From a virus: 52,125 nt of DNA. The position numbers and the translations under genes are program-made. How positions within the stretch are numbered: the first letter of the stretch is position 1; each line of letters begins with the position of its first letter. Positions 1-52,125 of the stretch are shown piece after piece. Location of the stretch: positions 1 through 52,125 of the IMG/VR virus record IMGVR_UViG_3300025087_000091; one strand, 5' to 3'. The notes under the pieces were generated by a model, which worked only from the letters and a program-made list of their open reading frames with translations, was not told the DNA's origin and searched no databases.

Positions 1-37
1 CCCCCCCTACTCCTACACTACCCCCTTAAATATTTTC
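1..37. other. C-rich left edge
   Basis: The first 25 bases are a C-rich run unlike the AT-rich remainder; on the minus strand they give two runs of five and seven G. No gene is visible. Joining the right edge to this edge would put an in-frame TAG directly upstream of the repeat gene that runs off the right end, so the two edges do not join cleanly. This may be a contig-end artefact. Confidence 0.4.
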
Positions 38-418
38 CTAAATTTTTGAATTTATTAATTTCCGGTTAATATTTTTTTCCGAATTCAATTTATTTTGATC
101 TGGTATTGTTATTTGATCGTCTGCATTTAAGTTTAAGGATACTGATTCAATGGTTCCAAACCTACTGAAAAAACACTGCATAAAGGAGATGATATTATCG
201 ATATGAAATTTTTCATTATGCATTCCCTGCAATTTTTCTTCGAGGAAGTCAGAAAGCAACAATGGTTGATTGATATCTATTTTTAATTTTGAAGCGTATA
301 GTATTATTTTGTTTTTATCTCTTTTAGTTGTGCAGATAATAATCCCATTTTTATTTGCTGATTTTTTAATTAATTCATATGTTTTCCCGCTTTGTCTTTT
401 ACCAACGATAATTTCCAT
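38..418 (-). CDS. Small P-loop NTPase-like protein
   Basis: A 126-residue protein opening with a clear Walker A motif, GKRQSGKT at residues 6-13, directly after a hydrophobic beta strand (EIIV). No convincing Walker B or helicase motif follows, so it is much shorter than a usual ATPase and may be a nucleotide kinase-like remnant or a small phage-specific ATPase. The start is supported by an AAGGAGA site a few bases upstream. It is last in a leftward group with the methylase fragment and RNA ligase. Function not recognised beyond nucleotide binding. Confidence 0.6.
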   Translation of the reverse strand: MEIIVGKRQSGKTYELIKKSANKNGIIICTTKRDKNKIILYASKLKIDINQPLLLSDFLEEKLQGMHNEKFHIDNIISFMQCFFSRFGTIESVSLNLNADDQITIPDQNKLNSEKNINRKLINSKI

Positions 419-537
419 ACATTTTCTCCTTCTTAATATAATGATTTAAGGGGTTACCTCTTCTAATTTTACATACTAAAACAGTTTTAATTGATTGAAC
501 TTAATCGGAATATTTTTATTAAACGTATAGACACATT

Positions 538-999
538 CTATAGTTTTAGCACATTGATTCGCTCCATTTCTAACTTCTTGTTTAGACTCAATTTCGAGAA
601 TAATTGAAGCGTGACCAGGTACATTGAATTTTTTCCTTGTTTGGCATAGTTTCTATTTTTATTATTTGTTTTAGCATAACTACCCCATAGCTTACCGGCG
701 AAAGAGCAAGCGAAGCCAACGAATCCGGCGATATGAGGTTCTATGTCCTGATTCTTTTTAGCTAGATAATATTCTTCTTTTGACACATTTTCTGGTGGTA
801 TCCATCCATTTTGAACGGCTTTAAGCATGGCTATCAGATACGGATTTTTATCATTGAGTATTTTATGTTGAATTTTTATAAGTGAAGCTACGTTTACAGC
901 TCCGCAGAACGGTTCTAAGTATAGGGAATAGCCATTTATCGAATTAATCAATTCGGCTATTTGTTTAGCGATTTTACATTTACCGCCTAGGTAACGCAT
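538..999 (-). pseudogene. Truncated Dam-type adenine methylase
   Basis: The first 120 residues look like the N-terminal half of a Dam-family (D12 class) N6-adenine methylase: RYLGGK at 2-7, the SAM-binding EPFCGA at 29-34, and NDKNPYL near 49-55. Family members are about 270 residues and carry a catalytic DPPY motif; here the frame ends after 153 residues and no DPPY is present. After GKNS (about residue 124) the sequence stops resembling Dam. Another frame over the last 150 bases reads as a plausible but unrelated C-terminus (begins NVPGHASIILEIESK, ends at 478). This suggests an internal deletion or frameshift. Probably inactive as a methylase. Confidence 0.6.
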
Positions 1000-1013
1000 T
1001 TATATAATAAATT

Positions 1014-1904
1014 TTATTCAAATTGTGATTCAAGAAGCCTTGTTTTGTACCATTCGGGAAAACCGCAAGTGCAGCCACGAACAACAGAATTTAAAGCCCA
1101 ACGATATAGGAATTCTTTTATTTCCTCTTCGCTGTCTTTAGTTATATCAGCCTTAACTTCTACGATTAATTTACCAATGTCTTTTGGCGAATGTTCAAGT
1201 TGTCCAAGTTCATCGAGGTGTATTACAGCTTTATTCCATCTTGCTTCTGTTTTAAACATTCCGATTAATCGAGCGAGGATATCGTTTTGTTTTGGATTAT
1301 CTTCCCTCCATGTCTTTTTATGCATCTCTTTAAAGGCTTCTGAAACATATTTACCCATTAAAGCTTTCTTATCACGCCCGAAACGAGAATAGTTTTTAAT
1401 GACCACTCCTTCAATTTTTTGACCGCCTAGGCAGGATATACGATCTAGGAATTCGATAATTACTTCTGATTTTTCAATTTTCCCTTGATAGATAACAGGA
1501 ACAATTTCAAGACCAAGCCGCGCAGCTTCATCTTCTTTCTCTTTTCTTGACAGATATTTTTCGTTATCGGTATTGATATCAAAAACGATAACGTTGTGGT
1601 TAGGTGTTCTATCGTAAGCAAGTGTGTTATGTTTAGGTTTATTCAGGCATTCACCTCGATATGTCCACCCATTTTTTAATTCAAGTTGAGAAATAGCATC
1701 AACGGCTTTTTTGAATAGTTTTTCTGGTGCGTCAGTTTCCATTATCTGATTTCTAGAACGAATCATTAACTTTCCGTCGAATCTACCGAAAGAGAATTGT
1801 GAACCATCAACCTTTTCTTCTACTAGAACTTCGTCAAGAAGTAGCTCTGTGATTAATGGATGACCGATTGCGAAAATCGAAGGGTAAGAATGCCAAGAAT
1901 TCAT
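1014..1904 (-). CDS. RNA ligase (Rnl2-like nucleotidyltransferase)
   Basis: A 296-residue ATP-dependent RNA ligase-family protein. Motif I is EEKVDG with the predicted adenylated lysine at K31. Motif III is YRGEC (82-86), IIIa VFDI (107-110), motif IV EGVVIK (165-170) and motif V GKYV with K185. The order and spacing match the RNA_ligase family, which seals nicked RNA through a covalent enzyme-AMP intermediate; in T4 such enzymes repair tRNA cut by host defences. The C-terminal 100 residues are helical and less recognisable. It is the first gene of the leftward left-end group, directly beside the structured spacer. No kinase partner is seen, but a phosphoesterase gene lies 4 kb away. Confidence 0.85.
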   Translation of the reverse strand: MNSWHSYPSIFAIGHPLITELLLDEVLVEEKVDGSQFSFGRFDGKLMIRSRNQIMETDAPEKLFKKAVDAISQLELKNGWTYRGECLNKPKHNTLAYDRTPNHNVIVFDINTDNEKYLSRKEKEDEAARLGLEIVPVIYQGKIEKSEVIIEFLDRISCLGGQKIEGVVIKNYSRFGRDKKALMGKYVSEAFKEMHKKTWREDNPKQNDILARLIGMFKTEARWNKAVIHLDELGQLEHSPKDIGKLIVEVKADITKDSEEEIKEFLYRWALNSVVRGCTCGFPEWYKTRLLESQFE

Positions 1905-1937
1905 ATTTATCTCCTTTTTTAGTTCTTAAATCGTGTC

Positions 1938-2094
1938 TTGCTGGCTCGGTGTGTCTAAGCTGTATTACCAACCGATGGATGGGAACACTTGAAGCAACCA
2001 GCAAAGAACTTACCGATACGGAGTGTTGGTCATCACTTAAATGACGACATGTCATTGAGACAGGTTTTGAAGGATTTAAACTACAACACACCGA
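1938..2094. other. GC-richer spacer with nested inverted repeats
   Basis: This stretch between divergent genes has no credible reading frame but contains several perfect inverted repeats. TCGGTGTGT (1946-1954) pairs with ACACACCGA (2086-2094), TTGCTGG (1938-1944) with CCAGCAA (1998-2004), and ACCAAC (1967-1972) with GTTGGT (2025-2030). ATGAC/GTCAT (2041-2055) and CCG-ATA-CGG (2013-2021) form small hairpins. The first two pairings interleave as in a pseudoknot. The base composition is visibly richer in G+C than its surroundings. Candidates are a structured RNA, or a cos/pac site, which commonly lies beside the terminase gene. Confidence 0.45.
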
Positions 2095-2113
2095 TGAATT
2101 AAATTATAACATA

Positions 2114-2125
2114 AATACCGATAAA
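2114..2125 (+). promoter_or_regulatory. Recurring ATACCGATAA element before terminase
   Basis: AATACCGATAAA stands 18 bases before the terminase start. Near-identical elements precede other late gene blocks at 3505, 6795 and 12613, which suggests a late-promoter or processing element. No Shine-Dalgarno sequence lies between it and the GTG start. Confidence 0.35.
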
Positions 2126-2131
2126 AAAAAA

Positions 2132-3442
2132 GTGAGTAAGACAGCTGATTTAACGAAGATTTTTTATCCTTACCAAAAAGCATTCATAGCTGAGACAGCT
2201 AGATTTGTATTATGGATAGCATCGAGACAGATAGGCAAATCATTTGGTTTGGCAGCCAAGTGTGTTGGTTACGCTATGAAGAAAGAGAACGCGATACTGA
2301 TATCAACTAACCAGCGCAATGCGCAGAGATTAATTACTACGTGCAAGAAGATAATAAAGATATTTGAGATAGCTAGTAAACAGAAGATAGCCTTGGTACG
2401 TGATAATGCTTCGACCATTGAGATTAAGGGTGGAGGAACGATCCAGAGCATTGCTAATAATCCCGATACGGCTGTAGGCGAAAGCGGTCATCTTTTTATA
2501 GATGAAGCAAGCAGGTTCAAGAATTCAGAACAGATTTTAGATGCTGTTATGCCTTTTATTACGAGAAACAATTATTCGATGACGTTAATTAGTACGCCAT
2601 TAGGCAAACGTGGTATGTTTTGGGATTTTTATAATAAGGCATTGAATAACGAAGGTGGCTGGAAGTTACATAAACATACAGTTTATGATGCTATTGAGCA
2701 AGGTTGTCCGATTAATGTTGAAGATATCAGGGCTAATATGGATGAGATATCTTTCAGGCAGAACTATTTATGTGAATTTATTGATGATATTTCCAGTTAT
2801 TTTTCTTATGATCTTATTTTATCGGTAATAAATCACGAACTTTATGACCACGATATTACGGAACTGAAAAAGAAAGACAAGACACCTAAAATCGCTGGTT
2901 ATGATCCAGGCAAGATAATTGATTCAGGAGTATTTACGGTAATCGATAGGGATATTATCAGTCAAAAAGTTAGGTTACTGCACATAAAAGAATTTTTGAG
3001 AATTGATTATTCCGAACAGATATCCTATATCGTAACGGTCATTAAGTCGGCTGGTATAGCTAAATTGTATGTAGATGCTACAGGTGTAGGTGTAAAGATA
3101 GCAGAGGATTTGAAGAGGGAACTTGGAAGTGTAGTAGTTCCGATAACTTACACCAATGCTGTTAAGGAAAGCTTAATAACTGAATTGAAGTTAAGGATGG
3201 AGCGGAGGGAGATAGAAATACCTGATCATTCGAAGCTAATTGATCAATTACATAGGATAGAGCGTACGACAACAGCAAGTGGGTTAGCAAGGTATCAACA
3301 TCAAGTAGGTCAGCACGATGATATTGTTTTTTCGCTTTGCAATGCGGTATCCGGTTTCTCTTTAGGTGCTAGATCGGGAATAAGGTCATTTAGTATCAAG
3401 GACTTTTTCCTTAACAGGACTCGATGCACTGATTTTATTTAA
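2132..3442 (+). CDS. terL: Terminase large subunit
   Basis: A 436-residue DNA-packaging motor with both expected domains. The ATPase domain shows a Walker A-like SRQIGKS (31-37), Walker B LFIDEA (121-126) and the STP coupling motif (154-156). The RNase H-like nuclease domain shows acidic residues in AGYDPG (D258), VDATGVG (D315) and QHDDI (D396, D397). The Mu-like portal and head genes downstream suggest kinship with Mu gp28-type terminases. It opens with GTG and has no obvious ribosome binding site, so the true start could be a little different. No small subunit is seen beside it. It translocates DNA into the prohead and cuts the concatemer. Confidence 0.93.
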   Translation: MSKTADLTKIFYPYQKAFIAETARFVLWIASRQIGKSFGLAAKCVGYAMKKENAILISTNQRNAQRLITTCKKIIKIFEIASKQKIALVRDNASTIEIKGGGTIQSIANNPDTAVGESGHLFIDEASRFKNSEQILDAVMPFITRNNYSMTLISTPLGKRGMFWDFYNKALNNEGGWKLHKHTVYDAIEQGCPINVEDIRANMDEISFRQNYLCEFIDDISSYFSYDLILSVINHELYDHDITELKKKDKTPKIAGYDPGKIIDSGVFTVIDRDIISQKVRLLHIKEFLRIDYSEQISYIVTVIKSAGIAKLYVDATGVGVKIAEDLKRELGSVVVPITYTNAVKESLITELKLRMERREIEIPDHSKLIDQLHRIERTTTASGLARYQHQVGQHDDIVFSLCNAVSGFSLGARSGIRSFSIKDFFLNRTRCTDFI

Positions 3443-3504
3443 TTCAATTTGAGATATTCTTTTGATAACACTAACACCACCACCTAAAAATATTCTAACA
3501 GCAA

Positions 3505-3520
3505 GATATCGATAAATAAA
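3505..3520 (+). promoter_or_regulatory. ATATCGATAAATAAA element before portal gene
   Basis: GATATCGATAAATAAA lies in the 114-base gap between terminase and portal and is a one-base variant of the GAATACCGATAAATAA element at 6795. Position before a gene block suggests regulation. Confidence 0.3.
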
Positions 3521-3556
3521 CCTAGTTTGCGTTAATCGCTTCCAGGAGGACAAATA

Positions 3557-5860
3557 ATGAAATTTTTAGGATACGAAATAAAGAAAACTGCTAAGGAAAC
3601 TGCCAATCCGAAACCCAATACTGAACGAGAATCAACAATAATCACTCCATATCGTCATCAGACTTATAGATTACCAAAGAATCCAGATGATGTAGTTTAT
3701 AAGGATGGCAGTCTAAAATCTTATTATGAGATGTTAGCTGATCCGCAAGTAAAGAATGCTGCTGATTTCAAGAAGAATTTAATTTTAGGTAAAGGCTGGA
3801 AAATAATTAACCCAAAGGATTCTAAGGGCAAAGAGCTAGAAGAATATTCGGAAATTAGGGAATTCATTTATGATTGTTTTACTGATTATTACGCCGGATC
3901 AATAGATGATGATTTTTTCAATATTCTTTCAGCACTGGAATTCGGTTATTCCGTATCCGAAATTGTTTATAGAATCGATAAAGATATGACTAGATTAGAT
4001 TCGATAAAGCAAGTGCCAGCTGATTCAATTGAATTTAATATTGATGAAAAAGGAAATTATATCAATGAGCAGTTAACGCAATGGTCAAGCAAGGGCAAAT
4101 TGACTCTTGATTTAAAGAAATTTGTTATTCTTAGCTGGAACAAAAGGGATGGGAATCCTTATGGTGTAGCAGATTTACGATCCTGTAGAAACGCTTGGTT
4201 TTGTAAGCAGCAAATTCAAAAGTTTTGGAATATTTATCTTGAGCGTTTTGGGATGCCATTTCCAATTATAAAATATAGCAAGTTAACTGATACTACCACA
4301 TTATCAAATATGGAATCAATTTTGACAGCGATACAAGCCGGATCGGCGGCAATAATCCCCGAAGATTTGATGATTGAATTTATCGATGTATCAAGGTCAG
4401 GGCAGGCGGCTTATGATCAAGCAATTCAAAGGCATAACCAAGAAATACTAGTTGCTTTCGGAATCCCTGATCTAATGGGCTTTTCGGGCACTAAGGGCGG
4501 TTCTTATAATTTAGGTGATGTACAAAGCTCCTTAATGATTTCGCAGAATTTGAGGGCGCAAAAGAGCTTTCAAGAGATATTGAACGAGCAATTAATTAAG
4601 CGGTTAGTTGATTATAATTTTACAGGTGTAAAGAAGTATCCCCGAATAGAATTTGAATCGGCGATACAAGATAACGATATCGAGAAAGCCAGAACATATA
4701 TTTTGGCATTGCAGACGGTTACATTTAAGCCTTCGGTAGACGCCATTAATAGACTGCACGAGATGTTGGGGATGCCGGTATCCGAAGATGTTGAAATAAT
4801 TGATAGGCAACTAGGACAGGATGTTGATAAGAATTTAAAGAAAGACGTTCCCGAAGACACCAAAGAAGAAGATGTTAAGCCATTTGCTTATCAATCAGAC
4901 GAAAAAATATTATTTATGGATAGGAACACTGATTTTATAAAAGTTGATAAAGAATTTAGAGAAAAGACTGATAAGGCTATAAGGGTTATTAACAGCTTAT
5001 TAACAAGTTCTAAGTTTTCTTTGTTGGAAAAAATCAGAGCAACTGATTTAAAGAAAAATCCTGATTTTGCTAATAGAATCACAATAGAGAATATGCCTAA
5101 TATCAACACGGCTTTGGAGCGGATGTTATACTCAATTGCACTTGAGGGAATCTCTGACGGAAATACCGAAATTGAAAGGCAAATACCGAAGCGGTTTGAA
5201 TTAGAGTTTTCAAGAGAAGTATTAGTAGAAGATATCGAAAGCGCAATAGAAAAGTTTGCATTGAAAGATATCCCCAAACTAGATTCAGTAAGTGCAAAAG
5301 AGTTCTTGAAGAGTTTCGCTAAAACCAAAGCATTTCAGTTAACAGATGATCTAAAAAATACAATCAAGAAGAAAACCAGGCAAATACTCCTACAGGGTTA
5401 TGACGAAGGTTTAACACCAAAAGAAATAATGTCGGATATTGAAGAGGTCTTTTCACCCTATATTGAGGGAAATATTTTGCCGGATCAAGCAATTGCGCCT
5501 TATAGGCTTGAAAATATCGTAAGAACAAACGCTAACAACCTTTACAACCTTGGAAGGTTAGCAAGCTATGAAGCATCAGCCAGAAGGGGCTTACTGACTC
5601 ACTACCAATATTCTGCGACACTTGATAATAGGACTTCAACCATATGTATGGAACTACACGGAACTGTTATTCCGGCTAATGATGGGGCGATGCTAAACGC
5701 TATTAAGCCAAGCCGTCATTTTAATTGCAGATCGATTTTGATTCCGATTACCAAGTACGAACAGGAAGAGCTAAAGCAGAAAGTTGACGAGGGCATTTTG
5801 AAAACTAAACTGAGTCATCCAAATGATTGGTATGACGGTTTTACATACCAAAAGCGATGA
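3557..5860 (+). CDS. Portal protein fused to Mu gpF-like minor head protein
   Basis: A 767-residue fusion. Roughly residues 30-420 are a Mu gp29/DUF935-type portal protein, which forms the dodecameric ring at the head vertex. The C-terminal part (about 560-767) is a Mu gpF-type head morphogenesis domain, marked by DNRTSTICMELHG (about 688-700) and the following HFNCRS (about 720). In Mu the two are separate neighbouring genes. A hydrophilic, charged linker joins them. An AGGAGG site lies 8-10 bases before the ATG. The stop overlaps the start of the phosphoesterase gene by four bases (ATGA). Confidence 0.92.
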   Translation: MKFLGYEIKKTAKETANPKPNTERESTIITPYRHQTYRLPKNPDDVVYKDGSLKSYYEMLADPQVKNAADFKKNLILGKGWKIINPKDSKGKELEEYSEIREFIYDCFTDYYAGSIDDDFFNILSALEFGYSVSEIVYRIDKDMTRLDSIKQVPADSIEFNIDEKGNYINEQLTQWSSKGKLTLDLKKFVILSWNKRDGNPYGVADLRSCRNAWFCKQQIQKFWNIYLERFGMPFPIIKYSKLTDTTTLSNMESILTAIQAGSAAIIPEDLMIEFIDVSRSGQAAYDQAIQRHNQEILVAFGIPDLMGFSGTKGGSYNLGDVQSSLMISQNLRAQKSFQEILNEQLIKRLVDYNFTGVKKYPRIEFESAIQDNDIEKARTYILALQTVTFKPSVDAINRLHEMLGMPVSEDVEIIDRQLGQDVDKNLKKDVPEDTKEEDVKPFAYQSDEKILFMDRNTDFIKVDKEFREKTDKAIRVINSLLTSSKFSLLEKIRATDLKKNPDFANRITIENMPNINTALERMLYSIALEGISDGNTEIERQIPKRFELEFSREVLVEDIESAIEKFALKDIPKLDSVSAKEFLKSFAKTKAFQLTDDLKNTIKKKTRQILLQGYDEGLTPKEIMSDIEEVFSPYIEGNILPDQAIAPYRLENIVRTNANNLYNLGRLASYEASARRGLLTHYQYSATLDNRTSTICMELHGTVIPANDGAMLNAIKPSRHFNCRSILIPITKYEQEELKQKVDEGILKTKLSHPNDWYDGFTYQKR

Positions 5861-6336
5861 ATTACTGGGTAATTGCAGATACGCATTTTGGTCATGAGAA
5901 AATAAAGCAATCAAATAATAGACCGGATAATTTTGAGGAGTTAATTTTAGAAAATTTAAAAGCCAAAATAAAAAAAGATGATGTATTAATTCATCTAGGT
6001 GATTTTTGTTTAAAAGATGATCTATATTGGCACAAAAGATTTTCAGAGATTGAGTGTAAGAAATGGTTGATTTTGGGCAATCATGATCATAAAACAATGA
6101 GTTGGTATTTAAGTAATGGCTGGGATTTTGTTTGTAGTCATTTCACATTAAAATTATTTGGTGAATATATTTTGTTTTCTCATACTCCGCAGGAAAATAC
6201 GTCTATTATCAATATTCATGGACATTTACACGATTCTAATCACAGAAAAGGTTATCTTCTAACTGAAAAGAATATTTTAGTATTGATAGAAGGAACATTC
6301 GAGCCGTGCTTATTACAAAAAATTATTAAAAAATAA
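5857..6336 (+). CDS. Calcineurin-like metallophosphoesterase
   Basis: A 159-residue protein with the full metal-binding set of the metallophosphoesterase fold: ADTHFGH (7-13), GDF (48-50), GNHD (74-77), SHT near 108 and HGHLH (121-125). Family members hydrolyse phosphomono- or diesters with two metal ions. Small single-domain members are common in phage genomes and the substrate cannot be predicted. It is translationally coupled to the portal fusion by an ATGA overlap, an unusual position within a head module. A role with the RNA ligase in nucleic-acid end repair is possible but unproven. Confidence 0.88.
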   Translation: MNYWVIADTHFGHEKIKQSNNRPDNFEELILENLKAKIKKDDVLIHLGDFCLKDDLYWHKRFSEIECKKWLILGNHDHKTMSWYLSNGWDFVCSHFTLKLFGEYILFSHTPQENTSIINIHGHLHDSNHRKGYLLTEKNILVLIEGTFEPCLLQKIIKK

Positions 6337-6352
6337 AAAGGGGAGGTTTATC

Positions 6353-6742
6353 TTGAACACGCTAACATTCAAGGAACAGGAAGAGATTAATAAAATAGCG
6401 GAATTATTTCGTCATTTATCTGATATTGAAACTTTTATTATCCTTCATAAATCTAAATCAAAATCTAAGACTAAAATTAATCTATACGAGAGAGATAGTT
6501 CAATCCTGATCATATTAACGCTACTTGTGAGATTAAAAAATATTTTAAATATTATTAATAGCAACAACATTGATAATAAAGAAATTGAAGGAATAATAAC
6601 TAAGATGAATAAAATTTTATCATCTAAAAAGATGAAGCTTTTTAAAGTTGTTTTAGAAGAAAACTTTAAGCCGAAAATTTTTGTATTCAACCCTATAAAA
6701 GAAGAATATTATCGTATTAATTTAGATATTATTTTCTGGTAA
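6353..6742 (+). CDS. Hypothetical protein, late region
   Basis: A 129-residue protein of unknown function starting with TTG behind a good GGGGAGG site. It is mostly helical by composition, Lys/Ile rich, with no transmembrane segment or cysteine motif. It closes the first late gene group and is followed by a 144-base gap containing an ATACCGATAA element. Confidence 0.6.
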   Translation: MNTLTFKEQEEINKIAELFRHLSDIETFIILHKSKSKSKTKINLYERDSSILIILTLLVRLKNILNIINSNNIDNKEIEGIITKMNKILSSKKMKLFKVVLEENFKPKIFVFNPIKEEYYRINLDIIFW

Positions 6743-6794
6743 CTATCGCTCTTTAAAAGTTACCTTTTGATCGTAAATAAAAAAACTAAATATT

Positions 6795-6810
6795 GAATAC
6801 CGATAAATAA
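6795..6810 (+). promoter_or_regulatory. ATACCGATAAATAA element
   Basis: GAATACCGATAAATAA lies 92 bases before the next start codon, in a gap without genes. It is the fullest copy of the recurring late-region element also found at 2114, 3505 and 12613. Confidence 0.35.
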
Positions 6811-6886
6811 AACAGCTCTAGCCTTGAGCCCAAACAAAAATCACACAAATAATTGATCTGAAAATTAATTAGAAGGAGGTCTTATA

Positions 6887-7333
6887 ATGGGTCAAGGTAG
6901 AAGTCAATTAAATAATGTTTATATAAGAAATTTAAAGCTAACAGGTGCGTTTGATGTATCAAGCGTAAACTTTAGTGGAGCAGTAGTATTTTCAAGCACA
7001 GCTGCATTTAGTCAAACTATAAATGTCAGTGGAATCTCAACATTAGGTCAAATTCTTGTTGGCGGTGCGGCTGTCTTTTCAAATACAGTGGCAATGTCCA
7101 GCACTTGTTCTATTGCTGGAGCATTAGGCGTTAAGGGAACGATTACCGGCACAGCCGCGGAGTTTAGCACAAGTGTAAAAACGGTTGAGTTATGTGTTAA
7201 AGGCGCAGTTCCAATTACTCATACAGCAGCAGGTTCTATTGGTTCTATTCGTGTAGGAAACGGAACGCTTTACATTTATGGAACATCAGGCTGGTTTGCG
7301 ATAGCCGGTTCTAATACCAGCAACTATGCATAA
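6887..7333 (+). CDS. Repetitive fibre-like virion protein
   Basis: A 148-residue protein built of short Ala/Ser/Gly/Thr-rich beta repeats of the form F-S-x-T-A-x-F and G-T-I-T-G-T-A, with an N-terminal R-N-L-K-L-T-G segment. The style is that of beta-helical or triple-beta fibre shafts, and the same repeat idiom occurs in the tail fibre at 24.7 kb. The strong AGGAGG site fits a highly expressed structural protein. Its place among head genes suggests a head fibre or decoration protein; this is inference. Confidence 0.6.
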   Translation: MGQGRSQLNNVYIRNLKLTGAFDVSSVNFSGAVVFSSTAAFSQTINVSGISTLGQILVGGAAVFSNTVAMSSTCSIAGALGVKGTITGTAAEFSTSVKTVELCVKGAVPITHTAAGSIGSIRVGNGTLYIYGTSGWFAIAGSNTSNYA

Positions 7334-7368
7334 CGATTAATTTACAAAAAAAAGAGAGGAATTTTAAA

Positions 7369-7578
7369 ATGCAAAATATGAATCAACAACAACAAATAAA
7401 TCCGATACAGTTTTCGAATGAGGTATTAATCCAAACACAAAAAAATCTTTTTGCTTTATGCCAGATCATAGAGCAATTAACACAGGAATTAATGAAGCTC
7501 AAGGATTTAAAAGTCAATCCAGCAATGGAGGGTAAATTTGTTGAACCAAATGCTTTTAGTAATGTTAAGAAAATTTAA
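7369..7578 (+). CDS. Small Gln-rich helical protein
   Basis: A 69-residue protein with a glutamine-rich start (MNQQQQ) and a central amphipathic helix, possibly a coiled coil (about residues 17-45). An AGAGAGGA site precedes the ATG. Function unknown; the position among small head-region genes suggests a virion or assembly accessory role. Confidence 0.55.
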   Translation: MQNMNQQQQINPIQFSNEVLIQTQKNLFALCQIIEQLTQELMKLKDLKVNPAMEGKFVEPNAFSNVKKI

Positions 7579-7708
7579 AAAAATTAATGTTAGAAGATTT
7601 GATTTGATTGAATATTATCAGGTATTGAGAAAACCCTTAAAATCGTTTTATATGCCGATAATAATATTTGAGCTTTTCCTAATCTTTTTTGCATTGATTT
7701 CGAGGTGA
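7541..7708 (+). CDS. Small membrane protein
   Basis: About 55 residues, overlapping the previous gene in another frame. The N-terminal half is basic (MLRKFKKINVRR) and the C-terminal half is a single hydrophobic segment ending FFALISR. GGAGGG at 7527-7532 suits the TTG at 7541; in-frame ATG codons at 7550 and 7562 are alternatives. Its stop lies three bases before the next start. Function unknown. Confidence 0.45.
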   Translation: MNQMLLVMLRKFKKINVRRFDLIEYYQVLRKPLKSFYMPIIIFELFLIFFALISR

Positions 7709-7711
7709 AAA

Positions 7712-8035
7712 ATGGCTAAGTTTGAACAAAAAGAAGTTTATACTAGGGCGTTTAATGCCATGCAAATTGGTAAGAATGTAATTAAATCTCAAACTCATAC
7801 CGCTCAAATGTTGACAAGCGTCGTTTGTGATCGAGTTTTATTAACCGCTGATCCAGCGAATACTGATATTGCTTGGCTGGATTTAACTTCAACAGTAGCA
7901 AGCGGGACAGGTTACCCATTGGCGGCAGGTGAATCACTTGATTTAGCTTATAACCTATCTCAAGTAATATATGCAACATCAGAAGGTGGAAGTGCTGTTG
8001 TTCATTTCTTAGCTTTAAAAAAGGTGGTGGAATAA
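7712..8035 (+). CDS. Putative virion protein, tandem paralogue A
   Basis: A 107-residue, beta-rich protein that is clearly paralogous to the next gene. Both share MAK-F at the start, V-V-C-D near residue 37, a T-D-x-x-W-L-x-L segment, SGTGYP in the middle, and an S-x-V-x-x-x-A-L-(K/R)-K-V-V-E end. Head-region proteins of this size and style often decorate capsids or cap fibres. The role is inferred from position only. Stop and next start overlap (TAATG). Confidence 0.6.
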   Translation: MAKFEQKEVYTRAFNAMQIGKNVIKSQTHTAQMLTSVVCDRVLLTADPANTDIAWLDLTSTVASGTGYPLAAGESLDLAYNLSQVIYATSEGGSAVVHFLALKKVVE

Positions 8036-8355
8036 TGGCTAAAAGATTCGATCAAATAGAGATTTTCCCAAAAGGGTACAATACTATAGCAATGGGCGTT
8101 TTGGTAGCTAATAATTCCAGTACAGGCATACTAACAGGCGTTGTATGCGATATGCTGAAATTATATGCTCCCAAGACCAATACTGACACCGTATGGCTAA
8201 ATCTTTCTAACACAGCTAACTCCGGCACTGGTTATCCGATATTTTCCGCTTCATCAATTGATCTTCCTTTCGACAATTCGGATAAGCTTTATATCCAAAG
8301 CCAAGGCGGAAGCTCAGTTGTTAATTATGTCGCTTTAAGAAAGGTAGTTGAATAA
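8035..8355 (+). CDS. Putative virion protein, tandem paralogue B
   Basis: A 106-residue product of a tandem duplication of the preceding gene, diverged to roughly 40 percent identity by eye with the same conserved blocks (VVCD, SGTGYP, ALRKVVE). It is coupled to its neighbours on both sides by stop-start overlaps, so the set should be made in fixed ratio. Function not recognised. Confidence 0.6.
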   Translation: MAKRFDQIEIFPKGYNTIAMGVLVANNSSTGILTGVVCDMLKLYAPKTNTDTVWLNLSNTANSGTGYPIFSASSIDLPFDNSDKLYIQSQGGSSVVNYVALRKVVE

Positions 8356-8531
8356 TGATTATAGAAATCGATTTGCCGGATACTGTAATTTTAGATGCTA
8401 ATGCGCAATTGAGTAAGTACAATTTAGAGCTATCGGAAAAACTAAAAGCAATAGTAAAAGATTACGCATTAGAATATAGGCGTGGTGTTGCTATCGGTAA
8501 TATCGCAATAGATCAGTCAGATTTTAATTAA
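8355..8531 (+). CDS. Small hypothetical protein
   Basis: A 58-residue acidic protein (begins MIIEIDLPDTV, ends DQSDFN) coupled by a one-base stop-start overlap to the upstream paralogue and to the next gene. No motif recognised. The unbroken chain of overlaps supports it as a real gene. Confidence 0.5.
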   Translation: MIIEIDLPDTVILDANAQLSKYNLELSEKLKAIVKDYALEYRRGVAIGNIAIDQSDFN

Positions 8532-8692
8532 TGATGACTAGAGATGAGTTTATTAATTGGTATATTTCATCTACTAAAATGGATGAAGAGAAGGCTAATA
8601 GTTTTTTTTCAGAATGTGAAATTATAAAATGTACGTGTTCAGATTCTAATTGTAGGGGATGGGCAATGACACCAAGAAGAGAAGGAGTTTGA
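8531..8692 (+). CDS. Small Cys-rich protein
   Basis: A 53-residue protein with C-x-C-x5-C-x-G-W near its end (residues 34-44, CTCSDSNCRGW). This resembles short phage proteins that carry a CxC...CxGW signature, perhaps a metal site. It starts at the first of two consecutive ATGs, overlapping the previous stop by one base, and overlaps the next gene in another frame. Function unknown. Confidence 0.5.
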   Translation: MMTRDEFINWYISSTKMDEEKANSFFSECEIIKCTCSDSNCRGWAMTPRREGV

Positions 8693-8901
8693 ATTTGTTA
8701 TCCGAAGAGGAACTTGATAAAATTTCTCTATTATTGGAAAAAAATAATAAATCGCTCATGAATGATTTTCGGGTTTGGGCTTCCGATGTTTTGGTTTTCC
8801 AGAAGGAATTTTCTGATTTGAGACAAAAGATTTACGGGATATTTTACGCGTTTGGTTTTGTCGGTATTCTTTTTGGAATAGTGGAGTTTTTTGTAAAATA
8901 A
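8659..8901 (+). CDS. Small protein with C-terminal membrane anchor
   Basis: An 80-residue protein with a charged helical N-terminal part and one transmembrane segment at about 61-79 (IFYAFGFVGILFGIVEFFV). The layout, coiled helix then one membrane span, recalls XhlA-type haemolysin/holin accessory proteins, but the lysis genes lie elsewhere and the match is only architectural. An AAGGAG site at 8682 may favour a TTG start near 8695 instead. Confidence 0.5.
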   Translation: MGNDTKKRRSLNLLSEEELDKISLLLEKNNKSLMNDFRVWASDVLVFQKEFSDLRQKIYGIFYAFGFVGILFGIVEFFVK

Positions 8902-8969
8902 TGGCAATAAAAAGAGGTGGAACTTCATATCATTTTCAAAACTTTTTAGCTTTGGTATTAGTTAATTAA
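8901..8969 (+). CDS. Possible 22-residue peptide
   Basis: A very short frame starting on the last base of the previous stop (TAATG) and ending 17 bases before the next gene. Coupling is the only support; it may be chance. Confidence 0.2.
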   Translation: MAIKRGGTSYHFQNFLALVLVN

Positions 8970-8986
8970 AAGAAAAGGAGTTTAAT

Positions 8987-9757
8987 ATGTCATTCGATCT
9001 GAATGAAAAAATTGGTCTAATTAAAAACGAAACGTTGGAAAATCTTAGAGATTCTTATTATGTAGAAAACCTAATAATGAAAATCGGTATATTTGGCGGG
9101 AAACCTAACCAAATTCCGGAGTTTTTGAAGCCATTTTTCGGCGGTTTAAATTTATGGCAAAACCCCAACCAGTTAGCAAAATTTCTTGTCCTCTTATCTA
9201 ATTATAGAATTAGAAGTTATGCTGAAATAGGCGCTTATTTTGGCGGTACATTTATAACCATTTGTGAATACCTAAAACGCTTCAATTTTGACTTTCAGAA
9301 AGCTTACGCTATTGATCCAAATTCCTATTATGTCGGCAGTGATATGGCAAACAAAAAGAGTTTATTAGATGAATATATTATCTATAATTCTGATATTAAT
9401 AGAAAAATAGCTGAAAGAAAAAAGCACAACGAATTCGAGTTTGATTTTAAGTCAATGAAAGCTAAATCAGCTGATGCCTTTAAGGCAATGAAAGAAGATC
9501 ATATTGATTTTGTTTTTATAGATGGAAATCACGATATAAAAAATGTCTTAGAAGATTTCGAGAATGCACGCAAGTTAAATGCTAAAATAATTGCTATTCA
9601 TGATATCAATAGCGTTTGTGATGATTCTTGGAAAAAAATAATTAAAGATTATAGCAAAGATTATGATGCAAAAGAAATTCGGGATATTTATTCAGACAAG
9701 TACAACTATTTTGGTTTCGGAATAATGATCAAAAAAGGGAAAGAGGTTAAATCATGA
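8987..9757 (+). CDS. Class I SAM-dependent methyltransferase
   Basis: A 256-residue protein with SAM-binding motif I EIGAYFGG (80-87), an acidic residue after the next strand (YAIDPNS), and the FVFIDGNHD segment (175-183) followed by IIAIHDI. This is the pattern of Methyltransf_24-like enzymes, often found in sugar or cell-surface biosynthesis clusters. An AAAAGGAG site precedes the ATG. It opens a tightly packed cassette with a cytidylyltransferase and a second methyltransferase. Substrate unknown; a sugar is more likely than DNA because DNA-methylase signatures are absent. Confidence 0.75.
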   Translation: MSFDLNEKIGLIKNETLENLRDSYYVENLIMKIGIFGGKPNQIPEFLKPFFGGLNLWQNPNQLAKFLVLLSNYRIRSYAEIGAYFGGTFITICEYLKRFNFDFQKAYAIDPNSYYVGSDMANKKSLLDEYIIYNSDINRKIAERKKHNEFEFDFKSMKAKSADAFKAMKEDHIDFVFIDGNHDIKNVLEDFENARKLNAKIIAIHDINSVCDDSWKKIIKDYSKDYDAKEIRDIYSDKYNYFGFGIMIKKGKEVKS

Positions 9758-10041
9758 GAAAGGTATTGCTTTTTTGTTTTATACTTTTATTTTTTATGAA
9801 TAACTTAAATGCCTTTGATTACAAAAATTTAACTGTTCTGAAAAAAATTTCAAATTCGCAAAACGTTGATGTTTACACAATAGAAAGGACTATATTAATT
9901 TTTTATGATTTAGGGGAATCTGTTTTAATAGAACAAAGGATATCCCTGTGTCCTACTTATGGGGATAATCTAGGTTCTGTCCATTCCAATATATTGATCG
10001 TGCCTAAATCACAGATAGAGAAAAATAGGGATTTGGAGTGA
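9754..10041 (+). CDS. Secreted or periplasmic small protein
   Basis: A 95-residue protein with a typical signal peptide: MRK, a hydrophobic core (VLLFCFILLFFM), then a likely cleavage after LNA (about residue 21). The mature part is about 74 residues with two cysteines at most and no known domain. ATGA overlap couples it to the methyltransferase, and a GTGA overlap couples it to the cytidylyltransferase. An exported protein inside a late phage cassette suggests action at the host envelope, for example superinfection exclusion; that is inference. Confidence 0.6.
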   Translation: MRKVLLFCFILLFFMNNLNAFDYKNLTVLKKISNSQNVDVYTIERTILIFYDLGESVLIEQRISLCPTYGDNLGSVHSNILIVPKSQIEKNRDLE

Positions 10042-10799
10042 AAACAATTATTTGTATAGCGGCACGTATGAACTCTAAAAGATTACCTCAAAAATCAATT
10101 CTTAGAATACAAGAGATGGAAACTATTAGAATATTAATAAGAAGAGCAAAGTTATCAAAAAAAGCAGATAAAGTTATTCTTTGTACATCTTCAAATAAAG
10201 AAGACAAAATATTAATAGATATAGCAAAAGAGGAAAACATAGATTATGTAGCTGGAGATGAATTAGATGTCATGGAAAGATTTTTATTAGCGGCTGAAAA
10301 ACATAATGCTGATATTATTGTACGTGTTACTGGTGATGATGTTTTATTTGATCCTTTGATTGCTGACAAGATGATTGATTATACGATTAATAAGGACGCT
10401 GACTATTGCTATTCTGAGGGATTACCAAAGGGCGTTGAATCAGAAATTATAAAGGTAGAAGCATTGAAAAAAGCATACATGTTAGCAGAAGATACTTCTT
10501 TAAGTGAATATATGACCTATTACTTAAAAAGATCAGATATTTTTAAGATCGAATGTCTTTCCTTTAAAGATGAATATGAAGCATTAGACGGTGTGAGGTT
10601 AACATTGGATTATCCCGAAGATTTTGAATTATTAAAAGTTGTTTTTAATGCTTTTCAGTTAAATGAAGAGAAAAATATTTTATTTGATACCGAAAAATTA
10701 AATTGTCTTTTTAAAGCGGAACAAAGATTGAAGAAGATGAATACAAATATACAAAGAGAAAACAAACCTATTTTAGAAATAAAATTCAGAAAGGAATAA
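10038..10799 (+). CDS. SpsF/NeuA-like cytidylyltransferase
   Basis: A 253-residue sugar-nucleotide synthetase. The N-terminal nucleotide-binding loop is ARMNSKRLPQKSIL (9-22) and VRVTGDDVLFDP (95-106) holds the metal-binding acids. This matches SpsF, NeuA and KdsB-type CMP-sugar synthetases, which activate acidic sugars by transfer to CTP. The GTG start is required, because the first downstream ATG would delete the first strand. It overlaps the upstream stop (GTGA). In bacteria such genes serve spore-coat, flagellin or surface glycans; its presence here suggests glycan modification by the phage. Confidence 0.8.
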   Translation: MKTIICIAARMNSKRLPQKSILRIQEMETIRILIRRAKLSKKADKVILCTSSNKEDKILIDIAKEENIDYVAGDELDVMERFLLAAEKHNADIIVRVTGDDVLFDPLIADKMIDYTINKDADYCYSEGLPKGVESEIIKVEALKKAYMLAEDTSLSEYMTYYLKRSDIFKIECLSFKDEYEALDGVRLTLDYPEDFELLKVVFNAFQLNEEKNILFDTEKLNCLFKAEQRLKKMNTNIQRENKPILEIKFRKE

Positions 10800-10823
10800 T
10801 GATCAGAAAAGGTGTTTAAATCA

Positions 10824-11264
10824 ATGATTATAAATATTTTTTGGAAAATATATTATTTAATTTTTAATAGAATAAAACTGAGTTTAAACTGCACGGTTGA
10901 AGGAGAATATACTCCTTATAAATTTAACACTGATAATAAATGTAAACTCTTATTAAATGGGAAAGAACCTTATTATGCGATTAAAGCTGAATTAGAAAAA
11001 GTTAATCCAGCATTGACTATTTTTGTTGCTGAACGAGTGGGATATATGACTTTAGAATTAGATACTATTGCAGGTCATAGTGTATGGTTTTTAAAATATA
11101 CTAATACTATTAATTTTACGCTTATGGATTTGAATACATTTGTCAGACTAAAAGATTTTCTTAAAGTATTACATCAGCTTTTAAATTCAAGGAGATTCAG
11201 AAAAGAATTATATCTTAATAAAAATATATCAAATCAATTATTTGGAGACGGAATTAGTATTTAA
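10824..11264 (+). CDS. Hypothetical protein in sugar cassette
   Basis: A 146-residue protein of unknown function. Residues 2-20 are hydrophobic with a basic flank and could be a membrane anchor; the rest is mixed alpha/beta. An AAAGGTG site suits the ATG at 10824, while a GTG at 10812 is possible. It lies between the cytidylyltransferase and a methyltransferase and probably belongs to the same pathway. Confidence 0.5.
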   Translation: MIINIFWKIYYLIFNRIKLSLNCTVEGEYTPYKFNTDNKCKLLLNGKEPYYAIKAELEKVNPALTIFVAERVGYMTLELDTIAGHSVWFLKYTNTINFTLMDLNTFVRLKDFLKVLHQLLNSRRFRKELYLNKNISNQLFGDGISI

Positions 11265-11287
11265 AAAGAAAGGAACAACGTTAAAAA

Positions 11288-12247
11288 ATGAAATTATTTA
11301 CAGATGCCTACGACATGTACATTCGTGCTCAAATTAATGATATTAAATTGTTTAAACCTGGCACCATTGGAATAAGCTATTTTGAAGTAAATCCAGGAAT
11401 TTATGTTTCCTCGGGATTAGTTGATGGCGAAAATAATTATAAAATTTATCAGATTCTATTCGATAAATCAAAATATACATTTAACACAATAAAAAAATGG
11501 TTATTAGAAAATAAGGGCGATATCTGGGATGAGCAAACCGTTAACTTTTCAAAGGAAAAAGAAGTAATTATTTTTGATAAATTTGAAGATATTGGAAAAA
11601 CAGATAAGTTATCAAAATTAAAAGATGATGAACTTATAAATTTAGCTAAAAGATTGAATGACTTCTGGAAAAATATAGAGGAATATAATCATAAAATAAA
11701 TAAAAATGCTGTTATTGATAGTTTTAGCTTCGTGAAAAATGAGTTAAATAATAGAAAGGTCGATTTAATTGATGATTTACAGATAACCGATGCAAAACTA
11801 AAACGGCTTGATCTTGGCTGTGGTGAAATAAAAAAAGAGGAGTATGAGCAAATTGATATTAAAGATTTCGGCTACAATAAAAAGCATGATCTTAACTATG
11901 GGATTCCAGAATCTAATAATAGTTTTGATATTGTTAACGCTGATTTTTTTCTTGAATACGTCAAAAACGAAGCACGAGTCAGAATAATAGAAGAAATTAA
12001 TAGAGTATTAAAGCCAGGAGGTTTATTTATCTTCAAATCAGAGTCAACAGATGGCAGAGGTGCATTTCAGGATTTAGAAACAAATTCGTTATGGAATGAA
12101 AATACTTTTCGGTATATTGCTAAAGAATTTAAGGAATTTTCTTATTCCGGTTTTAAATGCGATATGGAAATTCTTGATCTAAAAACAGAGTACAATCATA
12201 AATACAAAACTGCTGTTGTCAGCGGTATTTTGAGGAAAATAAAATGA
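11288..12247 (+). CDS. Two-domain SAM-dependent methyltransferase
   Basis: A 319-residue protein. The C-terminal half (about 170-319) is a Methyltransf_11-type domain with motif I RLDLGCGE (about 173-180), SFDIVNADFFLEYV after the third strand, and RVLKPGGLFIFK near 236-247. The N-terminal 165 residues form a separate unknown domain, perhaps substrate recognition. An AAAGAAAGGA site precedes the ATG. An ATGA overlap links it to the next gene. It is the second methyltransferase in the cassette. Confidence 0.72.
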   Translation: MKLFTDAYDMYIRAQINDIKLFKPGTIGISYFEVNPGIYVSSGLVDGENNYKIYQILFDKSKYTFNTIKKWLLENKGDIWDEQTVNFSKEKEVIIFDKFEDIGKTDKLSKLKDDELINLAKRLNDFWKNIEEYNHKINKNAVIDSFSFVKNELNNRKVDLIDDLQITDAKLKRLDLGCGEIKKEEYEQIDIKDFGYNKKHDLNYGIPESNNSFDIVNADFFLEYVKNEARVRIIEEINRVLKPGGLFIFKSESTDGRGAFQDLETNSLWNENTFRYIAKEFKEFSYSGFKCDMEILDLKTEYNHKYKTAVVSGILRKIK

Positions 12248-12474
12248 GTGAACTTTTTGATAAGTACAAAAATAGAATATTTGAAGAGCTGGAAAGCAAA
12301 GGTCTTCTTGATAAAGAGTTAATAGATGAATTTATATGGCTACCACTCGTTCAGCGCAGAGAAGAACCATTAACTAACTATAATATATGCGTTTGTTTAA
12401 AGGATAGAAAAACACATGAAATTTCCTTGTTTTCTGCTAGTGATATATTGGATATTGATATCAATAAAATATGA
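12244..12474 (+). CDS. Small hypothetical protein
   Basis: A 76-residue acidic protein (FDKYKNRIFEELESKG at the start) translationally coupled to the methyltransferase by ATGA and to the next small gene. No motif recognised. Confidence 0.5.
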   Translation: MSELFDKYKNRIFEELESKGLLDKELIDEFIWLPLVQRREEPLTNYNICVCLKDRKTHEISLFSASDILDIDINKI

Positions 12475-12608
12475 AATGGATATATTGCGATAATTGCGAG
12501 AAAACTAGTTTCTATTTTGAATCTTACGTGGATGCTATAAACCCTAAAAATATTGAAGAGTTAAATTGGGATGGCTGTGAGAATTGTCATCCCATAACTG
12601 AATTCTAA
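12471..12608 (+). CDS. Small zinc-ribbon-like protein
   Basis: A 45-residue protein with CDNC at residues 6-9 and CENCH at about 38-42, a spacing suited to one zinc ribbon. ATGA overlap with the previous gene. It closes the cassette; a long gap with an ATACCGATAA element follows. Confidence 0.5.
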   Translation: MKWIYCDNCEKTSFYFESYVDAINPKNIEELNWDGCENCHPITEF

Positions 12609-12612
12609 ATTC

Positions 12613-12628
12613 AAATACCGATAATAAA
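12613..12628 (+). promoter_or_regulatory. ATACCGATAATAAA element before protease/scaffold gene
   Basis: AAATACCGATAATAAA lies five bases after the last cassette stop and 98 bases before the capsid-assembly genes, in a 102-base gap. It is the fourth copy of the recurring late-region element. Confidence 0.35.
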
Positions 12629-12710
12629 AATAGTAAAAATCTTTTACTGTTTTTTAACCTAAAAAAATTTTCCTAAAAAAATATTAATCTAAATTAATGG
12701 AGGTCGACTA

Positions 12711-13970
12711 GTGCCTATTAATAAAGCATTTAATCAAGAATTTGAATACTCTTTTGAATTAGATGAATCAGAAGAGGATTCTAAAAAAGAAAATAAAGAA
12801 TTGCCAAAAATGAAGAAACCAAAACTTTATAAAATATGTGGCGTGGAACTCTTTAAAGCTGGTTTCCACAACGGAAAAGAATACTCCGAACAAGATATTG
12901 ACGAAATTATAAATAATTTTTCTGGATTAAAAAAAGAAAATCCTAATTTTAAATTACCAATAAAAATCGGTCATAAGATGAAAGACGGAGCTCCTGCAAT
13001 TGGGTGGTTTGAGAACCTTCGAAAAGTTAGCGGAAAGCTCGTTTGTGACTTTGTTGATGTAGCCGAACCTGTAGCAAAATTTATCAACTTAAACGGATTA
13101 AAAAATAGATCAATTGAGATGTATGAAAACTTTGTTAATTCTGCTGGTGAAAAAGTAGGGAAAGTATTGAAAGCCGTTGCCCTATTGGGAGACACAATGC
13201 CTGCTGTAAACCTATCGGATATTCAGGAATTAAATGAATTAGGAAAAGCAATCTATGGTTCAGCCTTCGAAGGCGAACAAGATTATATTTCAATAAAATT
13301 TTCAGATATAAAGGAGGATAAAGAAATGTTACCAGAAAAAAAAGAAGTTGAATCTAAAGATGAAACTCAAGAGTTTAAAAAAGAAGAGTTTAAAAAAGAA
13401 GAGTTTAAAAAAGCTGAACAACCTGTTCGAAAATCAGAAAATGAAGAAATTAAAGAGATTGTAAATAAATTCTCAAAGAATCCTGAGGAGGTTCTTAAAA
13501 CATTATCAGAATTCAAGAAAACGGAGTCTGAATATAAGCAATTTATGCTTAATTATGTAGATGAAAAAAAGAAAGAAAAAGAAGCGAAAATCAAAGAATT
13601 CACTTCTAATCTAATTAAGGAAAACAAAATCTATTCTGCGGAAAAGAATATCGTTGAAACATTGCTTTCTTCGGCAAATGATTTTTCCGAAATTGAATTT
13701 TCTTATTCGGAATTTGATGTAATTAAAAAATCAACTAATTTTGAAATATTAAAAGATTTTCTTTCTAAATTGCCCGATCGTGGCTTGTTAAATCGCGAAT
13801 CTTCTGATTCCGTAAATTTTGATTACAATACCGCCGTTTTGGCTTTTTCTAAGAAATTAGGTTTTCAAAATATTGGAAGACAGGAAGATTTAAGCGTTTC
13901 TCAATTCAAGCAGGTCATCTCAGCAATGGCTAATGATCCTAAAGCATCTAAATTCGTTAATAAAAAGTAA
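12711..13970 (+). CDS. Prohead protease/scaffold (Mu gpI-like)
   Basis: A 419-residue protein. Residues 37-185 resemble Mu gpI-type prohead proteases: PIKIGH with H88, APAIGWF, then RSIEMYENF with S134 and LKAVALLG (153-160), the H...S arrangement expected of such serine proteases. The second half is highly charged, coiled and contains repeated EEFKK blocks (about 222-235), as in scaffolds. It starts at GTG behind a GGAGG site. A second ribosome site inside the gene can produce the scaffold alone, as with Mu gpZ. The decoration and major capsid genes follow directly. Confidence 0.82.
   Translation: MPINKAFNQEFEYSFELDESEEDSKKENKELPKMKKPKLYKICGVELFKAGFHNGKEYSEQDIDEIINNFSGLKKENPNFKLPIKIGHKMKDGAPAIGWFENLRKVSGKLVCDFVDVAEPVAKFINLNGLKNRSIEMYENFVNSAGEKVGKVLKAVALLGDTMPAVNLSDIQELNELGKAIYGSAFEGEQDYISIKFSDIKEDKEMLPEKKEVESKDETQEFKKEEFKKEEFKKAEQPVRKSENEEIKEIVNKFSKNPEEVLKTLSEFKKTESEYKQFMLNYVDEKKKEKEAKIKEFTSNLIKENKIYSAEKNIVETLLSSANDFSEIEFSYSEFDVIKKSTNFEILKDFLSKLPDRGLLNRESSDSVNFDYNTAVLAFSKKLGFQNIGRQEDLSVSQFKQVISAMANDPKASKFVNKK
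13311..13317 (+). promoter_or_regulatory. Internal ribosome binding site
   Basis: AAGGAGG sits inside the protease gene, eight bases before an in-frame ATG at 13326 (codon 206). It is as strong as the sites of the major structural genes. Confidence 0.65.
13326..13970 (+). CDS. Scaffold protein from internal start
   Basis: A nested in-frame product of 214 residues beginning MLPEKKE, covering only the charged scaffold half of the protease-scaffold gene. The preceding AAGGAGG and 8-base spacing are optimal. Phages of the Mu and lambda types make a separate scaffold (Z, Nu3) from the same frame in this way, giving many scaffold copies per protease. The product is inferred from the sequence. Confidence 0.6.
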   Translation: MLPEKKEVESKDETQEFKKEEFKKEEFKKAEQPVRKSENEEIKEIVNKFSKNPEEVLKTLSEFKKTESEYKQFMLNYVDEKKKEKEAKIKEFTSNLIKENKIYSAEKNIVETLLSSANDFSEIEFSYSEFDVIKKSTNFEILKDFLSKLPDRGLLNRESSDSVNFDYNTAVLAFSKKLGFQNIGRQEDLSVSQFKQVISAMANDPKASKFVNKK

Positions 13971-13984
13971 GGAGTTGAATTAAA

Positions 13985-14398
13985 ATGGGCGTAAAAATTC
14001 CGTATTCTCATCAAGCATCAGTAGTTTTAGGCTTCAATACTGGCGCAGACTTAACAGCTACACGTTACAGAGGCGTGCAATTATATGCATCCAATACCGT
14101 AGACGCAGGAACTGGCACAGCAAACACTTCGCCAGCATTTATGTTTGGCATTCAAACAAGCTTACCTCTTTCAGGTTCAGCACAAGATGTAAATGTTTGT
14201 GTTTTCGGTCCGACAAGAGCAATAGCCGGAGCAGCATTTACATCAGGCATCGCGTTAACTTATCAAACAAACACTGGAAAAGTTATTGCAATTACTACAG
14301 GTACAGCTTTTTCAATGGGTTGGTCATTAGAAGCAGCAACAGCAGACGGCGAAGAAGTAACGATTTTCGTAAATCAAACATTCTTATCATTAAGATAA
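13985..14398 (+). CDS. Capsid decoration/head stabilising protein
   Basis: A 137-residue beta-rich protein, Ala/Thr/Gly rich, with few charged residues, lying directly before the major capsid gene. Size, composition and position match DUF2190-like or trimeric head-stabilising proteins (gpD type). A long conserved-looking segment is GTGTANTSPAFMFGIQT. A GGAGTTG site precedes the ATG. Confidence 0.65.
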   Translation: MGVKIPYSHQASVVLGFNTGADLTATRYRGVQLYASNTVDAGTGTANTSPAFMFGIQTSLPLSGSAQDVNVCVFGPTRAIAGAAFTSGIALTYQTNTGKVIAITTGTAFSMGWSLEAATADGEEVTIFVNQTFLSLR

Positions 14399-14415
14399 TT
14401 AGGAGGTGAATTAAA

Positions 14416-15357
14416 ATGAGCGATAGACATATACCAAGTGCATTACCCGATCTCAGCATAAAACTTTTCCAGGATACTTCGGTTTATAATGCTATTAGTG
14501 TATTAGCACCGATTAAAAAAGTAAGTAAAATTACTGACAAATACTTCATATACGATACAACAGAAGCTTTTAGAGAAGGTTCAACCATCAGAGCAGATAG
14601 AACAGAAGCGAACATGATGAATGCAAAAGCATTATCAACAGCTTCTTATACATTGCGTAATCACGCACAGAAACAATTAATTACTGACCTTGAACGTGGA
14701 AACGCTGATCCTTCTGTTAATCCAGAAGTTGACGCTGTTGAAGAAATAATGAACGTATTGTTATTAGATCGTGAAATTGATCTAGCAAAAAGTTTCTTCA
14801 CAGTAACAGCAATTGCAACTAATAAACAGATTTTGACCTCAAACGCCTGGGATTACGACACGCTAACAAGTGATCCGCTTGTTGATATTGCAGATGGTAT
14901 CAAAACAATTCTGAAATCAAGTGGCAAAAAAGCTAATAACGCACTTTGTGGATACAATACATTCCATTCAGTCTTGAAAAACCATAGCGATGTTCTTGAC
15001 CGTATTAAATGGTCAGAAAGAGGAGTTATCACGGAAGACTTATTTGCTGGATTAATTGGTATTAAAAATTTCGTTGTAAATGAAGTTGTCCGTCAGACTT
15101 TGGCGATGGGAACGTCGGCGACTACAAATTTTGTTTTTGATAACGCATTTGTGCTTACATACAATGATTCTAATCCAAAAATCAGAACTGCTAACTTAGG
15201 TATTACATTCTCCGGTTTTTATGGGGATGCTATACCGGAAGAAACAAGATATCGTGCACCACAACTAAAAGGCGATATCATCGAAATGAACTGGATGTAC
15301 CAGGTGAAGCCAGTAATGACTTTATCTGGATATCTAATCGGTTCAGCACACAGTTAA
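14416..15357 (+). CDS. Major capsid protein
   Basis: A 313-residue protein following an AGGAGGTG site, the strongest in the region. It has the size, order and features of Mu-group HK97-fold capsid proteins: an extended N-terminal arm, a long helix region around 95-130 (DAVEEIMNVLL), and a C-terminal Y-R-A-P-Q-L-K-G strand. The protease/scaffold and decoration genes precede it and the connectors follow it. A strong hairpin follows the stop, as often after capsid genes. Confidence 0.85.
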   Translation: MSDRHIPSALPDLSIKLFQDTSVYNAISVLAPIKKVSKITDKYFIYDTTEAFREGSTIRADRTEANMMNAKALSTASYTLRNHAQKQLITDLERGNADPSVNPEVDAVEEIMNVLLLDREIDLAKSFFTVTAIATNKQILTSNAWDYDTLTSDPLVDIADGIKTILKSSGKKANNALCGYNTFHSVLKNHSDVLDRIKWSERGVITEDLFAGLIGIKNFVVNEVVRQTLAMGTSATTNFVFDNAFVLTYNDSNPKIRTANLGITFSGFYGDAIPEETRYRAPQLKGDIIEMNWMYQVKPVMTLSGYLIGSAHS

Positions 15358-15363
15358 TATTCT

Positions 15364-15391
15364 ACGGCTGGTTTACTCTCTTTCCAGCCGT
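15364..15391 (+). terminator. Hairpin after major capsid gene
   Basis: ACGGCTGG (15364-15371) pairs perfectly with CCAGCCGT (15384-15391) across a 12-base loop. No T-run follows, so it is more likely an RNA-stabilising or attenuating hairpin than a full terminator. The 112-base gap around it contains no credible gene. Confidence 0.6.
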
Positions 15392-15469
15392 GGGATACCC
15401 CACAACACCGCTAAAAGAGAGATAATTTTTTTATGAAAAATCAAAACAAAAGAGAGAGATGAGGAACGT

Positions 15470-15820
15470 ATGAAAATTAAAATGATTGGCTATAAGCGAA
15501 CTGATAAATACGGCAGGTTGGAACACGGACATATTTATGAGTTAGAGACCAAAGATGCAGAAGAATTAGTTAATCAGAAAGAAGCCGAAGCGATTTTTGA
15601 TAAAAATATTAAAGCAATGCGGACACTTGATCAACAAATAGAATATGGTAGAACAGAGCTTTTGAAATACTTCAAAAGTAAGAAGAAATTTAAAGAGCGT
15701 GTAATTGAAGCAACTAGTAACAATGATAACAATTTAGATGCCATTAAAGCGGCAAGTCTATTTGGATTTAACAAAAGAATCGATGAATTGGAAAAAATGG
15801 AAAAAGTAAAGGTTAAATAA
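15470..15820 (+). CDS. Hypothetical protein, head-tail region
   Basis: A 116-residue charged helical protein (K/E rich), beginning with a short beta segment MKIKMIGYKRTDKYG that recalls small head-completion proteins. It lies between the capsid and gp36-like genes. Function unknown. Confidence 0.55.
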   Translation: MKIKMIGYKRTDKYGRLEHGHIYELETKDAEELVNQKEAEAIFDKNIKAMRTLDQQIEYGRTELLKYFKSKKKFKERVIEATSNNDNNLDAIKAASLFGFNKRIDELEKMEKVKVK

Positions 15821-15822
15821 GA

Positions 15823-16326
15823 ATGGGAACTTATTGTACAACATTAAGCTGGCTTCCTTCTACTGGTGTTCAATCCCATTTGTTTATGGGCTTGTCTTCT
15901 AGCGTTATTTCAACAGCAACTCTAGTAACGATGATTTCCAGGAAAGAAAGATTAATTGAAAGTTATCTATCCAAAAGATATACCGTTCCATTAACGGCGT
16001 CGGCTATGGTAACCGGAATTGTTGAAGACTTAGTAACCTTCGATGTTTACCGCTTACTTTTCAATCGGGATGGTGGAATCCAAGAGAATACAAATATCAA
16101 AGAGCGTTACGACATGGCTTTAGCTTGGCTTAATGATTTAAGAGAAGGAAGAGCGGAACTCATAGATGATACTGGAAGCACCATTACGGAAAAATCAGTA
16201 ACAAATAGATATTTCATATCAACCAGAAATTATGTTCCAACTTTTGATGTTGGTGATCCTTTGTCTTGGCGGGTTAGTCCAACACGCCAAGACGATATTG
16301 ATAATGACAAGGAGTCTGACAGTTGA
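15823..16326 (+). CDS. Mu gp36-like head-tail connector (DUF1320)
   Basis: A 167-residue protein matching the DUF1320/gp36 pattern: a helix with E-S-Y-L-S-K-R-Y-T-V-P-L (about 45-56), I-V-E-D-L-V-T-F-D-V-Y-R-L-L (about 66-79), then ERYDMALAWLNDLREG (about 94-109). These are adaptor proteins at the head-tail interface of Mu-like phages. Its stop overlaps the TTG start of the gpG-like gene. Confidence 0.8.
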   Translation: MGTYCTTLSWLPSTGVQSHLFMGLSSSVISTATLVTMISRKERLIESYLSKRYTVPLTASAMVTGIVEDLVTFDVYRLLFNRDGGIQENTNIKERYDMALAWLNDLREGRAELIDDTGSTITEKSVTNRYFISTRNYVPTFDVGDPLSWRVSPTRQDDIDNDKESDS

Positions 16327-16805
16327 TTACTATCAAAATTGAAAGTAAAGAATTGGATAGGGCTTTAGACAGCTTAATGAGTTCTCTTAAGAACACAAAG
16401 CCAGTTATGGAAGATATTTCTAATTTAATGATGAAAGATATCCACGAACATTTCGAGGATGAAAAAGGTGATGAAAACAAAAAGTGGAAAAAATCAATTA
16501 GAGCTGGAATGCAGGGCGGGAAAACATTAACAGATAAAGGCTTTCTAAAAGGCGAACTATTTCAGGAAAGCACTAATACTCAAGCTTCGATTGTTAGCAA
16601 AACAGAATACGCTTCCATTCATAATTTTGGCGGAGTTATTAGAGCTAAAAACAAACCATTTCTAAGATTCAAAATCGGTGATAAATGGTCAAGTAAAAAA
16701 GAGGTTACTATGCCTGAACGTCGTTTTATGTGGATATCTAACAAGAGCATAAATATGATCGTAAATACTATTGCTGAATACATAGAGAGAAGCTGGAGGA
16801 AGTAA
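16323..16805 (+). CDS. Mu gpG-like virion morphogenesis protein
   Basis: A 160-residue tail-completion protein of the phage virion morphogenesis family. The family signatures are KTLTDKGFLKGEL (about 67-79), S-K-T-E-Y-A-S-I-H-N-F-G-G (about 91-103) and the proline-rich M-P-E-R-R-F motif (about 127-132). The TTG start overlaps the preceding stop by four bases. In Mu the homologue acts in tail completion and head-tail joining. Confidence 0.85.
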   Translation: MITIKIESKELDRALDSLMSSLKNTKPVMEDISNLMMKDIHEHFEDEKGDENKKWKKSIRAGMQGGKTLTDKGFLKGELFQESTNTQASIVSKTEYASIHNFGGVIRAKNKPFLRFKIGDKWSSKKEVTMPERRFMWISNKSINMIVNTIAEYIERSWRK

Positions 16806-16808
16806 ATA

Positions 16809-17282
16809 GTGGGAACAACGTTTGATTACAACTCAGCTACAACTGCAATAGTAAAATTCTTGAGAGCTAACTCAACTACTATCGATACAAATCTGTATCA
16901 TTCAGTTTCAACAATTTTAGATTTCAGACCGGATGATTATAAGGTGTTCGGGAACAAGTTCCCTGCAATATCAGTTGATCTAATGTCAAAAACAGAGGAA
17001 AGAGTTGAACTTGGTTTGGGTGCAAATGATAGACCAATAATTAATTGTACTTTCAACATTGGTTGTCATATCAATAATTTTGCTAGTTATACAGCAGCTT
17101 ATCAATCAATGAGAACTTTAGTTAGTAATGTGGAGGCGGCAATTAGATCAGATGATACAATTTCGGGAACTTTTGCGCTAGTAAATATCGAATCTGTTGA
17201 ATTTGGAAATATCATTGAGGGTAAAAATGGGGTTCTACAGAAAAATGGTCTTATAACGCTTAATACGGTTAGTTATATATAA
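16809..17282 (+). CDS. Tail terminator-like protein
   Basis: A 157-residue alpha/beta protein starting with GTG three bases after the gpG-like gene. Size, gene order (connector, gpG, this, then tube and tape measure) and the central K-F-P-A-I-S-V-D strand fit tail terminator or minor tail proteins that cap the tail tube. Assignment rests mainly on position. Confidence 0.6.
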   Translation: MGTTFDYNSATTAIVKFLRANSTTIDTNLYHSVSTILDFRPDDYKVFGNKFPAISVDLMSKTEERVELGLGANDRPIINCTFNIGCHINNFASYTAAYQSMRTLVSNVEAAIRSDDTISGTFALVNIESVEFGNIIEGKNGVLQKNGLITLNTVSYI

Positions 17283-17309
17283 AAATCAAAGAGAGAGGGT
17301 TTTAAATAT

Positions 17310-18164
17310 ATGGAAATGGATATCAACGAAGTCAACAAACACAGTCTAACGGCATTTAATAAATGGAAACCGCTTTGGATTGCTAATTGCGAGAAGAATA
17401 AGCCTTTTATAAAAACGCAATTAACCGATTTTCTAAACATTTACAAAGATGAGACTGTAGTTTTATTCAGTTATGGCAGTAGTTTTTTAAAAAATATCGA
17501 AGAATTCAAGAATAGTAATTTATTTGGAAAAGTAAAAATCGGATGTGTTGATAAGGCTTTTAGAGCTTTAGTTAATAACGGTATAGCTCCCGATTTTGTT
17601 ATTTGTACTGACGGATCGATAGAAAGAAAATGGATTGATGGCATCGAAGATAAATATATAAAAAATTGTATATTGGTTTCTAATGTTTACGCAGCTCCTC
17701 ATTATATTCAAAGGTGGGCTGATTGCGATAATTTAAACAAAATAGCTTGGTACTTAAATAAAGACAATATAAATACGCATCATTATTTCGGGAAGATAGT
17801 TGATTATTATCAAGTTATTCCTGCAGCTTCAAATGTCGGAAACTCACTCGTCGTTGTTGCTTCGCAAATTTTTGGTGCAAAGAATGTAATTTTATATGCT
17901 TTTGATTATTGCTGGGATTTTGATGGCAATTATTATGGTGCGGAAGATCATCCTAAAAAAGAGTTTCTCCAAAACTTAAGACTTATTGACAAATATACAG
18001 GGAAACTAGTCTGTGTTTCTTCGAATATGGATTTCTCATCCCGATGGCTTGAGCGTTTTATAGTTTATTCTTATCAGAATTTTGGAGTAATTGTTGTTAA
18101 CAAAACAGGTCACGGCATTTGTGAATCCCCATTTAGTTTGGATGTTAATAAAATAGCAGCATAA
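17310..18164 (+). CDS. DUF115/MptE-like protein
   Basis: A 284-residue protein resembling the DUF115 (6-hydroxymethylpterin pyrophosphokinase MptE-like) fold also found in bacterial motility accessory factors tied to flagellin glycosylation. Visible features are SYGSSFLKNIEEF (about 50-62), G-I-A-P-D-F-V-I-C-T-D (about 91-101), and A-S-N-V-G-N-S-L-V-V-V-A-S-Q-I-F-G-A-K-N-V (about 173-193). A gene of this family between tail terminator and tail tube is unusual. With the cytidylyltransferase upstream, it may attach or transfer an activated sugar to a phage structural protein. ATG at 17316 is an alternative start. Confidence 0.72.
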   Translation: MEMDINEVNKHSLTAFNKWKPLWIANCEKNKPFIKTQLTDFLNIYKDETVVLFSYGSSFLKNIEEFKNSNLFGKVKIGCVDKAFRALVNNGIAPDFVICTDGSIERKWIDGIEDKYIKNCILVSNVYAAPHYIQRWADCDNLNKIAWYLNKDNINTHHYFGKIVDYYQVIPAASNVGNSLVVVASQIFGAKNVILYAFDYCWDFDGNYYGAEDHPKKEFLQNLRLIDKYTGKLVCVSSNMDFSSRWLERFIVYSYQNFGVIVVNKTGHGICESPFSLDVNKIAA

Positions 18165-18186
18165 AAAAATAAGAAAGGAGCGAAAT

Positions 18187-18423
18187 ATGACCATAGTTTA
18201 TAAATATAAGAACAAGGAAACATTCGCAATAATAAATCAGCAAAATGTTAATATAACTGCTGATAGTTATCAGATTTTTGATAATTTAAGCGAAGAAAAA
18301 GAAAATCTTTTATTAAGTACAGGTAAGTTTGAACGTGTTAAAAAAGTAGTTGAGGAAGAAAAACCAAGAAAAATAAAAAGAAACGAGGAGGTAAACGACA
18401 ATGACAATATTAACAGGGTTTAA
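18187..18423 (+). CDS. Small protein before tail tube gene
   Basis: A 78-residue protein with a beta-rich start and a very charged C-terminus (VEEEKPRKIKRNEE). An AAGGAG site precedes it. Its last 23 bases overlap the tail tube gene, whose ribosome site lies within it, so the two are translationally linked. Function unknown. Confidence 0.5.
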   Translation: MTIVYKYKNKETFAIINQQNVNITADSYQIFDNLSEEKENLLLSTGKFERVKKVVEEEKPRKIKRNEEVNDNDNINRV

Positions 18424-19408
18424 AAGTTCATTAGGGTTCAAAGAATTAACTAGCACATCTTTAGTTACAACTGATCCAGTGGAATTTGTTTATGTAGATA
18501 ATTTCAAGTTTAATAGGGATCAAAGTATTTCTCAACTTGATGAGGTTGGAATTCAAGGGCGGGCAAAAAAGCGCATGATGTTCGGGGATATTAATGCAAC
18601 AGGTTCGTTTACAAAAAATATTGATACAGAAAACGGAATAGCACTTTATAAATATATTATTGGCGGATCAGTAACAACGGCAAGTATTGGAAGCGGAACT
18701 TTTACACATACATTTTCCGAATCTGACGAAGTATTAGAAGCTGGCGGAAAAGTAATGCGTCTTCAATTCACAACAAATCTGGGCGGACAAACTGGAACTA
18801 GCCGTATTTGGTGGAATGGAATTGTTGATAGCTATTCATTGAACTGCGCTAATACTAACGATGTCGCTAAAGAAACTATCAACTTAAAATTTTCTGATCA
18901 CGGATCATTAATTGCAAATACCATGTGTGCTGTTTCGCTAACTCAAGTTAATCCAATTGTTGGTAGAAAAGTAACCATCAAACTTGGGGCTACAATCACT
19001 GTTGTTTCTGTAACTGTAGCCAAAAATATCAATTTTACAATCAACAATAACGTTAAAGAAAGCAGAGAGTTGAGCGGGACAAATACGGTTAAAGACTTTC
19101 AGTATGGCGTTAAGGATATCTCCGGATCATTTGATTTAACATTTGATAGCCATGGTGCTTATGACAATTTCGTTAATAATACCTCGGTTGCTATTCAAGT
19201 AAATTTATTAGGCGATTTAACTACAAGCGGAACTGTCCATTCTATCAGTTTCAATTTTCCTGAATGCTATTACACCGGATCACATCCAGAAGTTGCTGGA
19301 ACTGGTCAATTAACACTGCCTATAAAATTCGTTGCTAACTACGGATCAAACGCTGGTTATCAAGTAAATGTTCAGGTCGTTAATTCAACTGGAACTTTAG
19401 TTATTTAA
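18401..19408 (+). CDS. Major tail (tube) protein
   Basis: A 335-residue beta-rich protein with abundant Thr/Ser/Gly, a GAGGAGG site upstream, and the usual place before the tape measure gene. Segments such as RAKKRMMFGDINATGSFT and KDISGSFDLTFDSHG are typical of tail tube beta-sandwiches. Its length suggests an added C-terminal domain. Hexameric rings of this protein form the siphovirus tail tube. Confidence 0.75.
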   Translation: MTILTGFKSSLGFKELTSTSLVTTDPVEFVYVDNFKFNRDQSISQLDEVGIQGRAKKRMMFGDINATGSFTKNIDTENGIALYKYIIGGSVTTASIGSGTFTHTFSESDEVLEAGGKVMRLQFTTNLGGQTGTSRIWWNGIVDSYSLNCANTNDVAKETINLKFSDHGSLIANTMCAVSLTQVNPIVGRKVTIKLGATITVVSVTVAKNINFTINNNVKESRELSGTNTVKDFQYGVKDISGSFDLTFDSHGAYDNFVNNTSVAIQVNLLGDLTTSGTVHSISFNFPECYYTGSHPEVAGTGQLTLPIKFVANYGSNAGYQVNVQVVNSTGTLVI

Positions 19409-19435
19409 AAACAAGTAAAAAAAGAGAGGTTTTTT

Positions 19436-19708
19436 ATGTTACAGACACTATTTTATTTCTTTGGAATTTGGTTTTTCTTAGCAACATTAGATTTAATTAA
19501 TTTGAAGACTTTTTTGATCTTATTAATTTATGTAATTTTGCATAGTTTTTATCAAACAATTAAATACTATTTGAAGATATCAAAAAATAAGAACGTCGTT
19601 ACTAATTCAGTTCGGGATACAGTAGCAAAAGCCGTTGCGAAAGCGTCAACCAACCAGGAATATATTGATAAATTTTATGATCAAAATTATAAAAAATACG
19701 AAAAATAA
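19436..19708 (+). CDS. Small membrane protein before tape measure
   Basis: A 90-residue protein with a long hydrophobic N-terminal half (about 3-45, one or two membrane spans) and a helical charged tail. In this slot siphoviruses usually encode tail-assembly chaperones, often with a frameshift; the membrane-like start is unusual and no slippery site is evident. The stop overlaps the tape measure start (TAATG). Confidence 0.5.
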   Translation: MLQTLFYFFGIWFFLATLDLINLKTFLILLIYVILHSFYQTIKYYLKISKNKNVVTNSVRDTVAKAVAKASTNQEYIDKFYDQNYKKYEK

Positions 19709-22656
19709 TGGGTGATCCAAAAGTTCGGGTAGATATTACTGCTAATACTAAAGAAGCCGAAAGAAATATTGGTTTGTTTCAGAATGCCATGAAGGGTACT
19801 TCTGACTTTATTAAAAACCGTTTTGTACTTACACTAACTGATTTAAAGCTTGCCTTTGATACCCTGTTTAACGCCGTAAAAGAAAATATTTCTAAATATG
19901 CAGACCTGCAAACCAAGATGGTTGATGTTGGCAATTTATACGGTTCTTCTAGGGAAGAGGTTGATAATCTAACCGATGGCTTACTGGAGATGTCCAGAAG
20001 TCTACCAACTGGAAATGTTCAGGATTTAGCAAATGCGCTATACGAAGCTATTTCCGCAGGCGTTCCGATGAAAGATTCATTAGGTTTTATCGAGACGGCT
20101 TCCAGACTAGCAACCGCAGGTGTAACCGATACGCAAACAGCGGTAAGCGGTTTAACCACCATTTTAAATTCATACGGAAAACCAGCTAGTGATGCATTAG
20201 CGATTAGCGATGCCTTATTTGCTGCACAGGTCAAAGGAACGACAACGGTAAAAGAACTAGCGGATGCTATGGGTTTTGCTACTCCAATTGCTGCACAGTT
20301 AGGAGTTCCAATAGAAGAGTTATTAGGTATGACGGCTAATCTAACTGTCAAAGGTGTTGATACTTCGATTGCTGTTCATAGTTTAAGAGCTGCAATGTCC
20401 TCTTTAATCGCACCAACAGATGAAGCAAAAGTAATAGCAAATAAGCTGGGATTCGAATTTAGCGCAAATGCAGTTAAGTCTAGGGGGTTAGTTACCGTTC
20501 TAAAAGAAGTATTGTCGGCTACTCACGGAAATGAAGAGCAACTAAGTAAGTTGTTTGGGAGGATTGAAGCTGTTAATGCTGTTTTATCTCTAAGCCAAGA
20601 CGAGTTTAGAGGTGTAGACGATGCGATGAAATTTGTTTCGGATTCAGCCGGATCGACAGAAAAAGCTTTTAAAAACCAACAGGAAACTTTAAATGGTTTA
20701 TGGACACAGGTAAAAAATAATATTGCAGCATCGGCTTTAGAATTAACATCAAAATTAGAACCAGCATTAAAAAGAGCATTAATTCTATTAAATAAATTAT
20801 TAACAGATGAAGAAGACGCTATTGATAAAAGTACAAAAAAAACTGAAAAATTATTAGATGATAGTGCTAAGAAAAGCGTTGAAAACAATTTAAAAAGACA
20901 TACCGAAGAACTAGCTGCATTAACAAAAAAATATGAGGATGAAAAAAAACTAGCAGATGGATTTTCGGAAGCGGTTAACGGAGTTCAGTTTAGGGTTACT
21001 GATTATTTTAAAAAACAGTTATCAAAACAAGAATTAGATAATCTTAAATCAATGGCTGCTAGATTAGCTGATTTAAAGAAATTCATAGAAGGCGAAACAA
21101 AGATACTAAAAGATGATCAGGAAAAGAAAGATAAAATTGAGAAGGATAAGAAGGAAAAAACAGCAAATATTTTAAAAGAAAAATATGATGCTGAATCTAT
21201 AGCCAGAGAGAAAAGTTTTTCGGAAACTGAAGGCTGGCTAGAACAGGTTGAGAAAGCCGAACAAGAATCAACTGACAATAGAGAAAAAAATTACGAGGAA
21301 TATTTGAGGGATAGATCAAAAGCCGAAGGTGATCAATGGATTGAGCAACTAGAAGGTGCGAAAAAACAAAATGATGGGCTTTTAGATTTAGGGTTTCAGT
21401 TTGCAACTGATTTTAACGGTGCTATGCAATCAATGGTTAAAACAGCTATTGAATCGGAAGATGGCGCAGCGGGTCAGATAAAAACATCATTACAAGGAAT
21501 TTTAGGATCAGGTGTTGGAAGTTTTGTTTCAGGAATGTTTGGGGGAGTTATTGCTACAGGTATAACCTCAATACTGACCGGAATTTTTGGGAGTTCTCCT
21601 GTTAAAACAACAGCCGAATACGCAGAGGAAGCATTCGAAGAAATGGTTAAAAACACCAAAGACGCTGTTTCAGGTATAGGGAAAGAAAAAACTAGGTTAG
21701 AAAGTCAAGTTGATCTTTTAGAAAAGATTAAAGATCAATTAGGTGCTGAGGGAGTGATTCCTGATTCTTTAAAATCAGCGTTAGAAATACCAATGAGTGA
21801 ACAGAAAACTGTCCTACAAGCCATGAAAGATGTTATGACAAAAATTCAAACAAAGAACGATGAAATATTTAACGTTGATGTTAAAGCTTTAGAAGAAGCA
21901 AAAAGTGAAAAGAAAAGATTAGAGGATAAAATTAATGCTAATGTTGGTTATTGGAAAAGTGTCGGTCACGGACAATCTTACATTGATCAGGCAGTAATGG
22001 GAATGGAAGAAACTGGAAAATTAGAGGGTGTAAATAAATTTATAGAAGAGACTACAAGAAAAATATCCGATAATCAAATATCCAACTTGGAAAGAGTTAC
22101 CGAAAATCTTAAATTAGGTGAAGATATTGCGGAACTCGACAAAGAGGTATTAGAAAAAAAGAAAAAGGCAGCGGAGGAAGCCAAGAAAGCGGAAGAGAAG
22201 AGAATAGAAGAAGAGAATAAGGCAGCAAAAGAAAAACTAAACACACAAGAAAAGGCATTAGAGGACGCTGTTGCTATTGCAAAATTAGAATATGAATTAG
22301 GAAAAGGAACAAAGCAATCCTTGATAGATGCTTATTCTAGTTTGATGAGTTTTTATCAACCAGGATCAATTAATTATTTGCGTGCTGAAAGCAGCCTTAC
22401 TGACGTTCAGAAATTGGCGGCTGGTGGTTCTTTCATCGTTAATAAACCGACAAGATTAACTGGAAATGTAGTCGCAGGGGAAGCTGGTGCGGAGAGAGTT
22501 ACGGTAACACCATTAAACAAGAGCAATGAACAGTTTTCAGTAAATATCAATGTTGGTGCTTTTATGGGTAAACGGTCAGACGCTCAGGCTTTCGCTAAAA
22601 TAATAGATGAAGAATTAACGGCATTAAAGCGGAGGAGGCAGACGATAAGCATATGA
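19708..22656 (+). CDS. Tail tape measure protein
   Basis: A 982-residue protein, the longest in the window. Residues about 90-330 carry the TP901-type tape measure core, with alanine-rich repeats and A-L-Y-E-A-I-S-A-G. A glycine-rich hydrophobic stretch lies at about 595-635 (GSGVGSFVSGMFGGVIATG). Coiled coils fill 390-560 and 690-870. At about 0.15 nm per residue, the protein predicts a tail near 150 nm. It sets tail length and may aid DNA passage. A four-base overlap couples it to the next gene. Confidence 0.9.
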   Translation: MGDPKVRVDITANTKEAERNIGLFQNAMKGTSDFIKNRFVLTLTDLKLAFDTLFNAVKENISKYADLQTKMVDVGNLYGSSREEVDNLTDGLLEMSRSLPTGNVQDLANALYEAISAGVPMKDSLGFIETASRLATAGVTDTQTAVSGLTTILNSYGKPASDALAISDALFAAQVKGTTTVKELADAMGFATPIAAQLGVPIEELLGMTANLTVKGVDTSIAVHSLRAAMSSLIAPTDEAKVIANKLGFEFSANAVKSRGLVTVLKEVLSATHGNEEQLSKLFGRIEAVNAVLSLSQDEFRGVDDAMKFVSDSAGSTEKAFKNQQETLNGLWTQVKNNIAASALELTSKLEPALKRALILLNKLLTDEEDAIDKSTKKTEKLLDDSAKKSVENNLKRHTEELAALTKKYEDEKKLADGFSEAVNGVQFRVTDYFKKQLSKQELDNLKSMAARLADLKKFIEGETKILKDDQEKKDKIEKDKKEKTANILKEKYDAESIAREKSFSETEGWLEQVEKAEQESTDNREKNYEEYLRDRSKAEGDQWIEQLEGAKKQNDGLLDLGFQFATDFNGAMQSMVKTAIESEDGAAGQIKTSLQGILGSGVGSFVSGMFGGVIATGITSILTGIFGSSPVKTTAEYAEEAFEEMVKNTKDAVSGIGKEKTRLESQVDLLEKIKDQLGAEGVIPDSLKSALEIPMSEQKTVLQAMKDVMTKIQTKNDEIFNVDVKALEEAKSEKKRLEDKINANVGYWKSVGHGQSYIDQAVMGMEETGKLEGVNKFIEETTRKISDNQISNLERVTENLKLGEDIAELDKEVLEKKKKAAEEAKKAEEKRIEEENKAAKEKLNTQEKALEDAVAIAKLEYELGKGTKQSLIDAYSSLMSFYQPGSINYLRAESSLTDVQKLAAGGSFIVNKPTRLTGNVVAGEAGAERVTVTPLNKSNEQFSVNINVGAFMGKRSDAQAFAKIIDEELTALKRRRQTISI

Positions 22657-23423
22657 ACAGATTCGTTTTTTATGAACCAAATTTAGTAAATACAATTACA
22701 CAATTATATTTTAGTTCTAATTCCGGTACTGCTTCTAATCTCTACGATCGTGATGAATCAATTGTGTGGCAAAGTAGCGGTGAGAATTCAGATGTTAACA
22801 CAGCAACTATTTCAATATTGTTTGCTAGTAGCACAAATATTTCTTGCGTTTTGCTTCAAAATCATAATTTTAAAGGTTTCAATATCATTTATAATTCTAA
22901 TCCAACTAATCAATTCAATCCTGGTGTTAGTGTTACGGCAAACGCTAATTCAAATACTTGTTACGAGTTTGCAACTCAGGCTGTGACCTCGATAGATATT
23001 AACTGTTGGTCAACATTTACAACTGACGCAGAAAAAAAACTTGGTGAAATAGTTGTTTCTAAGGGTAGAAAGATTACCTTTGATACAAATCCACCTTCCA
23101 GCCAATACAAAGTTGTTAGAAGAAACATCGGTTCAGTAAGAGAAATGATAGACGGTGGAAGAATAATGATTAGAACTAATCAGAAATTTGAAGCCAATTT
23201 TGGAGTAAATTTTGCTTCATCGGCAACCGTGAGTTCTTTATCGGCTATCTGGGTGGAAAACAAAAACTTTATTTTCTGTCCGTTTCCACAAACCTACACG
23301 GCTTATTGGGATGGTTTTAATAAAGCCGTTATATGGACAAATGATTTCGATTTCAATCTAAGTGATAACATTATGGCGAATGGTTATTCCGGCAATATTT
23401 CATTATCGGAGATACCGATTTAA
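22653..23423 (+). CDS. Distal tail-like protein
   Basis: A 256-residue beta-rich protein immediately after the tape measure, the usual place of distal tail proteins. It is Asn/Ser/Thr rich and has no enzyme motif. In siphoviruses this ring links the tube to the tail tip. Assignment is by position and composition. Confidence 0.6.
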   Translation: MNRFVFYEPNLVNTITQLYFSSNSGTASNLYDRDESIVWQSSGENSDVNTATISILFASSTNISCVLLQNHNFKGFNIIYNSNPTNQFNPGVSVTANANSNTCYEFATQAVTSIDINCWSTFTTDAEKKLGEIVVSKGRKITFDTNPPSSQYKVVRRNIGSVREMIDGGRIMIRTNQKFEANFGVNFASSATVSSLSAIWVENKNFIFCPFPQTYTAYWDGFNKAVIWTNDFDFNLSDNIMANGYSGNISLSEIPI

Positions 23424-23425
23424 TT

Positions 23426-24676
23426 ATGGCAACATCGATTGGATCATTACAATTAGAACCAGTTTTGAGACCTTTTCGAAAAGTAGAAATACGAAGACGA
23501 GAAGGGATAGGTTATGAATCCAATTGGTATGATGTTTCTAAGTTAGTACTTCAATATCCAACGATCAATTTTGAGATGGACACAATACAACCTTTTGTTT
23601 TTAACATTGGAAGTGCCGATTTAGTGTTTAGAAATGAAGACAAACAATTTGCTTCGGAAATTTTTCCTGGTTCTATTTTTGCTGGCAAACTAACTCGATA
23701 TAAGACATTAGTGAAAATATCAACAGGTTTAAAGGATGAAACTGGTACGGAATACCCAACTGATAAAACAATATTCTACGGAATGTTTTCTGATCAGATA
23801 GTTGATGGAATGGAAGAAACGCAGGTTTCAGTCAATAGCATTCAATATGCATTGCAAGACTTTGCTGCTGCAAACGTAGCTCCGTCGGTGGTTGGAATTT
23901 CTTTGACTAGTAAGCAGATAATCCAAACCATAAGAGATTATCAGGATAGTTTCGGAAATGCGGTTCTAAGCCCTTTTTTCAGTGTTAACGCCTGGCTATT
24001 AACTACTACCGGCAGAACCTACACGATAGACACGACAACATCACTAGATGGAAAATCGGCTTTTGATCTAATGTCCGATTTGGCAATAGCGGAAAATTAT
24101 GTTTTTTATGTTAATAAATCAGGGAATATTTTATTCATTGATCGAAATATCACTTCAACAGCTATTTATAATTTCAATGGCGATGGTGCTAAAAATGTGA
24201 ATATAGAATCAATAGACGGTTATGATCAGGGAATATCAAAGGTTTATAATAAATTTGTTTGTACATTACCAAATGATACAACTGTTCACACGCAGGAATC
24301 GTGGAATATAGGTGATAATTCAAGCAGTTGGAAGTATGGTCAAAGAACATTTGAATTTTCTTCATATTTTGTTAGCAATGCAACAGCTGGATCAATTTGT
24401 TCCGATCTGCTTCTTTATTTTGTTAATCCTAAAAAAGAATTACAGATTACAACTAAATTCATAGCGCCTAATCTTGATTTAAAAGATCGTGTAACTGTAA
24501 CACATAAAGGTAAAATTGGTGGGGATGGTTCTACTTGGGATAATTTCTTATGGGATTACGGTTTGTGGAGTGATGAAAAAGGCGGAATATTTATTAATGG
24601 TACTGATTTTTATATTACAGGAATATCGATAAACTTAGTTGATTTCGTAACTAGTTTTAAACTCAAGGAGGTGTAG
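23426..24676 (+). CDS. Tail tip/baseplate protein
   Basis: A 416-residue protein with alternating beta segments typical of tail-hub or receptor-binding platform proteins: R-P-F-R-K-V-E-I-R-R-R-E at the start, a central L-D-G-K-S-A-F-D-L-M-S-D-L-A segment (about 210-223) and a C-terminal F-Y-I-T-G-I-S-I. Position between distal tail and fibre genes supports the call. No peptidase domain is visible. Confidence 0.6.
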   Translation: MATSIGSLQLEPVLRPFRKVEIRRREGIGYESNWYDVSKLVLQYPTINFEMDTIQPFVFNIGSADLVFRNEDKQFASEIFPGSIFAGKLTRYKTLVKISTGLKDETGTEYPTDKTIFYGMFSDQIVDGMEETQVSVNSIQYALQDFAAANVAPSVVGISLTSKQIIQTIRDYQDSFGNAVLSPFFSVNAWLLTTTGRTYTIDTTTSLDGKSAFDLMSDLAIAENYVFYVNKSGNILFIDRNITSTAIYNFNGDGAKNVNIESIDGYDQGISKVYNKFVCTLPNDTTVHTQESWNIGDNSSSWKYGQRTFEFSSYFVSNATAGSICSDLLLYFVNPKKELQITTKFIAPNLDLKDRVTVTHKGKIGGDGSTWDNFLWDYGLWSDEKGGIFINGTDFYITGISINLVDFVTSFKLKEV

Positions 24677-24678
24677 CA

Positions 24679-25965
24679 ATGGCAACAAAAACATGGACAA
24701 ATTTACAGGCTTCAACAACAGCAAGGGCGGCAGACGTTTTGGGAAATGATGCTTGGGCAGAAGGGAACATCGTTCCCCACTCTGAGGGTGTTTTGGCTAA
24801 TGCACAGTTTGATTTGGGTACTGGTTCAGCTTATTGGCGCACAGGTTTTATTTGCACAATATCAACATCGTACGTAATGGCTAATAGTACAGCCGGTTTA
24901 TCTTTGTTTTCCCAAAATACAGCCACAGGATTAAAGATATCTAATAGAGGATATGTGGGCATAGGAAAAGAACCTTCCGAAACGTTGGATATATTGGGTT
25001 CGGTGAATATAACATCAGCATTGAGGTTGGTCGTTTCAGCTACTGGTCAATCAGTTCTGCAATTAAAGTATGGAACAGGTGCTAGTGATGGCTTTTTTAT
25101 AGAATCTTATGATGGAACAAAGGCTGTCCTTGGCTTGGGAAGAATAGCGGTTGGTTCTGGTGCTCCTGATATTACTTTGGATATTAACGGAAAAATGGGT
25201 TTCGGACATGCTAATCCTTCTCAAACAGTTGATATCGCTGGAACAGCTACGGCAGATACTTTTTATGCCTCATCGACAATAAAATGCGCAGGAACTGCTG
25301 TTATTAACAATTTGATTTTATGTGCAACTAGTTATTGCCAAGGAACATGGGTCGCGCAGACCGATTTACATTGCTCCGGTAATGCTTTCTTTCAAAACGT
25401 GTATTTTAGTGGTCAAACTTTTTTTATTGGACAAGCTAATTTTCAAGGTGTGTCTCATTTTTCGGGAACAGCATATTTCCAAAACGCTCAATTCTCACAG
25501 CCAATTGATAGTTTGAAGCCTTCTTGCAGATTGAGAACACAGGCTGCAGGTATCGGTCTTTCAGGAACTTCTGCTTATTATATTTACGATCAAGAAGTTT
25601 CTGATAACTACAACATGTTTACTAGTAGCGCAAATAATTTAGTAACTGTCAGAAAAAATGGTAATTATGTTGTCGATTTCAGTATGATGGCAACTTCTTC
25701 GGCTGATTCATTGTTCGTAATTAATATTGTGCATACTAACTTTGATTCATCAGTTGTGAAAACATTCAAAAGTCATCATTCAACTCAAATATTCACTGGC
25801 GGAGCTCGTGAATTAGGCGTTCAGGCTTTGATAATTAATGCTTCTAGTACAGATAAAATTCTTGTTCAAGTTCAAACGCCAAATGCTGGATTAACAATAT
25901 CTCCAAGCGCAAACCTTACAGGGGTAGCTCAGTATTATAATTTACATGTAAGTTATTTAAGCTAA
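24679..25965 (+). CDS. Tail fibre with C1q-like tip domain
   Basis: A 428-residue fibre. Residues about 60-275 are short beta repeats (T-A-D-T-F-Y-A-S-S, H-F-S-G-T-A-Y-F-Q), like those of the protein at 6.9 kb. Residues about 280-428 form a C1q/TNF-like jelly roll: a start in S-C-R-L-R-T-Q-A, a central V-R-K-N-G-N-Y-V-V-D-F strand, and an aromatic last strand Y-N-L-H-V-S-Y. Such trimeric tips bind host surface sugars or proteins. A GGAGGTG site precedes the ATG. Two hairpins end the late operon after it. Confidence 0.75.
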   Translation: MATKTWTNLQASTTARAADVLGNDAWAEGNIVPHSEGVLANAQFDLGTGSAYWRTGFICTISTSYVMANSTAGLSLFSQNTATGLKISNRGYVGIGKEPSETLDILGSVNITSALRLVVSATGQSVLQLKYGTGASDGFFIESYDGTKAVLGLGRIAVGSGAPDITLDINGKMGFGHANPSQTVDIAGTATADTFYASSTIKCAGTAVINNLILCATSYCQGTWVAQTDLHCSGNAFFQNVYFSGQTFFIGQANFQGVSHFSGTAYFQNAQFSQPIDSLKPSCRLRTQAAGIGLSGTSAYYIYDQEVSDNYNMFTSSANNLVTVRKNGNYVVDFSMMATSSADSLFVINIVHTNFDSSVVKTFKSHHSTQIFTGGARELGVQALIINASSTDKILVQVQTPNAGLTISPSANLTGVAQYYNLHVSYLS

Positions 25966-25973
25966 AAATTAAT

Positions 25974-25997
25974 AATCCGGCTAGAAATAGCCGGATT
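25974..25997 (+). terminator. Late-operon terminator hairpin
   Basis: AATCCGGCT and AGCCGGATT form a perfect 9-bp stem with a 6-base loop just after the fibre gene. A poor T-run follows, but an adjacent second hairpin supports a terminator region between convergent genes. Confidence 0.7.
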
Positions 25998-26004
25998 CCC
26001 TAAT

Positions 26005-26024
26005 AAAGATAACCCCTTATCTTT
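26005..26024. terminator. Second hairpin between convergent genes
   Basis: AAAGATAA-CCCC-TTATCTTT is a perfect 8-bp stem with a C4 loop. It is A-rich on one side and T-rich on the other, so it could act in both directions for the fibre gene and the minus-strand gene that ends 25 bases later. Confidence 0.6.
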
Positions 26025-26048
26025 GACAATTTAATTATGATCTAATTT

Positions 26049-26393
26049 TTAGAAGTCTTCAAGCCAAAAATCAACATAAATTCTATTTCTAACAGGTCTA
26101 GCTTTTTCAGGTCTATTATCAATTAGATGAATACATTCGTGTTCAAAGCCTATTCCGTTAATCATAAATCCAAGAATATAGGACTGTTCTTTTGGGACTA
26201 TTCCGAGTGGTAATTTTAATTTATGCAGGGCGGTTTCGTAGGTGAAGTAAAAGCTATTCCTTTCATCCCCAATTTTAGCGGTAATTCCAGTTGATGTATC
26301 TGCTTCAAATTTAGTGAATAGCGTTATCGATTGTTCAGCATAACACTGAATACCCATTAGTAAAACGATAAATAAAAACATTGTTTTTCTCAT
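26049..26393 (-). CDS. Secreted protein in lysis region
   Basis: A 114-residue protein with a clear signal peptide: MRK, hydrophobic core FLFIVLLMGI, likely cleavage after C-Y-A (about residue 19). The mature 95 residues have F-E-H-E-C-I-H-L near the middle and no recognised domain. It opposes its neighbours, is divergent from the endolysin and shares a promoter region with palindromic operators. It could be a lysis inhibitor, exclusion protein or lysogenic conversion protein; none is proven. An ATG with a GAGGTG site is chosen over the upstream TTG. Confidence 0.6.
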   Translation of the reverse strand: MRKTMFLFIVLLMGIQCYAEQSITLFTKFEADTSTGITAKIGDERNSFYFTYETALHKLKLPLGIVPKEQSYILGFMINGIGFEHECIHLIDNRPEKARPVRNRIYVDFWLEDF

Positions 26394-26425
26394 CTTCAAC
26401 ACCTCTATAACTATATTATCGAGAA

Positions 26426-26435
26426 TGTATATACA
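26426..26435. promoter_or_regulatory. TGTATATACA palindrome (copy 1)
   Basis: A perfect 10-bp palindrome between divergent genes, 33 bases (about three helix turns) from an identical copy at 26459. A third copy is at 48949. Likely a repressor or activator operator. Confidence 0.5.
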
Positions 26436-26458
26436 AAAGATGTATTAAGTATATCCGT

Positions 26459-26468
26459 TGTATATACA
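26459..26468. promoter_or_regulatory. TGTATATACA palindrome (copy 2)
   Basis: Identical to copy 1 and on the same helix face. It lies 20 bases before the probable endolysin ATG, followed by a CTACCGATAA sequence like the late-region element. Confidence 0.5.
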
Positions 26469-26487
26469 AACTACCGATAATTATTAT

Positions 26488-26913
26488 ATGTTAGATTCAG
26501 ACTGGAAGAAAATAAAATATTTTAAAAAAGAAGAATTTCTAGGTTATGGCGATAAGATGGAGTTTTTTTTAGTTCAGCTACTGGACGAATTCAGACGAAG
26601 ACTAAATAAACCGATAAAAATACTTGTTGGTTATGCTCAAAAGGGACACGCAGAGAAAAGCTTTCATTATTCGGGAAAGGCTGTTGATATTTATATTGCG
26701 AATACTCATCAATTAGATTTATATTTTCTCGCTGAAAAAACTGGTTTTGGTGGTATAGGATTATATCCATTCAACAATTTCATTCATTTAGACAACAGAT
26801 CGTTTATAGATGGCGCAGCTCGTTGGATTAGAGATGAGGAAGGAATTTATCATAATCTATCAGCGGAATTAATATTTAATTATTTTGATAAAAAAGGAGC
26901 AATAAAAAAATGA
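26488..26913 (+). CDS. Endolysin, M15-family peptidase
   Basis: A 141-residue peptidoglycan peptidase of the M15 (D-Ala-D-Ala carboxypeptidase/endopeptidase) fold. The zinc motif S-x-H-x-x-G-x-A-x-D is at 58-67 (H60, D67) and the third ligand is H100 in FIHLDNR. It cleaves peptide stems of the host wall at lysis. The ATG chosen begins MLDSDWKKIKYFK, the usual start of the family; a TTG 30 bases upstream would overlap an operator. Neither has a good ribosome site. An ATGA overlap leads into the next gene. Confidence 0.85.
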   Translation: MLDSDWKKIKYFKKEEFLGYGDKMEFFLVQLLDEFRRRLNKPIKILVGYAQKGHAEKSFHYSGKAVDIYIANTHQLDLYFLAEKTGFGGIGLYPFNNFIHLDNRSFIDGAARWIRDEEGIYHNLSAELIFNYFDKKGAIKK

Positions 26914-27206
26914 ATATATTTGAGATTGTTTTCAACAATGCTATTTTTCAAGGAGCTTTCGGAACTATAGCAACATTAGCAGCTTGGAAAATGATTAACG
27001 TTTTATATGATTTTATCCAAGTAAATTCATTAATAAAATCTAATATGAAAAAACTAGGAAATTTTTCTGGATTAAAAATGTGGAATAGTTTTTTTAGCAA
27101 AATTAAAGATAACGAAGTACGCGAAAAGCTTATTAAAGGCGTTGACGAGGGAGTAACAGAATTTGATAAAGGATTTGATATGGGGATTAGGGGTATTAAA
27201 CTTTAA
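26910..27206 (+). CDS. Small membrane-linked lysis-region protein
   Basis: A 98-residue protein with a hydrophobic stretch at about 10-36 and a charged helical rest. An AAAGGAG site precedes it and it overlaps the endolysin stop. Holin or spanin-like by position only. The frame continues open for 59 codons after the UAA, because a frameshifted small gene lies downstream in the same frame. Confidence 0.5.
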   Translation: MNIFEIVFNNAIFQGAFGTIATLAAWKMINVLYDFIQVNSLIKSNMKKLGNFSGLKMWNSFFSKIKDNEVREKLIKGVDEGVTEFDKGFDMGIRGIKL

Positions 27207-27219
27207 TTAAAGAAAAGCA

Positions 27220-27386
27220 ATGATAGAGAAGATAAAACAAGCCTTAGATGGACAAATCCCTATCTGGCTAAGTTATCAGATAAAGAACTCGAAAGATATC
27301 TGGCGGAATCAGCAAGAACAAGTTCTATGGTTGAAGGAATTGATGTTACGCCAGACTGGTTAATTAAAGATTGCTCTTTTCCTTGA
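27220..27386 (+). pseudogene. Small gene with one-base deletion in an A run
   Basis: The ATG frame reads MIEKIK and then diverges to a 47-codon frame ending at 27363. Shifting by one base at the A4 run (about 27236) gives a coherent 55-residue protein, with TNPYLAKLSDKELERY and then T-S-S-M-V-E-G-I-D-V-T-P-D-W-L. That portion looks far more like a real protein than the intact frame. Its length is one base short of a multiple of three. It is either a sequencing error, true decay, or programmed slippage; readthrough from the preceding gene would also reach this frame. Confidence 0.5.
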
Positions 27387-27485
27387 TTTATCTTCTAACT
27401 GCTTTATTCGTTTATCCATTTTATCTAGTCTTAGATCGAGAATAAGAAGCAATACAAATATAACAGCAAAATAAGCAAAAGACAT
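27360..27485 (-). CDS. Small membrane protein
   Basis: A 41-residue protein with one N-terminal membrane span (AYFAVIFVLLLILDL) followed by a basic, coiled tail (RLDKMDKRIKQLEDKSRKR). A GAGGAGA site precedes the ATG. The last gene of the leftward operon; its end overlaps the convergent gene by 27 bases. Small holin or spanin-like by shape. Confidence 0.5.
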   Translation of the reverse strand: MSFAYFAVIFVLLLILDLRLDKMDKRIKQLEDKSRKRAIFN

Positions 27486-27499
27486 GTGATTTCTCCTCG

Positions 27500-27667
27500 T
27501 TAATCCCCCTTAAACCTAGAACCAAAATTAAGTTCTGATTTTATTTCCTGTAGTAATTCGACTATTTTTAATAAAATTTTTGTTAGTTCTTTACTATCTA
27601 TCGGCGTTAATTGTTCCCGAACAGGTATCTGAGCTGGTAATGTTAAAGTCTTGCTATCTTTGCGCAT
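27500..27667 (-). CDS. Small hypothetical protein
   Basis: A 55-residue protein with a Leu/Lys-rich amphipathic helix in the middle (ELTKILLKIVELLQEI). It starts two bases after the end of the upstream gene. Function unknown. Confidence 0.45.
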   Translation of the reverse strand: MRKDSKTLTLPAQIPVREQLTPIDSKELTKILLKIVELLQEIKSELNFGSRFKGD

Positions 27668-27669
27668 AT

Positions 27670-28476
27670 TTATTTAACCTCACATTCAATTGAATATAGT
27701 TCATCATATTCACTAAAATCTAACAACAAATTTCCGTCGATGTCATACAGTCCCTTTTTGCCATCTCTGAATTTTACGGAAACAGGGCTGTCATCTCCTT
27801 TATCAAATGTATTAGCTGACAATACATCTTGAGAAAACATCACTTCATTTTTTATAACATCTATCAAGCAAGTATTGTCTTCGTATTGTGCTAAAAGATA
27901 TCTCGAACCAACTCCTCTTATTATTTGAAGAAAAGGAAATTTTTCGTTATTTATTTCGATGAATATTCTTTTTTCTAAATTATAGACACCTATCATGTTT
28001 TTTGTGTTAGTTAATGCTATGCATTTATTTATGATATTAGACGATTTTATGAATGCCTCATTGATTTCCATATCCTTAAAGTTTTTATCCAATATCATTG
28101 ATTTTTTATCCTTATTAATAACTAAATAAAAACAATTATCTAATTCTTTATATTCATTTGCTATTTCATCAAAAAAAACACAGTTTTCCAGCGACGGTAT
28201 CGTTCTCTTTTCCTTGGTATCAAATAAGATGCTTCCATTGCAAGTGTTATGAAGAACAATAACTTTTCCAACAATATTCATCTTTGCAAATTTTCCTGAA
28301 ACTTCATCTATTGTATTCATTTCGTTATCGGTTATAACTAGTGTCTCGCCGATTTCCTTTGCGAATACAAAGTACCCATCTATTGCACACATAAGAGCAG
28401 AATTATTTACTATATTTCCTTTTTCATCGGCTAAATAGTCTTTATCATTTTTCCTTAAAACATAATATTTTTTCAT
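27670..28476 (-). CDS. WG-repeat-like beta protein
   Basis: A 268-residue protein of repeated beta blades, clearest at the C-terminus: F-R-D-G-K-K-G-L-Y-D-I-D-G-N-L-L-L-D-F-S-E-Y-D-E-L (about 236-260), the pattern of WG repeats. Similar but weaker units occur near residues 15-30 and 155-180. WG-repeat proteins are thought to bind proteins or wall components. An ATGA overlap couples it to its upstream neighbour. Function unknown. Confidence 0.5.
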   Translation of the reverse strand: MKKYYVLRKNDKDYLADEKGNIVNNSALMCAIDGYFVFAKEIGETLVITDNEMNTIDEVSGKFAKMNIVGKVIVLHNTCNGSILFDTKEKRTIPSLENCVFFDEIANEYKELDNCFYLVINKDKKSMILDKNFKDMEINEAFIKSSNIINKCIALTNTKNMIGVYNLEKRIFIEINNEKFPFLQIIRGVGSRYLLAQYEDNTCLIDVIKNEVMFSQDVLSANTFDKGDDSPVSVKFRDGKKGLYDIDGNLLLDFSEYDELYSIECEVK

Positions 28477-28682
28477 CCGTTTATCTCCACTAAATTATTT
28501 TTATTTAGACTTTTATATATTTTCATTGTCTCTATTTCGAGATTCTCTTCTTTATAAATCAGATCAAATATTTTTAGTAGTTCTACTAAATCAACCTCAA
28601 TATTTGATTCTATTTTCGTTTTACCCAAATCTTCCTCTTTAGATATTTGGAAAAAACCGGAATCATTTTCGTATCTAATCAT
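28473..28682 (-). CDS. Small hypothetical protein
   Basis: A 69-residue acidic protein, beta at the start and helical in the middle (LVELLKIFDLIYKEE). Coupled to both neighbours by stop-start overlaps. No motif recognised. Confidence 0.45.
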   Translation of the reverse strand: MIRYENDSGFFQISKEEDLGKTKIESNIEVDLVELLKIFDLIYKEENLEIETMKIYKSLNKNNLVEING

Positions 28683-28957
28683 TAAACATCTCCTTTTTTA
28701 ATGTATTTTTCTATTAAGTTCTTAAACGATTCATCAATTTTAAGTCTCTGTTTTGATCTCTCCTCACAATTTTTCCGGCTTTCTCTTTCGGTATCCATCA
28801 TCCAAGACAATACCTTTTTAGGATCACTATTAACAAAGTCTCTTCGATCATACTTTTTTCTCAGTTCATTTCTCTTATTATCCCACAAACCAGTATTCCA
28901 ATTTGCCTCGGTCAATAAGCCTATTGAATTAATTAATACCTTGATATCATCGGACAT
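28682..28957 (-). CDS. Small hypothetical protein
   Basis: A 91-residue, charged, helical protein. Overlaps its neighbours by one base at each end, which implies coupled translation. Function unknown. Confidence 0.45.
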   Translation of the reverse strand: MSDDIKVLINSIGLLTEANWNTGLWDNKRNELRKKYDRRDFVNSDPKKVLSWMMDTERESRKNCEERSKQRLKIDESFKNLIEKYIKKGDV

Positions 28958-29274
28958 TAAATTATTGCTCCCTTATGGCTTTTGTGAAGCAATCCGTGTT
29001 CGTTTTCTTCCATCTTAAAGGTTCTCTGTTCATTAAAATACCGATATCTTTCAGTAATAAAAATTTCACCTAGTAAAAATAGAAGATTTTCTTTTATTTT
29101 CTCAATTATTTCATTCTGCAAATTGATTTTATTAAGATAAATATCTTCTAAATAATCATTTTGTTTATCTTCTATTTGAGCAAGCTTTACTCTTTCAATT
29201 ATCAATCTATCTATCAGCGTGCTAAATGTGTTTAAATTTGGAACTTTAGTATCATTTTCAAATATACTGCTCAT
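28957..29274 (-). CDS. Small hypothetical coiled protein
   Basis: A 105-residue protein, mostly one long helical stretch (about 18-70). Coupled to the next gene by a one-base overlap. Function unknown. Confidence 0.45.
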   Translation of the reverse strand: MSSIFENDTKVPNLNTFSTLIDRLIIERVKLAQIEDKQNDYLEDIYLNKINLQNEIIEKIKENLLFLLGEIFITERYRYFNEQRTFKMEENEHGLLHKSHKGAII

Positions 29275-29275
29275 T

Positions 29276-29650
29276 TTATTTATTCAACTCCTTTAGCAAT
29301 GTTACTTCATTAGATTTTGTGAAAGCACAAGCGAAAGTATACGCATAATTAATCCCTAATCTTTTCAAGATATTTATATGGCTTATCGAGGACATTAAAA
29401 TATTTTTTCCATCTCGTTGGTTAGTAGATATAAAAGGCAAGGCTTTGCCATAAATTTTAATAGACATGAATAGATTTTTGATAAACTCTAATGAATGTTC
29501 GTTTTTCTCATCTTTATTATATTTTCTTCTATGTGTAGTAAAATCAATATCATCTAGCGAAATTTGTCTCAAACACAGATCGGAAATAGCCTGTTTTTTC
29601 AGTTTTTTTTGCAAATAGTCTATTATAAATTCGAATATTTTTTTCTTCAT
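29276..29650 (-). CDS. Hypothetical protein
   Basis: A 124-residue protein with basic N-terminus, a D-D-I-D-F-T-T-H-R-R-K-Y-N segment (about 33-45) and A-L-P-F-I-S-T-N-Q-R-D-G-K (about 70-82). No known domain recognised. Neighbour spacing is one base. Confidence 0.45.
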   Translation of the reverse strand: MKKKIFEFIIDYLQKKLKKQAISDLCLRQISLDDIDFTTHRRKYNKDEKNEHSLEFIKNLFMSIKIYGKALPFISTNQRDGKNILMSSISHINILKRLGINYAYTFACAFTKSNEVTLLKELNK

Positions 29651-29652
29651 TC

Positions 29653-30054
29653 TTACTTTTTCTCCTTATTAATAAACTTAGGCTTTCCTAATAAGTTTAT
29701 TTTACCGGACACCTCGATTTCTCCAAAAATATTTATCCTAATATCACTTACTTCTTTTTTGTTTAAATTAAATTCTTTTACAGCCATCACCTTTACAGCT
29801 GATCTAGCATTTTCCGAAAATTGAAGATTATCGAGATATAATTCAAGGTTTCCAGGATGCAAGGCTTGGATGTACAAAGTGTTTCTTTGTTCCAAAAGAA
29901 AGCAATCTACCATTTCTTTTAGAGCTGGACTCTTTGGATTTAAGATTATTTTACCAAGCTTATCGTTTTTAATTAGATAAAACGTAATGAATATACCAAT
30001 ATTAATTATTGTCATTATCGAATAGAAAATATAGAAAAGAATTTCATTCTTCAT
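29653..30054 (-). CDS. Membrane-anchored hypothetical protein
   Basis: A 133-residue protein with one N-terminal membrane span (about 5-28, FYIFYSIMTIINIGIFITF) and a soluble alpha/beta domain. Function unknown. It is one of several membrane proteins at the distal end of the leftward operon. Confidence 0.5.
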   Translation of the reverse strand: MKNEILFYIFYSIMTIINIGIFITFYLIKNDKLGKIILNPKSPALKEMVDCFLLEQRNTLYIQALHPGNLELYLDNLQFSENARSAVKVMAVKEFNLNKKEVSDIRINIFGEIEVSGKINLLGKPKFINKEKK

Positions 30055-30133
30055 TAGTAAAATAATCCTCCAAAATTTCGCATAAGATGAACATTCCTAC
30101 AAAAAATAATCCCAGGAAAATAATTCCGCACAT
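30044..30133 (-). CDS. Tiny membrane peptide
   Basis: A 29-residue frame, mostly hydrophobic (GIIFLGLFFVGMFIL) with an acidic end. It overlaps the start of the next gene, and its last codons provide that gene's GGAGG-like site. Plausible but short. Confidence 0.35.
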   Translation of the reverse strand: MCGIIFLGLFFVGMFILCEILEDYFTNEE

Positions 30134-30138
30134 GATAA

Positions 30139-31278
30139 TTAAAAGTAAATGCTATTAATAATTTCCAAATCGTGTTTCATTCTGATAATGCACTCATGAT
30201 TTTCAAACACGTATTTATGAACATTTTCGGATATTTCTTTTCTTTCCTGGTCATGTTCTAAATAATAACCGACTAATTCTTTTAATTCGTTTAAATTCTT
30301 CCAGACAGGATATTCTATTCCAGCTAATTTCATATCGGACTTATCTTCACAGATAGCAAAACCGCCACAGCCTGCAATTTCGAATATTCTTTGATGCACG
30401 CTTGCCGGCAATAATTCTATGGATAAACTTATTTTTGCTGACCTATAGAGTTCCGGCAACTCCGAATGTTGATTTAGATATTTATTGCTTTTATGCTTAG
30501 GGTTTTGAAACTGAATATCTTTTCCTAGACCATAAACATTTAATTCAAAATCTTTCAAAGCTTCAAACATTTCTGTTCTCAACCAACATTTCTGACTCAT
30601 TAAATTGCAAAATGCTAAATCCCCAAATTCTTTATTCTTTAATGATATTCCAAATTTTTGTATAAACTCTACGTAATCAAGATATTGTCCGGTTTCTCGT
30701 AAATTATCGAGGCATTTCAGAATTCCCATTTCATAAAAATCTTTGCCTTTTCTGTTTGATAGTATCTGATCGGGATGAAATAATGTTCCGGCAAACGCTA
30801 GATCACAAGCTAGATTAGGATTTATATCACCTGGTTTATGAATATCAGCGTCAAAGGTGCAAGGCGAAAAGTAGCAATTATAACCGTGATCCCTCATTTT
30901 CTGAGATACTTCGGAATCACAGCAGAAAAATATGTGTGGATAGTTTTTTATTTTCTCCAAGTGGTATAGATATCTAAATGGATTATCATAGAAGAAAACA
31001 GCGTATGGAATACCGGATTTTTGCGGTAAGAAGTAGTCTAGCCCTTGATGGATCAAAGAATTTAGGAAAGAAAAGCCGTGATAAACAATTAGATCAACTT
31101 TTTGAGATTTAAGCCATTCAGGGTTATTTAATAATTGATAATTTATAGAGTGCTTTCCATCTTCTGTTTTTTCAATCGGAATTGGTAACAGATCATGTCC
31201 GTTTTTTCGTAATCCTTTTGCCGCGTAAGCTGCATAAAAACTTTCATTTATTGGTAGCGTATAAAAATATATTTTCAT
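30139..31278 (-). CDS. CgeB-like glycosyltransferase
   Basis: A 379-residue GT-B-type glycosyltransferase of the CgeB/Glyco_trans_1_2 kind. The N-terminal Rossmann domain includes D-L-I-V-Y-H-G near 62-68. The C-terminal domain has A-K-I-S-L-S-I-E-L (about 284-292), then H-Q-R-I-F-E-I-A-G-C-G-G-F (about 299-311), the classic R-x-F-E-x-A-x-C-G motif that binds the sugar nucleotide. CgeB acts on the Bacillus spore surface; related enzymes decorate surface polymers. It sits downstream of a methyltransferase gene in the early operon, and sugar genes also lie in the late operon. Confidence 0.8.
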   Translation of the reverse strand: MKIYFYTLPINESFYAAYAAKGLRKNGHDLLPIPIEKTEDGKHSINYQLLNNPEWLKSQKVDLIVYHGFSFLNSLIHQGLDYFLPQKSGIPYAVFFYDNPFRYLYHLEKIKNYPHIFFCCDSEVSQKMRDHGYNCYFSPCTFDADIHKPGDINPNLACDLAFAGTLFHPDQILSNRKGKDFYEMGILKCLDNLRETGQYLDYVEFIQKFGISLKNKEFGDLAFCNLMSQKCWLRTEMFEALKDFELNVYGLGKDIQFQNPKHKSNKYLNQHSELPELYRSAKISLSIELLPASVHQRIFEIAGCGGFAICEDKSDMKLAGIEYPVWKNLNELKELVGYYLEHDQERKEISENVHKYVFENHECIIRMKHDLEIINSIYF

Positions 31279-31619
31279 CCTTTTTTCTCCTCATTTTTTC
31301 TTTTAATATTTTCAGACATTTTATCGAAGGAATTCTTTGCATAATTTGATGATTCTAGAGGTTTCTGATTTTCTTTTAATATAAGTGATTCTATAAGTTC
31401 AGTATATTTTTCCTTTAGACTAAAAAATATTGGTAATATTGGAATAAGTTTAAAATAAAAATCTTTTCTCGATTTAATTTGTGAAGTATTCATAAATAGA
31501 ATTAGATACTGGACTATTAATACCTCAATTATCATAGCAACAGCAAATTCTTCGTTTGTAAGCGTTTGTCCGTAATTAGTTACTATCATTGATGATATCA
31601 AACAACTTGAAATCAACAT
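31275..31619 (-). CDS. Membrane protein
   Basis: A 114-residue protein with hydrophobic segments at about 1-14 and 27-44 and a third weaker one near 56-67, then a charged tail. An ATGA overlap joins it to the glycosyltransferase, so it may anchor or assist that enzyme. Function unknown. Confidence 0.5.
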   Translation of the reverse strand: MLISSCLISSMIVTNYGQTLTNEEFAVAMIIEVLIVQYLILFMNTSQIKSRKDFYFKLIPILPIFFSLKEKYTELIESLILKENQKPLESSNYAKNSFDKMSENIKRKNEEKKG

Positions 31620-31628
31620 TTTTCCTCT

Positions 31629-31661
31629 CTATTCTAAAGTTTTATAGTAATCAACGCTCAT
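31629..31661 (-). CDS. Possible 10-residue leader peptide
   Basis: A 10-codon frame (MSVDYYKTLE) that overlaps the preceding stop as ATGA, with a GGGAGGA site upstream. It ends just before the ribosome site of the membrane protein. It could serve translational coupling; support is slight. Confidence 0.25.
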   Translation of the reverse strand: MSVDYYKTLE

Positions 31662-31960
31662 TTGTTCCTCCCTACATCTTTATATTCAAATACCGTATCT
31701 CTTGGCACCGTTATTACAAATCCATCAAAATTTGGTTTAACATTATCATCAAATCTCAGGTCGCAGTAAAATGCGTCGATGCTTTTTTTTCTAAAAACTC
31801 CATTTTCTATTTCGATATAAAAATGGAAATATTGTTCTAATCCTAGTTGATAAACATATAAAACAAATGTATCATCAAAATAATCTTTGTTTTCAATACG
31901 ATCAGCAGAGAAAATTTTATTACCTATTTCCACTTTTATTTTATCTCCATTGCGCAACAA
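31658..31960 (-). CDS. Hypothetical beta protein
   Basis: A 100-residue beta-rich acidic protein with many aromatic residues (F-H-F-Y-I-E-I-E-N). It starts inside the end of the TPR-methyltransferase gene, 25 bases before its stop. Function unknown. Confidence 0.45.
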   Translation of the reverse strand: MLRNGDKIKVEIGNKIFSADRIENKDYFDDTFVLYVYQLGLEQYFHFYIEIENGVFRKKSIDAFYCDLRFDDNVKPNFDGFVITVPRDTVFEYKDVGRNK

Positions 31961-33144
31961 ACAAATCTTTCTAAAATATCATATGCTAAACCCTTCATAA
32001 AATTAGTTTTCTCCATATAATCAATAGCGATATCATAAATTCCAGCATCGTAGTGACACAGATAAGAAGCTAGAAATATATCAAACCCCCAAATCTTGGT
32101 TTCCATCAACTTTAAATATTTTATTGCTTCCTCAAGATTACCTCTTTGTTGATAAAATAAAGCTAATATTGCCCATCCATTGAAGTTGTCTCCTACATTT
32201 TTCGCAGCTTCTAACATAAAACTAGAAATATCAACCGGCTTCTGTAAATTGATTTCCTCTTCTATTACCCATCCTGCAGGAAGTGATGGACTAAGCTTCC
32301 TAATTGTTGCTAAATCTTTTTTCATATTTGCTTTTAAGCATTCGATATAAAGCAACATTTGCGTATAACTTTCTTCTGGTAATTTATCGAATTTATTTCT
32401 AAGGTTATTGTTCTTTCTACAGATAATATTGATATCTTTTCCTTTATTATCAAATAATTCTATCTCAAATCCGCTTTCGTTAAGTAAGTTTTTAATTGAT
32501 TTATTGTTAAAGAATGAAAAGTATTCAAGAGCTAATCCGTTTTTGAAAAAATCTACTGACGGATAATCAATTGAAGGAATGTTAATATACAAAACGCCAT
32601 TTGATATAAGTTTTTTATTCAAATTAATCAATAGTTTTTGAGGATCAGGAATTAAAGCTAGATTAGTAATCGTTATCAATTCAAATAATGTGTCAGGAAT
32701 ATTATAATCTCTTCTGGCATCAATTTTAAAATAGTGCCTTATGGTTTGATAATAATATTCAGCAAGTTCAATACAGACGCTATTATTGCCGAATAACTGA
32801 ACCGCTTTTCCAAATCCAGTTCCAATATCCAAATGTCTAACATTTTTTGAATGGAAGTCTTTTAAGTATGTTCTGAAAAGCGAATATCTAATCAAATCTT
32901 TTTGATAAACAGATTCGGTAAATTTTCCTGTTAATTTTGTTCTATGATAATTTTTACAAAAATTCATCCAGGAATCATTGTCTAAATAGTTCTTTCTGTA
33001 GATATATCCGCAATAATTACAGCAATTTAGTGTTATTCCAAGCACATATTCAATATCGAATTGTTTGGAATTATTATTACCACAAACTGGACAATTATAT
33101 TCTTTTAATTTTACTAAACCTGCCGGCATTAGATGTAATGGCAT
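31936..33144 (-). CDS. Zinc-ribbon methyltransferase with TPR-like tail
   Basis: A 402-residue protein in three parts. An N-terminal zinc ribbon has CPVC at 18-21 and CNYC at 42-45. A class I methyltransferase domain has motif I HLDIGTGFG (about 104-112). The C-terminus holds TPR-like helices, e.g. GWAILALFYQQRGNLEEAIKYL near 315-336. Zinc ribbon plus methyltransferase resembles sugar C-methyltransferases of deoxysugar pathways. This fits the glycosyltransferase gene further down the operon. An AAGGAG site precedes the ATG. Confidence 0.65.
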   Translation of the reverse strand: MPLHLMPAGLVKLKEYNCPVCGNNNSKQFDIEYVLGITLNCCNYCGYIYRKNYLDNDSWMNFCKNYHRTKLTGKFTESVYQKDLIRYSLFRTYLKDFHSKNVRHLDIGTGFGKAVQLFGNNSVCIELAEYYYQTIRHYFKIDARRDYNIPDTLFELITITNLALIPDPQKLLINLNKKLISNGVLYINIPSIDYPSVDFFKNGLALEYFSFFNNKSIKNLLNESGFEIELFDNKGKDINIICRKNNNLRNKFDKLPEESYTQMLLYIECLKANMKKDLATIRKLSPSLPAGWVIEEEINLQKPVDISSFMLEAAKNVGDNFNGWAILALFYQQRGNLEEAIKYLKLMETKIWGFDIFLASYLCHYDAGIYDIAIDYMEKTNFMKGLAYDILERFVCCAMEIK

Positions 33145-33161
33145 TTTTACTCCTTCTCTGG

Positions 33162-33365
33162 TTATATGTACAATGTTCCATGTTTTTTATATTTATTTAA
33201 TTCTTGCTTATTTACAGCTCTAATAAAATAAGCTCCTCCAGAACCGTAACTGTCTAATTCATATAGAGCAGTTCCGTTAGCAATCGCTTCACGTCTTCCT
33301 GTGTCAGTATTTAAGAATGCATTACTTGTTAAACGCCAAGCATCTTTCAAGTCTAAATCTCCCAT
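33162..33365 (-). CDS. Small protein, tandem paralogue A
   Basis: A 67-residue protein beginning MGDLDLKDAWRLT and ending KKHGTLYI. It is paralogous to the neighbour upstream on the same strand: both share D-L-x-x-A-W, the F-L-N-x-D-T-G segment, EAIANG-x-ALY and a K-Y-x-K-x-G-T-x-Y-I end. A GGGGAG site precedes the ATG. Function unknown. Confidence 0.6.
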   Translation of the reverse strand: MGDLDLKDAWRLTSNAFLNTDTGRREAIANGTALYELDSYGSGGAYFIRAVNKQELNKYKKHGTLYI

Positions 33366-33397
33366 TTTTACTCCCCTTTTCTATTTTTTTTAATTTA

Positions 33398-33595
33398 TTA
33401 AATATAAATTGTTCCGTACTTTTGATATTTTTTTAATTCATCTATAGTAACTGTTCTTAAAAATTTTGCATAACCATCCCCAAAATATACTCTATACAAA
33501 GCATTTCCATTGGCAATTGCTTCATATCCGGTATCTTTATTCAAAAATTTGTTTTTATGCAGATACCAAGCTCGTTCTAAATCTAAACCGCTCAG
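33398..33595 (-). CDS. Small protein, tandem paralogue B, CTG start
   Basis: A 65-residue protein aligned end to end with the paralogue next door (SGLDLERAW against GDLDLKDAW, EAIANGNALY, KKYQKYGTIYI). No ATG, GTG or TTG fits: the codon at the matching position is CTG, an in-frame TAG lies directly upstream, and AGGAGG ends six bases before the CTG. The ribosome site is inside the end of the upstream gene. A rare CTG start is the best reading. Confidence 0.6.
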   Translation of the reverse strand: MSGLDLERAWYLHKNKFLNKDTGYEAIANGNALYRVYFGDGYAKFLRTVTIDELKKYQKYGTIYI

Positions 33596-33796
33596 CTAAA
33601 GCCTCCTGTTGTTAAAAACAGAATAAATAAAATACTGTTTTTTATTATCACTTAACGATTTTCTTTCAAAAACAACTAGATCAAGTGCTTTTTCTGCAAC
33701 AAGAAAGCAAAAACAGGATACAAACATTTTAGGATCATTTAGCAAGAAATAAGAAATTCCTAAACAGATTAGAATTATAGTTGATAATATTTTCAT
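33596..33796 (-). CDS. Small membrane protein
   Basis: A 66-residue protein with two hydrophobic segments (about 4-20 and 24-36) and a basic tail ending NNRRL. Its last codons spell AGGAGG, the ribosome site for the CTG-start gene. Coupled upstream by ATGA. Confidence 0.5.
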   Translation of the reverse strand: MKILSTIILICLGISYFLLNDPKMFVSCFCFLVAEKALDLVVFERKSLSDNKKQYFIYSVFNNRRL

Positions 33797-33945
33797 CTAA
33801 AAAAAACCTCGTAAAAAATTAGGATAATGCAGATTGGTATAAAGCCAGTTATTAAAACAAGAGACAATATTTTAAAAACCGAATCAAGAATTTCTAAAAA
33901 CGTTTCAAATATCCCAAACGCAATATCTTCTAGTGTGTCTAACAT
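33793..33945 (-). CDS. Small membrane protein
   Basis: A 50-residue protein with an amphipathic N-terminal helix and one strong membrane span (LVLITGFIPICIILIFY). Overlaps the next gene as ATGA. Function unknown. Confidence 0.5.
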   Translation of the reverse strand: MLDTLEDIAFGIFETFLEILDSVFKILSLVLITGFIPICIILIFYEVFFR

Positions 33946-33950
33946 TAAAA

Positions 33951-34397
33951 TTAAAAAACTTCCTTACGTTTATAATCTCCAGCTAACACCTTTTTAGCTT
34001 CGAAACTTGGAACATTATATTTATTTAGCAAGACATAAAAAGCTATATTCTTCAAATAAAGAACATGTTTCAACTCGATATCTGAAACTTGTCGTGCTTG
34101 CTTATATGTCTGTTTTTCGAAATTTATCATATCATTGACTAAATTTATTATTGATTGATAACTTGAACTCCATAAAGCTCTTAAAATTATTGGTGGTTTG
34201 AATTCGAATGGCATTTGATCATAAATCAAACTATGATCAATTATCCAGTTTGCACCAGGCATATAATAAGAGATGTCGTCTTTAGTATACCCGCCATTTA
34301 TTCTGATAAATTCTCTAATCTGAAATTTCTTGAAATTCCAGACAGCAACTAAATTATTTATTTCATTTCTGATTTCTGATTGTTTATTTAAATCCAT
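33951..34397 (-). CDS. Hypothetical protein
   Basis: A 148-residue helical protein rich in aromatic residues, with Y-M-P-G-A-N-W-I-I-D-H (about 45-55). No domain recognised. Confidence 0.5.
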   Translation of the reverse strand: MDLNKQSEIRNEINNLVAVWNFKKFQIREFIRINGGYTKDDISYYMPGANWIIDHSLIYDQMPFEFKPPIILRALWSSSYQSIINLVNDMINFEKQTYKQARQVSDIELKHVLYLKNIAFYVLLNKYNVPSFEAKKVLAGDYKRKEVF

Positions 34398-34452
34398 TTT
34401 GAAAGATCACCGCTAAACTAATTAAAACATAGTAAAACGATGTATTCAACTA

Positions 34453-34785
34453 TCAAATAAAATCCTTTATAAAATTATTAAGAACTTTATCCTTTTTCAT
34501 TTTATTCGTTAGTTTTTTTAATATTTCCGTTAATACAGAAGTTTTTATTTTATATTTATTAGCAAGTTTTTTGGTTGAATAACCATCAGTCAAACTTTGC
34601 TTTAGTATTGTTTTGTAAGTTGGTGGTTCGGAAAATAAGTACATATCTATTAATATATCACAGTGTGGATTATGGCTATTTCTTGGTAATAGAAAATCAT
34701 AGATAAACAAATTATTTTTAGTATTTTTCTGGAGATTCAACCATTTTTTTTCTATTTTAAGGAACTCTTTATCTATTTTATCCAT
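34453..34785 (-). CDS. Helix-turn-helix-like protein
   Basis: A 110-residue protein whose C-terminal part reads as a helix-turn-helix: S-L-T-D-G-Y-S-T-K-K-L-A-N-K-Y-K-I-K-T-S-V-L (about 64-85). The N-terminal part includes a Pro/His-rich N-S-H-N-P-H-C-D segment. Small terminase subunits or regulators can look like this, but it lies in the early operon far from terL. Function uncertain. Confidence 0.5.
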   Translation of the reverse strand: MDKIDKEFLKIEKKWLNLQKNTKNNLFIYDFLLPRNSHNPHCDILIDMYLFSEPPTYKTILKQSLTDGYSTKKLANKYKIKTSVLTEILKKLTNKMKKDKVLNNFIKDFI

Positions 34786-34856
34786 AATAGAATTATATAT
34801 TACATTCTCTATTCAAGAAATTGTTTTTTATCTAGCAAGGGAAGCTTGATATGCGG

Positions 34857-35081
34857 TTATTCCCTCTTTTTGAAATATTTACAATCCAAATTCGAATTAT
34901 GTTTAGTTAACCTTCTTCCTGAGTGACAAGGATCGTTAAACCAAGATAATGCTCCATTATATGGATTGATAAAGTGTTCATTTTCGACAAAACACATAAA
35001 CTCTCCATCTCGACACAAACCCATTACTGTATAATCTACCTGCTCGCAATAAAAGCAATCCTTACATAAAATTTTATTCAT
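34857..35081 (-). CDS. Small Cys-rich protein
   Basis: A 74-residue protein with C-x2-C-x2-C at 5, 8/9 and 12 region (CKDCFYC), further Cys near 23 and 30, and a C-terminal D-C-K-Y-F. The pattern suggests zinc binding. Similar small Cys-rich proteins are common in phage early regions. Function unknown. Confidence 0.55.
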   Translation of the reverse strand: MNKILCKDCFYCEQVDYTVMGLCRDGEFMCFVENEHFINPYNGALSWFNDPCHSGRRLTKHNSNLDCKYFKKRE

Positions 35082-35202
35082 TTCTTTCCGCTTTCTTAAT
35101 TTCTATTTTTCCAGTTAGATAAGCCCACGTTAAAAATAATCCTAAAAATATTAGCGTAAAAAGCGGTGCAAAACCCCAAAAATAATTCCAATCAACGTTC
35201 AT
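35074..35202 (-). CDS. Small membrane protein
   Basis: A 42-residue protein with one membrane span (APLFTLIFLGLFLTWAYL) and a basic/acidic tail. It overlaps the Cys-rich gene by eight bases and starts just before the stop of the next gene upstream. Confidence 0.5.
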   Translation of the reverse strand: MNVDWNYFWGFAPLFTLIFLGLFLTWAYLTGKIEIKKAERNE

Positions 35203-35349
35203 TTAATTCAACTCCTTCAAAGCTCTTGCTTTAGACTCAATTGCCAAAATTAAATTATATTGTTGGTGTGTAATTGATTCTTCAAGCGTTTCGGTTCTCA
35301 GTGATTCAATTTCCCTCAAAATTAAATTAGCTAATTGTTTTGTTTTCAT
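35203..35349 (-). CDS. Small helical protein
   Basis: A 48-residue helical protein (LILREIESLRTETLEES). Its end supplies an AAGGAG site for the following membrane protein. It overlaps the upstream gene in another frame by 23 bases. Function unknown. Confidence 0.45.
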   Translation of the reverse strand: MKTKQLANLILREIESLRTETLEESITHQQYNLILAIESKARALKELN

Positions 35350-35536
35350 TCTCTTCTATTCTTTCCGCCAAATTTGATAATTCCAGCAGTGTTTTTGATA
35401 TCGAATAATTGTCCTCGCCGTCAAAAAATCTCATGTCTTTACCTGATATTGATAATTCAAAAAATTCTCGATCAGAAATTTCTAACGAGTAGATGTTTCC
35501 GTCTTTGTTTTGTGATCGAGATTGGCATAGTTTCAT
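35327..35536 (-). CDS. Small hypothetical protein
   Basis: A 69-residue protein starting MKLCQSRSQ. The ATG lies a few bases after an AAGGAGGG site; an in-frame TTG upstream would place that site within the gene and is rejected. Function unknown. Confidence 0.5.
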   Translation of the reverse strand: MKLCQSRSQNKDGNIYSLEISDREFFELSISGKDMRFFDGEDNYSISKTLLELSNLAERIEENENKTIS

Positions 35537-35573
35537 AATTATGCTCCCTCCTTTCAAACTGACTGTTTTGTTT

Positions 35574-35930
35574 TCATAACAAAATAATTTCTTTAATTTT
35601 TCCGCAAGTTTTACAAAAATAAACTTTTATCTCGAAGTTGCGATCACCTTTGCTATATTGGATATTATTATCAATTCTTTGAGCAGATATGACTGAACAA
35701 TCACATTCTTTTATTTCTTTCTCATCTGGAAAAAGTGAATCGTAATTTTTTAAACCAAGACGGCGTTTTATATTTAATAAATTTTCAACATGGTATAAAG
35801 ACGCCATTAAATTTGCATCACTGGTACTTATTATCGCAATTCCATCGCAATTTTTCTCCATCCACGCCATTAACGGTTTTGCTAATTCTTCAAATTCTCT
35901 AGTTTTTCTTTCTATCTCATTAAAATTCAT
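35574..35930 (-). CDS. Hypothetical protein with zinc-like Cys pairs
   Basis: A 118-residue protein with CDC near 78-80 and CKTC near 107-110 at the C-terminus. The N-terminal half (ELAKPLMAWMEKNCDGIAIISTSDANL) resembles widespread phage proteins of unknown function. Likely one zinc ribbon. Confidence 0.5.
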   Translation of the reverse strand: MNFNEIERKTREFEELAKPLMAWMEKNCDGIAIISTSDANLMASLYHVENLLNIKRRLGLKNYDSLFPDEKEIKECDCSVISAQRIDNNIQYSKGDRNFEIKVYFCKTCGKIKEIILL

Positions 35931-35954
35931 TTATTTCTCCTTTCACTCAATTCT

Positions 35955-36278
35955 TTAGATGATTTTATCTATAATCTTTGATTTCTCAACAAGGACAGCT
36001 TCTAATAAGATAAGATAATTTATCGCATCCCCAATTTTTTCATCCAAAATCTGTCCGTCAAAGTCTCTTTTCCCTTCAACGATATCAATAACGGACACTA
36101 AATGTTTTAAAAACATCCCGAATAGTGCCTTCTCTGTTGTGGTTCTTGCTATTTCAGCAGCTCTTTTAAAATTATATAGCCTATCGTCAGTAGAATATTC
36201 CTTCGCTTTTCTTGATAACGTACTCTTTATTAATTCTATTCTAGTTTCTAATACCTTTTCAAATTCTTGATTATTCAT
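35955..36278 (-). CDS. DUF1599/MazG-like phage protein
   Basis: A 107-residue helical protein with the conserved phage pattern R-K-A-K-E-Y-S-T-D-D-R-L-Y-N-F (about 23-37), F-L-K-H-L-V-S-V-I-D (about 56-65) and E-K-I-G-D-A-I-N-Y-L-I-L-L-E (about 80-93). The E-K-x2-D arrangement recalls the all-alpha NTP pyrophosphohydrolase (MazG) fold, though catalysis is unproven. Confidence 0.6.
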   Translation of the reverse strand: MNNQEFEKVLETRIELIKSTLSRKAKEYSTDDRLYNFKRAAEIARTTTEKALFGMFLKHLVSVIDIVEGKRDFDGQILDEKIGDAINYLILLEAVLVEKSKIIDKII

Positions 36279-36446
36279 TTATTTCTCCTCCTTAATTATT
36301 TTCACAATATCTTTAGCTAGAGAATCACAAAATTTATCCGATGCAGACCAACCAATGCAGAAACCCCTGGTGCATATATACTCACAAGTCGGGCAACTGA
36401 GCTCTTTTAATTTATGTTCCAGATGTTCTGCTATTTTGTGTCTCAT
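36279..36446 (-). CDS. Small Cys-rich protein, intact copy
   Basis: A 55-residue protein with C-P-T-C-E-Y-I-C (about 17-24), F-C-I-G-W and a later Cys. A truncated near-identical copy lies about 600 bases away at 36968. The spacing is that of a small metal-binding protein. Function unknown. Confidence 0.5.
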   Translation of the reverse strand: MRHKIAEHLEHKLKELSCPTCEYICTRGFCIGWSASDKFCDSLAKDIVKIIKEEK

Positions 36447-36491
36447 TTATTTTTCCTGTATATTTTTTATCCTTTTTTTATAAAACTATTC

Positions 36492-36749
36492 TCAATCAAA
36501 TTTGCTTTTATGATATTTGTTGTATCCATTTGGATTCCTTCCTGCCTTACCATATCCATATAAAGCAATCTTACTAAAGTGAGCATTTGTAAACCCACAC
36601 AATTTTAATCCGCTAAATTCGTTCATATACTTGCATACACCTTTGTTCGAATGATACAGACAATCTCTTGATCCTACTTGCTCAGTGCAGTTAAAAACTA
36701 TCTCGCATTTGTTATCCTTTAATTTTACGTTTAATTCTTCGTTATTCAT
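36492..36749 (-). CDS. Cys-rich small protein, paralogue of the one at 40.9 kb
   Basis: An 85-residue protein sharing the block L-K-D-N-K-C-E-I-V-F-N-C with the protein at 40885 (I-K-D-N-R-C-Q-I-V-F-I-C), followed by a D-C-x-Y motif and further Cys. The C-terminus is Gly/Asn/Lys rich. Probably zinc binding. Confidence 0.5.
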   Translation of the reverse strand: MNNEELNVKLKDNKCEIVFNCTEQVGSRDCLYHSNKGVCKYMNEFSGLKLCGFTNAHFSKIALYGYGKAGRNPNGYNKYHKSKFD

Positions 36750-36764
36750 CTATTTTTCCTTTCT

Positions 36765-36821
36765 CTACAAAACTTCAAATTCTTCTATTGTAAAATGCCC
36801 ATACCAACAGCCCCCACGCAT
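36765..36821 (-). CDS. Possible 18-residue peptide
   Basis: A short frame (MRGGCWYGHFTIEEF) with a strong GGAGGAG site seven bases upstream. The good site suggests a gene or the remnant of a longer one. Confidence 0.3.
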   Translation of the reverse strand: MRGGCWYGHFTIEEFEVL

Positions 36822-36838
36822 ATACTCCTCCGATTTTT

Positions 36839-36934
36839 TTAACTGTCGAAACAAGCAACATTTTCATATTGATTGATTTCCGCCACAGTCGCATAATCAT
36901 AACTAATCTTTTCCACCACTATATGAATTTTCAT
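36839..36934 (-). CDS. Possible 31-residue peptide
   Basis: A short frame starting MKIHIVVEKISYDYATV with no good ribosome site, in a region of gene debris between the two copies of the Cys-rich gene. Weak support. Confidence 0.25.
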   Translation of the reverse strand: MKIHIVVEKISYDYATVAEINQYENVACFDS

Positions 36935-36967
36935 TTCGATAAAAAATCAAATAGTTTTTCTGCATCA

Positions 36968-37057
36968 TCAAAAACCACTGGTGCATATATACCTACAAGT
37001 CGGGCAACTGAGCTCTTTTAATTTATATTCCAGATGTTCCGCTATTTTGTATCTCAT
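36968..37057 (-). pseudogene. Truncated duplicate of Cys-rich small gene
   Basis: The first 28 codons match the intact copy at 36279-36446 almost exactly at the DNA level (about 75 bases, few mismatches). The frame then meets TGA where the intact copy has TGC after GF, and similarity ends. Start overlaps the upstream methylase-like gene (ATGA). A decayed direct repeat. Confidence 0.55.
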
Positions 37058-37692
37058 TTGTTTGCCTCGAAAAATGCTTGGGCAAATTTTTCAGAACAAA
37101 TACTTCGTCTGTCCTGTCTTGTCATTTTACCGTAAAATTCTGGATGGATTTCTTTTGTTAATAATTTGTCAAATTTTTTCAAATGCTTTCCGTTGCCCCC
37201 AATTGTGTGGATATAATCCTTGCTATAATTCGTATTAATATTTTTCTTAGGGTTATTGAAAAATCCCCATAGGCATGTTTTTTTTTGATAAAAATCTCCG
37301 TATTCGTAAGGATTGAAAATTAATTTTGGTTCCCCTAAAAATCTTCTCAACAACCCAAAAGGGTTTTCTAAACACCAAAATTTCAAATTGGTTTTTTTTG
37401 CAAGTGGTGTCGGCAACTCATATTGACTTTCCCAAATTATTCTCAGACATTCCGAAACTAGAGACATACCACTTCTCAAATCTCTTGGATATTTTGAATT
37501 TGTTTTAGCAAAAGAAAACTCGGTACAAGGGGGATTAGCTATAATGCCATAAACATTTTCTGGGGGGATATACCCTTCAACTCCAACTTCCTTAGTAATC
37601 AACCTTACATCATATCCGGCTTTTTGGTATGGCAACGAATCGGATCCAATCTTTGAGCAGCATAAATGCAAAATTATTTTATCCCTGTTCAT
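37054..37692 (-). CDS. Cytosine-methylase-like protein, copy 1
   Basis: A 212-residue protein with features of C5 cytosine methylases: L-H-L-C-C-S-K-I-G-S-D-S (8-19) in place of the DLFxGxG SAM loop, N-P-P-C-T-E-F-S (53-60) with the catalytic-type Pro-Cys, and W-C-L-E-N-P (106-111). It ends M-T-R-Q-D-R-R-S-I-C. It is shorter than typical enzymes (300 or more) and lacks an obvious target-recognition domain. A close paralogue lies at 45.4 kb, with near-identical last 40 residues. ATG at 37692 has a better-spaced AAAGGA than the one nine bases upstream. Confidence 0.65.
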   Translation of the reverse strand: MNRDKIILHLCCSKIGSDSLPYQKAGYDVRLITKEVGVEGYIPPENVYGIIANPPCTEFSFAKTNSKYPRDLRSGMSLVSECLRIIWESQYELPTPLAKKTNLKFWCLENPFGLLRRFLGEPKLIFNPYEYGDFYQKKTCLWGFFNNPKKNINTNYSKDYIHTIGGNGKHLKKFDKLLTKEIHPEFYGKMTRQDRRSICSEKFAQAFFEANK

Positions 37693-37693
37693 C

Positions 37694-37905
37694 TTAATCA
37701 TTCCTTTCCATGACTCTTATTGCATATGTGGATACAACTTTAATGAAACCATCAGTAGCTTCTACTATCGCACAAGGGTTCAAATTGCCATCTCTATCAG
37801 TTCCTTGCAAAAAAAACAATGGAGAAAACCTATTTTTACATTCTTAGATTTCTCTATTCTACCATCGTCAAATGATCCTTCAGTCATATATTCAACAACT
37901 TTCAT
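37694..37905 (-). pseudogene. Small gene with one-base deletion in an A run
   Basis: The ATG frame reads MKVVEYMTEGSFDDGRIEKSK and then runs to a stop after 41 codons. Adding one base in the A5 run (about 37838) restores a coherent 70-residue protein continuing FSPLFFLQGTDRDG, NPCAIVEATDGF and ending MERND. The present length is one base short of a multiple of three. Sequencing error or real decay. Confidence 0.5.
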
Positions 37906-37906
37906 C

Positions 37907-38212
37907 TTAATTAAATCCTTTCACAAAAGTATTAAAAGTGTTTTTTTCTAATCCTTTGAATTTTATTCTTTTTCCTTTATTTGGATCAGGAATTAAATCA
38001 TAATTCAGTTTCAAACTCTCGATTTTGGTTTTGATTCTTTCAAAATTTAATTCATTTTCAGCGTATTCAACGTTTATGATTAAACTTTTCATCTCAGCCC
38101 TGAAAAACTCAAATCTTATAGATCGATCGTATGGCATATACTTCTTAGTTTTCGGGAATCCAAATTGTTTTATTTGATCTTGGATATATTCGATAATTTC
38201 GTATTTATTCAT
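37907..38212 (-). CDS. Hypothetical protein
   Basis: A 101-residue basic alpha/beta protein ending NTFVKGFN. It abuts the frameshifted gene by one base. No motif recognised. Confidence 0.45.
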   Translation of the reverse strand: MNKYEIIEYIQDQIKQFGFPKTKKYMPYDRSIRFEFFRAEMKSLIINVEYAENELNFERIKTKIESLKLNYDLIPDPNKGKRIKFKGLEKNTFNTFVKGFN

Positions 38213-38231
38213 TTTTCACAATTTCACTTTC

Positions 38232-38372
38232 TTATTTTTTTATTGTTCTTATCAGAAAACTAAGACACTCAATACTAAGTATAATTAAAGCACTAGTTTT
38301 TGATATGCAATGTCCGCTAAAAATGCTCACTAACAAAACAATCGTTATTAATCTGTAAAATTTGTTTTTCAT
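38232..38372 (-). CDS. Small membrane or exported protein
   Basis: A 46-residue protein with two hydrophobic parts (RLITIVLLVSIF and SALIILSIECLSFLI) and a basic end. Coupled upstream by ATGA. Function unknown. Confidence 0.4.
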   Translation of the reverse strand: MKNKFYRLITIVLLVSIFSGHCISKTSALIILSIECLSFLIRTIKK

Positions 38373-38575
38373 TTGTTCTCACTTAAAAACTCTTCTGTTT
38401 TTGCTTTTACATATTTAATCTGATTTCTTGTCATATCCATGTCGATTCTTAATGAAAAGCAATTTCCAACATAAACAAAAAACTGATTTTTTCGAAAATG
38501 TATTTCAAAACGTTCTTTTTGCCATAGTTTTTCGGTGAACCATCTTGTCAGCTTTAAAAATTTTTTATCTGTCAT
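38369..38575 (-). CDS. Small hypothetical protein
   Basis: A 68-residue basic, aromatic-rich protein (RFEIHFRKNQFFVYV). It overlaps the upstream Lar-like gene by eleven bases. Function unknown. Confidence 0.45.
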   Translation of the reverse strand: MTDKKFLKLTRWFTEKLWQKERFEIHFRKNQFFVYVGNCFSLRIDMDMTRNQIKYVKAKTEEFLSENK

Positions 38576-38960
38576 ATTTTTTATTCCAGTCTTTTAAAGC
38601 AGTTTCTATCAACGTAGATAAATTAACTTCTCTATTTCTCGTGCTTGCCCTACAATTTATGCAAAACGCATAGTAAATTAGTTTATCGTTGATTAAATGA
38701 GACTGTGTTCTTATTACTTTTTCTCCGCAGAATGGACAATGCTTTCTTGTCAAATTATAATCATTTGTATTCACTCTTTGATTCCATTTTTTTTTTGCGG
38801 ATATTATCGGCTTATCCGAATAAGTACCGCTAATAGATATACAATCATGTTTGCAACGAACAGTTATAAATATACCGTTATAATCAACACTTATTTCGTC
38901 TAATCCACAAATAGGACATGTTTTAAATTTTTCGTTTTCAATCATTTCTTTACCTGTCAT
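38565..38960 (-). CDS. Double Lar-like zinc-ribbon protein
   Basis: A 131-residue protein with two successive zinc-ribbon units of the Lar (restriction alleviation) type. The first has T-C-P-I-C-G ... C-K-H-D-C and ends K-K-K-W-N. The second has H-C-P-F-C-G ... C-I-N-C and ends A-L-K-D-W-N. Each unit ends in the W-N typical of the family. Single-unit versions are common in phages and Lar relieves type I restriction in E. coli; this role is inferred. The ATG chosen follows a GGAG site and overlaps the upstream stop. Confidence 0.65.
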   Translation of the reverse strand: MTGKEMIENEKFKTCPICGLDEISVDYNGIFITVRCKHDCISISGTYSDKPIISAKKKWNQRVNTNDYNLTRKHCPFCGEKVIRTQSHLINDKLIYYAFCINCRASTRNREVNLSTLIETALKDWNKKYDR

Positions 38961-39379
38961 TTTATTTGCTCCAATCTCCTTAAAGCGGTTTTTCTGCAAC
39001 TTTCGTCTTTATCCTCAGTCGATCTAACCCTTAAAAACTGTTCATCCTCGATTTCTTTCAGCAATTCGTTTCTTATTGCCCAATATTCCTCGTTTAAAGC
39101 TCTATCTTTAAAAAAATCTTGAAAAGAGGGATGGTCTTGCATAACTAAGCTGTTAATTGCTGCCCATCGGCAATCTTCATCTTTATCTTTGACGGCTCTT
39201 CTTTTTAAAAAGTTGATATCGAGGATATTATGCAAAGCGCAACGTCTAAGCGATTCGCTTTTATTTCTTGTTGCTATTATTTTTAAAAACTTTTGATCCA
39301 TTATTCTTTCAAGCGTCCATGACCTTCTATATTCAGGATAATTAGAATAAACAAATCTTTTCATCTCTTTTATATTCAT
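38957..39379 (-). CDS. HEAT-like repeat protein
   Basis: A 140-residue protein of about four helical repeats. Each contains Q-x-F-L-x-x-x-A-x-x-(D/N)-x-(D/S)-E-x-x-R-x-x-A-L (e.g. around 28-48, 53-72, 114-134), like HEAT or leucine-rich variant repeats. Such proteins bind partners; no enzyme motif. Function unknown. Confidence 0.55.
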   Translation of the reverse strand: MNIKEMKRFVYSNYPEYRRSWTLERIMDQKFLKIIATRNKSESLRRCALHNILDINFLKRRAVKDKDEDCRWAAINSLVMQDHPSFQDFFKDRALNEEYWAIRNELLKEIEDEQFLRVRSTEDKDESCRKTALRRLEQIK

Positions 39380-39380
39380 T

Positions 39381-39773
39381 TCAGACTATCCTGAATTCGT
39401 AATTAAGATGAGCAAATTTCTTCTTAACTATTTTCCATTTGCGTTTAAAAATATCCGTCAAATAAAATTCTTTTGTTCTTTTATTAAACGGCTTAGAGTC
39501 CTCGACGATAAATTTATTCAATTCATTATCGTAATAAAAAAAATCAGCAAAATAGCTTTCTTTTCTATAAAAATCATCTTTTTCTCTTAGAACAAATTGG
39601 AATTGTAATTTTAAATCTTTTATCTTGCCGAGCTTCTCTAAAAGTTTCAATTCTTCATATCTTTCTCCTTCGTTTTTGGAATCAAACCTTATATTATCTA
39701 TGACGCATATCACGTTGTGATATTTGTTCTCTTTTTTCTTATTAATAAGCTTCTTGTATTCCTCAATCTTCAT
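39381..39773 (-). CDS. DUF1064-like nuclease-fold protein
   Basis: A 130-residue phage protein with the DUF1064 signature: K-Y-H-N near 17-20, R-F-D-S-K-N-E-G-E-R-Y-E-E-L (about 29-42), L-Q-F-Q-F (about 55-59), F-A-D-F-F-Y (about 75-80) and V-E-D-S-K (about 89-93). The D-F...E-D-x-K arrangement is that of a PD-(D/E)xK nuclease fold. Holliday junction or DNA-end processing is possible. Confidence 0.7.
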   Translation of the reverse strand: MKIEEYKKLINKKKENKYHNVICVIDNIRFDSKNEGERYEELKLLEKLGKIKDLKLQFQFVLREKDDFYRKESYFADFFYYDNELNKFIVEDSKPFNKRTKEFYLTDIFKRKWKIVKKKFAHLNYEFRIV

Positions 39774-39955
39774 CGTTTCAAATCCTCAATTTCTTGTTCG
39801 ATGATCTTCACGATATGATCTTTAAAGGTTTCGTGCCACTTTCTGTTTGTTAGCCCATTTAAAAACGACTCCATTTCGGTATCTAATTTAATATGAATTA
39901 TTATTGATTCTCCGGTTTCTACATCATCATTAATCGCCCCAATTTGATATTTCAT
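39770..39955 (-). CDS. Small protein, tandem paralogue A
   Basis: A 61-residue protein starting MKYQIGAI and ending in an acidic helix. It is paralogous to the next upstream gene (MKYQVGII, E-S-I, then K/I-x-x-E-I-E). Four-base overlap with the DUF1064 gene. Function unknown. Confidence 0.5.
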   Translation of the reverse strand: MKYQIGAINDDVETGESIIIHIKLDTEMESFLNGLTNRKWHETFKDHIVKIIEQEIEDLKR

Positions 39956-39957
39956 TT

Positions 39958-40170
39958 TTAAACCTGATCTTTTCCATTTTTAATAATTTCAATTTCTTCG
40001 ACAATTTTTCTTACTATATACTCATCAAATCTACAACCAAATTTTTCGTAAATTTTGCAATTTAGCAACAGGTCTAATTCAAAATCTGACCTTATGGATA
40101 TTGTTGTCTTCAACATTATTGATTCGTAGTCATCTGATGTTCTGTCAATAATTCCAACTTGATATTTCAT
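39958..40170 (-). CDS. Small protein, tandem paralogue B
   Basis: A 70-residue protein, the duplicate of the preceding entry with an added basic end (KNGKDQV). Spaced two bases from it. Function unknown. Confidence 0.5.
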   Translation of the reverse strand: MKYQVGIIDRTSDDYESIMLKTTISIRSDFELDLLLNCKIYEKFGCRFDEYIVRKIVEEIEIIKNGKDQV

Positions 40171-40183
40171 TGATAAATCCTTT

Positions 40184-40382
40184 CTATTTAGAACATTCAG
40201 GGCAAAAAATACTTACCGGTTTACCGCCATCAAAACAAAGATGACTATTAATGGCACTAGCTTTTTTACCTTCCCAAATATCAGCTATTTCAAAAGTCCA
40301 TCCAAGAGCAAAAAAGATGCCTATAGTTAACTATCTTTCCAACTCTTGTTTCTAAAACAACCCTTCCTCGCATTTCATTCAT
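40184..40382 (-). pseudogene. Small gene with one-base insertion in a T run
   Basis: The ATG frame (MNEMRGRVVLETRVGKIVNY) stops after 30 codons. Removing one T in the T6 run (about 40316) gives a coherent 65-residue protein that continues ALGWTFEIADIWEGKKASA and ends with F-C-P-E-C-S-K. The length is one base over a multiple of three. Sequencing error or real decay. Confidence 0.5.
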
Positions 40383-40386
40383 ATGA

Positions 40387-40881
40387 TTAAAACGGTATAT
40401 CACCAAGTTCGTTTGATGACGGAAAAAAGTTTTCCTCCGGCATTGGGTTTTCTTCGATGTATTCGCGTTCGTTTAGCAAATTAAGATACTGATTTTTATC
40501 GTTACTCAGATAGTCAACGATCAGCTTTTTTCCGACTAACTCATTTAAATCAACTCTATTTACTTGGATTTCATCTAATCCAGGCATTTTGGTAAAATTT
40601 CCAGTAGCAACATATAACAACTTCAACTTGAGCTTGATAAATTCATGACCATCATACAACCCATACCAGCACGATAATGCTTTCTTAGCGTGTTCGCCTG
40701 ATATTACCTCGAATATAATCCTAACCGCTGGCTTATCAGCCGTTTTAGTGACATCTTTAATTTTTTTGATAACCACAGTCAAATCTTTCGCTTCGGTATC
40801 TAACCATCCAGCCCTTTGATTTTCCGATGTGGTTTCTTTTGCTTCCTGTTTTTCTTTGTTTAAATCGTAATTAGGTATCAT
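40387..40881 (-). CDS. Single-stranded DNA-binding-like protein (DUF669-like)
   Basis: A 164-residue beta-rich protein whose C-terminus is acidic and ends G-D-I-P-F, the hallmark tip of bacterial SSB proteins that recruits partners. The core (A-G-W-L, V-R-I-I-F-E-V-I-S-G near 53-62, then the K-K-L-I-V-D-Y strand) fits DUF669-type phage proteins rather than standard SSB. It stands in the RecT/YqaJ recombination module. Likely coats ssDNA during replication and recombination. Confidence 0.7.
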   Translation of the reverse strand: MIPNYDLNKEKQEAKETTSENQRAGWLDTEAKDLTVVIKKIKDVTKTADKPAVRIIFEVISGEHAKKALSCWYGLYDGHEFIKLKLKLLYVATGNFTKMPGLDEIQVNRVDLNELVGKKLIVDYLSNDKNQYLNLLNEREYIEENPMPEENFFPSSNELGDIPF

Positions 40882-40884
40882 TTT

Positions 40885-41097
40885 TTACTCCTTTGCTTTA
40901 ATAATTTCTTTTTCTAGCTTTTCATACGAGAGCGTGAGCCTATTCACGTTTGCAATCTTTGATTCGCAGACACCAATATGATAAAAACAACAGCTTTTAT
41001 TATGATTATTAGGTCTTCTATAAACACAATCGTTGGTCTTTTCGTCGCAGATAAACACTATTTGACATCTATTATCTTTTATTTCTAATTCTTCCAT
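40885..41097 (-). CDS. Cys-rich small protein
   Basis: A 70-residue protein with I-K-D-N-R-C-Q-I-V-F-I-C, then D-C-V-Y and C-C-F-Y-H-x3-C, a likely metal site. Paralogue of the gene at 36492. A TTG 15 bases upstream is an alternative start. Function unknown. Confidence 0.5.
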   Translation of the reverse strand: MEELEIKDNRCQIVFICDEKTNDCVYRRPNNHNKSCCFYHIGVCESKIANVNRLTLSYEKLEKEIIKAKE

Positions 41098-41102
41098 TTT
41101 CG

Positions 41103-41507
41103 TTATTCCCAACTCCTATGTTCTTCAACAACTCTTTCTGATCCCATCTCGTCTTCTTCTATTTTCCATTTAACACCATCGGGAATTTCGATTACAGACA
41201 GATTGGCGCAATTATTTTCTTTGACTATATCGATTAAATCGAGATCGTTTCTATCAATATTGTATTCAGAAAAAACGTCTTTTATATCGTCATAACATGT
41301 TACATCTCCATGATCAGTAGTTGTTATGAAAAAATCCCGATTGATGTTATCAATTTCATCAATATTATATTTTTTATATTTCAGAATAGATTCATTTGGG
41401 GGATTAGAGTAAATGAAAAACTCAACATTTTTTCTCTTTAAATATTCGACCATTTGCTCAAAAGATAAACTAAATCCGCCAACTCTTTTATTTATTACTA
41501 TTTCCAT
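41103..41507 (-). CDS. Conserved phage protein of unknown function
   Basis: A 134-residue acidic protein ending with the phrase V-I-E-I-P-D-G-V-K-W-K-I ... V-E-E-H-R-S-W. I recall this ending in many phage early-region proteins of unknown role. It is next to recT. Confidence 0.5.
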   Translation of the reverse strand: MEIVINKRVGGFSLSFEQMVEYLKRKNVEFFIYSNPPNESILKYKKYNIDEIDNINRDFFITTTDHGDVTCYDDIKDVFSEYNIDRNDLDLIDIVKENNCANLSVIEIPDGVKWKIEEDEMGSERVVEEHRSWE

Positions 41508-41509
41508 GT

Positions 41510-42418
41510 TTATTTCTCCCCGAATAATATTTCATTTCCAGTTTCAGCATTTAGAATCTCTGCTTTTTCGATATTTTTTTGAGGAATATCGATTATTTCA
41601 CTGTTTTGAAAATCATTAGTGTCATTAAGATCGATAATATCCTTTTCGAATGCAAATTGTAATTCAGGTGTCATTATTCCCCAATGCGTAATAATATGCC
41701 TTAGCATTGTTTTGTTGCTCTGACCGTCAAAATCAAAGTGCCAATACGAGTCAGAGTAATTGGATATTTCTTTAAAATTAGTTGCTTCTAATTTTTCGAA
41801 AGTTTTCAAACCGCCATAATATTTAAATGATTTTGAATATCTTTCCGCAAAATTTTTCATTTTTCTTTTTGACCAGAACAATTCTTTAGAAAAACCGTTT
41901 GTTTCAATTCTAGCGAAATAGCCTATTGTTTCCCTTTTTTCTCTTTCTATTTCGTCATCGATAAATTTTAATTCTATAATTTCTGCAAAAGGATCATGTC
42001 TAATTAGCTCTCCTCTTTTTACTTCCATTGCGTTAATTTTTTTGTAGCAACCGCTTCTCAATGCTAGTTGAATAATTCCCCTCACTCCAATTATAAAAGA
42101 AATATCTTTTTGTCCTGTTTTCGAATTGTTGAAGGGAACAAAATGATAATGCCCAAACATCGATCCAGGCATCAGTTTTAATGATTCGCCCAAAAAAGCA
42201 GCAGACAATAGCGTATTAAAATCTAGATTGTCCTGAATTCCTAACAGCTTTTTATTCGAGGAAAATGCCGATAAAATAGAAGCAATAAATCTTTGACCAT
42301 CTTTCATTCCGACCATTTCGTCTATCTGGATTTTAATTGGCGCACTAATTAGAAAATCCGATAATGTTTTCTTCGGTTTTTCAACCAATTCCTTGATGTT
42401 AGTTGTTACTTTTTGCAT
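41510..42418 (-). CDS. recT: RecT single-strand annealing protein
   Basis: A 302-residue RecT-family recombinase. Recognisable blocks are G-E-S-L-K-L-M-P (about 76-83), G-H-Y-H-F-V-P-F (about 88-95), the I-G-V-R-G-I-I-Q-L-A-L-R-S-G segment (about 109-122) and N-K-T-M-L-R-H near 239-245. It anneals complementary ssDNA produced by the YqaJ-type exonuclease encoded upstream. The C-terminus is acidic. A GCGAGGAA site precedes the ATG. Confidence 0.9.
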   Translation of the reverse strand: MQKVTTNIKELVEKPKKTLSDFLISAPIKIQIDEMVGMKDGQRFIASILSAFSSNKKLLGIQDNLDFNTLLSAAFLGESLKLMPGSMFGHYHFVPFNNSKTGQKDISFIIGVRGIIQLALRSGCYKKINAMEVKRGELIRHDPFAEIIELKFIDDEIEREKRETIGYFARIETNGFSKELFWSKRKMKNFAERYSKSFKYYGGLKTFEKLEATNFKEISNYSDSYWHFDFDGQSNKTMLRHIITHWGIMTPELQFAFEKDIIDLNDTNDFQNSEIIDIPQKNIEKAEILNAETGNEILFGEK

Positions 42419-42439
42419 ATTTTTTCCTCGCTTTTTTTG

Positions 42440-42640
42440 TTATACGTTGCCGTAGCCGTTGCTGTAGCCGTTGCCGTTGCCGTTGCCGTCGCCGTAGCCG
42501 TTGCCGTTGCCGTCGCCGTAGCCGTTGCTGTCGCCGTAGCCGTTGCTGTAGCCGTTGCCGTTGCAGTAGCCGTTGCCGTCGCCGTCGCCGTAGCCGTTGC
42601 CGTCGCCGTAGCCGTTGCCGTTGTCTATTAAAATCTCCAT
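42440..42640 (-). CDS. Gly-Asn/Gly-Tyr/Gly-Asp repeat protein
   Basis: A 66-residue frame made almost wholly of G-N, G-Y and G-D dipeptides (begins MEILIDNGNGYGDGNGYG), encoded by the hexamer microsatellite. It starts within the end of the upstream gene (ATG overlapping by 13 bases) and ends just before the recT ribosome site, so it fits the operon. Similar G-Y-G-D-G runs occur in other phage small proteins. It may be real and variable in length, but all frames are open here. Confidence 0.4.
   Translation of the reverse strand: MEILIDNGNGYGDGNGYGDGDGNGYCNGNGYSNGYGDSNGYGDGNGNGYGDGNGNGNGYSNGYGNV
42446..42624. repeat. GCCGTN hexamer microsatellite
   Basis: About 30 imperfect copies of GCCGTT/GCCGTA/GCCGTC over 179 bases. 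It is G+C-rich and sharply unlike the AT-rich genome. It lies between the DUF6948-like gene and recT and is expected to slip and vary in length. Confidence 0.85.
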
Positions 42641-42969
42641 ATCGCTACATCTTCTATACTTTTTTTAGCGATTTCTGTAACTGACAAAATCTCTATCACA
42701 CCCAGTAAAAGAACAGATAAAACAACACAAGGAAACTTGCATTGATCAGGTTTTTTAGTCCCCTCCATCGCTAACTGAGATAATGACGCAGCTCCTTCCC
42801 AGTACCAAATTCGCCTAGCGTTTTTAATTACCACTTCAGAACCGGTTCTGCTTTCTAAAAAACCAGCAAAAACGCCAGCAGAATGCGTTCTAACGATCAC
42901 ATATTCCATTCCGTCTTTTTCTTTTTCTCTCACATATTTAATTCCGTTTAAAATTATTTCGTTTTGCAT
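42628..42969 (-). CDS. DUF6948-like phage protein
   Basis: A 113-residue protein matching a widespread phage family near RecT genes: Y-V-I-V-R-T-H-S-A-G-V-F-A-G (about 19-32), then R-R-I-W-Y-W-x-G-A-A-S-L-S-Q-L-A (about 48-63), a Cys/Pro step (QCKFPCVV) and a hydrophobic C-terminal part. Start chosen at the ATG with AAGGTGG upstream. Function unknown. Confidence 0.65.
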   Translation of the reverse strand: MQNEIILNGIKYVREKEKDGMEYVIVRTHSAGVFAGFLESRTGSEVVIKNARRIWYWEGAASLSQLAMEGTKKPDQCKFPCVVLSVLLLGVIEILSVTEIAKKSIEDVAIWRF

Positions 42970-42970
42970 A

Positions 42971-43855
42971 TTATTCCACCTTCCCGAATTCGATTTTGTG
43001 TTCAATCAAAAAGCCTTTTAATAAAAGTAGCGTTTCTTTAGTTGCTTTAACTCTAAAATCAACTGTTAAAATTTTCTGGATTTCCGGTTCTGGAGTAGGT
43101 AATATTTTTACTTCTCTTACTATTCCTGGATCGTATTTTTGCTGTGGCTGTTGTGGCTGTTGTGGCTGTTGTGGCTGTTGTGGCTGTTGTGGCTGTTGCT
43201 GCAACTTTCTTTTTGTTTGAGCTTCGTTTTCTCTTTGGATATTTTCCAAATTGTTTTTATGTTCTAAGACTTTGCCTAAATCGAGAGTCTTAAAGTAATG
43301 GTTCAATGATTCCGCTTTGAAATTTGTTTCTAAATTGGCAATTGCCTTTAGATCGCTCTCGATCTTTTCAATTTTAAATTTAATTAATTCCTCAGCCTCT
43401 TTGATTTTGACTCCGAAATTTAACCATCTTTCATCGAAAATTTGTTCCAACTTAATGTTTTTTTGCGCAATATCGCCTAATTTTTGAATTTCAGCATAAA
43501 ATATTCTTTCTATTGCAAGTTTTTTCTCAACTTTTTTATCTTCATCAAATTTCTTTATTTGGGAATCGATTTGTAAAATCGGCTTTTCGATCATAGAAAG
43601 AAGTTCTTTTATTTGACTTTCGAATACAGTATACGGTTCTGTATACTGTCTTTTGATTTCAATTTTCTTATCGTTGATAGCTTTGGCTAACTTATTTAAG
43701 TTAGCCCTTGTGTTTTTTCCTTCTTGAATAGCGTTCTCAGAGATTATTAATCCCTGATATTTTTCCAAATTTTCCTCTAGTTCTCTTTTTAATTCATCAA
43801 AATTAAAAGTTACCGCCGGCAAATTAGAAATTTCATTAATTTTTAGCTCTAACAT
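42971..43855 (-). CDS. DUF1351-like coiled-coil protein
   Basis: A 294-residue protein with a long coiled-coil core (about 15-215) that contains Y-T-E-P-Y near 91-95, characteristic of DUF1351 phage proteins next to recT and yqaJ. Residues about 218-240 are a pure Q-Q-P repeat from a 9-base tandem repeat. A short alpha/beta end follows (VDFRVKATKETLLLLKGFL). Probably an accessory of the recombination module. Confidence 0.7.
   Translation of the reverse strand: MLELKINEISNLPAVTFNFDELKRELEENLEKYQGLIISENAIQEGKNTRANLNKLAKAINDKKIEIKRQYTEPYTVFESQIKELLSMIEKPILQIDSQIKKFDEDKKVEKKLAIERIFYAEIQKLGDIAQKNIKLEQIFDERWLNFGVKIKEAEELIKFKIEKIESDLKAIANLETNFKAESLNHYFKTLDLGKVLEHKNNLENIQRENEAQTKRKLQQQPQQPQQPQQPQQPQQPQQKYDPGIVREVKILPTPEPEIQKILTVDFRVKATKETLLLLKGFLIEHKIEFGKVE
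43144..43200. repeat. 9-base tandem repeat encoding Q-Q-P
   Basis: About six tandem copies of TGGCTGTTG (plus strand) inside the DUF1351-like gene, read on the minus strand as Gln-Gln-Pro. In-frame copy changes alter linker length without breaking the gene. Confidence 0.85.
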
Positions 43856-44031
43856 ATTTTTTCCTCTAATTCCTTTCTAAAATCATCTAACTCTTGCAGA
43901 TTATCTGCAAACATCACATCCTCATAAAAATACCAATCTTCCACGCTTCCTCGTTCCAGTCTCAAAAATTTTTCTTCGATGACAAGTAGTTCTATGAGGC
44001 GTTTGCGTTCAATTTCTATTTTTTTATCCAT
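43849..44031 (-). CDS. Small helical acidic protein
   Basis: A 60-residue protein, helical and charged (KRLIELLVIEEKFLRLERG at 10-28). It overlaps the DUF1351 start by seven bases. The 74-base gap upstream holds no gene. Function unknown. Confidence 0.45.
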   Translation of the reverse strand: MDKKIEIERKRLIELLVIEEKFLRLERGSVEDWYFYEDVMFADNLQELDDFRKELEEKIC

Positions 44032-44105
44032 TTTTTACTTTTTTCTTCCTTTCCGTTCTTATTATTGCAGATTTTTTTGCAAATATCAAACTATTTTTAA
44101 TTGAT

Positions 44106-44741
44106 TTAAATAGCTGGAAGAACCAGCGCCGGCTTCATCTTCGTCAAAACGTAATCGTTCCAAAATTCAATTCCGGTCTCTTTTGCAAAATCAACACTTG
44201 ATAAAACATCCGTTTTATTTACTCTATAATGCCTTGTTTCTAGCCAAAAATCGTTTTCTGACACGATGTGTTTAAGTTGCGCTTTCAATATCGCAAAATC
44301 AAAACCAGTGATCATTAGGTACCAGATACACTGACACAGATAGTTTGTTGGCATTCCTTTTTTCCATTTTTCCATCTGCGCTGGATTATTTATTGTTGCG
44401 GTTTTTATTTCTAATACGCCTTTAATTTCAGTGGTTTTTTTTGTCGTTAAAACAGCATCTAGGTTCCCTAATAAAAAATCGTGCTTTGGATGTTTAAATG
44501 ATGTGTTTTTGATATCGATCTCAAATTCTGGAAAATCTAGGCTAAATAAACTAATCAAATATTTTTCTGCAATTGATCCATAATCACATTTTTCTTGATT
44601 AGTAACCTTGTTTTTTGTTCCAAAAACTTTTGAATTCCAAACATCCTGATTAGTTTTATAAGGATCAAGCCCAATAAGTGCCGCAAAATCCGAACCGCCA
44701 ATCCCTTTTTCTCTTTCTTTTCTTTGTTTTTCAGTTATCAT
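44106..44741 (-). CDS. YqaJ-like viral recombinase exonuclease
   Basis: A 211-residue lambda-exonuclease-type (PD-(D/E)xK) nuclease. Features are G-I-G-G-S-D (13-18), G-x-x-A-E with E59, G-N-L-D with D95, and V-L-E-I-K with E111/K113, the full catalytic set. It resects dsDNA ends 5' to 3' so that RecT can anneal the strands. The start overlaps the HNH gene stop (ATGA). Confidence 0.88.
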   Translation of the reverse strand: MITEKQRKEREKGIGGSDFAALIGLDPYKTNQDVWNSKVFGTKNKVTNQEKCDYGSIAEKYLISLFSLDFPEFEIDIKNTSFKHPKHDFLLGNLDAVLTTKKTTEIKGVLEIKTATINNPAQMEKWKKGMPTNYLCQCIWYLMITGFDFAILKAQLKHIVSENDFWLETRHYRVNKTDVLSSVDFAKETGIEFWNDYVLTKMKPALVLPAI

Positions 44742-45115
44742 TTTTTAATTTCCTCAAAATAAAAAACTATTTTTTTATTTGTTTCTGTAATTAATCCAAA
44801 TCTTTTTGCGATTTTATATTGAACAATGCGTTCGTTCAGTGAATCGACAAATTTGAGGATAGTTAATCTAAATTCTTCGATTGGCATTGAGTGTTTATTA
44901 ATGTTGCAGCTCGGACAGGCTGCAAATTTATTATCTGCTGAATCGAGTTCTTTATTTTTATAGTTAATTTTTTTTAGTTTTCCTCGATCAAAATCACGTC
45001 TAGCGGGTATAACGTGATCTAAGTGCCAGCCTGTTTTTAACTCACAACCGCAGTAAGCACATCTTCCGTTAGTTTTTTTAAAAATCAACTCTCGTTCAGT
45101 TTCTTTTTTGTTCAT
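44738..45115 (-). CDS. HNH endonuclease
   Basis: A 125-residue HNH nuclease: CAYC (19-22), H-L-D-H (31-34) with the catalytic His, N62 and C-P-S-C-N-x2-K (67-74). The two Cys pairs bind the structural zinc. Free-standing HNH genes in phages can be homing or packaging-linked; here it is translationally coupled to the exonuclease. Ends in a lysine-rich strand. Confidence 0.85.
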   Translation of the reverse strand: MNKKETERELIFKKTNGRCAYCGCELKTGWHLDHVIPARRDFDRGKLKKINYKNKELDSADNKFAACPSCNINKHSMPIEEFRLTILKFVDSLNERIVQYKIAKRFGLITETNKKIVFYFEEIKK

Positions 45116-45124
45116 TTTTTTCTC

Positions 45125-45439
45125 CTAGAAATAAATTTCTCCGGCTTTATGAAACTCTTTAACTTTTTCTGGTATTTTATTATCCCACCAGCCATTAAAA
45201 TTGTTATCTCGCAACGTCTGTACAACTGCTGCCATTAAAATTTTGCCGGTTTCTTTATCAGTCTCGATGGCATATCTTCCTTCCAGCTCGACTGCATAAA
45301 CCATATTTCGTTTTTTATCCCATTTTTCGTTTTTTATTCTCCAATTTTCTTCATCGACCTCTCTCAGCCGTTCTAAGCGTTTTCTTTCTAATTCGATATC
45401 AAAATGACTTCTAACAACGGTTTCTTTTTTATTTGTCAT
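45125..45439 (-). CDS. Hypothetical protein
   Basis: A 104-residue protein with a long charged helix (about 10-45) followed by a beta part (M-V-Y-A-V-E-L-E-G-R-Y-A-I-E) and a C-terminal N-G-W-W segment. Overlaps the methylase-like gene by four bases. Function unknown. Confidence 0.5.
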   Translation of the reverse strand: MTNKKETVVRSHFDIELERKRLERLREVDEENWRIKNEKWDKKRNMVYAVELEGRYAIETDKETGKILMAAVVQTLRDNNFNGWWDNKIPEKVKEFHKAGEIYF

Positions 45440-46095
45440 TTGTTTGCCTCAAAAAAAGCTTGCGCAAATTTTTCAGAACAAATACTCCGTCTATCCTGAC
45501 GCGTCATTTTACCGTAAAATTCTGGATGGATTTCTTTTATTAATAATTTGTCAAATTTTTTTAATGGCTGAGAATTTGTGTGTATTTTCGTCTTGTTATT
45601 AGTTTTATATATCCTTCCAATTTCTAAATCTAAAGGAAGCTTCTTTGGTTCATTAAAATTACCCCATAAAGCGGTTTTTTTCTGATAACTATCGCCGAAC
45701 TCGTGAGGAGAAAAAACCATAGCCGGTTTTCCTAAAAACCAGCGCAACATTGCGTCCGGATTCTCTAATACCCAAAATTTTAAAGGCGCTTTTCTTTGTT
45801 GATCGTTTTTGATTTTTGACTGGCACATCCACATTATATCTAAACACGCTAATACTAAGCTAAATCCTTCTTTTAAATTTCGTGGAATTTTGGCTTTGGT
45901 TCTGGCAAAAGAAAAATTAGTACATGGCGGATTTGCAATGATACCATAAACATTTTCAGGAGGGAGATAGCCCTCCACTCCAATTTCTTTAGTAATTAGC
46001 CGGACATCATAGCCGGCTCTTTGATAAGGCAACGAATCCGAACCAATTTCAGAAGCGCATAAATGCAAAACGATTTTATCCTTATTTTCCAGCAT
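45436..46095 (-). CDS. Cytosine-methylase-like protein, copy 2
   Basis: A 219-residue paralogue of the gene at 37.05 kb: L-H-L-C-A-S-E-I-G-S-D-S at 10-21, N-P-P-C-T-N-F-S (55-62), W-V-L-E-N-P, and the same M-T-R-Q-D-R-R-S-I-C end. The last 130 bases are nearly identical in DNA. The SAM loop has CAS where copy 1 has CCS. The ATG at 46095 is preferred, since an upstream one lies inside the loader-like gene. It may modify phage DNA against restriction. Confidence 0.65.
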   Translation of the reverse strand: MLENKDKIVLHLCASEIGSDSLPYQRAGYDVRLITKEIGVEGYLPPENVYGIIANPPCTNFSFARTKAKIPRNLKEGFSLVLACLDIMWMCQSKIKNDQQRKAPLKFWVLENPDAMLRWFLGKPAMVFSPHEFGDSYQKKTALWGNFNEPKKLPLDLEIGRIYKTNNKTKIHTNSQPLKKFDKLLIKEIHPEFYGKMTRQDRRSICSEKFAQAFFEANK

Positions 46096-46597
46096 ATTTT
46101 CTTCCTTCAATTTGTTCATATTGTTTTTTCCAAAGCTCTTTTACTTTGCTTTCATCAATTTTTGGTTCCACTTTCTCTTTTGGCGGTACTGTCGGAAATA
46201 CATAAACGCTATCTTGCGGTTTCGGTTCAACAAAGTTTTTGTTGATAGTACCATCCAGCTTTCGTCTTCCTTCATTTATTTCTATCAATTTCCACGTTTG
46301 TTCAATACGAAAGTTTTCTTTTCTTTTTTGCTCTTCGTACTCTTTTATTTCTTCTTGTTCGTCCATGTATGGTTTTATTATTTCTGCGAACGATGGTAGA
46401 AATTTACTTTTTTTTATAGCTTCGTTTATCAATTCTCTTAAGTTATCAATTTCTATCCCTAAATTGACAAATTCGTTTGTATACAACCCCATCCTTACAA
46501 TTTGATTTTCTTTCTCAAACATAGAAAACAATTTTAATACCAACATTTTAATTTCAGATTTATCATTATTTTTGTGATCAGCAATTTGCAAGTTCAT
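46082..46597 (-). CDS. Possible helicase-loader protein
   Basis: A 171-residue helical protein. The N-terminal part (L-K-L-F-S-M-F-E ... I-K-K-S-K-F-L-P-S-F-A-E-I near 62-74) resembles G39P-like or DnaI-like loaders, which bring host replicative helicase to a phage origin. The Pro-rich middle and charged end are unremarkable. Order (initiator, this) fits a replication module. It overlaps the initiator stop by 20 bases. Confidence 0.5.
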   Translation of the reverse strand: MNLQIADHKNNDKSEIKMLVLKLFSMFEKENQIVRMGLYTNEFVNLGIEIDNLRELINEAIKKSKFLPSFAEIIKPYMDEQEEIKEYEEQKRKENFRIEQTWKLIEINEGRRKLDGTINKNFVEPKPQDSVYVFPTVPPKEKVEPKIDESKVKELWKKQYEQIEGRKYAGK

Positions 46598-47438
46598 TAA
46601 TTATCTCCTTAAATTTTTTTTCTTCCTTTTCTTTGTTTGTAAGTTTTCCGGTATATCGATCTTCTAATATTTTTAAATAATTAGTATCGTTTTCTATTAA
46701 AAAATCAAAACTTAGTCGCCAATTTCTTTCGTTATTTCCGGACAAAAAAGAATTTTGAGAAGCTTTTTGACACGCTATTTTGAAATGAACGAGAAAATCT
46801 TTGTCTTCTTTTAATCTAGTTCTAATTTTATCTAGTCTGCTATTTGACAATTTAACTATTTTCGAAAAACTGTCCGACGTTTCAACATTCCAAGTTTTCA
46901 TAAACTCGTCATAAATAGATGTTGATACTATTTCGTTTTTTTTGCTTTCATTTTCTTTACTTTTATTTTCTTTAATTTCCTTTGCTTTAATTTCCTTTGC
47001 TTTGTCGAGTAATGGGTGGGCTATGCCTGGGCTATGGGTAGGCATAGGGTGGGCTATGGGTAGGCATAGGGTGGGCATAGGTCTGACAGGTATTTCTTCG
47101 TGACGTTTTTTATATAACCCTGATAACCTATCAACAAAATTTTGACACCAAATTATTTTCGAGTTAAACAGTTCGGCGTCTATCGTCTCTGTTGTTGCTA
47201 ATAACTCTAAAATCTCCAAAGTTTTATCTTTTTCCAAATTAACATAATCGCAAAAAGTTAAGAATTCAGACTCGTTATTTAAATTAATAAAATGATTATC
47301 CTTTCCACCGAGAAATTCTAATAATTTAAACCAAAGCGCATATCCATTATTCCCATAGCGTTTTTCTAGCATAAAAATAGTTTTCCCTCTCTTCACGTCG
47401 TGGGAAAAATATTCTATTTGTTTACTTGTTTTTGCCAT
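46578..47438 (-). CDS. Replication initiator (DUF4373/DnaD-like)
   Basis: A 286-residue protein. The N-terminal winged-helix-like domain has Y-F-S-H-D-V-K-R-G-K-T-I and the Y-G-N-N-G-Y-A-L-W-F-K-L-L-E-F-L block (about 28-43), typical of DUF4373 phage replication proteins. A low-complexity linker (P-M-P-T, then repeated A-K-E-I-K) joins it to a DnaD-like C-terminal helical domain. The linker DNA contains 22-base iterons. The ATG of MAKTSK with a GAGGTC site is preferred. Confidence 0.7.
   Translation of the reverse strand: MAKTSKQIEYFSHDVKRGKTIFMLEKRYGNNGYALWFKLLEFLGGKDNHFINLNNESEFLTFCDYVNLEKDKTLEILELLATTETIDAELFNSKIIWCQNFVDRLSGLYKKRHEEIPVRPMPTLCLPIAHPMPTHSPGIAHPLLDKAKEIKAKEIKENKSKENESKKNEIVSTSIYDEFMKTWNVETSDSFSKIVKLSNSRLDKIRTRLKEDKDFLVHFKIACQKASQNSFLSGNNERNWRLSFDFLIENDTNYLKILEDRYTGKLTNKEKEEKKFKEIINELANC
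47018..47081. repeat. Iterons in initiator gene, candidate origin
   Basis: Two exact tandem 22-base units, GGGCTATGGGTAGGCATAGGGT at 47029-47050 and 47051-47072 are flanked by partial units on both sides. Each unit contains the dyad CTATG-N6-CATAG. Origins inside the initiator gene are known from lambda-like phages. Confidence 0.6.
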
Positions 47439-47577
47439 TTTTTTGACCTCTGATAATTTGTTCAAATAGAATTCTTTTTAAAAGGCAATTTATTTTCACT
47501 TCTGGATTTTTCTTTCTATAATTCGAATATTCCTTCCTCTCTTCTTTGTCTACTGTCAAGCTCATTGTTAATCGCAA
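47422..47577 (-). CDS. Small basic protein, first gene of leftward operon
   Basis: A 51-residue basic protein (KEERKEYSNYRKKNPEVK) starting at TTG about nine bases after GAGAGGA, with in-frame GTG and ATG alternatives nearby. It ends inside the ribosome region of the initiator gene, overlapping it by 17 bases. Could be a DNA-binding regulator; no motif is decisive. Confidence 0.5.
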   Translation of the reverse strand: MRLTMSLTVDKEERKEYSNYRKKNPEVKINCLLKRILFEQIIRGQKNGKNK

Positions 47578-47618
47578 AAAAAACACTTCCTCTCTTGTTA
47601 TAATTATTTACATAATTA

Positions 47619-47647
47619 AGTATAATTTAGAGCAAAAAGATACGCAA
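47619..47647 (-). promoter_or_regulatory. Leftward early promoter
   Basis: On the minus strand TTGCGT and TATACT stand 17 bases apart, 42 bases before the first leftward gene. The -10 matches the consensus at five of six positions. This would drive the whole 20-kb operon. Confidence 0.55.
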
Positions 47648-47659
47648 GTTTTATTTGAT

Positions 47660-47725
47660 TGATAAGTAACAAATTATTAAAATGATAAGTAATATTTTGG
47701 ATTTTGAAGCTGAAATGATAAGTAA
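47660..47725. promoter_or_regulatory. Three TGATAAGTAA repeats
   Basis: Identical decamers at 47660-47669, 47683-47692 and 47716-47725 lie directly upstream of the leftward promoter and between the divergent operons. They are likely binding sites for a regulator. The rest of the roughly 240-base spacer is AT-rich without a gene. Confidence 0.55.
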
Positions 47726-47817
47726 TTTAATATTGATGTGAAAGTAGAACCAAGCCTTTAGTAATATAATTTTATTTTTGATATTATTTATATATACATA
47801 AAAAAAGGAGTAAAAAA

Positions 47818-48135
47818 ATGAAAATAACAATAGAAAAGTTAGAGGAACTGAAAGCCTGCCGCGATGGTATCAATTATTTCCAAAAGAATTTTGGAAATGA
47901 AGCAGAAATAAATGATGTTTTAGCTAAAATCAATATTGATAAAAATAATAGCTATGCCATTTGGCTTACTATACATTTTCACCTATCCGGTAAGTTTTGT
48001 AGCTGGCACGAAAACGGAAATCCGGCAGTGAAATCAAATTGGAAAAATGGAAAACGTCACGGATTGACGGAATGGTTTTATGAGGGCGGAAATCCGAAAG
48101 TGAAATCAAATTGGAAAAATGGGGTTAAGATATGA
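47818..48135 (+). CDS. MORN-like repeat protein
   Basis: A 105-residue protein with a helical N-terminal domain (1-50) and two 24-residue repeats of the type S-N-W-K-N-G-K-R-H-G-L-T-E-W-F-Y-E-G-G-N-P, like MORN or YwqK-type repeats. The same repeats occur, nearly identical in DNA, in inverted orientation at the right edge. An AAAAGGAG site precedes the ATG. Repeats of this kind bind lipids or partners; YwqK-like proteins have been called antitoxins, but no toxin is visible. Confidence 0.6.
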   Translation: MKITIEKLEELKACRDGINYFQKNFGNEAEINDVLAKINIDKNNSYAIWLTIHFHLSGKFCSWHENGNPAVKSNWKNGKRHGLTEWFYEGGNPKVKSNWKNGVKI

Positions 48136-48263
48136 AAATAATCGAAATAAAGTCAAAAGATTTACCGATTTTGATTAGTTTTAGCGGTAAAAACATAAGA
48201 AAAGATTATGTTTTAAAAACGAGCAAAGAAGAAAACGTGCTTTTATTAAATAAAAAGGAGTAA
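48132..48263 (+). CDS. Small hypothetical protein
   Basis: A 43-residue basic protein (MKIIEIKSKDLPILISF). ATGA overlap with the MORN-like gene; its end carries the AAAAAGGAG site of the next gene. Function unknown. Confidence 0.5.
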   Translation: MKIIEIKSKDLPILISFSGKNIRKDYVLKTSKEENVLLLNKKE

Positions 48264-48266
48264 AAA

Positions 48267-48488
48267 ATGATCAGAAAATATTCGATAGACAGCTCAACAT
48301 TTCTCTCTTCGCTAACGAAGAGAGAAATTCTGGAAAATGCCAGAAATAGATTTGGAAAATTAGATCAAACCGAATTGTCGTGGGCGGAACTAGAAGGCAT
48401 TTCAGGCGGTAGAATGCTTTCAACGAGCTCTCATTGCTCACAGCTTTGCGAGCTAAAAAACATTAAAAGAATAACGAAAGAGGATTGA
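48267..48488 (+). CDS. Small hypothetical protein containing a long hairpin
   Basis: A 73-residue protein (MIRKYSIDSSTFLSS) with a short C-S-Q-L-C segment. Its codons 12-21 coincide with a perfect 13-bp inverted repeat. An AAAAGGAG site precedes the ATG. Function unknown; the hairpin may matter more than the peptide there. Confidence 0.45.
   Translation: MIRKYSIDSSTFLSSLTKREILENARNRFGKLDQTELSWAELEGISGGRMLSTSSHCSQLCELKNIKRITKED
48299..48328. repeat. Perfect 13-bp inverted repeat
   Basis: ATTTCTCTCTTCG and CGAAGAGAGAAAT flank the loop CTAA. An RNA hairpin of this length near the 5' end of a gene could attenuate translation or be a protein-binding site. Confidence 0.7.
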
Positions 48489-48525
48489 GATTTTATTGAT
48501 TGAATTTAAAAAAGGAAGTGTAAAA

Positions 48526-48558
48526 ATGAAATATCAAGATTTAAAAACAAAACAATGA
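48526..48558 (+). CDS. Possible 10-residue peptide
   Basis: MKYQDLKTKQ behind an AAAGGAAG site, just before tandem repeats and a terminator. It could be a leader peptide; support is slight. Confidence 0.25.
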   Translation: MKYQDLKTKQ

Positions 48559-48574
48559 TCAATATTTTAATTAG

Positions 48575-48606
48575 TTAGCAAGCAAGCGATATTTTAGCAA
48601 GCAAGC
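48575..48606. repeat. Two copies of TTAGCAAGCAAGC
   Basis: Identical 13-mers at 48575-48587 and 48594-48606, one period of 19 bases apart, immediately before the terminator stem. Confidence 0.55.
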
Positions 48607-48641
48607 CGGATACCAAAACGAGGTAATCCGGCTTTTTTTTT
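48603..48641 (+). terminator. Rho-independent terminator
   Basis: AAGCCGGAT pairs with ATCCGGCTT, extended by ACC/GGT across a bulged A, and is followed by nine T. The best intrinsic terminator in the window; it ends the operon that starts with the MORN-like gene. Confidence 0.85.
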
Positions 48642-48695
48642 GTTCTTTGATATTGATTTTTTAATGTTTGTGTAAATTACGGTTGGCACAACGGA

Positions 48696-48724
48696 TTGAC
48701 AAGCCTGATTTATACCGAAATATT
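48696..48724 (+). promoter_or_regulatory. Candidate promoter
   Basis: A perfect TTGACA and AATATT lie 17 bases apart, in the gap after the terminator. The -10 is weak. A transcript from here would be non-coding for nearly 400 bases. Confidence 0.35.
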
Positions 48725-48948
48725 GATTTTAAAAATCTTGTGTTGTCGAGTTATTTAATTTCAATATTTTATGTATACAGGTAAAAAGTAACCAACTATT
48801 AAAAAATAACACAGCCCGATTTTGACCTGTACCGCATTTTTTGTTTTCGGTTGATACAAATATGTTCTTTGATATCAGATTGTTAGTTTAGGCGTGTTTT
48901 TCAAGCCTGGTTTTTTATAGTTAATTTATATTTTAATGTATATATTTT

Positions 48949-48958
48949 GTATATACAA
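48949..48958. promoter_or_regulatory. TGTATATACA palindrome (copy 3)
   Basis: Identical to the paired sites before the endolysin gene, here flanked by further ATGTATAT and GTATAT half-sites. Suggests one regulator acting on both regions. Confidence 0.5.
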
Positions 48959-49009
48959 AGTATATCAGAGAAAGATATCTATTAAATTGCAAATTTCAAA
49001 AGAAAAGTC

Positions 49010-49083
49010 TGCGTGGTTTTGGTTTCGATTTTTGGAAATCAGTTGCGTGGTTTTGGTTTCAATTTTTATTTTCTGTGGTTTTG
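49010..49083. repeat. TGCGTGGTTTTGGTTTC direct repeats
   Basis: Two 24-base repeats at 49010-49033 and 49044-49067, differing at one base, and a partial third (TGTGGTTTTG, 49074-49083). They end just before the ribosome site of the next gene. The strand is rich in G and T. Confidence 0.7.
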
Positions 49084-49116
49084 AAACGAAAATATTTTTA
49101 AAAGAGGAGTAAAAAA

Positions 49117-49248
49117 ATGGAGAAATTTTCTTGTGGTCACGAAATTAATTTAGTTGTTGAAGAAAAGCAAAAAGAATTACTAAAAAAGTTCCCTTGTCCA
49201 AAGTGTAAAGCAAATGAGTTGAGAGAAACCTTAAGAAAACAGATTTAA
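49117..49248 (+). CDS. Small zinc-ribbon-like protein
   Basis: A 43-residue protein with S-C-G-H near the start and F-P-C-P-K-C at about 27-32, a likely single zinc site. A strong AAGAGGAG site precedes the ATG. Function unknown. Confidence 0.55.
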   Translation: MEKFSCGHEINLVVEEKQKELLKKFPCPKCKANELRETLRKQI

Positions 49249-49254
49249 AAATCA

Positions 49255-49365
49255 ATGGAAAAATTATTAAAAAAACGTATTGCCATAGATATTAAGTTTA
49301 CACAGTCAAGTTATTATGGTATAGTATTAACTATCAAATCAAAAAAAGGAGTAAGAAATGAGTAA
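49255..49365 (+). CDS. Possible 36-residue peptide
   Basis: A short basic frame (MEKLLKKRIAIDIKF) without a ribosome site. A good promoter lies inside it, so it may be non-coding. Confidence 0.2.
   Translation: MEKLLKKRIAIDIKFTQSSYYGIVLTIKSKKGVRNE
49297..49325 (+). promoter_or_regulatory. Promoter for small-gene operon
   Basis: TTTACA and TATAGT stand 17 bases apart, each one mismatch from consensus, 33 bases before the next well-supported gene. Confidence 0.6.
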
Positions 49366-49510
49366 AAAATACATTGTGGAAATAGAAAAACTGGAGGACG
49401 GAAATTTTGTCGGAAAAATAAGTGAGGAAATCGATGAAAAAATGATCAGGGTAATAACTCTAAAATCGGTTATGGAAATTGGTTTGGTTGAAATGGCGTG
49501 CAAGATATGA
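49358..49510 (+). CDS. Small hypothetical protein
   Basis: A 50-residue protein (MSKKYIVEIEKLEDGNFVGK) with an AAAAGGAG site. The start resembles small beta proteins of the HicB-like kind, but it is too short to assign. ATGA overlap with the next gene. Confidence 0.5.
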   Translation: MSKKYIVEIEKLEDGNFVGKISEEIDEKMIRVITLKSVMEIGLVEMACKI

Positions 49511-49668
49511 AGCACGACATAAAAACCGCTAAAATTGACAAAAACCGATACACTGCGGGGATTAAATTAGATGACAGTTATCTAAGAATAATCCCCGAAC
49601 CGGAAATTTGGTTAAAAGCTATTATTGAGAACGCTTTAACGAGAGAAAGAATAGGAGTAAAAAGATGA
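49507..49668 (+). CDS. Small hypothetical protein
   Basis: A 53-residue protein (MKHDIKTAKIDKNRYTAG) ending with the ribosome site of the next gene. Overlaps both neighbours by four bases. Function unknown. Confidence 0.5.
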   Translation: MKHDIKTAKIDKNRYTAGIKLDDSYLRIIPEPEIWLKAIIENALTRERIGVKR

Positions 49669-50024
49669 GTACAATAATTAATTGCACACCACACGATATC
49701 AATGTGGTGATGCCTGATGGCGCGGCTATATGCTATCAGAAAACTTCTTGGGTTGCGCGCGTTGAGACAACACAAGAAGAAGCGGGGGATATAAACGGAA
49801 TTCCCTGCTTCAAAACCAGTTACGGAAATGTAACTGGTTTCCCTGATAACGAGATGTTCATTAGTGAAATTTTAGAGGCTGGAAACGATATTTTTTATAT
49901 AGTTTCTGGCATTGTAAAATCAGCCTGTCCAAACAGGGATGATTTACTAGTTCCGGATACCGGAAAAACCTGCATCAGAGATGATGCCGGAAAAATAATT
50001 GCAGTTACGCAATTTATTGTGTAG
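49665..50024 (+). CDS. Conserved INCTPHDI phage protein
   Basis: A 119-residue protein beginning I-I-N-C-T-P-H-D-I-N, with W-V-A-R-V near 29-33, a central G-I-P-C-F-K-T-S-Y-G (about 45-54), Y-I-V-S-G-I-V (about 77-83) and V-P-D-T-G-K-T-C-I-R-D-D (about 95-106). I recognise this as a family spread across phages and plasmids with no known function. GGAG site and coupling support the start. Confidence 0.6.
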   Translation: MSTIINCTPHDINVVMPDGAAICYQKTSWVARVETTQEEAGDINGIPCFKTSYGNVTGFPDNEMFISEILEAGNDIFYIVSGIVKSACPNRDDLLVPDTGKTCIRDDAGKIIAVTQFIV

Positions 50025-50036
50025 GAGTAAAAAAAG

Positions 50037-50255
50037 ATGACAGAAAAAAGAAGAGTAGGCAAGCCAGAAATTGTTAGCGTGGGGCAAATTTTAGACGCAT
50101 TGAAGAAGAATGATTATCGTATGTCTATAACGGCTAGAGAGTTAGGCGTTAGCAGGCAATCAGTTTTCACACGGTTACAACGTGAAAATCTCTGGGATTC
50201 TATCAGAAGAAAAAAGTTAGAGTCCGAATTAAAAATATTAAAAAAAAGGAAATAA
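50037..50255 (+). CDS. Helix-turn-helix regulator
   Basis: A 72-residue DNA-binding protein: a short basic start, then I-L-D-A-L-K-K-N-D-Y-R-M-S-I-T-A-R-E-L-G-V-S-R-Q-S-V-F-T-R-L (about 18-47), a Fis/homeodomain-like helix-turn-helix with the usual A-x-x-L-G-V-S-R turn. It could bind the palindromes or decamer repeats in this window, or be a small terminase-like protein. The 3' end shares about 35 bases with the following gene. Confidence 0.65.
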   Translation: MTEKRRVGKPEIVSVGQILDALKKNDYRMSITARELGVSRQSVFTRLQRENLWDSIRRKKLESELKILKKRK

Positions 50256-50259
50256 AAAA

Positions 50260-50721
50260 ATGAACAAATCGAAATTTGATGAATTGCAAAAAATGATAAT
50301 TCAAATCGGTTTGAGAAAAAAATTAGACGTTTCGGTTTATTCTAATCCCGAATTTCATTGGACACAAATGAATCTTATTTCATGTGGATTAGAAAAAGGA
50401 TTAAATGTCTCATTATATGCAAAAACATGTTTTAGTTGGCAACAAATGGTCGTGATAAAGCTAGGTTTGGAAAAAAGATTAAACGTCTCATTATATGCCA
50501 AACCAGAGTTCAATTTTGATCAAATGTGGGAGATAAAAATCGGTTTAGAAGAAGGTCTAGACGTCTCAGGCTATGCTAGAGCGGAATTTGATTGTGGGAA
50601 AATGAAGCAAATTCGAGAATTCTATCAGAAGAAAAAGATTAGAGTCCGAATTAGGAGATGTTTTAGCCAAAATCAAATTGGAAAAATGGGGTTGAAATAT
50701 GATCGAGAAATTGATGATTAG
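50260..50721 (+). CDS. GLDVSxYA repeat protein with chimeric end
   Basis: A 153-residue protein. Residues 1-115 are four 25-residue repeats of the form (L-D/N)-V-S-x-Y-A-K-P-E-F-x-x-x-Q-M-x-x-I-x-x-G-L-E-x-G, a repeat family found in gut bacteria and their phages. The last 35 residues come from unrelated DNA: a piece duplicated from the end of the HTH gene, then a piece like the end of the MORN genes, both in a different frame from their sources. An AAAAGG site precedes the ATG. Confidence 0.6.
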   Translation: MNKSKFDELQKMIIQIGLRKKLDVSVYSNPEFHWTQMNLISCGLEKGLNVSLYAKTCFSWQQMVVIKLGLEKRLNVSLYAKPEFNFDQMWEIKIGLEEGLDVSGYARAEFDCGKMKQIREFYQKKKIRVRIRRCFSQNQIGKMGLKYDREIDD

Positions 50722-50848
50722 TTTAAATATTGCGTGGTGGTTGAGCATAATTACAGCAATTTTGGTTATTGTGACTGTCGGAGCAATTGGCGTTTTAAAT
50801 GTTTTATTAGATAAAACAAAAAAATATTATTATGAGAGGAATAATTGA
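50699..50848 (+). CDS. Small membrane protein
   Basis: A 49-residue protein with one long membrane span (WWLSIITAILVIVTVGAIG) and a Lys/Tyr-rich tail. Overlaps the repeat gene by 23 bases. Holin-like size but only one span. Confidence 0.5.
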   Translation: MIEKLMISLNIAWWLSIITAILVIVTVGAIGVLNVLLDKTKKYYYERNN

Positions 50849-51018
50849 TGATTTTCATTTGTAAAAATTGCGGTAAGAAAGTTAATTCGGAAGCAATTTA
50901 TAGTAACAATAGTAACAATATGTGCTTAAAATGCTACAAAAGAATTACGAAAGAAGAACCAAAAATAAAAAATCCATTCGAAGAAATTTTCGGATCGTTG
51001 AAACGAGTTCGAAAATAA
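50848..51018 (+). CDS. Small zinc-finger protein
   Basis: A 56-residue protein with C-K-N-C-G (5-9) and C-L-K-C-Y (about 28-32), one four-Cys zinc site, followed by a basic end. TGATG overlap with the previous gene. A terminator follows. Confidence 0.55.
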   Translation: MIFICKNCGKKVNSEAIYSNNSNNMCLKCYKRITKEEPKIKNPFEEIFGSLKRVRK

Positions 51019-51056
51019 TCTATTATTAAATTATTCATTTTTTCATTTCCTTAGAT

Positions 51057-51090
51057 AACCGGATGTGCCATGCATCCGGTTTTGTTTTTA
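51057..51090 (+). terminator. Rho-independent terminator
   Basis: AACCGGATG and CATCCGGTT form a perfect 9-bp stem with a 7-base loop, followed by a T-rich tract. Ends the rightward small-gene operon. Confidence 0.8.
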
Positions 51091-51203
51091 TCTTAAATGA
51101 GGCTTGTTTTGGCAGGTGAAGATTTATCTTTGCTTCCTGTGACAGGCATTCTACCTGATAAAATCATATTTTACCTTAACCGCTTTTCCTAAAATAAGAT
51201 ATT
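51091..51203. other. Convergent intergenic spacer
   Basis: No gene. A CAGGT/ACCTG inverted pair (about 51114 and 51152) and T-rich ends suggest a second terminator serving the minus strand. Confidence 0.35.
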
Positions 51204-51644
51204 TTATATTTTACTTTTAGTTAAATAATTCAATTTAGATTTATATTTTTCTGAAATTCTATCAAATTTAATCATTTTATCGATTGCTTTCTGATAAAAT
51301 CTTTTAGCTGTTTCTTTTTTTTCTTTGATTTGATTAACTATTCCTAGAAAGAAAAATATCCCCGCTTTTTTAGAATAATTATTTTCAACCAAATACTCCA
51401 AAAAATTCAATTCAGAATCTAAACTTTCTAATTTGAAATTATCATCTTTTTTGAATAACTCATCTGATTTTAAATCGTAATGTACCCTTATTTTATCTTC
51501 ACATAATCGCCATAACAACATAGCTATTAATTCATAAACTTCAACCTCTACTTCTAAATCTTCCATAACTCCTGGTTCGAATTTATAAATATATTCTCTA
51601 TCATAAAATTTATCTATTTCGTTTAATAAATCTTGCTTGTTCAT
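51204..51644 (-). CDS. Hypothetical helical protein
   Basis: A 146-residue acidic helical protein. Two TPR-like helices appear near the end (K-A-G-I-F-F-F-L-G-I-V-N-Q-I-K-E-K-K-E-T-A-K-R-F-Y-Q-K-A-I-D-K, about 93-124). The ATG with AAAGGAG upstream is chosen over an earlier frame opening. Function unknown. Confidence 0.5.
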   Translation of the reverse strand: MNKQDLLNEIDKFYDREYIYKFEPGVMEDLEVEVEVYELIAMLLWRLCEDKIRVHYDLKSDELFKKDDNFKLESLDSELNFLEYLVENNYSKKAGIFFFLGIVNQIKEKKETAKRFYQKAIDKMIKFDRISEKYKSKLNYLTKSKI

Positions 51645-51672
51645 TTTATTTACTCCTTTATTTCGATTATTT

Positions 51673-52125
51673 TCATATCTTAACCCCATTTTTCCAATTT
51701 GATTTCACTTTCGGATTTCCGTTCTTATAAAACCATTCTTTCAATCCGTGCAGTTTCCCATTTTTCCAATTTGATTTCACTTTCGGATTTCCGTTCTTAT
51801 AAAACCATTCCGTCAATCCGTGCCGTTCCCCATTTTTCCAATTTGATTTCACTTTCGGATTTCCATTCTCATAAAACCATTCTTTCAATCCGTGACGTTT
51901 TCCATTTTTCCAATTAGATTTTTCCCTCAGATTTCCGCCCTCATAAAACCATTCCGTCAATCCGTGCCATCTTCCGTTTTTCCAATTTGATCTTCTTTCC
52001 AGATTTCCGCCCTCATAAAACCATTCCGTCAATCCGTGCCGTTCCCCATTTTTCCAATTTGATTTCACTTTCGGATTTCCGTTCTCATAAAACCATTCTT
52101 TCAATCCGTGACGTTTTCCATTTTT
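51673..52125 (-). CDS. MORN-like repeat protein, cut by window edge
   Basis: At least 150 residues of tandem 24-residue repeats (H-G-L-K-E-W-F-Y-E-N-G-N-P-K-V-K-S-N-W-K-N-G), six copies, with the frame still open at the right edge, so the start is not seen. The 72-base units are nearly identical and match those at 48.0 kb in opposite orientation, including the shared ending G-V-K-I. Function unknown; copy number is probably variable. Confidence 0.65.
   Translation of the reverse strand, partial: KNGKRHGLKEWFYENGNPKVKSNWKNGERHGLTEWFYEGGNLERRSNWKNGRWHGLTEWFYEGGNLREKSNWKNGKRHGLKEWFYENGNPKVKSNWKNGERHGLTEWFYKNGNPKVKSNWKNGKLHGLKEWFYKNGNPKVKSNWKNGVKI

Follow-up and report, generated by a model that had tools for sequence, protein, structure and literature searches.

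A Maf-like transferase beside a tail gene and a sugar-activating cassette suggest virion glycosylation in an uncultured tailed phage

Overview

We propose, with roughly an even chance of being right, that an uncultured tailed phage directs the attachment of CMP-activated ulosonic acids, by O-glycosylation, to one of its virion proteins, most likely a tail protein. The window that we analyzed is the whole stretch of 52,125 nucleotides held in the IMG/VR virus record IMGVR_UViG_3300025087_000091 (positions 1 to 52,125). Such phages probably sugar-coat their own particles, since an activating enzyme and methyltransferases lie among the head genes and a Maf-like transferase is kept beside a tail gene (Table 1). 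In the scheme that we favor, the late operon would encode virion glycosylation. The SpsF-type enzyme would use CTP to activate a 3-deoxy-ulosonic acid of host origin, and the Maf-like transferase, acting in the cytoplasm, would put the activated sugar on a newly made structural protein, most likely the adjoining tail tube, in a transfer that would parallel that of Maf on flagellin. One or both of the methyltransferases MT_A and MT_B would methylate the sugar or the protein, and may cap the sugar. Four points of this scheme are inferences: which sugar is used, that the transferase draws on a CMP donor, which protein accepts the sugar, and what the methyltransferases do.

Few phages have so far been described as bearing sugar on their particles. 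In mycobacteriophages, glycosyltransferases encoded by the phage are reported to act on proteins of the capsid and of the tail tube (Freeman et al. 2023, cited in PMC12619734 and PMC10877033), and a virion protein, most likely the tail tube, is also the target that we propose here. The system of the window would be a variant of known phage virion glycosylation. As far as we know, its enzymes differ from those of the mycobacteriophages, in whose system we know of neither an ulosonate synthase nor a CMP-sugar synthetase nor a Maf-like transferase. If our scheme is true, the phage family that bears only the name "MptE-like", a name also given to existing predicted viral structures, would gain a function, and phage tails and flagella would seem to be coated by related enzymes. 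With a transferase beside a tail gene in every member examined, acidic-sugar virion glycosylation would become directly testable.

Table 1. Features of the window that bear on the proposed glycosylation
Feature	Position	Strand	Evidence
Portal and MuF, upstream flank	3557-5860		Portal_Mu 2.1e-56; Phage_Mu_F 6e-13
MT_A, class I SAM methyltransferase	8987-9757	+	Pfam Methyltransf_24, E 7.5e-11, above cut-off
Small 95-aa protein, possibly exported	9754-10041	+	N-terminal hydrophobic stretch
SpsF-type cytidylyltransferase (predicted CMP-sugar synthetase)	10038-10799	+	CTP_transf_3, E 2.5e-23; PDB 6oew, 1.5e-21; catalytic residues
150-aa protein without family	10812-11264	+	GC3 0.152, lowest among the late genes
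MT_B, N-domain and C-terminal SAM methyltransferase domain	11288-12247	+	Methyltransf_11, E 9.7e-8, above cut-off
76-aa protein, function not predicted	12244-12474	+	4-base overlap with MT_B
Head maturation protease, downstream flank	12711-13970	+	PHROG 976, 1.1e-27
Inferred tail terminator	16809-17282	+	After Neck1/tail completion gene; PHROG 8346 (function not given); conserved order
MptE/DUF115, Maf-like putative transferase	17310-18164	+	Pfam PF01973, 8.5e-17; model pLDDT 83
Inferred tail tube, candidate sugar acceptor	18401-19408	+	PHROG 290 (tail), 7.5e-19; directly 5' of tape measure gene
Glycosyltransferase (Glyco_trans_1_2)	30139-31278	-	Pfam, 6.3e-20
Zinc-ribbon methyltransferase (Methyltransf_23)	31936-33144	-	Pfam, 5.6e-7

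A cassette among the head genes

The sequence-only reading had described a cassette with a CMP-sugar synthetase-like enzyme, two methyltransferases and small unknowns between head genes, and all of these are present at that place, with the portal and MuF on the 5' side and the head maturation protease on the 3' side. Chance cannot explain the family scores of the cassette. Its genes had been taken to be translationally coupled. Of the five junctions, three fit this, with genes that overlap by 4 bases (at 9754, 10038 and 12244); at the remaining two, 12 and 23 bases separate the genes, and a Shine-Dalgarno sequence is clear at only some of the starts. The exported protein is plausible rather than proved: the 95-residue product combines a charged N-terminus with a single hydrophobic stretch (maximal 17-residue Kyte-Doolittle value of 2.04, residues 4-20), and no relatives of it were found. 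The 150-residue protein has no family match and its relatives are absent from the compared loci; the third gene of the cassette of the relative L002 (4050-4526) gives no sign of relatedness to it. For the 76-residue protein, no Pfam family was found and the PHROG match is weak (E 0.0024).

The predicted sugar-activating enzyme

The CTP_transf_3 match of the cytidylyltransferase covers the whole domain (residues 5-215, 83.5 bits against a cut-off of 22.6), and the matching entry 6oew is itself titled "cytidylyltransferase". CTP- and Mg-binding residues are known as Arg12 and Lys21 in CMP-Neu5Ac synthetase and as Asp98 and Asp225 in K-CKS (PMC2901514). The phage enzyme retains R10, S13, R15, K19, D100 and D191; R10, R15, K19 and D100 are kept across a 42-row alignment, and D191, invariant in five phage copies, is the probable equivalent of Asp225 of K-CKS. 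The active site thus looks intact and the enzyme is predicted to be a CMP-sugar synthetase.

In family, length and catalytic residues it is like the SpsF-type CMP-nonulosonate synthetases, such as spsF of Bacillus subtilis (CMP-legionaminic acid pathway). Several of its bacterial relatives lie within nonulosonate operons, where pseG, pseH, pseI, NeuB-family and DegT genes adjoin them. It differs from bacterial SpsF in that its best identity to any relative found is about 37% and in that the window has no SpsE/NeuB partner. Its sole relative among GenBank phages, in Marine virus AG-345-L05 (Kyanoviridae), likewise has DegT-like and NeuB genes as companions in a run of sugar genes; there, unlike in the window, condensing and activating enzymes occur together, in a 149-kb genome, in which tblastn with the window protein found no Maf-like gene. 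Neither the cytidylyltransferase nor the capsid protein, each used as a single query against the viral collection, gave a match. In the cytidylyltransferase tree, the phage copies group with one long-branched bacterial row (support 99/97, and 97/84 with wider sampling), and their shared phage origin is unproved because of composition bias, long branches and a narrow sampling drawn mostly from one phylum.

The acidic-sugar pathway that had been suggested for this cassette is partly supported: the retained cytidylyltransferase residues speak for its activation step, and the NeuB- or DAHP-synthase-family genes of relatives strengthen the reading of the sugar as acidic, but the pathway is incomplete in the window. 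No ulosonate synthase was found there (PF03102 and PF00793 are absent from a record that may be incomplete), whereas these condensing enzymes are present in seven relatives. The absence of a synthase from the window weighs against virion glycosylation, and its activation step would need a host-made sugar. An identity as KdsA was dropped for the PF00793 enzyme of the relatives, which we call DAHP-synthase family because its NCBIfam and PDB matches are nearer to DAHP synthase.

It is very improbable that the cytidylyltransferase and the methyltransferases serve DNA or nucleotide modification instead of protein glycosylation. Cytidylyltransferases of the CTP_transf_3/SpsF family have sugars as their substrates, neither MT_A nor MT_B matches a family of DNA methyltransferases in Pfam or NCBIfam (their PHROGs labels are weak and mixed), and we noticed no gene for base hypermodification in the window. 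What speaks for such a role is that DNA-decorating phage glycosyltransferases are common, according to the citation of Pyle 2024 in PMC12619734.

The putative Maf-like transferase

In the putative transferase, the PF01973 domain scores 61.9 bits against a cut-off of 34.6. The structure model matches Maf (5mu5) with a Z of 21.5 and an rmsd of 3.4 over 246 residues, aligned to residues 233-514 of Maf only. Archaeal HPPK (MptE) was considered as the best match and rejected, being weaker than Maf both by sequence (E 0.0021 against 2.2e-6) and by fold (Z 15.4). Other fold matches are SteA (Z 11.6), the sialyltransferases CstII and ST8SiaIII (Z about 9) and thiamin pyrophosphokinase (Z about 9). The protein is called Maf-like, and not Maf, because only the central Maf domain is present in its 284 residues, the N- and C-terminal domains of the three-domain Maf architecture being absent, and because its NCBIfam PseD score (21.8 bits) is below the cut-off of 670.

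The PF01973 domain and the fold over these 246 residues are common to the Maf/PseD flagellin glycosyltransferases (5mu5 of Magnetospirillum, and the Maf of C. botulinum and Campylobacter), which are much longer (632-666 residues); the phage protein further differs in being phage-encoded and in having a putative donor and acceptor. A further likeness is that Maf modifies the subunit of a tubular filament and the phage gene adjoins the putative gene of one. Maf enzymes accept derivatives of CMP-legionaminic and CMP-pseudaminic acids, CMP-Neu5Ac and CMP-Kdo (PMC11339370), which argues for virion glycosylation. In GenBank phages, tblastn found no Maf-like match, and no DNA nearly identical to the window was found. 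Several residues of the transferase are near-invariant (D81, K82, D101, K151-D152-N153, N175, D199, K216 and N239), and these Asp, Lys and Asn look like an active site. The protein is likely the transferase of the cassette, encoded beyond the limits first given to it.

Virion glycosylation is weakened by the presence of the central Maf domain only, in a fold that also serves pterin and thiamin pyrophosphokinases. Indeed, the protein could be a tail-assembly factor or another enzyme of the same fold, such as a pyrophosphokinase, with 8987-12474 being unrelated acquired genes. We hold this to be unlikely: a tail chaperone would also fit the strict tail-gene linkage described below, the fold is common to archaeal HPPK, thiamin pyrophosphokinase and SteA, and many records carry the Maf-like gene with no other sugar gene in view, but the near-invariant residues look like those of an active site, Maf is the best match by sequence and by fold, and relatives pair the Maf-like gene with cytidylyltransferase and ulosonate synthase genes.

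Conservation across the lineage

The Maf-like gene lies between the inferred tail terminator and the inferred tail tube in all 32 records that show both sides. A search with the capsid gene found it at that place in 19 of the 19 matches that reach past the tail terminator, five of them new. The transferase is thus a core gene of the lineage, and the other sugar genes, unlike it, are optional: the cytidylyltransferase is found in 7 of the 33 relative records, six of which have a NeuB- or DAHP-synthase-family gene. Among the 12 records of at least 20 kb, eight carry the cytidylyltransferase and seven such a synthase-family enzyme. The two co-occur significantly when all 34 records are counted (Fisher p 1.4e-4) but not in those 12 longer records (p 0.22), so that the association may partly reflect record length, a point against virion glycosylation. 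The inferred tail tube has an S+T content of 21%, versus 16% for the capsid protein. A scan of a genome collection gave a single match, on a 4-kb contig of a Phycisphaerae bin that is probably a phage fragment.

The closest relatives (L002, L003 and L005, two of which are short fragments) have no cytidylyltransferase, which also counts against virion glycosylation. Relatives lacking the cassette and any partner genes had been named as evidence against its role; the cytidylyltransferase is indeed gone from these three, but all retain the Maf-like transferase, and one or more methyltransferase genes, or the N-terminal domain of one, are left in each.

The lineage-wide placement beside a tail gene points to the virion, rather than the host envelope, as the target. 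During infection, the sugar genes might instead change the host envelope (LPS, capsule, S-layer or flagella), for instance as a barrier to superinfection, with the Maf-like enzyme acting on flagellin or other host proteins. Surface-glycan islands typically contain SpsF, methyltransferase and glycosyltransferase genes, and some phages are known to have enzymes that change the nonulosonate capsules of their hosts (PMC12053666, PMC6586298). This is nevertheless quite unlikely, given that the enzymes lie within the late structural operon, that no flippase, polymerase or membrane-anchored glycosyltransferase is among the annotated genes of the window, and that the transferase keeps its tail-gene adjacency where other sugar genes differ or are missing. 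Extending virion glycosylation to the whole lineage of uncultured siphophage-like viruses, we tentatively suggest, with limited confidence, that the core Maf-like transferase O-glycosylates their own tail tube with CMP-activated ulosonic acids, in a phage parallel to flagellin glycosylation, and that an exchangeable activating, condensing and methylating cassette supplies it.

Methyltransferases and opposite-strand sugar genes

MT_A has homologues in the corresponding region of L002 (33-37% identity) and of L005 (35%), and MT_B is 37-38% identical to proteins of L002 and L003. The N-terminal domain of MT_B, of about 90 residues, is common to the head protease of L005, to which it is fused (hhalign 98.8%, BLAST 4.5e-13). 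Compatibly with virion glycosylation, MT_B may chiefly be a head-assembly protein whose N-domain docks in the prohead, with a methyltransferase domain that is decaying or acts on a head protein. This is a doubtful possibility: the shared domain favors it, as does the loss of the SAM-binding motif in L003 (LGVP for LGCG), but the motif is intact in the window and in L002, and the structure model of MT_B is too poor for use (pLDDT 57.6).

On the opposite strand, the sugar genes at 30139-33144, like the Maf-like gene of the operon at 17310-18164, had been missed by the sequence-only reading. Distant relatives have, as their cassette methyltransferase, a homologue of the zinc-ribbon methyltransferase encoded there (BLASTP 9e-12 to L054, and 2.6e-12 with an HMM of six relatives).

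Late operon and sugar-modification cassette

The window, a 52,125-base record of the IMG/VR virus collection, has a GC content of about 0.33, and no tRNA was found in it. Its late operon lies on the plus strand and also holds neck and tail genes. Between the portal and protease genes, three of the five cassette junctions are four-base overlaps and the remaining two are short gaps. GC3 is 0.15-0.28 in the cassette against 0.23-0.35 in the remaining late genes, so that GC3 hints only faintly, if at all, at recent acquisition; gene 10812-11264 (0.152) and the cytidylyltransferase (0.201) are the exceptions. Outside the operon, the RNA ligase gene adjoins a partial DNA adenine methyltransferase gene, and the final 40 bases of the window recur about 217 bases upstream.

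Features of the window
Feature	Coordinates	Strand	Remark
D12-type DNA adenine methyltransferase	538-999	-	partial
RNA ligase	1014-1904	-	
Terminase	2132-3442	+	
Portal	3557-5860	+	fused to MuF domain
Calcineurin-like phosphoesterase	5857-6336		immediately 3' of portal gene; Pfam score slightly below cut-off
MT_A	8987-9757	+	Methyltransf_24 protein
Cassette gene	9754-10041	+	no Pfam family found
Cytidylyltransferase	10038-10799	+	CTP_transf_3
Cassette gene	10812-11264	+	no Pfam family found
MT_B	11288-12247	+	methyltransferase domain
Cassette gene	12244-12474	+	no Pfam family found
Head protease	12711-13970	+	
Head scaffold	13985-14398	+	family match
Major capsid protein	14416-15357	+	PHROG 1005, 3e-47
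Tail terminator (inferred)	16809-17282		
Maf-like transferase	17310-18164		PF01973 (8.5e-17), 284 residues
Tail tube (inferred)	18401-19408		
Tape measure	19708-22656	+	
Glycosyltransferase	30139-31278		adjoins zinc-ribbon methyltransferase
Zinc-ribbon methyltransferase	31936-33144		
Direct repeat	51869-52125		short, near window end

A putative Maf-like transferase beside the tail genes

The sequence-only reading had proposed an acidic-sugar pathway from a cassette between head genes (8987-12608); the likely missing partner of the cassette lies beyond those coordinates, in the Maf-like gene. The model of its product, built from eight relatives (pLDDT 83), has its best structural match in the Maf flagellin glycosyltransferase 5mu5 (Z 21.5 over 246 residues); archaeal HPPK follows with 15.4, and the sialyltransferases CstII and ST8SiaIII reach about 9; in the sequence profile, Maf also ranks first (2.2e-6) and HPPK second (0.0021). 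Maf enzymes transfer CMP-activated nonulosonates to flagellin, and that of C. botulinum also takes CMP-Neu5Ac and CMP-Kdo as donors (PMC11339370). Unlike Maf, the phage protein has no outer domains, and it scores far under the PseD cut-off, so we call it only Maf-like.

A search with the aligned relatives yielded 33 viral records, and in all 32 records readable on both sides, the window and a few near-duplicates included, the gene is flanked by the inferred tail terminator and the inferred tail tube (labels based on position and PHROG 290). Because these records were recovered through the Maf-like gene itself, the test was repeated with the capsid protein as bait: 19 of 25 loci extend beyond the tail terminator, and all 19 carry the gene there, five records being new (L113, L117, L130, L131 and L133). 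The Maf-like transferase is a core gene of the lineage, adjoining the tail. Between relatives and the window, it is conserved (28-51% identity) to a similar degree as the capsid protein (24-47%) and more than the tail tube (16-50%), and Asp, Lys and Asn residues are near-invariant among relatives. In the related record L010, two tail tube-like genes stand in tandem 3' of the Maf-like gene (14306-16384), and a small gene upstream of the capsid gene is present in three tandem copies (8638-9979).

The cytidylyltransferase and its partners in relatives

The cytidylyltransferase, CYTIDYLYLTRANSFERASE, a single-domain SpsF-type protein, looks active from its residues: R10, R15, K19 and D100 are invariant across an alignment of 42 rows, S13 and P17 nearly so, and D191 is shared by all five phage copies. 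In the CMP-Neu5Ac and CMP-Kdo synthetases that have been studied, the corresponding Arg, Lys and Asp residues hold CTP and magnesium (PMC2901514), and D191 would be the counterpart of one such Asp. SpsF of Bacillus subtilis, a putative cytidylyltransferase, is required for legionaminic acid on the spore (PMC7439481). Plasmid-borne relatives are found beside pseudaminic acid genes (Peribacillus, Priestia) or NeuB-family genes (a cyanobacterium, Methylomagnum), and others are housed in other sugar operons.

In the closest relatives, L002, L003 and L005 (capsid identity about 45-47%), the cytidylyltransferase was not found in the available sequence, two of the three being fragments; MT_B is kept in L002 and L003, and MT_A in L002 and L005. 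Among the 33 records, CTP_transf_3 genes occur in seven, NeuB in three and a DAHP-synthase-family gene above the cut-off in four. Either synthase accompanies six of the seven CTP_transf_3 records against one of the 26 others, G311, which appears to carry a truncated cytidylyltransferase fusion at its contig end. The Fisher p of this co-occurrence is 1.4e-4 over 34 records and 0.22 over the twelve of at least 20 kb, and fragment length therefore matters.

Several distant relatives share a recurring block near the terminase, comprising a radical SAM/SPASM protein, a cytidylyltransferase-GT2 glycosyltransferase fusion, an epimerase, a synthase and a zinc-ribbon methyltransferase. The zinc-ribbon methyltransferase of the window belongs to the same group and has a glycosyltransferase nearby; thus, the window holds dispersed parts of a set kept together in relatives. 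Cytidylyltransferase-GT2 fusions occur in phage records L015, L016, L017, L108, L109 and L110, mostly adjoining radical SAM/SPASM proteins. L013 and L017, phage-like contigs of one Phycisphaerae bacterial bin, carry, one, the Maf-like gene and tail tube and, the other, the fusion.

MT_B and the head

Residues 1 to about 90 of MT_B (11288-11560) match the N-terminus of the L005 head protease (3181-5079; hhalign 98.8%), in which this domain precedes a ClpP-type domain (ClpP 1.2e-36); one domain is common to a head protease and a methyltransferase. In the MT_B homologue of L003 (782-1732), SAM motif I is broken, LGVP replacing LGCG, and its methyltransferase domain has perhaps become structural. 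Given this match and this broken motif, MT_B may act on or in the head.

Proposed route

With the enzymes identified and their gene order established, we infer a sugar, donor, acceptor and benefit as follows. An ulosonic acid made by the host would most likely be activated by the cytidylyltransferase and passed by the Maf-like transferase to a structural protein prior to assembly, the first candidate being the tail tube because of gene order; the methyltransferases might cap the sugar. Glycosylation could protect the virion or influence attachment. We found no report of ulosonic acids on virions or of Maf-like phage genes in a search of mainly open-access literature. In mycobacteriophages, phage glycosyltransferases are reported to modify the capsid and tail tube (Freeman et al. 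2023, cited in PMC12619734 and PMC10877033).
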